In this document: piece by piece, positions 1 to 64,000 of the stretch
Position numbering within the stretch: position 1 is the stretch's first letter
Layout of the letters: each line of letters begins with the position of its first letter
DNA from: Holothuria scabra
Lineage: Eukaryota > Echinodermata > Holothuroidea > Aspidochirotida > Holothuriidae
Length of the DNA: 64,000 nucleotides
Direction: 5' to 3'
NCBI GenBank assembly: GCA_037179385.1
Contig: CM074179.1
Span: forward strand, 4,278,001 to 4,342,000
Position numbers and translations under genes: made by a program
The notes under the pieces: model-generated
The model's database searches: none
Told to the model about the DNA's origin: nothing
The model's input: only the letters and a program-made list of their open reading frames with translations

Positions 1-2017
1 GTTCCTTTGCTGAGATATTACTGCAAATGCCAAAATTTATTCACTTACTGCAAAACAAAGTAGTCCATTGCACAATAATTTGTGACCTTCTTGTTGTACA
101 ACTCTCATTACCTGCTCTGTTTCCCATTAAAATTAAAAGTGATTGATATGACCTTGTTTGCAAATTGCCTAGCATGTGTTTAGAGAGGGCTGTTTTAATC
201 ACATCACCTCTTGAGTTGACTGTATCACAGACATCTGTGAAGTGTACTTCATTCCCATCAAGTTCCTCTTGACACACTACAGTAGAGTATGTAAACTTAC
301 TGTATGTAATATTAGATGTTGGAGAAATGATCAATTTTGACATTATGATTGAGACCTTGCAATTTTCTTTGCATTTTCAGGTTTTCCTTGACTTGCTGCC
401 AGAAGTTTTTCCCACAATTGTCATTGACTGCACAAAGATGAAGGGAAAAAAAGGAAAATTTTTCTCATACTAACAAACTTTAGCTTTTACCAAATTCCCT
501 GGAAAGGAGTCTCCTACCTTTTTCAAGTACCCTAAAAAAACATGACAAATTTTATAAAACTGCTGCCTTTAATCCTAAAGTTTGGAAATTTTTTTTTTTA
601 ACCTGCCTTGCTATACTGTAATGATATTTTCAAAGCCAGCGAATTTGCTTTTCCAATAATTGTAAGTATTTATTCAAGATTTGATAATGTGATTTGTTTT
701 TATATGTACTAGCATAGGCTAGCACTTAACACTTCTGGTAAACCTCAAAGTGTTTAACAATATGTACCCTCTCTTGGGACAATCCCTCCCAGCTGGTTAA
801 AACCATGCATGTTGCCATAATGCACACTACTGAATTGCAGCACCTTCTGAAAACTTGAAATCTTGTGTCATGTTGCTGTTTCTGTGGATAGGGATGGGAT
901 TTATATTCTGAGAGGTTGTGCATTGGTGCATGTCTAATCTCTCAAACAAGCCACTCAACTGATACTAGCAAGTGGCTCTTGAAATTTGTTGCAAAGAAGT
1001 TGCCTTCAGTGGACATTTATTAAGACTGGAGTGTGTTTGCTCAGAAGATTATGTACAGATAACAACTTTGGGGATAGGTGGAGAGAGCTGCAGATCTTCA
1101 GTTGGCAAACTGGTCCTGTAGTGACATATGTGTCATAATGACCTACAGCACTATACTGTGCCTCAGAGGTACCCATTTACTAGAACCCCTGGATGGGAAG
1201 CAATGGATGTGAAGTATCCTGTAAAGTACTTATCATCCGATTACTTCCCTTGGATCATTAGTTCAACGGCAGAGCTGATAGCCCAGTAAGATCTCATTTC
1301 TTGCACAAAAACAAAGTGCCATTGCTTTGTTTGTATATTGTGTATACTGTATTTTTCCAATTAATTATCACCTGTTTCCAATTAATTCTCATAGGGTCTA
1401 CTACTCTTTATTATGGGGTACAGTATATAAGCTCATTAGTACAGCACAAGCAGCTGCCATTTCCTTTCAGTTAATATGCACTGTACTGTAGCTATTACCT
1501 AAGAAAATTAAGGACCCAAGTAAATATTTCCGCATCCCCACTCCCACAAAAATGAACCATCTAGTCCTCCAACTCCATACTACGAATTGTTGTAGTCCAC
1601 AGGAATTCTCAATCAGCACAGCACTTTGATTTACAGCAATTTCAAAAAATGCAGAGTACCAAAACTTATATTACACACAGCATGTACTGTATTCAGAGGG
1701 TTTTGATTATACATTGGAGTCTTGTATTCTCAGGCCTGAAGTAATAGGTATAAAAAATAACGGAGATAGTGCCTCAATGAGCTTGAATTCCAGACAGTTG
1801 TTGGAGAGACATAGATAAGCTGGTTAAAGGGGAATTGTAACTGTTTGGGGTGAGAGGATTAGGCCTTTGCTAAATACAGGTTTCATCTGTTGCAGACTCA
1901 ATATGACCCTCCAAGTGTCACATATGCACTCAGCACCAAGATTTACAGTACAATATTATACTGTGGTCATAAATGAAAAAATCCAAACTACATGGTTTAA
2001 AGTATAGTAGTACTTAC
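1..2017. other. AT-rich non-coding DNA, probably SPCS1 intron or 3' flank
   Basis: No exon could be supported here. The stretch lies downstream of the SPCS1 exon at 2018-2104 (minus strand) and ought to contain, or lead to, the C-terminal exon of that gene. I looked on the minus strand for the conserved proline/tryptophan and double-arginine segment that follows in animal SPCS1 proteins and did not find it. The sequence is rich in short TACTGTA/TACAGTA motifs, for example near 1338, 1480 and 1683. A 100-codon open frame on the minus strand (41-343) has no recognisable family. Confidence 0.5.
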
Positions 2018-2104
2018 CACACATGAAAGAGCAAATCCTGCTCCAAGGATATAGATGGTTTGCACAAACTGCTCACAGTAGTAACCCCAAAGAAAGCCAA
2101 CAGC
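2018..2104 (-). CDS. SPCS1: SPCS1 exon encoding the second transmembrane hairpin region
   Basis: This 87-nt exon encodes 29 residues including GYYCEQF, TIYILGAGFA and a final SCV. From memory they align with the second half of the SPCS1 core (signal peptidase complex 12-kDa subunit; an ER membrane subunit without catalytic residues). The exon is bounded by a polypyrimidine acceptor ending TTACAG at its upstream edge (2105 and above on the + strand) and by a GTAAGT donor at 2012-2017. It starts and ends in phase 0, and so fits directly onto the exon at 4774-4833. The 2.7-kb intron between them carries a hAT-like MITE and a SINE. The following C-terminal exon is not seen and probably lies beyond position 1. 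Confidence 0.87.
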
Positions 2105-3227
2105 CTGTAAGACAAGCATGACATGCATCACTGTTATATGTAAATGGTCTAAACAAGATTTATGTAGAGCTTTCAGTACAATACCCACAACGACCTTCTT
2201 CAAACCACCATTAAGTGCAACTGTTTGCAAACACTTAAACACAGAATGGAAACACAATAAAGTTTTATAGAACACTAACTATTGACATACCACACTCATA
2301 CACATGACGCTAAAAGCGAATAGTACAGTAAGTTTTAGCCATTTCAAGCTGGCAACTAATAATCCAGAATCTATCAGAAAACTGACTGTTCAGGTATCTT
2401 GAGATCAATTATGTTAAAGGCATTTGCCCCCTTCAAAGACTTTTTGCTCAATAGAGCAACAAGATTGATTTAAACGGGGTTAACTGCCCCAATTACAGAG
2501 ACAAGCTTCACCCGAGAATAGGTCTTTTTCTCTGGTAACATTGGCTAAAATGTCCTATTCAATTCCAGCAGCATTTTTTCTAAGGAGTGTGATTTGTACT
2601 GTAGCACATCTGGACATATACATATAACTCACACCAGATACAAGGGGAACGCACAAACAAACTCTGAACCAGTGTTTCCCCAAAGAAATTATCTGTTGAG
2701 TCAATAAACTCAATGTGAAAAAAGTTGCCTCACTATAAAGTTCAGTTTTGTGGAATGTCAGCAACATCAACTTTGGGATCAACATGAAATCCTCTTTTTT
2801 CACTTGTCCGCTCAATATCGGTACCGTATGCCAAACTACAGTAGCAAGCCATTATGCCAAAATCGTAGCTAGCAGTTTATTCTAAAACACAACTCCAAAC
2901 ATATTAAAACCAGAAGTGTATTTTAGGATTAATACTGTAGACACACACATCCTACAGTATGTACAGTATCACCATGCATTTCAACTTTCCATCATGTATT
3001 ACATAACCTTTTTACGTTCACTTTTCCTTTTTACTGTCAGTTTTACCCCAGCTGTAACTTGGTGACAGTATATAACACATTAGTGTTGGTGTGTCATTAA
3101 GTCCCATCTAACTAACTACATTTATTGTTTACTTGTAGGACATAAAATACAGAACTGTAGAAGCAATATGTAATTCTTTAGGTCTTTTGACTGTAGCCCC
3201 ATCACTATGCATGGTTTTGCTACAAAG

Positions 3228-3583
3228 CAGGCCTCGATTTTCAAAAAAATTTACCGTTGTCCTTCGGGCACTTGTTTTGGTTGTCCAATAGGAAATTTGG
3301 TTGTCTGGAACATTTTGCACACAATCACAAAACAGCCATTGCGTTCATGTATTTTTGGTCTTGAAGAATAAAAAGATGGGATGTTTGAAAGACAGAAACA
3401 CTTCAAGTCTGAAACAAGGTATGTTGGAAAATGTTGAAAGAGTCTATAAGTCAGCTGTATGTATACTTCTTCAATCTGAGAGGAAAGTGGTTGTCCATCG
3501 GACAACCAACCTTTAAATTTTGGTTGTCTGTATCAAATTTTAGTTGTCCTGGACAATTGGACAACCATGAAAATTGAGCCCTG
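3228..3583. mobile_element. hAT-like MITE, 356 bp
   Basis: The ends are inverted repeats: CAGGCCTCGATTTTCA on the left and the reverse complement of CAGGGCTCAATTTTCA on the right (16 bp, two mismatches). A perfect CAAAG abuts both ends (3223-3227 and 3584-3588). The interior holds repeated GGTTGTCC and GGACAACC motifs in both orientations, like the subterminal transposase-binding repeats of hAT elements. The CAGGG-C/T-TCGATTT terminus matches that of the larger element at 8534-10190. No coding capacity. The 5-bp flank repeat is not the 8 bp expected for hAT, so superfamily assignment rests on the termini. Confidence 0.6.
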
Positions 3584-3619
3584 CAAAGCCATAATTTAGT
3601 ATTTACCATCACTATATGC

Positions 3620-3640
3620 ATGGTTTCGCCACGAAACCAT
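3620..3640. repeat. Perfect short inverted repeat (9-bp arms, 3-nt loop)
   Basis: ATGGTTTCG and CGAAACCAT are separated by CCA. The left arm is part of a diverged 26-bp direct repeat that also occurs on the other side of the MITE (3200-3225 versus 3607-3632). Confidence 0.6.
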
Positions 3641-4485
3641 AGCACTCAACTGCTTTCTGGGTGGCTGAGGATCATAAAACAACTACTGTACACTTCAAGG
3701 CCAAATTATTATTATATTTTATTATTATTATAGCAATAGTCATTTAACCTTTTCACTACAGAAGGTTGATCCTGCCCTTCTGCGCTATCTATCAGGTTAG
3801 GTATACACAATTTACTTATGTGTACACAAAAATAATAAGTTTTTGTATGGATCCTGCCATATTTGTGCTTGTGCTTGCTACACCCCAAATGGATTTATGT
3901 GTAAGGTATCTCCTCTTCAAGCCTGTTCCATGTCCAAAACATGATTGTACACACTATAAGTTCATAACAGGCCATTCCATAGCAGGCTCAGCAGCTGAGT
4001 GCTATGATTTCACAGCAAACCCACAAGTACATAGTGATGGTAAATTGGGTTTTGCAGCTAAATAATGCATAGCAAACGGGTACCAAAAATTAGTTTGCTT
4101 TATGCTTTTCAGCTACATGAGCCAGACCTGACATGCACGCATGGAGAACTTTCCCATTTCCAGTAGTTGAGTGGGACTGTAATTTACAGTAATGTACTGT
4201 ACAAGACATTCAGCCTATCTTACCAACACAAGAGCAGACACTACCATCCAAAGACAGGCCACAATAGATTTCACAGGAAGAATTATTTTCCATCACTCAT
4301 TGATCCTTTGGTTACAAAACCACACAGTTACAGTACCAAAATCATTACCAACCATGGAATTTTTAACTAAACCCAAAACTGAGATCCTATGGGTTAGGTT
4401 AACATGGGGAAAATCACAAAACCCACAAATCTACAGTATTTGAAATCCTATGATTGGAGAGTTAGCTACTGTACACTAGCTGGTA

Positions 4486-4699
4486 AGTTAGTTAGTTAGT
4501 TTAGATGGAGTTTAACAGTTGCCAACCAATCCTTCAAGTTGAGCTGGCCAGGGCCTTTTTCAGTCATGGCTCACTGGCTTGTTTCCCCTCAATGTCTTAG
4601 TAGGTTCCCTTTTTTAAGTCTTCGGCATGACATGGCCAGGACTCAAACGTCCAATCTCCGGACTGGAAGTCTGATGTTCTAACCTCTTGATTGTGCAGG
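4486..4699 (-). mobile_element. tRNA-derived SINE, copy A
   Basis: Read on the minus strand, the element has a diverged tRNA-like head with a B-box-like GTTTGAGTCC (4639-4648), a body and an (AACT)n-type tail (TTAGTTAG on the + strand, from about 4486). The body, with GGGCCTTTTTCAGT and TGGCTTGTTTCCC on the + strand, matches copy B at 14797-15062, which shows this is a family. It lies in the SPCS1 intron, in the same orientation as the gene. No protein is encoded. Confidence 0.65.
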
Positions 4700-4773
4700 T
4701 TTGAGAGATGCTACAGTATTTTATGGTACATTGTAGAGTATGGTACTGTACAATGTCCAAAAAGTGTACTCAC

Positions 4774-4833
4774 TGCAAACACCACAATGACAGCTTGGAA
4801 AATTTGTTCTGCTAGTTTCTGTCCATGGTAATC
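4774..4833 (-). CDS. SPCS1: SPCS1 exon encoding the conserved N-terminal segment
   Basis: This 60-nt exon encodes exactly 20 codons, DYHGQKLAEQ followed by IFQAVIVVFA. It resembles the start of the SPCS1 core (human form begins with a similar DY-GQKLAEQ segment) and runs into the first membrane span. An acceptor ending CTTTGCAG lies at 4834-4841 and a GTGAGT donor at 4768-4773. Both junctions are phase 0 and join cleanly to the exon at 2018-2104. The initiator methionine must come from an upstream exon; the only good in-frame candidate I saw is an ATG directly followed by GTAAGT at 16160-16162, which would need an intron of about 11 kb. Confidence 0.88.
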
Positions 4834-6922
4834 CTGCAAAGATATGAAAAAAATAACTTCAATTTACTGATTATGATGCAACCTTCATGATGGGCCAGCT
4901 CTCAATAGTACAAACCATTAAAAACTTTGTATTTCTTTGACTTAGGGTTCCCAATGACTCTGTCAACCTCATGTACAGTAAGGTGATAGAGTGAAGGATG
5001 TGAACAGGAATTCCATTGTTAAATATGACCAAAATTTCTGTCAGACTAACAAATACTTCAAAAATTGCACTGAAGGTTGTGTCCACCTTTTTGGACAACC
5101 CAAAATTTTACTGTAAGTACTGTATGGTACAATGAATGTTCACTTCAATGAATTCAGTCCTGAATGAAGATGAAATCAATAAACCTGTTGTTATTTCATG
5201 ATTTTGAAACTGGAATTGTAAACACCAGATTATTTTTTTCTTGATTTACAGTAGTGTCCACTTTCAAAATCATTCCTAAAAATTCTAGCATTTCTAAAAT
5301 ATCACTGAGACTACCAGTTTTCCCACAGGACAACCACTTTTCTGCTTAATGGTTGTAAAGTACCTTGGAAAACCATTTTGTTTTCCTCAAAGGGAAATAT
5401 TGCATTCCTTTTACAAGGAAATTTCATCCTTTTAAAACCAATATTTAATGGCAAAGAGTGATAAATAATTACAAGTACAGTATTAAAGACACTACGGTAG
5501 CTTTCTTTTCGAGAAAAAAGTTTCCCATAGATAGAAATTCAGTTGTTTGTTGCTCAAGAATTTGTTCACCCAAACTTTCAACATTTTGATCGGTACAATT
5601 TCCATACCTCTTCTTGTGGATAACATTTTGAGGGGATGAAGGTATTGCTCGGGTTTATTGTTGAGACCAAATGATTTACTTTTAATGCTACTGTATTTTG
5701 GAGCATTTTAAATGCAATGTTTCCCTTTACGTGTTCTATTACCTGTTCTGTCCGAAGGGCACTGAGCTTGCACCTTCCGCTTGTCTTCACTAAACCATCT
5801 AATCAAGCATGCACTATCAGTTAGATGATCATACTTAATTAGCCTCACCTGGCAATGAGTGAGCAGCTTTGCTGCCCCAGTTTGTTACAGAACAGTCCAT
5901 TGTCTTGTTGAGAACAACCTCTGTTAAGAGAACTTTCTCCGTGGAAACTTTGTTTAAAAGTTTTTCACACTTAACAAGTTTTGTAAATGGAGATGAGCTG
6001 GTGTGACCAGGCGGGCAAGACCAAAGGGCCGTTATCTAGTACTGTGGTATCTGAGTCAGTAATGTTTACATCAAAAGACCTTCGGTCGGCGGTATTTGCT
6101 AGAGAATTCCACATCGGGCTTAACATGTACTGAAGGCATGCAGTACACTGTGAACTTCAAAGACAGGGAATACAACAAACCAAAGTCTCAAGTACTGTAC
6201 CAAACTGCACTACATACTGTACTAGTAACGTGCCATACTGTACTGTACAGAACCTTAAGCAAGTTTATTAGTAAACATGTCAGGGATTCTGCCAGAACTA
6301 AAAAAAAACGGGGGAGCCCAGGCAAGTTTATTACTGTTAAACACATTTCCAAATTGGTGCTGCGATAGGCTCAAGTTACAAGAGGGTTATGGGAAACAAA
6401 TGCTCCCTCCAAGACCCCTGTATTCCTGCAAGGTGCAATTTGAAGGGTTTTTAAAAGCCAATTTATAAATGTAAGTTCAAACATTGCTACAAGAAGTGCC
6501 CTCTTTTTAAGTGTTAAAAGCCATGATATTGACAACTGTTTAACTTTTATGGAAATAAAAAGTGGGTGATTATGCCCACCTTCTTCTCGAAAGTGGGGAA
6601 CAAATCCCCCTTTACCCCTCTCTGACAGACACCCTGCATATATCTTACATACAAATATTCAATGACATACACTGACAGTAGCATTCCCTAGAAAATAAAA
6701 TTTAGCTGTTCCCCACATACTGTACTGTACAAGCATGCTAGTTGGTTTTACTCTTTTTCTTTGCTCATTTACTTTTCTTCAACAACTGAAATAGCACTCA
6801 TTACTTACTGTACTTATACATATGTTATATGCAACTCACATTCACTGCAAATATTAAATTTACATCCAAAGCAAGCTCTATGCTGGGACAACTACACGTA
6901 CTGTACAGTACGGTACGGTACT
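4834..6922. other. Non-coding, no feature recognised
   Basis: AT-rich DNA upstream of the second SPCS1 exon; probably first intron or promoter-side sequence. GTAC-containing motifs become dense towards 6190-6260 and 6715-6735, before the microsatellite. A donor-like CAG/GTGAGG on the minus strand near 5845 was considered for the first SPCS1 exon, but its phase-0 frame has a stop and no start. Confidence 0.45.
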
Positions 6923-7120
6923 AGTACAGTACAGTACAGTACAGTACAGTACAGTACAGTACAGTACAGTACAGTACAGTACAGTACAGTACAGTACAGT
7001 ACAGTACAGTACAGTACAGTACAGTACAGTACAGTACAGTACAGTACAGTACAGTACAGTACAGTACAGTACAGTACAGTACAGTACAGTACAGTACAGT
7101 ACAGTACAGTACAGTACAGT
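6923..7120. repeat. (AGTAC)n microsatellite, about 39 copies
   Basis: An uninterrupted 5-bp repeat of about 198 bp, preceded by imperfect units (TACGGTACGGTACTAGTAC, 6906-6924). Because GTAC is self-complementary, the two strands read almost the same repeat, and single strands could fold on themselves. A 121-codon open frame through it (6761-7126) is only a five-residue repeat translation and is not a gene. Confidence 0.95.
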
Positions 7121-7291
7121 GTATAAGACTTTTTTATGAGTTTATATTCAAACTTAGGTCAGATACTGTAGGTTAACAAGAGCCAAAAAATGCAGATCCT
7201 TAAAGGTGTAGAACAAGTTTAAAACATAGATCTTTATGAAGATCAATTAAACAGGTGTTATATGCTCGTTTTTACGAGTGGGTCTGATAAC

Positions 7292-7425
7292 TCAAACTGA
7301 ACAGTTTTGCACTCTCTGCAATCTATCAATGCTCTTTATATCTGGAAGCCCATGCAGCAGTGCATTACAGTAATCCAGCTTAGAAATTACAAGTGAATGA
7401 ATTAAGGTCTTACATGCAGCAAAGT
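7292..7425 (-). pseudogene. Remnant of CR1/L2-like non-LTR reverse transcriptase
   Basis: The minus-strand frame encodes [14 protein letters not shown] and IDRLQRVQN, hallmarks of the segment just after the reverse transcriptase core in CR1, L2 and Jockey-type elements. Only about 40 codons are preserved; the frame then reaches a stop (VQNCSV, end) and nothing upstream is recognisable. It is a fossil fragment and not related to the Tx1-like element at 47.8 kb, whose sequence in this region is different. Confidence 0.75.
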
Positions 7426-8533
7426 GTACCTCAAGTCCAAAGAATTCAAAAATACATATTAAAGACCATGAAAAATGAATTCTTACAGTCCAACTCCTAC
7501 CTTCATAGGACATTCCTGAGCTGAGGTATATAAAGTTGAAGTTTATTCACTCAGACTTGATCTCTATAATAAACCTGGAAGAAACACCTATAGAAACACA
7601 CCTATAGAAACACATACAAACAGTTGATGTCACCACGAGCATGCAACGGCAGCCATATAACTCCCATTCTTACACGACCTACTATCAGCTGAGTGTACAT
7701 TAGTGTGCAGAAGTTGTCAGTCACAGTTTGTTATTGACTTCTTAGGTGGTGAGGAAAGTGGACGAAGGAGCCTAGAGTGGGGGAGGGGACTGTAGAAAAT
7801 GTTCGAGGTTTTAAAAATTAGCACAATAAGCCTTTTCGAGAGCCATACATGGGCTGACTGAGGACCCAAAAGGTGTTCGTAGCACTATACGTGCACTATA
7901 CGTGCATGATGAAATTGCCAAGTGGAAAGCAATTCCATGGAGTGGGTACTGATAACAGCTTAAAACCATGTAAAAAGACAACAGAAAATAAAAATGCAGT
8001 CTCCTTTTAAACTTGATGCTCTCTGAATTTAATCACACAGCAGCAAATCAGTGAAGGTCTAAAAATGGTTACATTAGTGATGAAAATTTTTCACCCAACC
8101 AACTCACACTCCTCCCTTTCTTTTTGAAAGCCACTCTTTGCAGGGAGCTGTTGTTTGGTGCAACTCCCTGTCTATGCATCAGTTAATTGCCTCAACAAAA
8201 TGAATAAACAACAAACAAATTAAATATGATTGTGCTACAATATTCAAACAATATGAAAGAACAATGGTGACCATACATAAAGTTAGGTGTACGGGGGTCA
8301 CAGGCCTAATCTTCTATGACTGGAGCCAGGGGGTAAGAGCATTTTTGCCCAATTAGTGTCACTGTTTATCATGTTTGCCCATATTCTGCCCGAACAGACA
8401 ACCGGTTTTGTGCCAATTGGGAGGGTGAGTGCCCCTCTGCACTCCGCCTTGTATGTCTTAAACAATGGCAATGTAATGAGTCAAAATAAATGTACCAAAA
8501 CAACAAGTAAATGATGTTCAGTGTAGGCCTAGG
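7426..8533. other. Non-coding, no feature recognised
   Basis: AT-rich sequence with short direct repeats (for example a repeated CTATAGAAACACA near 7585-7610). No exon, RNA gene or intact mobile element was found. Confidence 0.4.
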
Positions 8534-10190
8534 CAGGGTTCGATTTACCCAGGTGCACGCGTGCACGGGTGCATGTAGAATTTCCTACGTGCATGTAGCT
8601 GTGCAGGCTTACATGCACTTCGTGCATGTAGACTTCAGACCTAGCCTACAAACTTCATGGTCAAATACATGTTACAAGTCAAGTTGCAGCACAAAGTTAT
8701 CCTAATATAGCTGTCCCAACTGTCCCTTGCATCGTTATTTCTTGCATACTGTCAGTTAGACAAGCAGACATTTCACCAAAATTTTTTAGCGTGTCTCCTT
8801 TCGTACCGCAACAACAGTGTCAACGATCATCACTCTGCACATGTACTTCACCAAGTAATGTTGCATGTGGCTGCTTTCAACTTGAAGGTGACTTTTAACG
8901 TTACAGGCTAGGCTTTCCAAGTATTCATATGGACAATATGTTAGGATGGCGTGTGAGCTGGTGCCAGCAGCTCTAAAGAAAAAAGTATGGTACATCAAAA
9001 ATAGCGTAGTTAAAATTTTGAAAATGTTGGTAAGGGCAAATTTTAAGTATTTTACACATGTCTCACTCATGTTTTGAGAGATAAATGCCAATAACATAAT
9101 TTTGGCATCCTGTAATTCTCACGATGTGGTTTGCTTCTAAGACTGCAGCCTTTCACATTCAGTGTGCACCACAGTGGCATTGAAATTTGAAAGGACTTGG
9201 ATGATCGGAGACTTGAACTTTTTAAACCACAATGTCAGAATTTTAGTTGCATGTTAAACTGGCGAAACTTTATAATAAACCTTAAAAAAGAGTTGAATAA
9301 CTTAAAGATGATGTAAAATTTTAGCTGTAGCTTATAATGGATTATTTGGCAAAAGCTGATGCAAACTCTAGGCTTGGGACCTCAAGTACAGTATATAGCC
9401 TGGACTTATTTGGGTAAGGTCACTTGCTGGCTAGTATCGGCCCAATGTATCTTCAAGCTTAGCTCTGCTAAATATACGTTGTCTATGCAGAAAACATAAG
9501 CTTTCCTTCAGAATCAGTGCTGATAGACAAGGTCTGGTTGTGGTAACTTGTGACGATTACTTGTAAATGGTCAAAAGGTCAAACTGGTTAACTTGGAATT
9601 GTAGCTATGTATGCAATAGAAAGAGATGGGGGTGGGGGTGGGGTATGCATGCGTTACAACACTCTTGGTTTATGCCCAGGAAGGCGTGTGTCATTTCTTT
9701 CCAAGATTTGACTTTGCTTGAGTATCCCTGCCCCCCCCCCCCCCCCAAGATTCAAAATTTTAAATCAAGGGTGGAATACTCCCCCTGAAATTTTTGAGCT
9801 GGCCCTTATCCTGGCTCCTACCATCCTTTAATTCAATTCACACAGTGGGGTAATGGGGCAAAAACACACACTTAAGGCCCATTGACATTGCTCGCGGCGT
9901 GGGAGCATCAGTTTTTGCTGATGGAACAGGCTGGTGGAACATATGCCACGTAAGAAAAGGGTTCAATAAAAATCTGCACATTTGTTTTTACTCAAAACAG
10001 AAAAAATGCAAATGGTGCTTTTAGACCCATCATAGGCTACAGTATAGCAAGGTGTTTAAGGTGTTTTTCTCGCAGGCTTTTTTTTAAATTTTCAGATTAT
10101 TTGGTGCATGTAGAAATTTTGCTGTGCATGTAGATTTTTTGAACTATATGCACCAGTGCATGTAGAAAAAAAATTATAAATCGAACCCTG
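8534..10190. mobile_element. hAT-type DNA transposon, non-autonomous or decayed, 1657 bp
   Basis: The ends are perfect 14-bp inverted repeats, CAGGGTTCGATTTA at 8534-8547 and its complement at 10177-10190. Both are flanked by the same 8 bp, GGCCTAGG (8526-8533 and 10191-10198), the target duplication length typical of hAT elements. Three direct copies of GTGCATGTAG lie inside each end (8569, 8589, 8622 and 10104, 10124, 10156), a subterminal repeat pattern seen in hAT elements. No hAT transposase motif was recognised; the longest interior frame is on the minus strand at 8786-9097. A C-tract (9731-9746) lies inside. Because GGCCTAGG is a palindrome common in this genome, the duplication is strong but not absolute evidence. 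Confidence 0.8.
8786..9097 (-). other. Unrecognised 103-codon open frame inside the hAT element
   Basis: The longest open frame inside the transposon. A splice-acceptor-like pyrimidine tract ending TTTAG precedes its last ~60 codons (starting near 8975 and running down). It contains no zinc finger, catalytic triad or hATC dimerisation motif that I can see. It could be an eroded transposase exon or chance. Confidence 0.2.
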
Positions 10191-13130
10191 GGCCTAGGCC
10201 TAATTGACCAAAATTGCAACAAAGAGCATTATTTGGTACACTGCAGCCTGTTGAAAACAGCAAGAGTTGTCTAGTCTAAATATGCTTTATCAAATAACCA
10301 AAACCGTCCCAAACCCACAGGGAGTCAGGGACCTTAACTAGCTGGCCCCAAGGATGATGCCAACCATCAACAAGTTTTCCTGTGATTGGTGATTAAAAAT
10401 TATAAAAACAATGAGATGACCAATCCACCTGTCTACTAATGAGCCTTTTTATTTGCATACCTTTGTTTCTACCTATCCATTTATTAGTGAAATGTTCTTT
10501 GTCAACCTTTTAACCATCCAACACAATAAGTAGCCACACACCATGGCATTTTTGTTGCTAAATTGCCCAATTTCTTATGAAGTCTTGCTAACTGCGTAAC
10601 TTTATCGTACTTTAGTGGTTGGCAAGTGGGAATATGTAATCTGTGATTTGGGAGTGGTAAGCTGGCGGCACAGTGACTTCAAAAATACTGCCACAAGCGC
10701 TACCCAGGTTTATTACAGAGATCGGTGTGTCAAAGTCGCTAGGTACTGACTTTAACATTAGCCTAACGTTAGGTACTGCATTTAAAGTTAGCCTAACTGT
10801 AACGAGTAACGTTACTAAAGTGGCCTAGGCTAGGCCTAGCCTAGGCCTAACGTTAGGCACTTGCCATATGCGTCGGAATAGACTCCAGTAATCCCATCTT
10901 CTGAATGTTCTTACAGACGGCTTGAAGAAGATAACAGATAATTGGCTTGGTGATAATGATTTAACGCCGTTCAAAGTTTCCAATACTCTCTGTGACAAAA
11001 TTGCTATGTAGCGAGCTTCTTCAGCACAGTACTAGGCCTTATAGCCTATAGCTTTGTTTCTCGCTTTCACAGGTACCCTAAAGTATATCATATCACTTCC
11101 ACATTTCAATATCAATGAAACAAGGATTGCGTGCACATTTTGTTAATTCCTACCTACACTTCTTGATTTCAAACTGTTGTGATAAATTTTCGTACGACAC
11201 AAGTCAGCAACAGAAGTAAGCATTCTTACAAGAATGAGCACAGTGAATATTTGTAGAATATTTCTTAAGTTTTATAGCAACCATCTTCATGTTTTTAAAC
11301 AGGCCCTTTCGTGATCCTATTTCAGATGTAAAGCTTTAAAAAACTTCGATTTCTGCTACATTTATACAAAATTTAAGGCTATGATTGTATTCGTAACAAT
11401 CAATTTTTCGTATAAGCTAGTAAATTTGAACTTGTCTTTCACTATTAGGTTTAGGTTTTTAACTTCAGGAAATTTTGTACATCTAAATGGAAGTTAAAGC
11501 CCCATTGCTTTTGTGATACGTAGAATAAAAACATTATCGAAGCTAGCTTACATGTACAGATCTTGTATGTAAAAAAAAAAAAAAAAAAAAAATAACAACG
11601 ATCTTGTATGTAAAAAATAAAAACAATCTTTTTAAAAGGGGAAAATGTCACAAGTACTCTAATTATTCATGATGGTTACGGTGGGTACAGCTTAGTCATG
11701 ATTCGTCTTTATTCTCGACCAAGGGTATCGCACTATTGCATAGTACTTCGTGGTTACGTAAAATACAATTCTAAACAAGAGGGCAATCCACGGAGTTGCA
11801 TATCTCATCGCTAACATGTGCGCAAGTTGGTTACAGAACTTGAACTATGTCTGAGTTAGAAGTTTTATCTGTGCTGAATTTTATGCTACAGTAGAATGTC
11901 ATTGACAAATATTACCTACTAAAACTCCATGCCACAATCTTGAAGTCCAAGGGAAGCGATTTTTTTTTTCGTTCCAGGGGACGGAAGTTTTTTTTTCGTA
12001 AGGTAGCGAGGGGAAAGAATATGGCACAGACAAATCAAGTTCTTGAACAGGCGCACCTTATTCAAAAAAACATCATTTGGATATTTAAATTCTGACACTG
12101 GATTATATAAGAACTGGAGAGATAGGCTACCCAATCTTTGTAATGCTTGCCCTTTTAATCCAGTAGGCCTATCTAAGATTTTGGAACAAATTTATTTTTA
12201 AGATGCTGTTATCCCCTTGCAAAACTATGAAAAAAAAACAACGAGCTTGTATGTTACACTAAACTGATACGATTAGATATGGCAACAATAATAAAAGTAA
12301 GACGCTTTTGGGGACGTTTTAGACAAGTGCGTAATTGCTATTATTCACTCGCTAGCTGGGCGTATTCTCCATTTTGACGCGACGGCAAACTTCATGTGTG
12401 TCGAGCTGATATGCACATCAAGTGCGTCTCAATTAAAAAAACTGGGCGTGTGCGCGATGTTGAACGTGTGGCGTTAGAAGATTTCCGGGCGACGCACAAA
12501 CCTTTTCTGCGTACTGGCCTGTGACCAATCCAAGCAAGGATTGCCCGTGGCAAGGAAATTGTCACGTACGTTTTTTTTTTTTTTTTTGCGATGCTCCAGA
12601 ACCGCCAAGTTTTAAGGGCACCAATATGTAAGATAGAGGCCCTTTGCCTAACCTAATGTCAGTCACCCACAGTTTCATATCTTGGGTTATAACTCAAGCG
12701 TAAAACAGAACTATTTTTAACCGCGCGCATGCACACGCGAACACATTGGCCAATGATTTGCTCCGAATCCCCACCATGGTCGGCGCTTTTCGCTCTGTAT
12801 GTTGGACTCTGTATTGTACGTAATCGTTTCCATGAGGTTGCTAAGATAAGATAACTTTACCGAGCGTTACATTAGTTCTACATCTAGATGCGCGCCGTAG
12901 GGCAGGGTTTGTGCCGCAAATTGCGTCATACAAGTTAGGCGAGCTGTTGCGGCATTTTTCGAAATTGGATTTCGAACGCAGTTTTCCTTCGAATATCATT
13001 TATGCCGAATTGTACGGGTTTGTAATGGGGTGTGAGATGATATTTGTAAAATACTGTATCTAATCTTGCAATAGCCTACACAAAAGTTTTTGTGGCCGTG
13101 TCATGCCCACTTTAACCTTTGACAATCTGT
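10191..13130. other. Non-coding; CpG-richer stretch 12.3-13.0 kb
   Basis: No gene was recognised. A cluster of GGCCTAGG-type palindromes lies at about 10825-10860. A stop-free minus-strand stretch of about 60 codons (about 10868-11032) has no recognisable family. The A-tract at 11571-11591 and T-tracts near 12570 are simple repeats. From about 12300 to 13000 CG dinucleotides are visibly more frequent than elsewhere in the flank, which might mark a promoter, but no transcript start can be assigned. Confidence 0.4.
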
Positions 13131-13790
13131 AACGTGAACTATGTCCTTGGTTGCCATGACAACCACACATATCGGTTCAACTAACAACAGTATCATGCCT
13201 AGGCTATTACACTTAAACTTTCAGATTTGTGGGATGCGTCCGTTAAGAGTTAAAGTGAATACAAAAAAAAAAGTATTTGACCCCCTGTCACGTGACCTTT
13301 GACCTTGGTTGCCATGGAAACTACATATTTCGGTAGAAGTAGTCTACCCTATTATACTTGTGAAGTTTCATGTAAAATGAAGGTTTTCTTTTGAAGTTTT
13401 AGTACAAAATAGGAAAAAAAGTGTTTTTCTGCAAAATGTGACCTTTGACCTCTGACCTTTGACCTTTTCTTCCCAGGGTCTGGGAGACACAAGTTCCCAC
13501 CTGGGGTTCCCACCTACCAATTTTGAAAAGAATCGGTCCAGCCCACTAGGAGGAGTTTGAGGGACAAAAACGTTGTTTTACGAACAAATTATCACTTGGA
13601 ATTTTTTTGTTCCACTCTACCACTTGACCTTTGACCTCTGTTGCTATGGCAACCACATATTTTGGTAGGTCTAGATGCAATCATCATATGTGTAAAGTTT
13701 CGTGTGAGGAGAACGTTTCGTTTTGGAAATATAGCAGAAAATGTGATTTCACTAAATTTGACCTTTGACCTGTAACCTTTGACCTTCACT
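13131..13790. repeat. Diverged tandem repeats carrying TGACCTTTGACCT motifs
   Basis: Three diverged modules share a GTTGCCATG-[AG]-[CA]AAC core followed by ACATAT (about 13150, 13305 and 13640), each associated with TGACCTTTGACC. Exact TGACCTTTGACCT lies at 13293-13305, 13453-13465, 13625-13637 and 13759-13771, with shorter or one-mismatch forms at 13439 and 13773. The repeat is non-coding, and is followed by the CA microsatellite and by an ATCTCATC/GATGAGAT inverted repeat near 14130-14160, which may be the end of the same dispersed element. Confidence 0.7.
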
Positions 13791-13895
13791 TCCGGTTGTG
13801 TATTAAAAATGCAATTGTTCCACCTGAGGTACCATCTTACCAAGTTTGAAGAAAATCGGCCCAGCCGTTTACAAGATATTAGGAAAACAAAATTG

Positions 13896-13961
13896 GAGAC
13901 ACACACACAAACACATACACACACACACACTCATCCACACACACACACGCACACACACACG
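13896..13961. repeat. (CA)n microsatellite, imperfect
   Basis: A CA repeat of about 66 bp with scattered interruptions. It follows the TGACCT repeat cluster. The short histidine/threonine or cysteine/valine-rich open frames over it are artefacts of the repeat. Confidence 0.95.
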
Positions 13962-14796
13962 GACAGGTTTTGACCCCTCTCTCAGCCATGGACCTTCAGT
14001 CACCCCGGGGTACCTCACCATGGGTTAGACTTCGAGACTAGTAACCTGGGAAAATTTACCGTTACCATGGTAATCATTGCGATTTAAGCTGGCATTGCCA
14101 TATATAGCCCCATAGGCAAAGTGACTACAATATCTCATCCTCCTCACGGAGCGATGAGATAATAAAGACTGCTTTTTTCTGAGAAATGCCATTTCCGGCT
14201 GTCTGGGGTTTTCTATTTTTCAAAGGTTTCTGTGCACTTCTAGTTAGTTTTTTTCGGCAGGATTACATATTTCAGACAAAAGAGACTATTCTGCCTCCTA
14301 CCAAATTGAAACACTCCCGTACACATATGTCAATATACAAATAATAAAAATTGAAATATAAGAGAAGCCAAACGAGGAAAATTCCGAGAGCCTTAGTCTC
14401 CACTCTGCATGATGTTATTCGGAAACCCACCGACAAAACTACAAATCACCCGTCCCCTACTTAATTTTTCTCATAAGAGGGACAGATACTTTCATAAACC
14501 CCCAAAATCTGTAATAAAATTACAGTTCCACCAATATAACCTTCAGATTCTCTAATATTTGTTGAAACTGACAAACTTTTTCATTTTCAATGGAAAGTCC
14601 GTTTTCAAATTTTCATTCAGAAAGGTGAAAATTTTTCGGGCACATTTGAAGTTTCGTCTGAAAGCCTTAATGCCTAGGCCTAGTACGATGACATGCGTAA
14701 CCCCAAAAGAATTCCAGCTGTCGTAACCGTAAAATGCGATTCCTGGATGAAGCTTTAACTGACTGAGCTGTAAGGTATTGTAAACAGAAACCACCA

Positions 14797-15062
14797 GTAG
14801 TTAGTTAGTTACCGTAGTTAGATAGATGGAGTTTTACGGCCCAGTTTCCAACCTATTGGTTGGAGTCGAGCCGGTCACGGCCCTTTTTCCAGTTGCTGAT
14901 CACTGGCTTGTTTCCCTACTCCATTGTGTCATGATGCGGAGAATGACACACAACGACCGTCCGTATAGGTTCCATTTAGAGTCCTATATGGCTCGACATG
15001 GGAATAGAACCCGAGCCTTTCGTGTGAGAGGCGGATGCTTTACCGTTAGACCAAACACGCCG
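14797..15062 (-). mobile_element. tRNA-derived SINE, copy B
   Basis: The minus strand begins with a 72-nt tRNA-like head (14990-15061) with an A-box-like TGGTCTAACGGTAAAGC (15037-15053) and a B-box-like GGTTCTATTCCC (15000-15011). A body shared with copy A at 4486-4699 and a tail of TAAC/AACT repeats follow. The head cannot form a proper tRNA acceptor stem, so it is a SINE promoter and not a functional tRNA gene. The open frame 14826-15068 on the other strand is a shadow. Confidence 0.75.
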
Positions 15063-15529
15063 TTGTAAGGCTGAAATTAAATTAAAGGGGAGGAGAGTCT
15101 TGCCTGACTTTTGCCACTTATCCTTCAGTAATCAAGGACTCCTTCAGCGTAATTTAGTGTTGAAAACTTGCTTAGCAACGTTGCTCTTTCTGGGCTCATA
15201 GATCAATAATATATGTAGGCCTAACCCTTTGTCGCAGCTAATAATGGTTTTGAGCTTTTGACGGTGCTTTTAAAAGGCGAACTAGGAACAGGCGTGCTCA
15301 AACAGAAAGGCACAAAACCGGACTGAACTATTTACACAATGGCATATTTACGAAATTGTCTTGAATTGTGATAACAATGAAACAAAATTCTGTGGCTCAT
15401 ATATACGCCCACCAAACAGAACTATTTACTAAAAGGAACCCCCCCCCCCTCCCCCCACCCACTGTGAAGCTCACTGCCTGCCGAATGTCGCCCTACACAG
15501 ATAAATGTAGCCACATGGCCATGGGCGTC

Positions 15530-15800
15530 CGTAGGTATGGGCAAGAGGGGCACTTGCCCCCCCCCCCCCCCGAAAATCAAAAATTTGAAAAAACGTATAA
15601 AAATCAAAGCAAAAACCCGAACAAAACGTGTTTTCCAAGTTTCTATGCGAAAAATAGGCTTTACAAATGCCATTTCCGGTAATCTGGGAGGCATTTTGGG
15701 CCGAAATTTTCGCATGCTTTGTGTCAATTCATGGTGACTTGGAGGTTTTGCCCCTCCCTAGAAATTTTCCCCCTCCCCCCCCCCCCGACTTTTTTCTTCG
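15530..15800. repeat. C-tract dispersed repeat
   Basis: GGCACTTGCC followed by a long C run (about 15558-15572), an A-rich stretch with no conserved frame, and a second C run (about 15774-15786). Similar C/G runs occur at 9731-9746, 15440-15456 and 16224-16238. The overlapping proline- or glycine-rich open frames on both strands are low-complexity artefacts. Confidence 0.55.
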
Positions 15801-17792
15801 GACGGGATGCACATGGCATGGAGCTTCAACCCTAGGCCTAGGCCTTAGGTATATCTGTCCCCATCACCGCAAGGCCGGCATCCGCAACCACCCTACCTCC
15901 CTCCTACTAAACAATATTAGGCTACATATTTGCCTTCCTGAAAAGCCTGCTAAATGGAGGCCGAAAGAAGGTTTTTGAATAGGGGAATTACAGGTGAATG
16001 ATTGCCTTTAAGGTGTTAATCATGTCACCTCAATACAACTTTTGTCCTTATAAACTTACAAAAATGCAGTGCTGCAGAAGCTCATATATAACATGGCACC
16101 ATGTACAGTACGTTACTGAAAGTAAATTTGATTACACAGAGCGTTGTTGGCCTACTTACCATGAAGAAATAAAATTAGTAAACCGAGATTTTATGTTATT
16201 GAGTATGGATTTTAGACAGCTGTGGGGGGGGGGGGGGGTTGGGTTGGAGGATCATCATCCAAATGGTTATAACTGTAAGCTCATTTAAACTCTATTACTA
16301 TAGTATTAGGCCTGTTCCTAAATTTGCCGCCGATCTAGTACAACATTCCTCAGTTGAATGACTGAATAACTAGAATACTTAATGCAAATAGAGACGTAAC
16401 AATGAAAACCAGTGAATAGCTAGTCTGCCTTATAGTTCACATCCAGGACTGTATATTGACTCGGACCATCAAATGAAACAGCGGTGTAGCAACTTACAGT
16501 GATTTATGAAACTATTCAGTTAGGCTGGTGCATATTTTTAATGTCCAGAACCAGGGTTTGAGACTGGTTTTTGCTTATCACTTGCCCGTCGTCCGGCTTT
16601 CATTCCTTGTAAGTCACTTGCCCGTCGTTCGCTAGCCCGTAATGTGTGAGTCACAGTTACTGTATCAGGCTCGTAACTAGCCTGGTGCAACGAACTTAGG
16701 CCTATGTGCACAACTGGCCGAAATGCATAGCCAGAATGAACCTTCTTTACATAAAAATACTTTGAAACTTCAAAGTAAATCAAAAAGGCTTGGTAGAAAA
16801 ACAGTTCGTTGACCTAATAGATGAAATGGAAGTAAAAGTATGCATTTCTTTCATACATACGGGTAAAGCCACAAAATTAGTTTGTCTTATATCAACAAAA
16901 TTTAAATAACACTGGTTTTGGCCATAAGTTTTGGCAAAGAATAAGCAGGATTTGGACTTGCCGGATGGGCTTAGCTGACTAAAATTGTACTTGCACACAC
17001 AAATGTTCAACTAGCCCCAGGCTAGCGGGCTTCCCCTGTCCAGAACTGATCAGCATCCGCTGATTATGCTACTTTGACTTGAAATACTCCTCGCTTACTA
17101 GGCCGAGACCTGCTACTAATGGCAAGTGTGCTGTCTAAATTTACCTAGGCTACGAAAATGTTACAAAGTAGCCTAGCACTGTACTAGTGTAGTATGGAGC
17201 GGTTGGCCTAGCCAATATGGTACCCATAATTTATAAAGACAAAATTTTGGGGCCAATATAAGTGGCTAAATGTACGTGTTGAATCCCAAGCACGAACGTT
17301 ACTGTTAACGTTGCTCTGATTGGACCTGTAAGAGGCCAACGTTAACGTTACTCGTTATAACTCTTGTATTAATTTATACCATGAGTAGGTCAACAATCAC
17401 GGAATTCGCTCGAGCATAACGTCCACCACCAACATTTTCGCCAAGCACATTCATGCGAAAGTTTTGTCCATCCAGCAAACATAGCGGGAAAACCGAAAAG
17501 CAATACACATGATGTAGCTGAGAATCTTGAGAAATGCATGGAACAAACTGACTGGGCATACTTCATTTTTCCACTGAAAGTCTAGGACCGTGCGCTCTTC
17601 TGATCCCGAAGTACCTGAATCTGTAGGCTACCACAGTCATACACGTTTCATAACTATAAGGCTTAGAGAGCACAGCACTGTATTAATACGCCACAGCATG
17701 ATTCCTAGAATACAGTCTAACACCCCATAACCCCATTGAGATAGTGTACATCCGCGTCAAATGTACACCGTCAAAAAAGTAGTGCATTACAG
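15801..17792. other. Non-coding DNA up to the U2 array
   Basis: No exon or RNA gene could be supported. A minus-strand ATG directly followed by GTAAGTAGG at 16160-16162 is a possible end of a first SPCS1 exon, offered only as a candidate. The U2 array starts abruptly at 17793, part-way through a repeat unit. Confidence 0.4.
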
Positions 17793-17854
17793 TTCACCGG
17801 GAAGCAATGCTTTATTCACGAAGTTGCCCACAGAGCGGACTTGGAAACCGTTAA

Positions 17855-17862
17855 ATTTGCAT
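17855..17862 (+). promoter_or_regulatory. Octamer ATTTGCAT, candidate distal element of U2 unit 1
   Basis: An exact octamer (reverse of ATGCAAAT) at -159 to -152 from the first U2 nucleotide. Vertebrate snRNA distal elements carry this motif, usually near -220. It recurs at the same place in the other units, but the units are homogenised, so its conservation alone proves nothing. Confidence 0.5.
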
Positions 17863-17957
17863 TTAGGCAACGAAATACGGGGGTAAGTTGAATAAAATGT
17901 ATTATTTAGGAGGCTGAACGATAGTAATCGATCATTAATAGAGGGCGGTTTTGATTT

Positions 17958-17982
17958 CGTTCATAAGTTTGGGATTAAAAAG
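17958..17982 (+). promoter_or_regulatory. Candidate proximal sequence element of U2 unit 1
   Basis: The segment around TTCATAAGTTTGGGATTAAA lies about 32-56 bp upstream of the RNA, the position where animal snRNA genes bind SNAPc. The motif is lineage-specific and I identify it by position only. No TATA box is present at -25. Confidence 0.35.
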
Positions 17983-18013
17983 AGGCATTTTTTGCATGGC
18001 CCCTTTAATCGGT

Positions 18014-18200
18014 ATCGCTTCTCGGCCTTTTGGCTAAGATCATGTGTAGTATCTGTTCTTTTCAGCTTAATATCTGAAACGCGACTCATCGAGTCGCTTG
18101 TATATTAAACTGATTTTTGCCACTGGGCTATGGAATAGGAGCTTGCTCCGTCCTAGCCACGGGTTGGCCCGGTCTTGCACTACCTCCGGGATTCGGCCCA
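18014..18200 (+). ncRNA. U2: U2 snRNA, unit 1
   Basis: A U2 spliceosomal RNA, which pairs with the intron branch site. It starts with the U2 5' end ATCGCTTCTC and has stem I (GGCC-UUUU-GGCU) and the branch-recognition GUAGUA at nt 33-38. Stem IIa is UUUCAG/CUGAAA (47-52 with 61-66), IIb a 7-bp hairpin (68-84), the Sm site AUUUUUG at 100-106, stem III GGAGC/GCUCC (125-136) and stem IV CCCGG/CCGGG (155-159 with 173-177). It differs from the human RNA at nt 30 (U instead of A), as do all intact copies. The 3' end is inferred at about nt 187. It is the first gene of the array, in a unit truncated upstream. Confidence 0.97.
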
Positions 18201-18214
18201 CTCCCTTCGGGGAG
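18201..18214 (+). terminator. UUCG-capped hairpin just after U2 (unit 1)
   Basis: CTCCC-TTCG-GGGAG forms a 5-bp stem with a UUCG tetraloop, directly after the inferred RNA end. It may take part in 3'-end processing of the precursor. The left arm varies in length between units, more than most other parts of the unit. Confidence 0.5.
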
Positions 18215-18227
18215 AACATATAATTAT

Positions 18228-18239
18228 GTAAAAACAAGA
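18228..18239 (+). terminator. Candidate 3' box (unit 1)
   Basis: GTAAAAACAAGA lies 28 nt after the RNA and resembles the metazoan snRNA 3' box (GTTT, spacer, AAA-purine-NN-AGA) used by the Integrator complex to form the 3' end. It is retained in the other units and behind the detached U2 3' parts at 53166 and 59243. Confidence 0.6.
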
Positions 18240-18344
18240 AATTCCTCAGCTTAGTTAGCAAGTGAGTGACCTGTCAATCACTGCATCCAGGTTCAAAGGG
18301 CATTTCGAATAGTTCACCCCCCCCCCGCAAAAACATCCTTAATC

Positions 18345-18364
18345 GCTTTTTTTCATCTTTGCAG
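18345..18364 (+). promoter_or_regulatory. Splice-acceptor-like sequence in the spacer (unit 1)
   Basis: A T-rich tract ends in TTTGCAG, with a branch-site-like CTTAAT just upstream. About 245 nt later, at 18610, a consensus donor GTAAGT follows. Similar pairs recur in later units. There is no evidence that they are used. Confidence 0.35.
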
Positions 18365-18399
18365 GTGCAGCAAACATAACTTAAATTTTTGAACCTAAA

Positions 18400-18430
18400 T
18401 GACGTCACGACTTTCAAGGCCTCAACCAAT
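18400..18430 (+). promoter_or_regulatory. CRE-like TGACGTCA and CCAAT motif in the spacer
   Basis: The palindrome TGACGTCA (18400-18407) and CCAAT (18426-18430) lie about 340 and 314 bp upstream of the second U2 gene. They are possible enhancer parts of the U2 promoter. The first U2 unit lacks them because the array begins downstream of this point. Confidence 0.35.
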
Positions 18431-18739
18431 CAGAGTACGCCATTGAAATTCAGGCGGTATGTTTAACGAACAGATAGCTGCAGTAAAATTCGGCTGGAAT
18501 TCTGAGCCAGATATTTTGTTTCACCGGGAAGCAATGCTTTATTCACGAAGTTGCCCACAGAGCGGACTTGGAAACCGTTAAATTTGCATTTAGGCAACGA
18601 AATACGGGGGTAAGTTGAATAAAATGTATTATTTAGGAGGCTGAACGATAGTAATCGATCATTAATAGAGGGCGGTTTTGATTTCGTTCATAAGTTTGGG
18701 ATTAAAAAGAGGCATTTTTGCATGGCCCCTTTAATCGGT

Positions 18740-18926
18740 ATCGCTTCTCGGCCTTTTGGCTAAGATCATGTGTAGTATCTGTTCTTTTCAGCTTAATATC
18801 TGAAACGCGACTCATCGAGTCGCTTGTATATTAAACTGATTTTTGCCACTGGGCTATGGAATAGGAGCTTGCTCCGTCCTAGCCACGGGTTGGCCCGGTC
18901 TTGCACTACCTCCGGGATTCGGCTCA
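18740..18926 (+). ncRNA. U2: U2 snRNA, unit 2
   Basis: All motifs described for unit 1 are present. Near the 3' end GGCCCA reads GGCTCA, and the following hairpin arm is longer (ACTTCCCTTCGGGGAG). Starts 726 bp after unit 1. Confidence 0.96.
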
Positions 18927-19469
18927 CTTCCCTTCGGGGAGAACATATAATTATGTAAAAACAAGAAATTCCTCAGCTTAGTTAGCAAGTGAGTGACCTG
19001 TCAATCACTGCATCCAGGTTCAAAGGGCATTTCGAATAGTTCACCCCCCCCCCCCGCGAAAACATCCTTAATCGCTTTTTTTCATCTTTGCAGGTGCAGC
19101 AAACATAACTTAAATTTTTGAACCTAAATGACGTCACGACTTTCAAGGCCTCAACCAATCAGAGTACGCCATTGAAATTCAGGCGGTATGTTTAACGAAC
19201 AGATAGCTGCAGTAAAATTCGGCTGGAATTCTGAGCCAGATATTTTGTTTCACCGGGAAGCAATGCTTTATTCACGAAGTTGCCCACAGAGCGGACTTGG
19301 AAACCGTTAAATTTGCATTTAGGCAACGAAATACGGGGGTAAGTTGAATAAAATGTATTATTTAGGAGGCTGAACGATAGTAATCGATCATTAATAGAGG
19401 GCGGTTTTGATTTCGTTCATAAGTTTGGGATTAAAAAGAGGCATTTTTTGCATGGCCCCTTTAATCGGT

Positions 19470-19656
19470 ATCGCTTCTCGGCCTTTTGGCTAAGATCATG
19501 TGTAGTATCTGTTCTTTTCAGCTTAATATCTGAAACGCGACTCATCGAGTCGCTTGTATATTAAACTGATTTTTGCCACTGGGCTATGGAATAGGAGCTT
19601 GCTCCGTCCTAGCCACGGGTTGGCCCGGTCTTGCACTACCTCCGGGATTCGGCCCA
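19470..19656 (+). ncRNA. U2: U2 snRNA, unit 3
   Basis: RNA as the array consensus. The hairpin after the RNA is altered (ACTTCTTCGGGGAG). Starts 730 bp after unit 2. Confidence 0.97.
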
Positions 19657-20199
19657 CTTCTTCGGGGAGAACATATAATTATGTAAAAACAAGAAATTCC
19701 TCAGCTTAGTTAGCAAGTGAGTGACCTGTCAATCACTGCATCCAGGTTCAAAGGGCATTTCGAATAGTTCACCCCCCCCCCCCGCAAAAACATCCTTAAT
19801 CGCTTTTTTTTTCATCTTTGCAGGTGCAGCAAACATAACTTAAATTTTTGAACCTAAATGACGTCACGACTTTCAAGGCCTCAACCAATCAGAGTACGCC
19901 ATTGAAATTCAGGCGGTATGTTTAACGAACAGATAGCTGCAGTAAAATTCGGCTGGAATTCTGAGCCAGATATTTTGTTTCACCGGGAAGCAATGCTTTA
20001 TTCACGAAGTTGCCCACAGAGCGGACTTGGAAACCGTTAAATTTGCATTTAGGCAACGAAATACGGGGGTAAGTTGAATAAAATGTATTATTTAGGAGGC
20101 TGAACGATAGTAATCGATCATTAATAGAGGGCGGTTTTGATTTCGTTCATAAGTTTGGGATTAAAAAGAGGCATTTTTTGCATGGCCCCTTTAATCGGT

Positions 20200-20386
20200 A
20201 TCGCTTCTCGGCCTTTTGGCTAAGATCATGTGTAGTATCTGTTCTTTTCAGCTTAATATCTGAAACGCGACTCATCGAGTCGCTTGTATATTAAACTGAT
20301 TTTTGCCACTGGGCTATGGAATAGGAGCTTGCTCCGTCCTAGCCACGGGTTGGCCCGGTCTTGCACTACCTCCGGGATTCGGCCCA
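20200..20386 (+). ncRNA. U2: U2 snRNA, unit 4
   Basis: Consensus RNA with the standard CTCCC-UUCG-GGGAG hairpin. First of four units (4-7) spaced exactly 727 bp apart from start to start. Confidence 0.97.
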
Positions 20387-20926
20387 CTCCCTTCGGGGAG
20401 AACATATAATTATGTAAAAACAAGAAATTCCTCAGCTTAGTTAGCAAGTGAGTGACCTGTCAATCACTGCATCCAGGTTCAAAGGGCATTTCGAATAGTT
20501 CACCCCCCCCGCAAAAACATCCTTAATCGCTTTTTTTTTCATCTTTGCAGGTGCAGCAAACATAACTTAAATTTTTGAACCTAAATGACGTCACGACTTT
20601 CAAGGCCTCAACCAATCAGAGTACGCCATTGAAATTCAGGCGGTATGTTTAACGAACAGATAGCTGCAGTAAAATTCGGCTGGAATTCTGAGCCAGATAT
20701 TTTGTTTCACCGGGAAGCAATGCTTTATTCACGAAGTTGCCCACAGAGCGGACTTGGAAACCGTTAAATTTGCATTTAGGCAACGAAATACGGGGGTAAG
20801 TTGAATAAAATGTATTATTTAGGAGGCTGAACGATAGTAATCGATCATTAATAGAGGGCGGTTTTGATTTCGTTCATAAGTTTGGGATTAAAAAGAGGCA
20901 TTTTTTGCATGGCCCCTTTAATCGGT

Positions 20927-21113
20927 ATCGCTTCTCGGCCTTTTGGCTAAGATCATGTGTAGTATCTGTTCTTTTCAGCTTAATATCTGAAACGCGACTC
21001 ATCGAGTCGCTTGTATATTAAACTGATTTTTGCCACTGGGCTATGGAATAGGAGCTTGCTCCGTCCTAGCCACGGGTTGGCCCGGTCTTGCACTACCTCC
21101 GGGATTCGGCCCA
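20927..21113 (+). ncRNA. U2: U2 snRNA, unit 5
   Basis: Consensus RNA and hairpin. The spacer has a short C run (8 C). Confidence 0.97.
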
Positions 21114-21653
21114 CTCCCTTCGGGGAGAACATATAATTATGTAAAAACAAGAAATTCCTCAGCTTAGTTAGCAAGTGAGTGACCTGTCAATCACTGCATC
21201 CAGGTTCAAAGGGCATTTCGAATAGTTCACCCCCCCCGCAAAAACATCCTTAATCGCTTTTTTTTTCATCTTTGCAGGTGCAGCAAACATAACTTAAATT
21301 TTTGAACCTAAATGACGTCACGACTTTCAAGGCCTCAACCAATCAGAGTACGCCATTGAAATTCAGGCGGTATGTTTAACGAACAGATAGCTGCAGTAAA
21401 ATTCGGCTGGAATTCTGAGCCAGATATTTTGTTTCACCGGGAAGCAATGCTTTATTCACGAAGTTGCCCACAGAGCGGACTTGGAAACCGTTAAATTTGC
21501 ATTTAGGCAACGAAATACGGGGGTAAGTTGAATAAAATGTATTATTTAGGAGGCTGAACGATAGTAATCGATCATTAATAGAGGGCGGTTTTGATTTCGT
21601 TCATAAGTTTGGGATTAAAAAGAGGCATTTTTTGCATGGCCCCTTTAATCGGT

Positions 21654-21840
21654 ATCGCTTCTCGGCCTTTTGGCTAAGATCATGTGTAGTATCTGTTCTT
21701 TTCAGCTTAATATCTGAAACGCGACTCATCGAGTCGCTTGTATATTAAACTGATTTTTGCCACTGGGCTATGGAATAGGAGCTTGCTCCGTCCTAGCCAC
21801 GGGTTGGCCCGGTCTTGCACTACCTCCGGGATTCGGCCCA
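21654..21840 (+). ncRNA. U2: U2 snRNA, unit 6
   Basis: Consensus RNA and hairpin, 727 bp after unit 5. Confidence 0.97.
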
Positions 21841-22380
21841 CTCCCTTCGGGGAGAACATATAATTATGTAAAAACAAGAAATTCCTCAGCTTAGTTAGCA
21901 AGTGAGTGACCTGTCAATCACTGCATCCAGGTTCAAAGGGCATTTCGAATAGTTCACCCCCCCCGCAAAAACATCCTTAATCGCTTTTTTTTTCATCTTT
22001 GCAGGTGCAGCAAACATAACTTAAATTTTTGAACCTAAATGACGTCACGACTTTCAAGGCCTCAACCAATCAGAGTACGCCATTGAAATTCAGGCGGTAT
22101 GTTTAACGAACAGATAGCTGCAGTAAAATTCGGCTGGAATTCTGAGCCAGATATTTTGTTTCACCGGGAAGCAATGCTTTATTCACGAAGTTGCCCACAG
22201 AGCGGACTTGGAAACCGTTAAATTTGCATTTAGGCAACGAAATAGCGGTGTAAGTTGAATAAAATGTATTATTTAGGAGGCTGAACGATAGTAATCGATC
22301 ATTAATAGAGGGCGGTTTTGATTTCGTTCATAAGTTTGGGATTAAAAAGAGGCATTTTTTGCATGGCCCCTTTAATCGGT

Positions 22381-22567
22381 ATCGCTTCTCGGCCTTTTGG
22401 CTAAGATCATGTGTAGTATCTGTTCTTTTCAGCTTAATATCTGAAACGCGACTCATCGAGTCGCTTGTATATTAAACTGATTTTTGCCACTGGGCTATGG
22501 AATAGGAGCTTGCTCCGTCCTAGCCACGGGTTGGCCCGGTCTTGCACTACCTCCGGGATTCGGCCCA
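22381..22567 (+). ncRNA. U2: U2 snRNA, unit 7
   Basis: Consensus RNA. Its upstream flank has AAATAGCGGTGTAAG instead of AAATACGGGGGTAAG (about 22241), about 135 bp before the start. Confidence 0.97.
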
Positions 22568-23104
22568 CTCCCTTCGGGGAGAACATATAATTATGTAAAA
22601 ACAAGAAATTCCTCAGCTTAGTTAGCAAGTGAGTGACCTGTCAATCACTGCATCCAGGTTCAAAGGGCATTTCGAATAGTTCACCCCCCCCGCAAAAACA
22701 TCCTTAATCGCTTTTTTCATCTTTGCAGGTGCAGCAAACATAACTTAAATTTTTGAACCTAAATGACGTCACGACTTTCAAGGCCTCAACCAATCAGAGT
22801 ACGCCATTGAAATTCAGGCGGTATGTTTAACGAACAGATAGCTGCAGTAAAATTCGGCTGGAATTCTGAGCCAGATATTTTGTTTCACCGGGAAGCAATG
22901 CTTTATTCACGAAGTTGCCCACAGAGCGGACTTGGAAACCGTTAAATTTGCATTTAGGCAACGAAATACGGGGGTAAGTTGAATAAAATGTATTATTTAG
23001 GAGGCTGAACGATAGTAATCGATCATTAATAGAGGGCGGTTTTGATTTCGTTCATAAGTTTGGGATTAAAAAGAGGCATTTTTTGCATGGCCCCTTTAAT
23101 CGGT

Positions 23105-23291
23105 ATCGCTTCTCGGCCTTTTGGCTAAGATCATGTGTAGTATCTGTTCTTTTCAGCTTAATATCTGAAACGCGACTCATCGAGTCGCTTGTATATTAAA
23201 CTGATTTTTGCCACTGGGCTATGGAATAGGAGCTTGCTCCGTCCTAGCCACGGGTTGGCCCGGTCTTGCACTACCTCCGGGATTCGGCCCA
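23105..23291 (+). ncRNA. U2: U2 snRNA, unit 8
   Basis: Consensus RNA and hairpin; a 724-bp unit with a shorter T run in the upstream spacer. Confidence 0.97.
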
Positions 23292-23830
23292 CTCCCTTCG
23301 GGGAGAACATATAATTATGTAAAAACAAGAAATTCCTCAGCTTAGTTAGCAAGTGAGTGACCTGTCAATCACTGCATCCAGGTTCAAAGGGCATTTCGAA
23401 TAGTTCACCCCCCCCGCAAAAACATCCTTAATCGCTTTTTTTTTCATCTTTGCAGGTGCAGCAAACATAACTTAAATTTTTGAACCTAAATGACGTCACG
23501 ACTTTCAAGGCCTCAACCAATCAGAGTACGCCATTGAAATTCAGGCGGTATGTTTAACGAACAGATAGCTGCAGTAAAATTCGGCTGGAATTCTGAGCCA
23601 GATATTTTGTTTCACCGGGAAGCAATGCTTTATTCACGAAGTTGCCCACAGAGCGGACTTGGAAACCGTTAAATTTGCATTTAGGCAACGAAATACGGGG
23701 GTAAGTTGAATAAAATGTATTATTTAGGAGGCTGAACGATAGTAATCGATCATTAATAGAGGGCGGTTTTGATTTCGTTCATAAGTTTGGGATTAAAAAG
23801 AGGCATTTTTGCATGGCCCCTTTAATCGGT

Positions 23831-24017
23831 ATCGCTTCTCGGCCTTTTGGCTAAGATCATGTGTAGTATCTGTTCTTTTCAGCTTAATATCTGAAACGCG
23901 ACTCATCGAGTCGCTTGTATATTAAACTGATTTTTGCCACTGGGCTATGGAATAGGAGCTTGCTCCGTCCTAGCCACGGGTTGGCCCGGTCTTGCACTAC
24001 CTCCGGGATTCGGCCCA
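23831..24017 (+). ncRNA. U2: U2 snRNA, unit 9
   Basis: Consensus RNA. The T run before GCATGGCC, about 20 bp upstream of the start, is shortened by one (five T). Confidence 0.97.
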
Positions 24018-24559
24018 CTCCCTTCGGGGAGAACATATAATTATGTAAAAACAAGAAATTCCTCAGCTTAGTTAGCAAGTGAGTGACCTGTCAATCACTG
24101 CATCCAGGTTCAAAGGGCATTTCGAATAGTTCACCCCCCCCCCCCGCAAAAACATCCTTAATCGCTTTTTTTCATCTTTGCAGGTGCAGCAAACATAACT
24201 TAAATTTTTGAACCTAAATGACGTCACGACTTTCAAGGCCTCAACCAATCAGAGTACGCCATTGAAATTCAGGCGGTATGTTTAACGAACAGATAGCTGC
24301 AGTAAAATTCGGCTGGAATTCTGAGCCAGATATTTTGTTTCACCGGGAAGCAATGCTTTATTCACGAAGTTGCCCACAGAGCGGACTTGGAAACCGTTAA
24401 ATTTGCATTTAGGCAACGAAATACGGGGGTAAGTTGAATAAAATGTATTATTTAGGAGGCTGAACGATAGTAATCGATCATTAATAGAGGGCGGTTTTGA
24501 TTTCGTTCATAAGTTTGGGATTAAAAAGAGGCATTTTTTGCATGGCCCCTTTAATCGGT

Positions 24560-24746
24560 ATCGCTTCTCGGCCTTTTGGCTAAGATCATGTGTAGTATCT
24601 GTTCTTTTCAGCTTAATATCTGAAACGCGACTCATCGAGTCGCTTGTATATTAAACTGATTTTTGCCACTGGGCTATGGAATAGGAGCTTGCTCCGTCCT
24701 AGCCACGGGTTGGCCCGGTCTTGCACTACCTCCGGGATTCGGCCCA
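24560..24746 (+). ncRNA. U2: U2 snRNA, unit 10
   Basis: Consensus RNA. The hairpin loop region is changed to CTCCTTCCGGGGAG, which breaks the UUCG loop. Confidence 0.97.
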
Positions 24747-25287
24747 CTCCTTCCGGGGAGAACATATAATTATGTAAAAACAAGAAATTCCTCAGCTTAG
24801 TTAGCAAGTGAGTGACCTGTCAATCACTGCATCCAGGTTCAAAGGGCATTTCGAATAGTTCACCCCCCCCCCCGCAAAAACATCCTTAATCGCTTTTTTT
24901 CATCTTTGCAGGTGCAGCAAACATAACTTAAATTTTTGAACCTAAATGACGTCACGACTTTCAAGGCCTCAACCAATCAGAGTACGCCATTGAAATTCAG
25001 GCGGTATGTTTAACGAACAGATAGCTGCAGTAAAATTCGGCTGGAATTCTGAGCCAGATATTTTGTTTCACCGGGAAGCAATGCTTTATTCACGAAGTTG
25101 CCCACAGAGCGGACTTGGAAACCGTTAAATTTGCATTTAGGCAACGAAATACGGGGGTAAGTTGAATAAAATGTATTATTTAGGAGGCTGAACGATAGTA
25201 ATCGATCATTAATAGAGGGCGGTTTTGATTTCGTTCATAAGTTTGGGATTAAAAAGAGGCATTTTTTGCATGGCCCCTTTAATCGGT

Positions 25288-25474
25288 ATCGCTTCTCGGC
25301 CTTTTGGCTAAGATCATGTGTAGTATCTGTTCTTTTCAGCTTAATATCTGAAACGCGACTCATCGAGTCGCTTGTATATTAAACTGATTTTTGCCACTGG
25401 GCTATGGAATAGGAGCTTGCTCCGTCCTAGCCACGGGTTGGCCCGGTCTTGCACTACCTCCGGGATTCGGCCCA
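25288..25474 (+). ncRNA. U2: U2 snRNA, unit 11
   Basis: Consensus RNA with the standard hairpin. Start of the stretch (units 11-19) in which full and altered hairpins alternate. Confidence 0.97.
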
Positions 25475-26013
25475 CTCCCTTCGGGGAGAACATATAATTA
25501 TGTAAAAACAAGAAATTCCTCAGCTTAGTTAGCAAGTGAGTGACCTGTCAATCACTGCATCCAGGTTCAAAGGGCATTTCGAATAGTTCACCCCCCCCCG
25601 CAAAAACATCCTTAATCGCTTTTTTTCATCTTTGCAGGTGCAGCAAACATAACTTAAATTTTTGAACCTAAATGACGTCACGACTTTCAAGGCCTCAACC
25701 AATCAGAGTACGCCATTGAAATTCAGGCGGTATGTTTAACGAACAGATAGCTGCAGTAAAATTCGGCTGGAATTCTGAGCCAGATATTTTGTTTCACCGG
25801 GAAGCAATGCTTTATTCACGAAGTTGCCCACAGAGCGGACTTGGAAACCGTTAAATTTGCATTTAGGCAACGAAATACGGGGGTAAGTTGAATAAAATGT
25901 ATTATTTAGGAGGCTGAACGATAGTAATCGATCATTAATAGAGGGCGGTTTTGATTTCGTTCATAAGTTTGGGATTAAAAAGAGGCATTTTTTGCATGGC
26001 CCCTTTAATCGGT

Positions 26014-26200
26014 ATCGCTTCTCGGCCTTTTGGCTAAGATCATGTGTAGTATCTGTTCTTTTCAGCTTAATATCTGAAACGCGACTCATCGAGTCGCTTG
26101 TATATTAAACTGATTTTTGCCACTGGGCTATGGAATAGGAGCTTGCTCCGTCCTAGCCACGGGTTGGCCCGGTCTTGCACTACCTCCGGGATTCGGCCCA
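26014..26200 (+). ncRNA. U2: U2 snRNA, unit 12
   Basis: Consensus RNA. Altered hairpin ACTTCTTCGGGGAG, as in units 3 and 16. Confidence 0.97.
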
Positions 26201-26738
26201 CTTCTTCGGGGAGAACATATAATTATGTAAAAACAAGAAATTCCTCAGCTTAGTTAGCAAGTGAGTGACCTGTCAATCACTGCATCCAGGTTCAAAGGGC
26301 ATTTCGAATAGTTCACCCCCCCCCGCAAAAACATCCTTAATCGCTTTTTTTCATCTTTGCAGGTGCAGCAAACATAACTTAAATTTTTGAACCTAAATGA
26401 CGTCACGACTTTCAAGGCCTCAACCAATCAGAGTACGCCATTGAAATTCAGGCGGTATGTTTAACGAACAGATAGCTGCAGTAAAATTCGGCTGGAATTC
26501 TGAGCCAGATATTTTGTTTCACCGGGAAGCAATGCTTTATTCACGAAGTTGCCCACAGAGCGGACTTGGAAACCGTTAAATTTGCATTTAGGCAACGAAA
26601 TACGGGGGTAAGTTGAATAAAATGTATTATTTAGGAGGCTGAACGATAGTAATCGATCATTAATAGAGGGCGGTTTTGATTTCGTTCATAAGTTTGGGAT
26701 TAAAAAGAGGCATTTTTTGCATGGCCCCTTTAATCGGT

Positions 26739-26925
26739 ATCGCTTCTCGGCCTTTTGGCTAAGATCATGTGTAGTATCTGTTCTTTTCAGCTTAATATCT
26801 GAAACGCGACTCATCGAGTCGCTTGTATATTAAACTGATTTTTGCCACTGGGCTATGGAATAGGAGCTTGCTCCGTCCTAGCCACGGGTTGGCCCGGTCT
26901 TGCACTACCTCCGGGATTCGGCCCA
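26739..26925 (+). ncRNA. U2: U2 snRNA, unit 13
   Basis: Consensus RNA. Hairpin arm reads CTTCCTTCGGGGAG (one C to T), which turns one G-C pair into G-U. Confidence 0.97.
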
Positions 26926-27461
26926 CTTCCTTCGGGGAGAACATATAATTATGTAAAAACAAGAAATTCCTCAGCTTAGTTAGCAAGTGAGTGACCTGTC
27001 AATCACTGCATCCAGGTTCAAAGGGCATTTCGAATAGTTCACCCCCCCGCAAAAACATCCTTAATCGCTTTTTTCATCTTTGCAGGTGCAGCAAACATAA
27101 CTTAAATTTTTGAACCTAAATGACGTCACGACTTTCAAGGCCTCAACCAATCAGAGTACGCCATTGAAATTCAGGCGGTATGTTTAACGAACAGATAGCT
27201 GCAGTAAAATTCGGCTGGAATTCTGAGCCAGATATTTTGTTTCACCGGGAAGCAATGCTTTATTCACGAAGTTGCCCACAGAGCGGACTTGGAAACCGTT
27301 AAATTTGCATTTAGGCAACGAAATACGGGGGTAAGTTGAATAAAATGTATTATTTAGGAGGCTGAACGATAGTAATCGATCATTAATAGAGGGCGGTTTT
27401 GATTTCGTTCATAAGTTTGGGATTAAAAAGAGGCATTTTTTGCATGGCCCCTTTAATCGGT

Positions 27462-27648
27462 ATCGCTTCTCGGCCTTTTGGCTAAGATCATGTGTAGTAT
27501 CTGTTCTTTTCAGCTTAATATCTGAAACGCGACTCATCGAGTCGCTTGTATATTAAACTGATTTTTGCCACTGGGCTATGGAATAGGAGCTTGCTCCGTC
27601 CTAGCCACGGGTTGGCCCGGTCTTGCACTACCTCCGGGATTCGGCCCA
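27462..27648 (+). ncRNA. U2: U2 snRNA, unit 14
   Basis: Consensus RNA. Shortest hairpin arm (ACTCTTCGGGGAG). The spacer after it has GCGAAAAC instead of GCAAAAAC. Confidence 0.97.
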
Positions 27649-28187
27649 CTCTTCGGGGAGAACATATAATTATGTAAAAACAAGAAATTCCTCAGCTTAG
27701 TTAGCAAGTGAGTGACCTGTCAATCACTGCATCCAGGTTCAAAGGGCATTTCGAATAGTTCACCCCCCCCCCCCGCGAAAACATCCTTAATCGCTTTTTT
27801 TCATCTTTGCAGGTGCAGCAAACATAACTTAAATTTTTGAACCTAAATGACGTCACGACTTTCAAGGCCTCAACCAATCAGAGTACGCCATTGAAATTCA
27901 GGCGGTATGTTTAACGAACAGATAGCTGCAGTAAAATTCGGCTGGAATTCTGAGCCAGATATTTTGTTTCACCGGGAAGCAATGCTTTATTCACGAAGTT
28001 GCCCACAGAGCGGACTTGGAAACCGTTAAATTTGCATTTAGGCAACGAAATACGGGGGTAAGTTGAATAAAATGTATTATTTAGGAGGCTGAACGATAGT
28101 AATCGATCATTAATAGAGGGCGGTTTTGATTTCGTTCATAAGTTTGGGATTAAAAAGAGGCATTTTTGCATGGCCCCTTTAATCGGT

Positions 28188-28374
28188 ATCGCTTCTCGGC
28201 CTTTTGGCTAAGATCATGTGTAGTATCTGTTCTTTTCAGCTTAATATCTGAAACGCGACTCATCGAGTCGCTTGTATATTAAACTGATTTTTGCCACTGG
28301 GCTATGGAATAGGAGCTTGCTCCGTCCTAGCCACGGGTTGGCCCGGTCTTGCACTACCTCCGGGATTCGGCCCA
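28188..28374 (+). ncRNA. U2: U2 snRNA, unit 15
   Basis: Consensus RNA and hairpin. Confidence 0.97.
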
Positions 28375-28911
28375 CTCCCTTCGGGGAGAACATATAATTA
28401 TGTAAAAACAAGAAATTCCTCAGCTTAGTTAGCAAGTGAGTGACCTGTCAATCACTGCATCCAGGTTCAAAGGGCATTTCGAATAGTTCACCCCCCCGCA
28501 AAAACATCCTTAATCGCTTTTTTTCATCTTTGCAGGTGCAGCAAACATAACTTAAATTTTTGAACCTAAATGACGTCACGACTTTCAAGGCCTCAACCAA
28601 TCAGAGTACGCCATTGAAATTCAGGCGGTATGTTTAACGAACAGATAGCTGCAGTAAAATTCGGCTGGAATTCTGAGCCAGATATTTTGTTTCACCGGGA
28701 AGCAATGCTTTATTCACGAAGTTGCCCACAGAGCGGACTTGGAAACCGTTAAATTTGCATTTAGGCAACGAAATACGGGGGTAAGTTGAATAAAATGTAT
28801 TATTTAGGAGGCTGAACGATAGTAATCGATCATTAATAGAGGGCGGTTTTGATTTCGTTCATAAGTTTGGGATTAAAAAGAGGCATTTTTTGCATGGCCC
28901 CTTTAATCGGT

Positions 28912-29098
28912 ATCGCTTCTCGGCCTTTTGGCTAAGATCATGTGTAGTATCTGTTCTTTTCAGCTTAATATCTGAAACGCGACTCATCGAGTCGCTTGTA
29001 TATTAAACTGATTTTTGCCACTGGGCTATGGAATAGGAGCTTGCTCCGTCCTAGCCACGGGTTGGCCCGGTCTTGCACTACCTCCGGGATTCGGCCCA
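28912..29098 (+). ncRNA. U2: U2 snRNA, unit 16
   Basis: Consensus RNA. Altered hairpin ACTTCTTCGGGGAG. Confidence 0.97.
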
Positions 29099-29635
29099 CT
29101 TCTTCGGGGAGAACATATAATTATGTAAAAACAAGAAATTCCTCAGCTTAGTTAGCAAGTGAGTGACCTGTCAATCACTGCATCCAGGTTCAAAGGGCAT
29201 TTCGAATAGTTCACCCCCCCCGCAAAAACATCCTTAATCGCTTTTTTTTTCATCTTTGCAGGTGCAGCAAACATAACTTAAATTTTTGAACCTAAATGAC
29301 GTCACGACTTTCAAGGCCTCAACCAATCAGAGTACGCCATTGAAATTCAGGCGGTATGTTTAACGAACAGATAGCTGCAGTAAAATTCGGCTGGAATTCT
29401 GAGCCAGATATTTTGTTTCACCGGGAAGCAATGCTTTATTCACGAAGTTGCCCACAGAGCGGACTTGGAAACCGTTAAATTTGCATTTAGGCAACGAAAT
29501 ACGGGGGTAAGTTGAATAAAATGTATTATTTAGGAGGCTGAACGATAGTAATCGATCATTAATAGAGGGCGGTTTTGATTTCGTTCATAAGTTTGGGATT
29601 AAAAGAGGCATTTTTGCATGGCCCCTTTAATCGGT

Positions 29636-29822
29636 ATCGCTTCTCGGCCTTTTGGCTAAGATCATGTGTAGTATCTGTTCTTTTCAGCTTAATATCTGAA
29701 ACGCGACTCATCGAGTCGCTTGTATATTAAACTGATTTTTGCCACTGGGCTATGGAATAGGAGCTTGCTCCGTCCTAGCCACGGGTTGGCCCGGTCTTGC
29801 ACTACCTCCGGGATTCGGCCCA
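29636..29822 (+). ncRNA. U2: U2 snRNA, unit 17
   Basis: Consensus RNA and hairpin. The upstream flank has lost one A in the ATTAAAAAG stretch (ATTAAAAG, about 29597). Confidence 0.97.
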
Positions 29823-30360
29823 CTCCCTTCGGGGAGAACATATAATTATGTAAAAACAAGAAATTCCTCAGCTTAGTTAGCAAGTGAGTGACCTGTCAAT
29901 CACTGCATCCAGGTTCAAAGGGCATTTCGAATAGTTCACCCCCCCCCGCAAAAACATCCTTAATCGCTTTTTTTTCATCTTTGCAGGTGCAGCAAACATA
30001 ACTTAAATTTTTGAACCTAAATGACGTCACGACTTTCAAGGCCTCAACCAATCAGAGTACGCCATTGAAATTCAGGCGGTATGTTTAACGAACAGATAGC
30101 TGCAGTAAAATTCGGCTGGAATTCTGAGCCAGATATTTTGTTTCACCGGGAAGCAATGCTTTATTCACGAAGTTGCCCACAGAGCGGACTTGGAAACCGT
30201 TAAATTTGCATTTAGGCAACGAAATACGGGGTAAGTTGAATAAAATGTATTATTTAGGAGGCTGAACGATAGTAATCGATCATTAATAGAGGGCGGTTTT
30301 GATTTCGTTCATAAGTTTGGGATTAAAAAGAGGCATTTTTGCATGGCCCCTTTAATCGGT

Positions 30361-30547
30361 ATCGCTTCTCGGCCTTTTGGCTAAGATCATGTGTAGTATC
30401 TGTTCTTTTCAGCTTAATATCTGAAACGCGACTCATCGAGTCGCTTGTATATTAAACTGATTTTTGCCACTGGGCTATGGAATAGGAGCTTGCTCCGTCC
30501 TAGCCACAGGTTGGCCCGGTCTTGCACTACCTCCGGGATTCGGCCCA
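30361..30547 (+). ncRNA. U2: U2 snRNA, unit 18
   Basis: Carries G148A (CCACAGGTT), in the linker between stems III and IV. Shortened hairpin CTCCTTCGGGGAG. Its upstream flank has a 4-G run (ACGGGGTAAG). Confidence 0.97.
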
Positions 30548-31085
30548 CTCCTTCGGGGAGAACATATAATTATGTAAAAACAAGAAATTCCTCAGCTTAG
30601 TTAGCAAGTGAGTGACCTGTCAATCACTGCATCCAGGTTCAAAGGGCATTTCGAATAGTTCACCCCCCCCCGCAAAAACATCCTTAATCGCTTTTTTTCA
30701 TCTTTGCAGGTGCAGCAAACATAACTTAAATTTTTGAACCTAAATGACGTCACGACTTTCAAGGCCTCAACCAATCAGAGTACGCCATTGAAATTCAGGC
30801 GGTATGTTTAACGAACAGATAGCTGCAGTAAAATTCGGCTGGAATTCTGAGCCAGATATTTTGTTTCACCGGGAAGCAATGCTTTATTCACGAAGTTGCC
30901 CACAGAGCGGACTTGGAAACCGTTAAATTTGCATTTAGGCAACGAAATACGGGGGTAAGTTGAATAAAATGTATTATTTAGGAGGCTGAACGATAGTAAT
31001 CGATCATTAATAGAGGGCGGTTTTGATTTCGTTCATAAGTTTGGGATTAAAAAGAGGCATTTTTTGCATGGCCCCTTTAATCGGT

Positions 31086-31272
31086 ATCGCTTCTCGGCCT
31101 TTTGGCTAAGATCATGTGTAGTATCTGTTCTTTTCAGCTTAATATCTGAAACGCGACTCATCGAGTCGCTTGTATATTAAACTGATTTTTGCCACTGGGC
31201 TATGGAATAGGAGCTTGCTCCGTCCTAGCCACGGGTTGGCCCGGTCTTGCACTACCTCCGGGATTCGGCCCA
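31086..31272 (+). ncRNA. U2: U2 snRNA, unit 19
   Basis: Consensus RNA and hairpin. Followed by one of the longest C runs (14 C), which makes this unit 732 bp. Confidence 0.97.
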
Positions 31273-31817
31273 CTCCCTTCGGGGAGAACATATAATTATG
31301 TAAAAACAAGAAATTCCTCAGCTTAGTTAGCAAGTGAGTGACCTGTCAATCACTGCATCCAGGTTCAAAGGGCATTTCGAATAGTTCACCCCCCCCCCCC
31401 CCGCAAAAACATCCTTAATCGCTTTTTTTTTCATCTTTGCAGGTGCAGCAAACATAACTTAAATTTTTGAACCTAAATGACGTCACGACTTTCAAGGCCT
31501 CAACCAATCAGAGTACGCCATTGAAATTCAGGCGGTATGTTTAACGAACAGATAGCTGCAGTAAAATTCGGCTGGAATTCTGAGCCAGATATTTTGTTTC
31601 ACCGGGAAGCAATGCTTTATTCACGAAGTTGCCCACAGAGCGGACTTGGAAACCGTTAAATTTGCATTTAGGCAACGAAATACGGGGGTAAGTTGAATAA
31701 AATGTATTATTTAGGAGGCTGAACGATAGTAATCGATCATTAATAGAGGGCGGTTTTGATTTCGTTCATAAGTTTGGGATTAAAAAGAGGCATTTTTGCA
31801 TGGCCCCTTTAATCGGT

Positions 31818-32004
31818 ATCGCTTCTCGGCCTTTTGGCTAAGATCATGTGTAGTATCTGTTCTTTTCAGCTTAATATCTGAAACGCGACTCATCGAGTCG
31901 CTTGTATATTAAACTGATTTTTGCCACTGGGCTATGGAATAGGAGCTTGCTCCGTCCTAGCCACGGGTTGGCCCGGTCTTGCACTACCTCCGGGATTCGG
32001 CCCA
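31818..32004 (+). ncRNA. U2: U2 snRNA, unit 20
   Basis: Consensus RNA and hairpin; upstream T run shortened to five. Confidence 0.97.
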
Positions 32005-32541
32005 CTCCCTTCGGGGAGAACATATAATTATGTAAAAACAAGAAATTCCTCAGCTTAGTTAGCAAGTGAGTGACCTGTCAATCACTGCATCCAGGTTCAA
32101 AGGGCATTTCGAATAGTTCACCCCCCCGCAAAAACATCCTTAATCGCTTTTTTTCATCTTTGCAGGTGCAGCAAACATAACTTAAATTTTTGAACCTAAA
32201 TGACGTCACGACTTTCAAGGCCTCAACCAATCAGAGTACGCCATTGAAATTCAGGCGGTATGTTTAACGAACAGATAGCTGCAGTAAAATTCGGCTGGAA
32301 TTCTGAGCCAGATATTTTGTTTCACCGGGAAGCAATGCTTTATTCACGAAGTTGCCCACAGAGCGGACTTGGAAACCGTTAAATTTGCATTTAGGCAACG
32401 AAATACGGGGGTAAGTTGAATAAAATGTATTATTTAGGAGGCTGAACGATAGTAATCGATCATTAATAGAGGGCGGTTTTGATTTCGTTCATAAGTTTGG
32501 GATTAAAAAGAGGCATTTTTTGCATGGCCCCTTTAATCGGT

Positions 32542-32728
32542 ATCGCTTCTCGGCCTTTTGGCTAAGATCATGTGTAGTATCTGTTCTTTTCAGCTTAATA
32601 TCTGAAACGCGACTCATCGAGTCGCTTGTATATTAAACTGATTTTTGCCACTGGGCTATGGAATAGGAGCTTGCTCCGTCCTAGCCACGGGTTGGCCCGG
32701 TCTTGCACTACCTCCGGGATTCGGCCCA
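32542..32728 (+). ncRNA. U2: U2 snRNA, unit 21
   Basis: Consensus RNA and hairpin. Confidence 0.97.
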
Positions 32729-33269
32729 CTCCCTTCGGGGAGAACATATAATTATGTAAAAACAAGAAATTCCTCAGCTTAGTTAGCAAGTGAGTGACCT
32801 GTCAATCACTGCATCCAGGTTCAAAGGGCATTTCGAATAGTTCACCCCCCCCCCCGCAAAAACATCCTTAATCGCTTTTTTTCATCTTTGCAGGTGCAGC
32901 AAACATAACTTAAATTTTTGAACCTAAATGACGTCACGACTTTCAAGGCCTCAACCAATCAGAGTACGCCATTGAAATTCAGGCGGTATGTTTAACGAAC
33001 AGATAGCTGCAGTAAAATTCGGCTGGAATTCTGAGCCAGATATTTTGTTTCACCGGGAAGCAATGCTTTATTCACGAAGTTGCCCACAGAGCGGACTTGG
33101 AAACCGTTAAATTTGCATTTAGGCAACGAAATACGGGGGTAAGTTGAATAAAATGTATTATTTAGGAGGCTGAACGATAGTAATCGATCATTAATAGAGG
33201 GCGGTTTTGATTTCGTTCATAAGTTTGGGATTAAAAAGAGGCATTTTTTGCATGGCCCCTTTAATCGGT

Positions 33270-33456
33270 ATCGCTTCTCGGCCTTTTGGCTAAGATCATG
33301 TGTAGTATCTGTTCTTTTCAGCTTAATATCTGAAACGCGACTCATCGAGTCGCTTGTATATTAAACTGATTTTTGCCACTGGGCTATGGAATAGGAGCTT
33401 GCTCCGTCCTAGCCACTGCTTGGCCCGGTCTTGCACTACCTCCGGGATTCGGCCCA
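33270..33456 (+). ncRNA. U2: U2 snRNA, unit 22
   Basis: Nt 148-150 read TGC instead of GGG (CCACTGCTTGG). This is the most altered linker in the array; the stems are unaffected. Confidence 0.96.
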
Positions 33457-33992
33457 CTCCCTTCGGGGAGAACATATAATTATGTAAAAACAAGAAATTC
33501 CTCAGCTTAGTTAGCAAGTGAGTGACCTGTCAATCACTGCATCCAGGTTCAAAGGGCATTTCGAATAGTTCACCCCCCCGCAAAAACATCCTTAATCGCT
33601 TTTTTCATCTTTGCAGGTGCAGCAAACATAACTTAAATTTTTGAACCTAAATGACGTCACGACTTTCAAGGCCTCAACCAATCAGAGTACGCCATTGAAA
33701 TTCAGGCGGTATGTTTAACGAACAGATAGCTGCAGTAAAATTCGGCTGGAATTCTGAGCCAGATATTTTGTTTCACCGGGAAGCAATGCTTTATTCACGA
33801 AGTTGCCCACAGAGCGGACTTGGAAACCGTTAAATTTGCATTTAGGCAACGAAATACGGGAGAAAGTTGAATAAAATGTATTATTTAGGAGGCTGAACGA
33901 TAGTAATCGATCATTAATAGAGGGCGGTTTTGATTTCGTTCATAAGTTTGGGATTAAAAAGAGGCATTTTTTGCATGGCCCCTTTAATCGGT

Positions 33993-34179
33993 ATCGCTTC
34001 TCGGCCTTTTGGCTAAGATCATGTGTAGTATCTGTTCTTTTCAGCTTAATATCTGAAACGCGACTCATCGAGTCGCTTGTATATTAAACTGATTTTTGCC
34101 ACTGGGCTATGGAATAGGAGCTTGCTCCGTCCTAGCCACAGGTTGGCCCGGTCTTGCACTACCTCCGGGATTCGGCCCA
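33993..34179 (+). ncRNA. U2: U2 snRNA, unit 23
   Basis: G148A, as in units 24-29. The upstream flank has ACGGGAGAAAG where others have ACGGGGGTAAG, destroying the donor-like GTAAGT. Followed by the shortest C run (6 C). Confidence 0.97.
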
Positions 34180-34714
34180 CTCCCTTCGGGGAGAACATAT
34201 AATTATGTAAAAACAAGAAATTCCTCAGCTTAGTTAGCAAGTGAGTGACCTGTCAATCACTGCATCCAGGTTCAAAGGGCATTTCGAATAGTTCACCCCC
34301 CGCAAAAACATCCTTAATCGCTTTTTTCATCTTTGCAGGTGCAGCAAACATAACTTAAATTTTTGAACCTAAATGACGTCACGACTTTCAAGGCCTCAAC
34401 CAATCAGAGTACGCCATTGAAATTCAGGCGGTATGTTTAACGAACAGATAGCTGCAGTAAAATTCGGCTGGAATTCTGAGCCAGATATTTTGTTTCACCG
34501 GGAAGCAATGCTTTATTCACGAAGTTGCCCACAGAGCGGACTTGGAAACCGTTAAATTTGCATTTAGGCAACGAAATACGGGGGTAAGTTGAATAAAATG
34601 TATTATTTAGGAGGCTGAACGATAGTAATCGATCATTAATAGAGGGCGGTTTTGATTTCGTTCATAAGTTTGGGATTAAAAAGAGGCATTTTTTGCATGG
34701 CCCCTTTAATCGGT

Positions 34715-34901
34715 ATCGCTTCTCGGCCTTTTGGCTAAGATCATGTGTAGTATCTGTTCTTTTCAGCTTAATATCTGAAACGCGACTCATCGAGTCGCTT
34801 GTATATTAAACTGATTTTTGCCACTGGGCTATGGAATAGGAGCTTGCTCCGTCCTAGCCACAGGTTGGCCCGGTCTTGCACTACCTCCGGGATTCGGCCC
34901 A
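34715..34901 (+). ncRNA. U2: U2 snRNA, unit 24
   Basis: G148A. The right arm of the hairpin lacks one G (CCCTTCGGGAG). Confidence 0.97.
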
Positions 34902-35438
34902 CTCCCTTCGGGAGAACATATAATTATGTAAAAACAAGAAATTCCTCAGCTTAGTTAGCAAGTGAGTGACCTGTCAATCACTGCATCCAGGTTCAAAGGG
35001 CATTTCGAATAGTTCACCCCCCCGCAAAAACATCCTTAATCGCTTTTTTTTCATCTTTGCAGGTGCAGCAAACATAACTTAAATTTTTGAACCTAAATGA
35101 CGTCACGACTTTCAAGGCCTCAACCAATCAGAGTACGCCATTGAAATTCAGGCGGTATGTTTAACGAACAGATAGCTGCAGTAAAATTCGGCTGGAATTC
35201 TGAGCCAGATATTTTGTTTCACCGGGAAGCAATGCTTTATTCACGAAGTTGCCCACAGAGCGGACTTGGAAACCGTTAAATTTGCATTTAGGCAACGAAA
35301 TACGGGGGTAAGTTGAATAAAATGTATTATTTAGGAGGCTGAACGATAGTAATCGATCATTAATAGAGGGCGGTTTTGATTTCGTTCATAAGTTTGGGAT
35401 TAAAAAGAGGCATTCATTGCATGGCCCCTTTAATCGGT

Positions 35439-35625
35439 ATCGCTTCTCGGCCTTTTGGCTAAGATCATGTGTAGTATCTGTTCTTTTCAGCTTAATATCT
35501 GAAACGCGACTCATCGAGTCGCTTGTATATTAAACTGATTTTTGCCACTGGGCTATGGAATAGGAGCTTGCTCCGTCCTAGCCACAGGTTGGCCCGGTCT
35601 TGCACTACCTCCGGGATTCGGCCCA
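35439..35625 (+). ncRNA. U2: U2 snRNA, unit 25
   Basis: G148A and the same one-G-shorter hairpin as unit 24, so these two are recent sisters. The upstream flank has GCATTCATTGCAT instead of GCATTTTTTGCAT. Confidence 0.97.
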
Positions 35626-36160
35626 CTCCCTTCGGGAGAACATATAATTATGTAAAAACAAGAAATTCCTCAGCTTAGTTAGCAAGTGAGTGACCTGTCA
35701 ATCACTGCATCCAGGTTCAAAGGGCATTTCGAATAGTTCACCCCCCCGCAAAAACATCCTTAATCGCTTTTTTTCATCTTTGCAGGTGCAGCAAACATAA
35801 CTTAAATTTTTGAACCTAAATGACGTCACGACTTTCAAGGCCTCAACCAATCAGAGTACGCCATTGAAATTCAGGCGGTATGTTTAACGAACAGATAGCT
35901 GCAGTAAAATTCGGCTGGAATTCTGAGCCAGATATTTTGTTTCACCGGGAAGCAATGCTTTATTCACGAAGTTGCCCACAGAGCGGACTTGGAAACCGTT
36001 AAATTTGCATTTAGGCAACGAAATACGGGGGTAAGTTGAATAAAATGTATTATTTAGGAGGCTGAACGATAGTAATCGATCATTAATAGAGGGCGGTTTT
36101 GATTTCGTTCATAAGTTTGGGATTAAAAAGAGGCATTTTTGCATGGCCCCTTTAATCGGT

Positions 36161-36347
36161 ATCGCTTCTCGGCCTTTTGGCTAAGATCATGTGTAGTATC
36201 TGTTCTTTTCAGCTTAATATCTGAAACGCGACTCATCGAGTCGCTTGTATATTAAACTGATTTTTGCCACTGGGCTATGGAATAGGAGCTTGCTCCGTCC
36301 TAGCCACAGGTTGGCCCGGTCTTGCACTACCTCCGGGATTCGGCCCA
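36161..36347 (+). ncRNA. U2: U2 snRNA, unit 26
   Basis: G148A, standard hairpin. Units 26-28 are 722 bp each and look identical, the most homogeneous stretch of the array. Confidence 0.97.
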
Positions 36348-36882
36348 CTCCCTTCGGGGAGAACATATAATTATGTAAAAACAAGAAATTCCTCAGCTTA
36401 GTTAGCAAGTGAGTGACCTGTCAATCACTGCATCCAGGTTCAAAGGGCATTTCGAATAGTTCACCCCCCCGCAAAAACATCCTTAATCGCTTTTTTCATC
36501 TTTGCAGGTGCAGCAAACATAACTTAAATTTTTGAACCTAAATGACGTCACGACTTTCAAGGCCTCAACCAATCAGAGTACGCCATTGAAATTCAGGCGG
36601 TATGTTTAACGAACAGATAGCTGCAGTAAAATTCGGCTGGAATTCTGAGCCAGATATTTTGTTTCACCGGGAAGCAATGCTTTATTCACGAAGTTGCCCA
36701 CAGAGCGGACTTGGAAACCGTTAAATTTGCATTTAGGCAACGAAATACGGGGGTAAGTTGAATAAAATGTATTATTTAGGAGGCTGAACGATAGTAATCG
36801 ATCATTAATAGAGGGCGGTTTTGATTTCGTTCATAAGTTTGGGATTAAAAAGAGGCATTTTTGCATGGCCCCTTTAATCGGT

Positions 36883-37069
36883 ATCGCTTCTCGGCCTTTT
36901 GGCTAAGATCATGTGTAGTATCTGTTCTTTTCAGCTTAATATCTGAAACGCGACTCATCGAGTCGCTTGTATATTAAACTGATTTTTGCCACTGGGCTAT
37001 GGAATAGGAGCTTGCTCCGTCCTAGCCACAGGTTGGCCCGGTCTTGCACTACCTCCGGGATTCGGCCCA
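36883..37069 (+). ncRNA. U2: U2 snRNA, unit 27
   Basis: G148A; like unit 26. Confidence 0.97.
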
Positions 37070-37604
37070 CTCCCTTCGGGGAGAACATATAATTATGTAA
37101 AAACAAGAAATTCCTCAGCTTAGTTAGCAAGTGAGTGACCTGTCAATCACTGCATCCAGGTTCAAAGGGCATTTCGAATAGTTCACCCCCCCGCAAAAAC
37201 ATCCTTAATCGCTTTTTTCATCTTTGCAGGTGCAGCAAACATAACTTAAATTTTTGAACCTAAATGACGTCACGACTTTCAAGGCCTCAACCAATCAGAG
37301 TACGCCATTGAAATTCAGGCGGTATGTTTAACGAACAGATAGCTGCAGTAAAATTCGGCTGGAATTCTGAGCCAGATATTTTGTTTCACCGGGAAGCAAT
37401 GCTTTATTCACGAAGTTGCCCACAGAGCGGACTTGGAAACCGTTAAATTTGCATTTAGGCAACGAAATACGGGGGTAAGTTGAATAAAATGTATTATTTA
37501 GGAGGCTGAACGATAGTAATCGATCATTAATAGAGGGCGGTTTTGATTTCGTTCATAAGTTTGGGATTAAAAAGAGGCATTTTTGCATGGCCCCTTTAAT
37601 CGGT

Positions 37605-37791
37605 ATCGCTTCTCGGCCTTTTGGCTAAGATCATGTGTAGTATCTGTTCTTTTCAGCTTAATATCTGAAACGCGACTCATCGAGTCGCTTGTATATTAAA
37701 CTGATTTTTGCCACTGGGCTATGGAATAGGAGCTTGCTCCGTCCTAGCCACAGGTTGGCCCGGTCTTGCACTACCTCCGGGATTCGGCCCA
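37605..37791 (+). ncRNA. U2: U2 snRNA, unit 28
   Basis: G148A; like unit 26, with one more C in the spacer run. Confidence 0.97.
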
Positions 37792-38328
37792 CTCCCTTCG
37801 GGGAGAACATATAATTATGTAAAAACAAGAAATTCCTCAGCTTAGTTAGCAAGTGAGTGACCTGTCAATCACTGCATCCAGGTTCAAAGGGCATTTCGAA
37901 TAGTTCACCCCCCCCGCAAAAACATCCTTAATCGCTTTTTTCATCTTTGCAGGTGCAGCAAACATAACTTAAATTTTTGAACCTAAATGACGTCACGACT
38001 TTCAAGGCCTCAACCAATCAGAGTACGCCATTGAAATTCAGGCGGTATGTTTAACGAACAGATAGCTGCAGTAAAATTCGGCTGGAATTCTGAGCCAGAT
38101 ATTTTGTTTCACCGGGAAGCAATGCTTTATTCACGAAGTTGCCCACAGAGCGGACTTGGAAACCGTTAAATTTGCATTTAGGCAACGAAATACGGGGGTA
38201 AGTTGAATAAAATGTATTATTTAGGAGGCTGAACGATAGTAATCGATCATTAATAGAGGGCGGTTTTGATTTCGTTCATAAGTTTGGGATTAAAAAGAGG
38301 CATTTTTTGCATGGCCCCTTTAATCGGT

Positions 38329-38515
38329 ATCGCTTCTCGGCCTTTTGGCTAAGATCATGTGTAGTATCTGTTCTTTTCAGCTTAATATCTGAAACGCGAC
38401 TCATCGAGTCGCTTGTATATTAAACTGATTTTTGCCACTGGGCTATGGAATAGGAGCTTGCTCCGTCCTAGCCACAGGTTGGCCCGGTCTTGCACTACCT
38501 CCGGGATTCGGCCCA
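38329..38515 (+). ncRNA. U2: U2 snRNA, unit 29
   Basis: G148A. Last unit with the first-subfamily markers (GAGAACATATAATT after the hairpin, GTGCAGCAAACAT in the spacer). Confidence 0.97.
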
Positions 38516-39051
38516 CTCCCTTCGGGGAGAACATATAATTATGTAAAAACAAGAAATTCCTCAGCTTAGTTAGCAAGTGAGTGACCTGTCAATCACTGCA
38601 TCCAGGTTCAAAGGGCATTTCGAATAGTTCACCCCCCCGCAAAAACATCCTTAATCGCTTTTTTCATCTTTGCAGGTGCAGCAAACATAACTTAAATTTT
38701 TGAACCTAAATGACGTCACGACTTTCAAGGCCTCAACCAATCAGAGTACGCCATTGAAATTCAGGCGGTATGTTTAACGAACAGATAGCTGCAGTAAAAT
38801 TCGGCTGGAATTCTGAGCCAGATATTTTGTTTCACCGGGAAGCAATGCTTTATTCACGAAGTTGCCCACAGAGCGGACTTGGAAACCGTTAAATTTGCAT
38901 TTAGGCAACGAAATACGGGGGTAAGTTGAATAAAATGTATTATTTAGGAGGCTGAACGATAGTAATCGATCATTAATAGAGGGCGGTTTTGATTTCGTTC
39001 ATAAGTTTGGGATTAAAAAGAGGCATTTTTTGCATGGCCCCTTTAATCGGT

Positions 39052-39238
39052 ATCGCTTCTCGGCCTTTTGGCTAAGATCATGTGTAGTATCTGTTCTTTT
39101 CAGCTTAATATCTGAAACGCGACTCATCGAGTCGCTTGTATATTAAACTGATTTTTGCCACTGGGCTATGGAATAGGAGCTTGCTCCGTCCTAGCCACGG
39201 GTTGGCCCGGTCTTGCACTACCTCCGGGATTCGGCCCA
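39052..39238 (+). ncRNA. U2: U2 snRNA, unit 30
   Basis: G at nt 148. First unit with second-subfamily markers (GAGAATATATAATT, GCGAAAAC, GTGCAGAAAACAT), though still with CTGAGCC in its spacer. Followed by the longest C run (16 C), giving the longest unit (733 bp). Confidence 0.97.
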
Positions 39239-39784
39239 CTCCCTTCGGGGAGAATATATAATTATGTAAAAACAAGAAATTCCTCAGCTTAGTTAGCAAG
39301 TGAGTGACCTGTCAATCACTGCATCCAGGTTCAAAGGGCATTTCGAATAGTTCACCCCCCCCCCCCCCCCGCGAAAACATCCTTAATCGCTTTTTTTCAT
39401 CTTTGCAGGTGCAGAAAACATAACTTAAATTTTTGAACCTAAATGACGTCACGACTTTCAAGGCCTCAACCAATCAGAGTACGCCATTGAAATTCAGGCG
39501 GTATGTTTAACGAACAGATAGCTGCAGTAAAATTCGGCTGGAATTCTGAGCCAGATATTTTGTTTCACCGGGAAGCAATGCTTTATTCACGAAGTTGCCC
39601 ACAGAGCGGACTTGGAAACCGTTAAATTTGCATTTAGGCAACGAAATACGGGGGTAAGTTGAATAAAATGTATTATTTAGGAGGCTGAACGATAGTAATC
39701 GATCATTAATAGAGGGCGGTTTTGATTTCGTTCATAAGTTTGGGATTAAAAAGAGGCATTTTTTGCATGGCCCCTTTAATCGGT

Positions 39785-39971
39785 ATCGCTTCTCGGCCTT
39801 TTGGCTAAGATCATGTGTAGTATCTGTTCTTTTCAGCTTAATATCTGAAACGCGACTCATCGAGTCGCTTGTATATTAAACTGATTTTTGCCACTGGGCT
39901 ATGGAATAGGAGCTTGCTCCGTCCTAGCCACCGGTTGGCCCGGTCTTGCACTACCTCCGGGATTCGGCCCA
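39785..39971 (+). ncRNA. U2: U2 snRNA, unit 31
   Basis: G148C (CCACCGGTT). From this unit's spacer on, CTGAGCC is replaced by CTGAACC. Confidence 0.97.
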
Positions 39972-40508
39972 CTCCCTTCGGGGAGAATATATAATTATGT
40001 AAAAACAAGAAATTCCTCAGCTTAGTTAGCAAGTGAGTGACCTGTCAATCACTGCATCCAGGTTCAAAGGGCATTTCGAATAGTTCACCCCCCCGCGAAA
40101 ACATCCTTAATCGCTTTTTTTCATCTTTGCAGGTGCAGAAAACATAACTTAAATTTTTGAACCTAAATGACGTCACGACTTTCAAGGCCTCAACCAATCA
40201 GAGTACGCCATTGAAATTCAGGCGGTATGTTTAACGAACAGATAGCTGCAGTAAAATTCGGCTGGAATTCTGAACCAGATATTTTGTTTCACCGGGAAGC
40301 AATGCTTTATTCACGAAGTTGCCCACAGAGCGGACTTGGAAACCGTTAAATTTGCATTTAGGCAACGAAATACGGGGGTAAGTTGAATAAAATGTATTAT
40401 TTAGGAGGCTGAACGATAGTAATCGATCATTAATAGAGGGCGGTTTTGATTTCGTTCATAAGTTTGGGATTAAAAAGAGGCATTTTTTGCATGGCCCCTT
40501 TAATCGGT

Positions 40509-40695
40509 ATCGCTTCTCGGCCTTTTGGCTAAGATCATGTGTAGTATCTGTTCTTTTCAGCTTAATATCTGAAACGCGACTCATCGAGTCGCTTGTATAT
40601 TAAACTGATTTTTGCCACTGGGCTATGGAATAGGAGCTTGCTCCGTCCTAGCCACAGGTTGGCCCGGTCTTGCACTACCTCCGGGATTCGGCCCA
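40509..40695 (+). ncRNA. U2: U2 snRNA, unit 32
   Basis: G148A in a second-subfamily background. Confidence 0.97.
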
Positions 40696-41231
40696 CTCCC
40701 TTCGGGGAGAATATATAATTATGTAAAAACAAGAAATTCCTCAGCTTAGTTAGCAAGTGAGTGACCTGTCAATCACTGCATCCAGGTTCAAAGGGCATTT
40801 CGAATAGTTCACCCCCCCGCGAAAACATCCTTAATCGCTTTTTTTCATCTTTGCAGGTGCAGAAAACATAACTTAAATTTTTGAACCTAAATGACGTCAC
40901 GACTTTCAAGGCCTCAACCAATCAGAGTACGCCATTGAAATTCAGGCGGTATGTTTAACGAACAGATAGCTGCAGTAAAATTCGGCTGGAATTCTGAACC
41001 AGATATTTTGTTTCACCGGGAAGCAATGCTTTATTCACGAAGTTGCCCACAGAGCGGACTTGGAAACCGTTAAATTTGCATTTAGGCAACGAAATACGGG
41101 GTAAGTTGAATAAAATGTATTATTTAGGAGGCTGAACGATAGTAATCGATCATTAATAGAGGGCGGTTTTGATTTCGTTCATAAGTTTGGGATTAAAAAG
41201 AGGCATTTTTTGCATGGCCCCTTTAATCGGT

Positions 41232-41418
41232 ATCGCTTCTCGGCCTTTTGGCTAAGATCATGTGTAGTATCTGTTCTTTTCAGCTTAATATCTGAAACGC
41301 GACTCATCGAGTCGCTTGTATATTAAACTGATTTTTGCCACTGGGCTATGGAATAGGAGCTTGCTCCGTCCTAGCCACAGGTTGGCCCGGTCTTGCACTA
41401 CCTCCGGGATTCGGCCCA
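41232..41418 (+). ncRNA. U2: U2 snRNA, unit 33
   Basis: G148A. Upstream flank with a 4-G run (ACGGGGTAAG), as seen before unit 18. Confidence 0.97.
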
Positions 41419-41954
41419 CTCCCTTCGGGGAGAATATATAATTATGTAAAAACAAGAAATTCCTCAGCTTAGTTAGCAAGTGAGTGACCTGTCAATCACT
41501 GCATCCAGGTTCAAAGGGCATTTCGAATAGTTCACCCCCCCGCGAAAACATCCTTAATCGCTTTTTTTCATCTTTGCAGGTGCAGAAAACATAACTTAAA
41601 TTTTTGAACCTAAATGACGTCACGACTTTCAAGGCCTCAACCAATCAGAGTACGCCATTGAAATTCAGGCGGTATGTTTAACGAACAGATAGCTGCAGTA
41701 AAATTCGGCTGGAATTCTGAACCAGATATTTTGTTTCACCGGGAAGCAATGCTTTATTCACGAAGTTGCCCACAGAGCGGACTTGGAAACCGTTAAATTT
41801 GCATTTAGGCAACGAAATACGGGGGTAAGTTGAATAAAATGTATTATTTAGGAGGCTGAACGATAGTAATCGATCATTAATAGAGGGCGGTTTTGATTTC
41901 GTTCATAAGTTTGGGATTAAAAAGAGGCATTTTTGCATGGCCCCTTTAATCGGT

Positions 41955-42141
41955 ATCGCTTCTCGGCCTTTTGGCTAAGATCATGTGTAGTATCTGTTCT
42001 TTTCAGCTTAATATCTGAAACGCGACTCATCGAGTCGCTTGTATATTAAACTGATTTTTGCCACTGGGCTATGGAATAGGAGCTTGCTCCGTCCTAGCCA
42101 CCGGTTGTCCCGGTCTTGCACTACCTCCGGGATTCGGCCCA
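41955..42141 (+). ncRNA. U2: U2 snRNA, unit 34
   Basis: G148C and G154T (CCACCGGTTGTCCCGG), just outside stem IV. Confidence 0.96.
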
Positions 42142-42678
42142 CTCCCTTCGGGGAGAATATATAATTATGTAAAAACAAGAAATTCCTCAGCTTAGTTAGC
42201 AAGTGAGTGACCTGTCAATCACTGCATCCAGGTTCAAAGGGCATTTCGAATAGTTCACCCCCCCGCGAAAACATCCTTAATCGCTTTTTTTCATCTTTGC
42301 AGGTGCAGAAAACATAACTTAAATTTTTGAACCTAAATGACGTCACGACTTTCAAGGCCTCAACCAATCAGAGTACGCCATTGAAATTCAGGCGGTATGT
42401 TTAACGAACAGATAGCTGCAGTAAAATTCGGCTGGAATTCTGAACCAGATATTTTGTTTCACCGGGAAGCAATGCTTTATTCACGAAGTTGCCCACAGAG
42501 CGGACTTGGAAACCGTTAAATTTGCATTTAGGCAACGAAATACGGGGGTAAGTTGAATAAAATGTATTATTTAGGAGGCTGAACGATAGTAATCGATCAT
42601 TAATAGAGGGCGGTTTTGATTTCGTTCATAAGTTTGGGATTAAAAAGAGGCATTTTTTGCATGGCCCCTTTAATCGGT

Positions 42679-42865
42679 ATCGCTTCTCGGCCTTTTGGCT
42701 AAGATCATGTGTAGTATCTGTTCTTTTCAGCTTAATATCTGAAACGCGACTCATCGAGTCGCTTGTATATTAAACTGATTTTTGCCACTGGGCTATGGAA
42801 TAGGAGCTTGCTCCGTCCTAGCCACGGGTTGGCCCGGTCTTGCACTACCTCCGGGATTCGGCCCA
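42679..42865 (+). ncRNA. U2: U2 snRNA, unit 35
   Basis: G at nt 148; consensus RNA. Long C run (13 C) follows. Confidence 0.97.
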
Positions 42866-43407
42866 CTCCCTTCGGGGAGAATATATAATTATGTAAAAAC
42901 AAGAAATTCCTCAGCTTAGTTAGCAAGTGAGTGACCTGTCAATCACTGCATCCAGGTTCAAAGGGCATTTCGAATAGTTCACCCCCCCCCCCCCCGCGAA
43001 AACATCCTTAATCGCTTTTTTTCATCTTTGCAGGTGCAGAAAACATAACTTAAATTTTTGAACCTAAATGACGTCACGACTTTCAAGGCCTCAACCAATC
43101 AGAGTACGCCATTGAAATTCAGGCGGTATGTTTAACGAACAGATAGCTGCAGTAAAATTCGGCTGGAATTCTGAACCAGATATTTTGTTTCACCGGGAAG
43201 CAATGCTTTATTCACGAAGTTGCCCACAGAGCGGACTTGGAAACCGTTAAATTTGCATTTAGGCAACGAAATACGGGGGTAAGTTGAATAAAATGTATTA
43301 TTTAGGAGGCTGAACGATAGTAATCGATCATTAATAGAGGGCGGTTTTGATTTCGTTCATAAGTTTGGGATTAAAAGAGGCATTTTTGCATGGCCCCTTT
43401 AATCGGT

Positions 43408-43594
43408 ATCGCTTCTCGGCCTTTTGGCTAAGATCATGTGTAGTATCTGTTCTTTTCAGCTTAATATCTGAAACGCGACTCATCGAGTCGCTTGTATATT
43501 AAACTGATTTTTGCCACTGGGCTATGGAATAGGAGCTTGCTCCGTCCTAGCCACAGGTTGGCCCGGTCTTGCACTACCTCCGGGATTCGGCCCA
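43408..43594 (+). ncRNA. U2: U2 snRNA, unit 36
   Basis: G148A. The upstream flank has ATTAAAAGAGG (one A fewer). Confidence 0.97.
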
Positions 43595-44131
43595 CTCCCT
43601 TCGGGGAGAATATATAATTATGTAAAAACAAGAAATTCCTCAGCTTAGTTAGCAAGTGAGTGACCTGTCAATCACTGCATCCAGGTTCAAAGGGCATTTC
43701 GAATAGTTCACCCCCCCCGCGAAAACATCCTTAATCGCTTTTTTCATCTTTGCAGGTGCAGAAAACATAACTTAAATTTTTGAACCTAAATGACGTCACG
43801 ACTTTCAAGGCCTCAACCAATCAGAGTACGCCATTGAAATTCAGGCGGTATGTTTAACGAACAGATAGCTGCAGTAAAATTCGGCTGGAATTCTGAACCA
43901 GATATTTTGTTTCACCGGGAAGCAATGCTTTATTCACGAAGTTGCCCACAGAGCGGACTTGGAAACCGTTAAATTTGCATTTAGGCAACGAAATACGGGG
44001 GTAAGTTGAATAAAATGTATTATTTAGGAGGCTGAACGATAGTAATCGATCATTAATAGAGGGCGGTTTTGATTTCGTTCATAAGTTTGGGATTAAAAAG
44101 AGGCATTCTTTGCATGGCCCCTTTAATCGGT

Positions 44132-44318
44132 ATCGCTTCTCGGCCTTTTGGCTAAGATCATGTGTAGTATCTGTTCTTTTCAGCTTAATATCTGAAACGC
44201 GACTCATCGAGTCGCTTGTATATTAAACTGATTTTTGCCACTGGGCTATGGAATAGGAGCTTGCTCCGTCCTAGCCACGGGTTGGCCCGGTCTTGCACTA
44301 CCTCCGGGATTCGGCCCA
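44132..44318 (+). ncRNA. U2: U2 snRNA, unit 37
   Basis: G at nt 148. The upstream flank has GCATTCTTTGCAT (one T to C). Confidence 0.97.
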
Positions 44319-44860
44319 CTCCCTTCGGGGAGAATATATAATTATGTAAAAACAAGAAATTCCTCAGCTTAGTTAGCAAGTGAGTGACCTGTCAATCACT
44401 GCATCCAGGTTCAAAGGGCATTTCGAATAGTTCACCCCCCCCCCCCGCGAAAACATCCTTAATCGCTTTTTTTCATCTTTGCAGGTGCAGAAAACATAAC
44501 TTAAATTTTTGAACCTAAATGACGTCACGACTTTCAAGGCCTCAACCAATCAGAGTACGCCATTGAAATTCAGGCGGTATGTTTAACGAACAGATAGCTG
44601 CAGTAAAATTCGGCTGGAATTCTGAACCAGATATTTTGTTTCACCGGGAAGCAATGCTTTATTCACGAAGTTGCCCACAGAGCGGACTTGGAAACCGTTA
44701 AATTTGCATTTAGGCAACGAAATACGGGGGTAAGTTGAATAAAATGTATTATTTAGGAGGCTGAACGATAGTAATCGATCATTAATAGAGGGCGGTTTTG
44801 ATTTCGTTCATAAGTTTGGGATTAAAAAGAGGCATTTTTTGCATGGCCCCTTTAATCGGT

Positions 44861-45047
44861 ATCGCTTCTCGGCCTTTTGGCTAAGATCATGTGTAGTATC
44901 TGTTCTTTTCAGCTTAATATCTGAAACGCGACTCATCGAGTCGCTTGTATATTAAACTGATTTTTGCCACTGGGCTATGGAATAGGAGCTTGCTCCGTCC
45001 TAGCCACGGGTTGGCCCGGTCTTGCACTACCTCCGGGATTCGGCCCA
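44861..45047 (+). ncRNA. U2: U2 snRNA, unit 38
   Basis: G at nt 148; consensus RNA and hairpin. Confidence 0.97.
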
Positions 45048-45586
45048 CTCCCTTCGGGGAGAATATATAATTATGTAAAAACAAGAAATTCCTCAGCTTA
45101 GTTAGCAAGTGAGTGACCTGTCAATCACTGCATCCAGGTTCAAAGGGCATTTCGAATAGTTCACCCCCCCGCGAAAACATCCTTAATCGCTTTTTTTCAT
45201 CTTTGCAGGTGCAGAAAACATAACTTAAATTTTTGAACCTAAATGACGTCACGACTTTCAAGGCCTCAACCAATCAGAGTACGCCATTGAAATTCAGGCG
45301 GTATGTTTAACGAACAGATAGCTGCAGTAAAATTCGGCTGGAATTCTGAACCAGATATTTTGAAGTGCACCGGGAAGCAATGCTTTATTCACGAAGTTGC
45401 CCACAGAGCGGACTTGGAAACCGTTAAATTTGCATTTAGGCAACGAAATACGGGGGTAAGTTGAATAAAATGTATTATTTAGGAGGCTGAACGATAGTAA
45501 TCGATCATTAATAGAGGGCGGTTTTGATTTCGTTCATAAGTTTGGGATTAAAAAGAGGCATTTTTTGCATGGCCCCTTTAATCGGT

Positions 45587-45773
45587 ATCGCTTCTCGGCC
45601 TTTTGGCTAAGATCATGTGTAGTATCTGTTCTTTTCAGCTTAATATCTGAAACGCGACTCATCGAGTCGCTTGTATATTAAACTGATTTTTGCCACTGGG
45701 CTATGGAATAGGAGCTTGCTCCGTCCTAGCCACGGGTTGGCCCGGTCTTGCACTACCTCCGGGATTCGGCCCA
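45587..45773 (+). ncRNA. U2: U2 snRNA, unit 39
   Basis: Consensus RNA; hairpin arm CTCGC instead of CTCCC. Its upstream flank has TTTTGAAGTGCACCGGG instead of TTTTGTTTCACCGGG (45359-45375), at the same motif where the array begins at 17793. Confidence 0.97.
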
Positions 45774-46316
45774 CTCGCTTCGGGGAGAATATATAATTAT
45801 GTAAAAACAAGAAATTCCTCAGCTTAGTTAGCAAGTGAGTGACCTGTCAATCACTGCATCCAGGTTCAAAGGGCATTTCGAATAGTTCACCCCCCCCCCC
45901 CCGCGAAAACATCCTTAATCGCTTTTTTTCATCTTTGCAGGTGCAGAAAACATAACTTAAATTTTTGAACCTAAATGACGTCACGACTTTCAAGGCCTCA
46001 ACCAATCAGAGTACGCCATTGAAATTCAGGCGGTATGTTTAACGAACAGATAGCTGCAGTAAAATTCGGCTGGAATTCTGAACCAGATATTTTGTTTCAC
46101 CGGGAAGCAATGCTTTATTCACGAAGTTGCCCACAGAGCGGACTTGGAAACCGTTAAATTTGCATTTAGGCAACGAAATACGGGGGTAAGTTGAATAAAA
46201 TGTATTATTTAGGAGGCTGAACGATAGTAATCGATCATTAATAGAGGGCGGTTTTGATTTCGTTCATAAGTTTGGGATTAAAAAGAGGCATTTTTTGCAT
46301 GGCCCCTTTAATCGGT

Positions 46317-46503
46317 ATCGCTTCTCGGCCTTTTGGCTAAGATCATGTGTAGTATCTGTTCTTTTCAGCTTAATATCTGAAACGCGACTCATCGAGTCGC
46401 TTGTATATTAAACTGATTTTTGCCACTGGGCTATGGAATAGGAGCTTGCTCCGTCCTAGCCACGGGTTGGCCCGGTCTTGCACTACCTCCGGGATTCGGC
46501 CCA
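46317..46503 (+). ncRNA. U2: U2 snRNA, unit 40
   Basis: G at nt 148; consensus RNA and hairpin. Confidence 0.97.
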
Positions 46504-47044
46504 CTCCCTTCGGGGAGAATATATAATTATGTAAAAACAAGAAATTCCTCAGCTTAGTTAGCAAGTGAGTGACCTGTCAATCACTGCATCCAGGTTCAAA
46601 GGGCATTTCGAATAGTTCACCCCCCCCCCCCGCGAAAACATCCTTAATCGCTTTTTTTCATCTTTGCAGGTGCAGAAAACATAACTTAAATTTTTGAACC
46701 TAAATGACGTCACGACTTTCAAGGCCTCAACCAATCAGAGTACGCCATTGAAATTCAGGCGGTATGTTTAACGAACAGATAGCTGCAGTAAAATTCGGCT
46801 GGAATTCTGAACCAGATATTTTGTTTCACCGGGAAGCAATGCTTTATTCACGAAGTTGCCCACAGAGCGGACTTGGAAACCGTTAAATTTGCATTTAGGC
46901 AACGAAATACGGGGGTAAGTTGAATAAAATGTATTATTTAGGAGGCTGAACGATAGTAATCGATCATTAATAGAGGGCGGTTTTGATTTCGTTCATAAGT
47001 TTGGGATTAAAAAGAGGCATTTTTGCATGGCCCCTTTAATCGGT

Positions 47045-47231
47045 ATCGCTTCTCGGCCTTTTGGCTAAGATCATGTGTAGTATCTGTTCTTTTCAGCTTA
47101 ATATCTGAAACGCGACTCATCGAGTCGCTTGTATATTAAACTGATTTTTGCCACTGGGCTATGGAATAGGAGCTTGCTCCGTCCTAGCCACGGGTTGGCC
47201 CGGTCTTGCACTACCTCCGGGATTCGGCCCA
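47045..47231 (+). ncRNA. U2: U2 snRNA, unit 41 (last uninterrupted)
   Basis: Consensus RNA. The spacer after it is a hybrid: left part like units 31-40, right part (from about 47620) like the retrotransposon-bearing units. Its C run is interrupted by a T (CACCCTCCCGCG). Confidence 0.97.
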
Positions 47232-47770
47232 CTCCCTTCGGGGAGAATATATAATTATGTAAAAACAAGAAATTCCTCAGCTTAGTTAGCAAGTGAGTGA
47301 CCTGTCAATCACTGCATCCAGGTTCAAAGGGCATTTCGAATAGTTCACCCTCCCGCGAAAACATCCTTAATCGCTTTTTTTCATCTTTGCAGGTGCAGAA
47401 AACATAACTTAAATTTTTGAACCTAAATGACGTCACGACTTTCAAGGCCTCAACCAATCAGAGTACGCCATTGAAATTCAGGCGGTATGTTTAACGAACA
47501 GATAGCTGCAGTAAAATTCGGCTGGAATTCTGAACCAGATATTTTGTTTCACCGGGAAGCAATGCTTTATTCACGAAGTTGCCCACAGAGCGGACTTGGA
47601 AACCGTTAAATTTGCATTTAGACAACGAAATACGGGGGTAAGTTGAATAAAATGTATTATTTAGGGACCTGAACGATAGTAATCGATCATTAATAGAGGG
47701 CGGTTTTGATTTCGTTCATAAGTTTGGGATTAAAAAAAAAGGCATTTTTTGCATGGCCCCTTTAATCGGT

Positions 47771-47799
47771 ATCGCTTCTCGGCCTTTTGGCTAAGATCA
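47771..47799 (+). pseudogene. U2: U2 5' part (nt 1-29), split by the element, copy 1
   Basis: The first 29 nt of U2 with stem I, preceded by an intact U2 promoter region. It ends at AAGATCA, where the retrotransposon starts. The next base is A, which would also match an ancestral A30. The gene cannot give a functional U2. Confidence 0.95.
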
Positions 47800-47850
47800 A
47801 CACGTTCTCATAGCGCTCTCGACTTTTGTCGATTTTACTCATTTTTCATT

Positions 47851-49332
47851 ATGGATTCGCCTCTTTATCGAGTTAGTACCGTTCAGGTCACAGTTGAAGA
47901 TAGTTTTGAAGATTTTAAAGTGTTTGAATTCCTAAAATCGAAAGGAATATCGCCGAAAGAACATTTGGTCGCCGTCCAGGCTCTTCCCGGACACTCCTTT
48001 GACGTTACGTTCAAATCAGAGAGTTTGTGTAGACAGTTCTACCCTAAGCTACATGAAAGCGTTGGTATTGTTGTTCATAGTTATGGTGACCTCGCCACTA
48101 TCGTTAATGTATTGCATGTGCCGCATGAATTGGACAATAACGTTGTGAAATACGTGCTAGGCCGCTACGGGAAAGTAATGGGCAGTAGATACAAAACGCA
48201 CAAGGACTTTCCAGAAATTTTTAACGGGATACGGCAGTACAAAGTGATTTTGGAAAAACACATCCCCTCCTCACTGAAGTTCGGGGGTCGGGAATGTTGG
48301 GTCAGGTATTACAACCAGCCGCAGACGTGCCTTAAATGTGGAAAAGAGGGCCATCTTGCCAGAGATTGCCAAGACATCCGTTGTTTTAAATGCCTTAAGT
48401 TGGGACATTCAGCCCGAGATTGCCAGAATGATATTTTGTGTTCACTATGTAATACGTCAGGACACGGGTTTCGTGACTGCCCAATTTCCTTTGCGAACAA
48501 AGCCAGACCCGCTTCGTCCCGCTGGGCAGGGGATGGGGCACCCGTCCTCAGTGTGGTCTCTGTCTCACCCCCTCCCGCCCTTTCGGAGAAGGATGACAAC
48601 TCCAGCCCAGCACAAGTGGAGAGTGTACTAGGAGAAAGTATGGAGGTTGGCCTTTTCCCTGAAAACCTGACTCTAATTGAGGACCAGGACGCCACGGCTT
48701 TGCAATTAGATGAGGAGGCTGGTAAGAGCGACTGTGAAGGGATTGGTGGCAGCCTCAGAAGCCTCTTCAGCCCAGCGGAAGAGAGTAGTTCTTCTACTAC
48801 TCCCCCCGAGGATTCACAGGAAGACGGGCAACGGATTCCAGAAACCCCCACCCCTAGCGGGACCGCTATCCAAGTGCTTGCCGACGTCCACGTCGAACCC
48901 ATTACCATCCAGGATAACCCGGCTGCTGTGGAATCTGTTAGTCTCTCTGGTTCCAGAGGTCTGAAACGCTCTGCTTCACCCTCCAGCTCCCAGCCGCCGA
49001 GGGGACAGACGTCAGGATCGCGCCTTTCAGTTAAAATACAACGGGCGAAGGATTTAGTCTCCAAGTCGCAGATTTTTAACGAGACACAACCGTGGTTTTC
49101 ATGCGAAGTTGAACAATGCAAGCAAATCTTTAAACATCACAAAGACTTTGTTCAGCATATGGTAAGCTCACATGAAGGACTTAAACCGATGAGGGTGGCC
49201 TGTCCCACCAAAGGCTGCAGGGTCACCTGCAATAACCCCAGAGAATGGGCCTCGCACCTAGCGGCGAAACATCCTGACTTTGTCTTGCATCATGAGGTAG
49301 TGTTTTTTGACAAATATTTTGTAAATGAATAA
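47851..49332 (+). CDS. Retrotransposon ORF1 (nucleic-acid-binding protein), copy 1, intact
   Basis: A 493-residue protein starting MDSPLYRV. Residues 1-155 are RRM-like by pattern (two repeated strand-rich segments), as in Tx1-group ORF1 proteins. Three CCHC zinc knuckles follow at 160-173, 178-191 and 197-210 (CX2CX4HX4C). A Ser/Pro-rich linker leads to two C-terminal C2H2 fingers, C418-C423-H436-H441 and C451-C456-H469-H474, both CX4CX12HX4H. Its expected role is to coat element RNA; the C2H2 pair may add DNA binding (inference). The frame stays open upstream to an ATG at 47749 through U2 sequence, but copy 3 has a stop there, so the start at 47851 is preferred. The stop overlaps the ORF2 start. 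Confidence 0.92.
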   Translation: MDSPLYRVSTVQVTVEDSFEDFKVFEFLKSKGISPKEHLVAVQALPGHSFDVTFKSESLCRQFYPKLHESVGIVVHSYGDLATIVNVLHVPHELDNNVVKYVLGRYGKVMGSRYKTHKDFPEIFNGIRQYKVILEKHIPSSLKFGGRECWVRYYNQPQTCLKCGKEGHLARDCQDIRCFKCLKLGHSARDCQNDILCSLCNTSGHGFRDCPISFANKARPASSRWAGDGAPVLSVVSVSPPPALSEKDDNSSPAQVESVLGESMEVGLFPENLTLIEDQDATALQLDEEAGKSDCEGIGGSLRSLFSPAEESSSSTTPPEDSQEDGQRIPETPTPSGTAIQVLADVHVEPITIQDNPAAVESVSLSGSRGLKRSASPSSSQPPRGQTSGSRLSVKIQRAKDLVSKSQIFNETQPWFSCEVEQCKQIFKHHKDFVQHMVSSHEGLKPMRVACPTKGCRVTCNNPREWASHLAAKHPDFVLHHEVVFFDKYFVNE

Positions 49333-49334
49333 TG
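49330..49334 (+). promoter_or_regulatory. UAAUG stop-start junction between ORF1 and ORF2, copy 1
   Basis: TAA ending ORF1 shares its last A with the ATG of ORF2. A UAAUG overlap is known to allow translational coupling in the silkworm element SART1; here coupling is inferred. The same junction is found at 55410-55414 and 61489-61493. Confidence 0.8.
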
Positions 49335-52300
49335 GGTTTGTCATTGTTTTCCATTTATTGTATTTCGAGCAGCCTTCTTTTATCAATTTGTTTAAACATG
49401 TTTTTCCTTACCTCTATTAACGTAAACGGTCTCAGAGACCCCCAGAAGTGCTCCCGCGTTATGCAATGGTGTAAGATTTTTCAATGTGACATTGTGTTTC
49501 TCCAGGAGCTTCACTTATCAACTAAGAAGGATATCGATAGACTACGCAACGTCTGGGGTGGGCAGCTAGTGGTTTCGCCAAGCCCCTCCTCTCTTTCTGC
49601 CGGGGTGGGAATTGCCTTCTCCCCTCGCCTTAACTGTGTGGTCTCACAGATCAATTGTGATAACTCTGGCAGGATTGTTTCCGTTCTTTGTACTATGCAA
49701 GCTGGGGTTTCTCTTCGTTTATGTAATGTCTATGCCCCAAATTCACCTCGAGATCGGAAATGTTTCTTTGAGTCGTTGCACAGTTATTTAAGGGGGGCAG
49801 AGCCTGTCATCCTGGCGGGCGACTTTAATTGTATTAGTTCAGAAATTGACCGCTCAGGTGATTCAAAGAATACTACTTGTTTCGTGGGTAGTGGGGAACT
49901 CACTGATATCTTACAGGGTAGGAGTTTGATCGATTGCTGGAGAAGTATTTACCCCCTCCACGCGGGCCACACCTGGTTCCACGAGGGAAAAGGGCAAAGC
50001 TCCAGGCTAGATAGGATTTATGCACCTAAGAGTATGGTTTGTGATAAGATTCAAGTGCTACGTTTTCCCCTCTCAGATCACCGGGCCGTGAGGGCGAGCA
50101 TTAAATTACCGAGTATTGTTTCTGGGAAAGGCAAAGGCCTGTGGAAATGCAACGTCTCTGTGTTACACAATTCCGAATTTATTAATGATTTCACTTATCT
50201 CTACCCGCTATGGCGTACTTTACAACCTGGGTTCGACGCTCTCCCCATTTGGTGGGACGAAATCAAACGGCGAATTAAGCAGCTGATCATTAAACATAGT
50301 GTTCGCATAGCAAAGCATAAGAGAGACCGCCTATCTGCATTACAAACGCTTTGCTTGGATTCAGACAAGGCTGAATTCGAGAAAATCACCGATGAACAGA
50401 AGAAAGGAGCTTTTATTCGCTCCAGAGAAAAGTACTTGGAGGAAGGGGAACGCCCTTCAGCCTACTTCTTCAGGCAAGAACGCAGTCGAGCCGAAAGCAA
50501 CCATATTAGTACAATTCGCCTTCCAAATGGGGAGACTGCTTCGGACACAGAAAGCATTCTCATGGTCTTTCAAAATTTTTACAGTAAACTGTTTGCTAAA
50601 GCAAATAATACCGATGCTAAAAGCCAAAACGTGTTTCTTGATCGATTAGAGAGTGAAATTACGGAAGACGCAAGGGAGCAATTAAACCGGCCGCTAGAGC
50701 TCTCTGAATTAAGGAGAGCTGTGGCAGCTTTGGCACGCAATCGTACCCCGGGAGTGGATGGCCTTCCAGCCGAATTTTATGACCAGTTCTTTCATATTGT
50801 TGGGGAAGACCTTTTAGAAGTTTACAACGCTGTTTTTTCGACTGGTCATTTGTCTGCCACGCAGCGAAGCGGTGTCATCACACTGCTGCCAAAAAGCGGT
50901 GACCTTCTAAACCCAGTTAACAGACGGCCTATTACACTGCTAACGGCAGACTATAAGGTTATAGCTAAAGTTTTGCAGATGAGGCTTACCGCAGCTCTCC
51001 CGAGCGTAATTAGTGAATTCCAAACTTGTTCGGTTCCGGGAAGGTCGATTCACCAAAATTTAAGTATTTTGAGAGATGTGATAGACTATAGCCGCTTAAA
51101 GAATCTAGCATGCTCTGTTATTTCTTTTGACCAAGAGAAAGCTTTCGATAAAGTCGATTGGTCGTTTTTGTTTAAAGTCTTACGTAAATTTAATCTTGGT
51201 GACACGTTTTGTAATTGGGTTAAGATTCTGTACACCAACATTACTAGTAACATTCTGATTAACGGTCATTTATCTAGCGAGGTCACGATTGAGAGAGGGG
51301 TGCGACAAGGGTGCCCCCTCTCACCCGCTTTGTACATTCTTTTTATAGAACCTTTTGTCAGGTATGTTTTGAACAGTAAGAATATTGGTGGACTTTCGTT
51401 ACCAGGGGGTGGGGCGACATCAATCAAGTTATTGCTATATGCAGACGACGTGACCTGTGTCGCTACTTCACAAAGGGACATAGTAGGGTATATTCAGGCC
51501 TTCGCCGATTTTGGTAAAGCCACCGGCACCAACATCAACATGTCTAAAACATGTGGGCTGAGACTGGGGTCCTTCGTAGGGCGCCGACTAAAGGGTGATT
51601 TCAACTGGAACGATAGGACGATTAAGATCAACGGCATCCAATTTGGCACAGACAATGCGGTGAAAGAAAATTGGACTTCTGCTTTAGCAAAAGCCGAAAG
51701 AAAACTGGCTGCCTGGAAAAGTAGGCACTTGACCCTTTCAGGCAAGGTGACCCTTCTGAACACTTGCCTTTACCCCTTGTTTTACTTCCTTGCACCGGTT
51801 TTTCCGGCCCCGGACAAAGTCATTCGTGACCTCAATTCTGCCGTTTTTGGTTTTATCTGGTCGGGTAAAACTGAACTAGTGTCAAGGAGGGTGGTGTGCT
51901 TAAGTAAGTTAGATGGGGGCCTGGGTCTTGACTGTTTCGAAGAAAAGATGTGTTCTTTGTTAATACGGCCGATTATCCCGGCCTTGAGCGGCGAGCCTGA
52001 TCGCGCTTATCTGTTATTCATAAGGTATTTTATTGCATGTCGTATGAGGCGGCTCTTCCCCTCCCTCTGGTCTAATTCCAGACCAAATTGTTACTCCTGC
52101 ACCCCCACTCTTGAGGTCGCCTGCACCACCCTTTTTCGTCTCCATGAAAAGGATGAGGATTTTTTATTAGGGACCAGGTCTACCAGGGATTTGGTACAGA
52201 TCCTTCGCCAGGGAGGTACAAGGCCGTCTGCTGAAGCCAAGCGACCGGGTCTGCCTTGGGGGGACATTTGGAAGGCCGTGTTTAACCTTTATTTAGATCA

Positions 52301-52676
52301 GCGACTGATTGAGTTTTCGTGGAAGACAGCCCACAATGTCTTGGCTACTGGGGAAATTTTGAAGAGATGGAATTTGACCGGAGGGAGGTGTAGAGCCGAA
52401 GGCTGTGGCAAGTTGGAAACTATGGTCCACGTGTTTTGGGAGTGCTCCCGCACTTACAATTTACTTCTTTGGGTTCACGCAGCGGCGAGGAACTTGCTAG
52501 GGGATTCTTTCGACTTTACCCCCACGCTCTTCATCTTTGGTGTCCCCTACCCCAAAGTCTCAAGCTGGGTGTTTGGGAGGGTATGGTTCCTTTTGTGGTG
52601 TCCAGGAACGTTATGTGGAAATCCCGGTGTATACACATGTACGAGGGCAGGGTTGTGGGTATCCACGAGATCATAA
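49332..52676 (+). CDS. Retrotransposon ORF2 (AP endonuclease-reverse transcriptase), copy 1, C-terminal frameshift
   Basis: 1114 residues as read. AP endonuclease at about 24-258: SINVNG, LQE (E59), NVYAPN, AGDFN (D164, N166), RLDRIY (D227) and SDH (D249-H250). Reverse transcriptase from about 515: LPKSGD, RRPITLL, SFDQEKAFDKVDW (D600), GVRQGCPLSP and YADD (703-706). A CX4CX7HX4C knuckle lies at 1020-1038, as in L1/Tx1 proteins. The role is to nick the U2 target and copy element RNA onto it. Near residue 1086 (about 52587-52600) the conserved continuation (VVSRNVMWKSR) moves to another frame, open to 52867, so one base seems lost. Copy 2 has the same break. The first 22 residues before the nuclease are hydrophobic, an effect of the UAAUG start. 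Confidence 0.92.
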   Translation: MGLSLFSIYCISSSLLLSICLNMFFLTSINVNGLRDPQKCSRVMQWCKIFQCDIVFLQELHLSTKKDIDRLRNVWGGQLVVSPSPSSLSAGVGIAFSPRLNCVVSQINCDNSGRIVSVLCTMQAGVSLRLCNVYAPNSPRDRKCFFESLHSYLRGAEPVILAGDFNCISSEIDRSGDSKNTTCFVGSGELTDILQGRSLIDCWRSIYPLHAGHTWFHEGKGQSSRLDRIYAPKSMVCDKIQVLRFPLSDHRAVRASIKLPSIVSGKGKGLWKCNVSVLHNSEFINDFTYLYPLWRTLQPGFDALPIWWDEIKRRIKQLIIKHSVRIAKHKRDRLSALQTLCLDSDKAEFEKITDEQKKGAFIRSREKYLEEGERPSAYFFRQERSRAESNHISTIRLPNGETASDTESILMVFQNFYSKLFAKANNTDAKSQNVFLDRLESEITEDAREQLNRPLELSELRRAVAALARNRTPGVDGLPAEFYDQFFHIVGEDLLEVYNAVFSTGHLSATQRSGVITLLPKSGDLLNPVNRRPITLLTADYKVIAKVLQMRLTAALPSVISEFQTCSVPGRSIHQNLSILRDVIDYSRLKNLACSVISFDQEKAFDKVDWSFLFKVLRKFNLGDTFCNWVKILYTNITSNILINGHLSSEVTIERGVRQGCPLSPALYILFIEPFVRYVLNSKNIGGLSLPGGGATSIKLLLYADDVTCVATSQRDIVGYIQAFADFGKATGTNINMSKTCGLRLGSFVGRRLKGDFNWNDRTIKINGIQFGTDNAVKENWTSALAKAERKLAAWKSRHLTLSGKVTLLNTCLYPLFYFLAPVFPAPDKVIRDLNSAVFGFIWSGKTELVSRRVVCLSKLDGGLGLDCFEEKMCSLLIRPIIPALSGEPDRAYLLFIRYFIACRMRRLFPSLWSNSRPNCYSCTPTLEVACTTLFRLHEKDEDFLLGTRSTRDLVQILRQGGTRPSAEAKRPGLPWGDIWKAVFNLYLDQRLIEFSWKTAHNVLATGEILKRWNLTGGRCRAEGCGKLETMVHVFWECSRTYNLLLWVHAAARNLLGDSFDFTPTLFIFGVPYPKVSSWVFGRVWFLLWCPGTLCGNPGVYTCTRAGLWVSTRS

Positions 52677-52867
52677 AGTGGATCTGCCGGGAGGTCACAG
52701 ACAGGGTCACGGCGGATTTCCGCCGCTTCCCGAGGGCTAAGTTTTTGAAGATGTGGGTTATGGGCAAATCTTTCGTGTCCGTGGTTAACGACGGCCTGAT
52801 TTTTCTTTGCCGAAGACCTAGCTCTCGGCTTCCCAGTTTGTACATAGGTCACTTGTATACCCTATAG

Positions 52868-53165
52868 TTTATGTCCATTCGTACCCAAACGGTGACGGTC
52901 CAGTGCAGGTTCACTTGTATTATCATGATTATCAGCTTCCATCAATTTAATTATACCCGCTTTGTTTTTACATCCAACGAGTTAATTTGAAGTGAACGCT
53001 TGCGTCCTCTACAAGCAATTTAGTTTTTTTTCTGTACTTTAGGTAACGGCTAATTTGTTCCGCATTACATGCTTAGCCTACTTACTTTCTTTTCCCTTTT
53101 CGTTTGTATTTTTTGTACGTATTTTATATAACAAGTCATTCAAAGTGTAAATAAATTGAAAGAAA
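52868..53165 (+). other. Retrotransposon 3' UTR, copy 1
   Basis: About 298 nt of AT-rich sequence after the last open frame, without coding capacity. It holds the poly-A signal at 53150-53155 and ends in TTGAAAGAAA, directly joined to U2 nt 35. The same UTR, with few changes, ends copy 2. Confidence 0.8.
53150..53155 (+). terminator. Poly-A signal AATAAA at the element 3' end, copy 1
   Basis: Lies only about 10 nt before the 3' junction, so cleavage would fall near or inside the following U2 part. In copy 2 it is at 59227-59232. Confidence 0.5.
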
Positions 53166-53317
53166 AGTATCTGTTCTTTCAGCTTAATATCTGAAACGCG
53201 ACTCATCGAGTCGCTTGTATATTAAACTGATTTTTGCCACTGGGCTATGGAATAGGAGCTTGCTCCGTCCTAGCCACGGGTTGGCCCGGTCTTGCACTAC
53301 CTCCGGGATTCGGCCCA
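53166..53317 (+). pseudogene. U2: U2 3' part (nt 35 to end), behind copy 1
   Basis: Starts AGTATCTG, lacking U2 nt 1-34 and so most of the branch-recognition element. One T is missing in the TTCTTTTCAGC tract. It keeps the Sm site, stems IIb to IV and a downstream 3' box, but has no U2 promoter next to it. The hairpin after it is reduced (ACTTTCGGGGAG). Confidence 0.93.
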
Positions 53318-53852
53318 CTTTCGGGGAGAATATAAAATTATGTAAAAACAAGAAATTCCTCAGCTTAGTTAGCAAGTGAGTGACCTGTCAATCACTGCAT
53401 CCAGGTTCAAAGGGCATTTCGAACAGTTCACCCCCCCCGCAAAAACGTCCTTAATCGCTTTATTTCATCTTTGCAGGTGCAGCACACATAACTTAAATTT
53501 TTGAATCTGAATGACGTCACGACTTTCAAGGCCTCAACCAATCAAAGTACGCCATTGAAATTCAGGCGGTATGTTTAACGAACAGATAGCTGCAGTAAAA
53601 TTCGGCTGGAATTCTAAGCCAGATATTTTGTTTCACCGGGAAGCAATGCTTTATTCACGAAGTTGCCCACAGAGCGGACTTGGAAACCGTTAAATTTGCA
53701 TTTAGACAACGAAATACGGGGGTAAGTTGAATAAAATGTATTATTTAGGGACCTGAACGATAGTAATCGATCATTAATAGAGGGCGGTTTTGATTTCGTT
53801 CATAAGTTTGGGATTAAAAAGAGGCATTTTTTGCATGGCCCCTTTAATCGGT
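53318..53852 (+). other. U2 spacer of the composite unit, between copies 1 and 2
   Basis: Corresponds to the spacer of the plain units but with the private variants listed for the composite block. It retains the octamer ATTTGCAT, the TGACGTCA and CCAAT motifs (with ATCAAAGT for ATCAGAGT) and the upstream promoter region. Confidence 0.85.
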
Positions 53853-53881
53853 ATCGCTTCTCGGCCTTTTGGCTAAAATCA
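53853..53881 (+). pseudogene. U2: U2 5' part (nt 1-29), split, copy 2
   Basis: Same break as copy 1. It carries G25A (CTAAAATCA), a change at a normally invariant position, consistent with loss of function. Confidence 0.94.
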
Positions 53882-53932
53882 ACACGTTCTCATAGTGCTC
53901 TCGACTTTTGTCGATTTTACTCATTTTTCATT

Positions 53933-55412
53933 ATGGATTCGCCTCTTTATCGAGTTAGTACCGTTCAGGTCACAGTTGAAGATAGTTTTGAAGATTTTAA
54001 AGTGTTTGAATTCCTAAAATCGAAAGGAATATCGCCGAAAGAACATTTGGTCGCCGTCCAGGCTCTTCCCGGACACTCCTTTGACGTTACGTTCAAATCA
54101 GAGAGTTTGTGTAGACAGTTCTACCCTAAGCTACATGAAAGCGTTGGTATTGTTGTTCATAGTTATGGTGACCTCGCCACTATCGTTAATGTATTGCATG
54201 TGCCGCATGAATTGGACAATAACGTTGTGAAATACGTGCTAGGCCGCTACGGGAAAGTAATGGGCAGTAGATACAAAACGCACAAGGACTTTCCAGAAAT
54301 TTTTAACGGGATACGGCAGTACAAAGTGATTTTGGAAAAACACATCCCCTCCTCACTGAAGTTCGGGGGTCGGGAATGTTGGGTCAGGTATTACAACCAG
54401 CCGCAGACGTGCCTTAAATGTGGAAAAGAGGGCCATCTTGCCAGAGATTGCCAAGACATCCGTTGTTTTAAATGCCTTAAGTTGGGACATTCAGCCCGAG
54501 ATTGCCAGAATGATATTTTGTGTTCACTATGTAATACGTCAGGACACGGGTTTCGTGATTGCCCAATTTCCTTTGCGAACAAAGCCAGACCCGCTTCGTC
54601 CCGCTGGGCAGGGGATGGGGCACCCGTCCTCAGTGTGGTCTCTGTCTCACCCCTCCCGCCCTTTCGGAGAAGGATGACAACTCCAGCCCAGCACAAGTGG
54701 AGAGTGTACTAGGAGAAAGTATGGAGGTTGGCCTTTTCCCTGAAAACCTGACTCTAATTGAGGACCAGGACGCCACGGCTTTGCAATTAGATGAGGAGGC
54801 TGGTAAGAGCGACTGTGAAGGGATTGGTGGCAGCCTCAGAAGCCTCTTCAGCCCAGCGGAAGAGAGTAGTTCTTCTACTACTCCCCCCGAGGATTCACAG
54901 GAAGACGGGCAACGGATTCCAGAAACCCCACCCCTAGCGGGACCGCTATCCAAGTGCTTGCCGACGTCCACGTCGAACCCATTACCATCCAGGGTAACCC
55001 GGCTGCTGTGGAATCTGTTAGTCTCTCTGGTTCCAGAGGTCTGAAACGCTCTGCTTCACCCTCCAGCTCCCAGCCGCCGAGGGGACAGACGTCAGGATCG
55101 CGCCTTTCAGTTAAAATACAACGGGCGAAGGATTTAGTCTCCAAGTCGCAGATTTTTAACGAGACACAACCGTGGTTTTCATGCGAAGTTGAACAATGCA
55201 AGCAAATCTTTAAACATCACAAAGACTTTGTTCAGCATATGGTAAGCTCACATGAAGGACTTAAACCGATGAGGGTGGCCTGTCCCACCAAAGGCTGCAG
55301 GGTCACCTGCAATAACCCCAGAGAATGGGCCTCGCACCTAGCGGCGAAACATCCTGACTTTGTCTTGCATCATGAGGTAGTGTTTTTTGACAAATATTTT
55401 GTAAATGAATAA
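53933..55412 (+). pseudogene. Retrotransposon ORF1, copy 2, frameshifted
   Basis: Nearly identical to copy 1 ORF1, with all three CCHC knuckles intact in the first frame. One C is missing in the run at 54650-54653 (four where copy 1 has five), so the frame stops at 54712. A second C is missing at 54926-54929. The rest continues in other frames, and the C2H2 fingers are encoded within 54954-55412. The breaks are in homopolymers, so assembly error is possible. Confidence 0.88.
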
Positions 55413-58400
55413 TGGGTTTGTCATTGTTTTCCATTTATTGTATTTCGAGCAGCCTTCTTTTATCAATTTGTTTAAACATGTTTTTCCTTACCTCTATTAA
55501 CGTAAACGGTCTCAGAGACCCCCAGAAGTGCTCCCGCGTTATGCAATGGTGTAAGATTTTTCAATGTGACATTGTGTTTCTCCAGGAGCTTCACTTATCA
55601 ACTAAGAAGGATATCGATAGACTACGCAACGTCTGGGGTGGGCAGCTAGTGGTTTCGCCAAGCCCCTCCTCTCTTTCTGCCGGGGTGGGAATTGCCTTCT
55701 CCCCTCGCCTTAACTGTGTGGTCTCACAGATCAATTGTGATAACTCTGGCAGGATTGTTTCCGTTCTCTGTACTATGCAAGCTGGGGTTTCTCTTCGTTT
55801 ATGTAATGTCTATGCCCCAAATTCACCTCGAGACCGGAAATGTTTCTTTGAGTCGTTGCACAGTTATTTAAGGGGGGCAGAGCCTGTCATCCTGGCGGGC
55901 GACTTTAATTGTATTAGTTCAGAAATTGACCGCTCAGGTGATTCAAAGAATACTACTTGTTTCGTGGGTAGTGGGGAACTCACTGATATCTTACAGGGTA
56001 GGAGTTTGATCGATTGCTGGAGAAGTATTTACCCCCTCCACGCGGGCCACACCTGGTTCCACGAGGGAAAAGGGCAAAGCTCCAGGCTAGATAGGATTTA
56101 TGCACCTAAGAGTATGGTTTGTGATAAGATTCAAGTGCTACGTTTTCCCCTCTCAGATCATCGGGCTGTGAGGGCGAGCATTAAATTACCGAGTATTGTT
56201 TCTGGGAAAGGCAAAGGCCTGTGGAAATGCAACGTCTCTGTGTTACACAATTCCGAATTTATTAATGATTTCACTTATCTCTACCCGCTATGGCGTACTT
56301 TACAACCTGGGTTCGACGCTCTCCCCATTTGGTGGGACGAAATCAAACGGCGAATTAAGCAGCTGATCATTAAACATAGTGTTCGCATAGCAAAGCATAA
56401 GAGAGACCGCCTATCTGCATTACAAACGCTTTGCTTGGATTCAGACAAGGCTGAATTCGAGAAAATCACCGATGAACAGAAGAAAGGAGCTTTTATTCGC
56501 TCCAGAGAAAAGTACTTGGAGGAAGGGGAACGCCCTTCAGCCTACTTCTTCAGGCAAGAACGCAGTCGAGCCGAAAGCAACCATATTAGTACAATTCGCC
56601 TTCCAAATGGGGAGACTGCTTCGGACACAGAAAGCATTCTCATGGTCTTTCAAAATTTTTACAGTAAACTGTTTGCTAAAGCAAATAATACCGATGCTAA
56701 AAGCCAAAACGTGTTTCTTGATCGATTAGAGAGTGAAATTACGGAAGACGCAAGGGAGCAATTAAACCGGCCGCTAGAGCTCTCTGAATTAAGGAGAGCT
56801 GTGGCAGCTTTGGCACGCAATCGTACCCCGGGAGTGGATGGCCTTCCAGCCGAATTTTATGACCAGTTCTTTCATATTGTTGGGGAAGACCTTTTAGAAG
56901 TTTACAACGCTGTTTTTTCGACTGGTCATTTGTCTGCCACGCAGCGAAGCGGTGTCATCACCCTGCTGCCAAAAAGCGGTGACCTTCTAAACCCAGTTAA
57001 CAGACGGCCTATTACACTGCTAACGGCAGACTATAAGGTTATAGCTAAAGTTTTGCAGATGAGGCTTACCGCAGCTCTCCCGAGCGTAATTAGTGAATTC
57101 CAAACTTGTTCGGTTCCGGGAAGGTCGATTCACCAAAATTTAAGTATTTTGAGAGATGTGATAGACTATAGCCGCTTAAAGAATCTAGCATGCTCTGTTA
57201 TTTCTTTTGACCAAGAGAAAGCTTTCGATAAAGTCGATTGGTCGTTTTTGTTTAAAGTCTTACGTAAATTTAATCTTGGTGACACGTTTTGTAATTGGGT
57301 TAAGATTCTGTACACCAACATTACTAGTAACATTCTGATTAACGGTCATTTATCTAGCGAGGTCACGATTGAGAGAGGGGTGCGACAAGGGTGCCCCCTC
57401 TCACCCGCTTTGTACATTCTTTTTATAGAACCTTTTGTCAGGTATGTTTTGAACAGTAAGAATATTGGTGGACTTTCGTTACCAGGGGGTGGGGCGACAT
57501 CAATCAAGTTATTGCTATATGCAGACGACGTGACCTGTGTCGCTACTTCACAAAGGGACATAGTAGGGTATATTCAGGCCTTCGCCGATTTTGGTAAAGC
57601 CACCGGCACCAACATCAACATGTCTAAAACATGTGGGCTGAGACTGGGGTCCTTCGTAGGGCGCCGACTAAAGGGTGATTTCAACTGGAACGATAGGACG
57701 ATTAAGATCAACGGCATCCAATTTGGCACAGACAATGCGGTGAAAGAAAATTGGACTTCTGCTTTAGCAAAAGCCGAAAGAAAACTGGCTGCCTGGAAAA
57801 GTAGGCACTTGACCCTTTCAGGCAAGGTGACCCTTCTGAACACTTGCCTTTACCCCTTGTTTTACTTCCTTGCACCGGTTTTTCCGGCCCCGGACAAAGT
57901 CATTCGTGACCTCAATTCTGCCGTTTTTGGTTTTATCTGGTCGGGTAAAACTGAACTAGTGTCAAGGAGGGTGGTGTGCTTAAGTAAGTTAGATGGGGGC
58001 CTGGGTCTTGACTGTTTCGAAGAAAAGATGTGTTCTTTGTTAATACGGCCGATTATCCCGGCCTTGAGCGGCGAGCCTGATCGCGCTTATCTGTTATTCA
58101 TAAGGTATTTTATTGCATGTCGTATGAGGCGGCTCTTCCCCTCCCTCTGGTCTAATTCCAGACCAAATTGTTACTCCTGCACCCCCACTCTTGAGGTCGC
58201 CTGCACCACCCTTTTTCGTCTCCATGAAAAGGATGAGGATTTTTATTAGGGACCAGGTCTACCAGGGATTTGGTACAGATCCTTCGCCAGGGGGTACAAG
58301 GCCGTCTGCTGAAGCCAAGCGACCGGGTCTGCCTTGGGGGACATTTGGAAGGCCGTGTTTAACCTTTATTTAGATCAGCGACTGATTGAGTTTTCGTGGA

Positions 58401-58899
58401 AGACAGCCCACAATGTCTTGGCTACTGGGGAAATTTTGAAGAGATGGAATTTGACCGGAGGGAGGTGTAGAGCCGAAGGCTGTGGCAAGTTGGAAACTAT
58501 GGTCCACGTGTTTTGGGAGTGCTCCCGCACTTACAATTTACTTCTTTGGGTTCACGCAGCGGCGAGGAACTTGCTAGGGGATTCTTTCGACTTTACCCCC
58601 ACGCTCTTCATCTTTGGTGTCCCCTACCCCAAAGTCTCAAGCTGGGTGTTTGGGAGGGTATGGTTCCTTTTGTGGTGTCCAGGAACGTTATGTGGAAATC
58701 CCGGTGTATACACATGTACGAGGGCAGGGTTGTGGGTATCCACGAGATCATAAAGTGGATCTGCCGGGAGGTCACAGACAGGGTCACGGCGGATTTCCGC
58801 CGCTTCCCGAGGGCTAAGTTTTTGAAGATGTGGGTTATGGGCAAATCTTTCGTGTCCGTGGTTAACGACGGCCTGATTTTTTCTTTGCCGAAGACCTAG
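55412..58899 (+). pseudogene. Retrotransposon ORF2, copy 2, frameshifted
   Basis: AP endonuclease and reverse transcriptase are intact to residue 944, then the frame stops at 58249. Three single-base losses relative to copy 1 lie within 100 bp: a T at 58240-58244, a base at 58290-58294 and a G at 58336-58340. They cancel, and the original frame resumes near 58334 with the CCHC knuckle. It then meets the same C-terminal frameshift as copy 1, and the conserved tail runs in another frame to 58899. That tail ends differently from copy 1 because one T run near 58876 is longer. Confidence 0.88.
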
Positions 58900-59242
58900 C
58901 TCTCGGCTTCCCAGTTTGTACATAGGTCACTTGTATACCCTATAGTTTATGTCCATTCGTACCCAAACGGTGACGGTCCAGTGCAGGTTCACTTGTATTA
59001 TCATGATTATCAGCTTCCATCAATTTAATTATACCCGCTTTGTTTTTACATCCAACGAGTTAATTTGAAGTGAACGCTTGCGTCCTCTACAAGCAATTTA
59101 GTTTTTTTTCTGTACTTTAGGTAACGGCCAATTTGTTCCGCATTACATGCTTAGCCTACTTACTTTCTTTTCCTTTTCCTTTGTATTTTTTGTACGTATT
59201 TTATATAACAAGTCATTGAAAGTGTAAATAAATTGAAAGAAA
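58900..59242 (+). other. Retrotransposon 3' UTR, copy 2
   Basis: Matches the copy 1 UTR, with AATAAA at 59227-59232. It has TCATTGAAAG where copy 1 has TCATTCAAAG and a few other substitutions. Confidence 0.8.
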
Positions 59243-59395
59243 AGTATCTGTTCTTTTCAGCTTAATATCTGAAACGCGACTCATCGAGTCGCTTGTATAT
59301 TAAACTGATTTTTGCCACTGGGCTATGGAATAGGAGCTTGCTCCGTCCTAGCCACGGGTTGGCCCGGTCTTGCACTACCTCCGGGATTCGGCCCA
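59243..59395 (+). pseudogene. U2: U2 3' part (nt 35 to end), behind copy 2
   Basis: Same junction as behind copy 1, here with the full TTCTTTTCAGC tract and the standard CTCCC-UUCG-GGGAG hairpin. The 3'-flank variant GAATATAAAATT is shared with the part at 53166 and absent from the plain array. Confidence 0.94.
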
Positions 59396-59931
59396 CTCCC
59401 TTCGGGGAGAATATAAAATTATGTAAAAACAAGAAATTCCTCAGCTTAGTTAGCAAGTGAGTGACCTGTCAATCACTGCATCCAGGTTCAAAGGGCATTT
59501 CGAACAGTTCACCCCCCGCAAAAACGTCCTTAATCGCTTTATTTCATCTTTGCAGGTGCAGCACACATAACTTAAATTTTTGAATCTGAATGACGTCACG
59601 ACTTTCAAGGCCTCAACCAATCAAAGTACGCCATTGAAATTCAGGCGGTATGTTTAACGAACAGATAGCTGCAGTAAAATTCGGCTGGAATTCTAAGCCA
59701 GATATTTTGTTTCACCGGGAAGCAATGCTTTATTCACGAAGTTGCCCACAGAGCGGACTTGGAAACCGTTAAATTTGCATTTAGACAACGAAATACGGGG
59801 GTAAGTTGAATAAAATGTATTATTTAGGGACCTGAACGATAGTAATCGATCATTAATAGAGGGCGGTTTTGATTTCGTTCATAAGTTTGGGATTAAAAAG
59901 AGGCATTTTTTGCATGGCCCCTTTAATCGGT
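59396..59931 (+). other. U2 spacer of the composite unit, between copies 2 and 3
   Basis: Carries the same private variants as 53318-53852 and differs mainly in the C-run length (CACCCCCCGC here). Confidence 0.85.
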
Positions 59932-59960
59932 ATCGCTTCTCGGCCTTTTGGCTAAGATCA
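59932..59960 (+). pseudogene. U2: U2 5' part (nt 1-29), split, copy 3
   Basis: Same break as copies 1 and 2, without the G25A of copy 2. Confidence 0.94.
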
Positions 59961-60011
59961 ACACGTTTTCATAGCGCTCTCGACTTTTGTCGATTTTAGT
60001 CATTTTTCATT

Positions 60012-61491
60012 ATGGATTCGCCTCTTTATCGAGTTAGTACCGTTCAGGTCACAGTTGAAGATAGTTTTGAAGATTTTAAAGTGTTTGAATTCCTAAAATC
60101 GAAAGGAATATCGCCGAAAGAACATTTGGTCGCCGTCCAGGCTCTTCCCGGACACTCCTTTGACGTTACGTTCAAATCAGAGAGTTTGTGTAGACAGTTC
60201 TACCCTAAGCTACATGAAAGCGTTGGTATTGTTGTTCATAGTTATGGTGACCTCGCCACTATCGTTAATGTATTGCATGTGCCGCATGAATTGGACAATA
60301 ACGTTGTGAAATACGTGCTAGGCCGCTACGGGAAAGTAATGGGCAGTAGATACAAAACGCACAAGGACTTTCCAGAAATTTTTAACGGGATACGGCAGTA
60401 CAAAGTGATTTTGGAAAAACACATCCCCTCCTCACTGAAGTTCGGGGGTCGGGAATGTTGGGTCAGGTATTACAACCAGCCGCAGACGTGCCTTAAATGT
60501 GGAAAAGAGGGCCATCTTGCCAGAGATTGCCAAGACATCCGTTGTTTTAAATGCCTTAAGTTGGGACATTCAGCCCGAGATTGCCAGAATGATATTTTGT
60601 GTTCACTATGTAATACGTCAGGACACGGGTTTCGTGACTGCCCAATTTCCTTTGCGAACAAAGCCAGACCCGCTTCGTCCCGCTGGGCAGGGGATGGGGC
60701 ACCCGTCCTCAGTGTGGTCTCTGTCTCACCCTCCCGCCCTTTCGGAGAAGGATGACAACTCCAGCCCAGCACAAGTGGAGAGTGTACTAGGAGAAAGTAT
60801 GGAGGTTGGCCTTTTCCCTGAAAACCTGACTCTAATTGAGGACCAGGACGCCACGGCTTTGCAATTAGATGAGGAGGCTGGTAAGAGCGACTGTGAAGGG
60901 ATTGGTGGCAGCCTCAGAAGCCTCTTCAGCCCAGCGGAAGAGAGTAGTTCTTCTACTACTCCCCCCGAGGATTCACAGGAAGACGGGCAACGGATTCCAG
61001 AAACCCCCACCCCTAGCGGGACCGCTATCCAAGTGCTTGCCGACGTCCACGTCGAACCCATTACCATCCAGGGTAACCCGGCTGCTGTGGAATCTGTTAG
61101 TCTCTCTGGTTCCAGAGGTCTGAAACGCTCTGCTTCACCCTCCAGCTCCCAGCCGCCGAGGGGACAGACGTCAGGATCGCGCCTTTCAGTTAAAATACAA
61201 CGGGCGAAGGATTTAGTCTCCAAGTCGCAGATTTTTAACGAGACACAACCGTGGTTTTCATGCGAAGTTGAACAATGCAAGCAAATCTTTAAACATCACA
61301 AAGACTTTGTTCAGCATATGGTAAGCTCACATGAAGGACTTAAACCGATGAGGGTGGCCTGTCCTACCAAAGGCTGCAGGGTCACCTGCAATAACCCCAG
61401 AGAATGGGCCTCGCACCTAGCGGCGAAACATCCTGACTTTGTCTTGCATCATGAGGTAGTGTTTTTTGACAAATATTTTGTAAATGAATAA
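60012..61491 (+). pseudogene. Retrotransposon ORF1, copy 3, frameshifted
   Basis: Starts MDSPLYRV with intact CCHC knuckles. Two C are missing at 60729-60731 (three where copy 1 has five), giving a stop at 60755. The remainder, including the C2H2 fingers, is open in the frame that ends at 61491. No other break was seen. Confidence 0.88.
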
Positions 61492-64000
61492 TGGGTTTGT
61501 CATTGTTTTCCATTTATTGTATTTCGAGCAGCCTTCTTTTATCAATTTGTTTAAACATGTTTTTCCTTACCTCTATTAACGTAAACGGTCTCAGAGACCC
61601 CCAGAAGTGCTCCCGCGTTATGCAATGGTGTAAGATTTTTCAATGTGACATTGTGTTTCTCCAGGAGCTTCACTTATCAACTAAGAAGGATATCGATAGA
61701 CTACGCAACGTCTGGGGTGGGCAGCTAGTGGTTTCGCCAAGCCCCTCCTCCCCTTCTGCCGGGGTGGGAATTGCCTTCTCCCCTCGCCTTAACTGTGTGG
61801 TCTCACAGATCAATTGTGATAACTCTGGCAGGATTGTTTCCGTTCTTTGTACTATGCAAACTGGGGTTTCTCTTCGTTTATGTAATGTCTATGCCCCAAA
61901 TTCACCTCGAGACCGGAAATGTTTCTTTGAGTCGTTGCACAGTTATTTAAGGGGCAGAGCCTGTCATCCTGGCGGGCGACTTTAATTGTATTAGTTCAGA
62001 AATTGACCGCTCAGGTGATTCAAAGAATACTACTTGTTTCGTGGGTAGTGGGGAACTCACTGATATCTTACAGGGTAGGAGTTTGATCGATTGCTGGAGA
62101 AGTATTTACCCCTCCACGCGGGCCACACCTGGTTCCACGAGGGAAAAGGGCAAAGCTCCAGGCTAGATAGGATTTATGCACCTAAGAGTATGGTTTGTGA
62201 TAAGATTCAAGTGCTACGTTTTCCCCTCTCAGATCATCGGGCTGTGAGGGCGAGCATTAAATTACCGAGTATTGTTTCTGGGAAAGGCAAAGGCCTGTGG
62301 AAATGCAACGTCTCTGTGTTACACAATTCCGAATTTATTAATGATTTCACTTATCTCTACCCGCTATGGCGTACTTTACAACCTGGGTTCGACGCTCTCC
62401 CCATTTGGTGGGACGAAATCAAACGGCGAATTAAGCAGCTGATCATTAAACATAGTGTTCGCATAGCAAAGCATAAGAGAGACCGCCTATCTGCATTACA
62501 AACGCTTTGCTTGGATTCAGACAAGGCTGAATTCGAGAAAATCACCGATGAACAGAAGAAAGGAGCTTTTATTCGCTCCAGAGAAAAGTACTTGGAGGAA
62601 GGGGAACGCCCTTCAGCCTACTTCTTCAGGCAAGAACGCAGTCGAGCCGAAAGCAACCATATTAGTACAATTCGCCTTCCAAATGGGGAGACTGCTTCGG
62701 ACACAGAAAGCATTCTCATGGTCTTTCAAAATTTTTACAGTAAACTGTTTGCTAAAGCAAATAATACCGATGCTAAAAGCCAAAACGTGTTTCTTGATCG
62801 ATTAGAGAGTGAAATTACGGAAGACGCAAGGGAGCAATTAAACCGGCCGCTAGAGCTCTCTGAATTAAGGAGAGCTGTGGCAGCTTTGGCACGCAATCGT
62901 ACCCCGGGAGTGGATGGCCTTCCAGCCGAATTTTATGACCAGTTCTTTCATATTGTTGGGGAAGACCTTTTAGAAGTTTACAACGCTGTTTTTTCGACTG
63001 GTCATTTGTCTGCCACGCAGCGAAGCGGTGTCATCACACTGCTGCCAAAAAGCGGTGACCTTCTAAACCCAGTTAACAGACGGCCTATTACACTGCTAAC
63101 GGCAGACTATAAGGTTATAGCTAAAGTTTTGCAGATGAGGCTTACCGCAGCTCTCCCGAGCGTAATTAGTGAATTCCAAACTTGTTCGGTTCCGGGAAGG
63201 TCGATTCACCAAAATTTAAGTATTTTGAGAGATGTGATAGACTATAGCCGCTTAAAGAATCTAGCATGCTCTGTTATTTCTTTTGACCAAGAGAAAGCTT
63301 TCGATAAAGTCGATTGGTCGTTTTTGTTTAAAGTCTTACGTAAATTTAATCTTGGTGACACGTTTTGTAATTGGGTTAAGATTCTGTACACCAACATTAC
63401 TAGTAACATTCTGATTAACGGTCATTTATCTAGCGAGGTCACGATTGAGAGAGGGGTGCGACAAGGGTGCCCCCTCTCACCCGCTTTGTACATTCTTTTT
63501 ATAGAACCTTTTGTCAGGTATGTTTTGAACAGTAAGAATATTGGTGGACTTTCGTTACCAGGGGGTGGGGCGACATCAATCAAGTTATTGCTATATGCAG
63601 ACGACGTGACCTGTGTCGCTACTTCACAAAGGGACATAGTAGGGTATATTCAGGCCTTCGCCGATTTTGGTAAAGCCACCGGCACCAACATCAACATGTC
63701 TAAAACATGTGGGCTGAGACTGGGGTCCTTCGTAGGGCGCCGACTAAAGGGTGATTTCAACTGGAACGATAGGACGATTAAGATCAACGGCATCCAATTT
63801 GGCACAGACAATGCGGTGAAAGAAAATTGGACTTCTGCTTTAGCAAAAGCCGAAAGAAAACTGGCTGCCTGGAAAAGTAGGCACTTGACCCTTTCAGGCA
63901 AGGTGACCCTTCTGAACACTTGCCTTTACCCCTTGTTTTACTTCCTTGCACCGGTTTTTCCGGCCCCGGACAAAGTCATTCGTGACCTCAATTCTGCCGT
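61491..64000 (+). pseudogene. Retrotransposon ORF2, copy 3, partial and frameshifted
   Basis: Starts at the UAAUG junction. The frame breaks in the AP endonuclease, just before the AGDFN motif, where two G are missing at 61951-61954, and stops at 61985. One further C is missing at 62109-62112, so the total loss is three and the original frame returns. From there the reverse transcriptase, with YADD near 63595-63606, appears open to the window end. Confidence 0.87.

Follow-up and report, generated by a model that had tools for sequence, protein, structure and literature searches.

An array of U2 snRNA genes with three split members

The window, i.e. the whole stretch of 64,000 nucleotides of sea cucumber DNA analysed here, contains 43 matches to the Rfam U2 model (RF00004; cmscan, whole window), all on the + strand and comprising 41 intact genes and 2 matches that bridge an insertion (Table 1). 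The intact units show a start-to-start spacing of 722–733 bp. Three split units stand after the 41 intact genes, with start-to-start spacings of 6082 and 6079 bp. A sequence-only reading of this DNA had claimed that U2 genes are interrupted here by a retrotransposon; this was found to be correct, as was its placement of the first split gene from 47771 to about 53323. A six-frame Pfam scan of positions 1–18002, run in 12 pieces, returned a single match, to SPC12, which scored under its cut-off.

Table 1 Features of the U2 array and of the inserted element in the window.
Feature	Position	Strand	Evidence
Tandem array, 41 intact U2 snRNA genes with spacers	18014..47237	+	cmscan RF00004, 177-187 bits each
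U2 nt 1-29, 5' part of split gene 1	47771..47799	+	direct reading
Element copy 1, 5367 bp	47800..53166	+	U2 junctions at both ends
ORF1 of copy 1, 493 aa, zinc knuckles (CCHC)	47851..49332	+	PF00098 E 1.5e-10
ORF2 of copy 1 (open frame of 1114 aa) with AP endonuclease and reverse transcriptase	49332..52676	+	PF03372 E 4.9e-16, RVT_1 E 4e-37
U2 nt 36 to 3' end, split gene 1	53167..53323	+	cmscan 53092-53323; GTATCTG at 53167
Unit downstream of copy 1, bearing 9 private shared substitutions	53167..53881	+	unit comparison
U2 nt 1-29, split gene 2 (one substitution, AAGATCA to AAAATCA)	53853..53881	+	sequence reading
Element copy 2, 5362 bp, small indels in both ORFs	53882..59243	+	sequence comparison
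U2 nt 36 to 3' end, split gene 2	59244..59401	+	cmscan 59169-59401
Unit downstream of copy 2, bearing the same 9 substitutions	59244..59960	+	unit comparison
U2 nt 1-29, split gene 3	59932..59960	+	sequence reading
Element copy 3, runs to window end, small indels in both ORFs	59961..64000	+	sequence comparison

All three 5' halves end on U2 base A29, followed by ACACG; at the nt-29 position the intact genes read TGTGTAGTATCTG (41 of 41). Behind copies 1 and 2 the tail GAAAGAAAA runs without a gap into GTATCTG (two of two, copy 3 ending at the window edge), and U2 restarts there at G36, or at A35 if the final tail A is assigned to U2. The loss to U2 amounts to 5-6 bp, nt 30-34 (TGTGT) or nt 30-35 (TGTGTA). 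U2 is continuous from nt 35/36 onwards in both cases, and the letters GTA could in principle be tail sequence. The junctions with U2 exceed chance.

The branch-site recognition element GUAGUA, which we take to occupy U2 nt 33-38, has with this numbering lost its first two or three letters in the split genes, confirming the earlier claim that its start is removed. It had also been proposed that all three copies break U2 at nt 29 and nt 35. This holds on the 5' side for all three and on the 3' side, at nt 35/36, for the two in which that side is visible, but the copies do not stand as independent events, given the spacer variants that they share (see below).

Structure of the inserted element

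The insert is a non-LTR retrotransposon of ~5.36 kb. Two ORFs, the first with CCHC knuckles and the second with an AP endonuclease (APE) and a reverse transcriptase, form the typical layout of the Tx1 clade, and this layout is present here. The AP endonuclease claimed from the sequence was indeed recovered by Pfam (PF03372) at residues 28-250 of ORF2, while the zf-RVT match in the same protein falls slightly below its cut-off (25.5 vs 27.5 bits) and no restriction-type endonuclease domain was reported by Pfam in ORF2. The best solved relatives of ORF2 are human L1 ORF2 (E 1.5e-83).

A leader of 51 nt precedes ORF1, whose ATG is the first downstream of U2 +1, and the ORF1 stop and ORF2 start overlap as TAATG in all three copies. 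According to tblastn with four relatives, the C-terminal homology of ORF2 switches frame near 52595 (copy 1) and near 58672 (copy 2), a frameshift common to both copies. Both ORFs are clearly whole in no copy within the window. The copies seen bear frameshifts and may therefore be inactive.

One insertion or several

Across 5362 aligned bases, 12 substitutions and 7 single-base indels separate copy 1 from copy 2, and copy 3 differs from each of them by 10 substitutions over about 4040 bases (both counts include U2 A29). The copies are thus 99.75-99.78% identical, with some of the small indels located in single-base runs. To judge the number of events, we compared all 43 complete units over the stretch that begins at U2 nt 36 and ends at nt 29 of the following U2. 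The unit behind copy 1 is separated from that behind copy 2 by 1 substitution (and 3 gaps); every intact unit is at least 15 substitutions away from the former and at least 14 from the latter. The two units have 9 substitutions in common that occur in none of the 41 intact units; a tenth shared variant (column 170) is also present in 12 of the 41. Four more variants, all to the right of the nine, recur in a single intact unit: u41, a mosaic, which directly precedes copy 1. Such a mosaic is as expected at the left end of a block produced by unequal exchange, and gene conversion may be an alternative source.

Because of the nine private substitutions and the shared ORF2 frameshift, a single insertion amplified as a 6.08-kb composite unit is by far the best reading of these sequences. 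One event in the window makes the three copies n=1 for target choice. Target specificity is therefore not provable from the window alone; it rests on the second element described below and on the literature.

A second U2 element in a bivalve-associated contig

A pattern scan of genome contigs with the U2 core pattern gave three stretches on two contigs. One contig (L002/L003) bears intact U2. The other, JAHXIV010000038.1 (L001), derives from a symbiont MAG of Taylorina sp., a lucinid bivalve genus. On its - strand, L001 encodes an ORF of 917 aa, cut at the contig end, with matches to RVT_1 (E 2.5e-39) and zf-RVT (E 1.7e-8). The ORF is followed by an A-rich tail, by GTATCTGTTCTTATCAG and by the remaining U2 (Rfam 129.9 bits). 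To our knowledge bacteria have no U2, and the contig is therefore presumably clam DNA within the MAG. The endonuclease region of the ORF falls beyond the contig end; relatives at 65-71% identity (e.g. P0076, P0077, P0080) carry PF03372. A second U2 5' half lies ~1.8 kb further on and stops at the contig end as GATCAAA, the usual U2 reading GATCAAG, a weak difference of one letter.

The 3' U2 junction of L001 matches that of the window element: in both, an A-rich tail is followed by GTATCTG, and U2 nt 36-38 are retained. A comparison of the two 3' UTRs shows short matches only, the best being 13 bases in opposite orientation (E 0.003), and both tails have AAATAAATT near the end, containing the poly(A)-signal-like AATAAA. 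Tails that end in A-runs and are otherwise unlike would favour assigning GTA to U2 in both elements. L001 is a hint that U2 targeters of this broad type occur in protostomes as well. In viral contigs, three U2 patterns gave 0 matches, and no relatives of ORF2 were found among 41 pattern matches.

Relatives of the element

Nine of the 18 ORF1 relatives are named to species, and all nine are from sea cucumbers (6 Apostichopus japonicus, 3 Holothuria leucospilota), which bears out the earlier proposal of an echinoderm host. The nearest named sequence of the 46 ORF2 relatives is likewise from Holothuria leucospilota, with 48% identity over 67% of the query. A tree of 38 rows and 391 columns was built from the window element, L001, human L1, 26 of the 46 ORF2 relatives and 9 rows of a third protein search, the other 20 ORF2 relatives having been left out by manual choice and not by a set rule. 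In this tree the window element falls with P0001-P0004 (support 100/99), of which P0004 is from Holothuria leucospilota. L001 forms a group with P0076, P0077, P0080 and P0114, the last named as from a Sedimenticola MAG, with the same support (100/99) elsewhere in the tree. A set of 31 rows holds both elements and is separated from human L1 with moderate support (89/74); also outside it are three named fish rows, P0021 and the two rows of the green-plant lineage (Chara and Lotus).

The tree backbone is poorly resolved. A quick tree with all 46 ORF2 relatives recovered the window group (99) and placed L001 with P0009, P0010, P0011 and P0015 (95); two of these, P0009 and P0010, lie elsewhere in the 38-row tree. 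In AU tests, an exclusive union of the window and L001 groups (5+5 rows) was rejected (p 7.4e-6) and a wider union of 8+12 rows was not (p 0.163), a pair of results that decides nothing, both unions having been chosen with the tree already in view. None of the best 120 of 2483 matches of the third protein search is labelled Tx1 or Keno, and the 18 ORF1 and 46 ORF2 relatives include no labelled Tx1 row. The clade name Tx1/Keno should accordingly be read as a provisional one, taken from layout and target and not from labelled sequences.

Comparison with known U2 targeters

Elements reported to target U2 include Utopia, which has a restriction-like endonuclease (RLE), and Keno, which has an AP endonuclease (PMC4640811). 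U2 downstream of Utopia begins at nt 39, and the Keno 3' flank is described as identical (PMC4640811, the Keno site being given second-hand); the Keno 3' target is TCTGTTCTTATCAGTTTAAT (PMC6136364, site again second-hand). Compared by description, the window element resembles Keno, an APE-encoding element of the Tx1 clade, in its U2 target, its insertion in the GUAGUA region and its AP endonuclease. The resemblance in target choice claimed previously thus stands, with the same gene hit 3-4 nt from the reported site: the Keno flank runs from nt 39 (TCTG...), whereas U2 resumes at nt 35/36 behind the window element. The gap between nt 36 and nt 39 may be real, or may reflect tails that end in GTA.

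The hosts also differ, Keno being reported from frogs, fish, lancelet and hydra (PMC4640811) and the window element lying in a sea cucumber. Utopia shares with the window element the gene, nearly the same site, a location within U2 arrays (those of Phytophthora; PMC4640811) and echinoderm hosts, which include two sea urchins and a starfish (PMC4640811), but differs in its type of endonuclease. Among the titles and abstracts found by searches of the open-licence literature, none described a U2 element of the APE type from a sea cucumber or a bivalve; such entries may exist in Repbase. The suggestion that the locus extends the known range holds in that an AP-endonuclease element lies in a multi-gene U2 array, but the extension is modest with Keno and Utopia already spread as described.

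Weighing the explanations

We consider it very likely that a Keno-like APE non-LTR retrotransposon targeting U2 inserted once, and that unequal exchange then raised the resulting 6.08-kb composite of U2 and element to three copies or more. Three independent insertions at one U2 site, as the wording of the earlier reading implies, would account for the identical 5' break in all three copies, and U2-specific elements are known to strike one site repeatedly (PMC4640811). This explanation was rejected on the spacer variants and appears very improbable, since the units downstream of copies 1 and 2 are 1 substitution apart and at least 14 from intact units, and have in common the nine private substitutions and the ORF2 frameshift. 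It could be argued instead that a LINE without target preference fell into U2 a single time at random and was copied along with the array, as the window provides evidence for one insertion event only; L001, where a distantly related element shows an identical 3' junction, and the literature, in which an APE element with a U2 target is described (Keno), make this very unlikely.

An artefact of assembly, in which misassembled reads gave rise to the tandem block of composite units or to its indels, would be in keeping with the near identity of the copies and with small indels that lie partly in single-base runs. It is nevertheless hard to reconcile with the 10-12 substitutions that also separate the copies and with the mosaic u41, which is what real exchange would give, and we accord it little probability. 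The element could finally be thought to be Utopia itself, the RLE-type U2 element reported from sea urchins and a starfish, given the same gene and nearly the same site. The domain make-up led us to reject this identity, with an AP endonuclease domain at the ORF2 N-terminus instead of a restriction-like endonuclease, and with L1 ORF2 proteins as the nearest solved relatives; its probability is negligible.

Proposed mechanism

For the favoured single insertion by a U2-targeting element, we propose that the ORF2 endonuclease would nick the bottom strand near U2 nt 35/36, with ORF2 then reverse-transcribing from the nick on the A-rich end of the element RNA in a target-primed manner. The top strand would be cut upstream, after nt 29, and the 5-6 bp in between are lost, the order of the cuts being presumed. 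A top-strand cut upstream of the bottom-strand cut is described as leading to a deletion (PMC4640811).

Transcription of the element from the host U2 promoter is plausible because the leader is short (51 nt) and no ATG stands between U2 +1 and the start of ORF1. R2 is similarly a target-specific element in a tandem RNA gene array (28S rDNA), differing in its target and in being of the RLE type. It is considered to be transcribed together with the repeat that hosts it (PMC2881922), which resembles the proposal made here for the U2 element. ORF2 could be translated by reinitiation at the TAATG overlap. Reinitiation has reportedly been described for SART1. The split U2 genes would be unable to make normal U2, but with 41 intact genes alongside, the cost would stay small.

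Implications

The short leader, the stop-start overlap and the defined landing site would provide a clean case for endonuclease and reverse-transcription assays. Occurrence of a Keno-like element in an echinoderm is a modest extension of range. A broader reading, possible but in our estimate rather doubtful, is that APE-type U2 targeters form an old animal-wide set. It would comprise at least one lineage of echinoderm type and one of mollusc type, and its members would cut within GUAGUA near nt 35/36, which lies 3-4 nt upstream from the Keno/Utopia site. If true, the number of lineages that land on these few U2 bases, and of the exact positions they use, would exceed what has been reported. 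How retrotransposons persist despite hitting the low-copy, indispensable U2 has been named as a puzzle (PMC4640811), and the locus shows one route of persistence, in which an insertion is multiplied with the array unit while 41 intact genes stand alongside.

Variation within the U2 array and other features

Across their first 187 nt, 26 of the 41 intact U2 genes are identical, and over the same span nt 148 is variable in 14 of the 41. All 41 carry T at nt 30; A, presumably the usual U2 base at this position, is found in the U2 copies of L001 (JAHXIV010000038.1) and L003, an intact copy on another contig.

Features of the window and of L001
Feature	Coordinates	Strand	Match
SPC12 (signal peptidase 12 kDa subunit)	2015-2128	-	sub-cut-off, E 0.0013
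TACAG pentanucleotide microsatellite, ~45 copies	6893-7120		
Open frame	7292-7546	-	
Intact U2 array	18014-47237	+	
ORF1	47851-49332		PF23057, sub-cut-off, E 7.2e-5
Contig L001, with LINE and U2 sequence	1-5340		

The weak SPC12 match is possibly a single exon of a host gene. The open frame, which includes a 14-letter protein stretch followed further on by LQRVQN, resembles the end of a CR1/jockey-type RT and would be a LINE fragment of a different kind.

L001 is filed under the MAG of a bacterial symbiont of Taylorina sp. Since its LINE and U2 snRNA sequence is eukaryotic, the contig is probably host (clam) DNA. A similar case may be P0114, a protein that groups with L001 in the RT tree and whose record assigns it to a Sedimenticola MAG.

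PF23057 in ORF1 represents the first RNA-binding domain of ZCCHC3. Sea cucumber and lancelet relatives carry the annotation ZCCHC3 or ZCCHC3-like; these proteins may be LINE ORF1 proteins.
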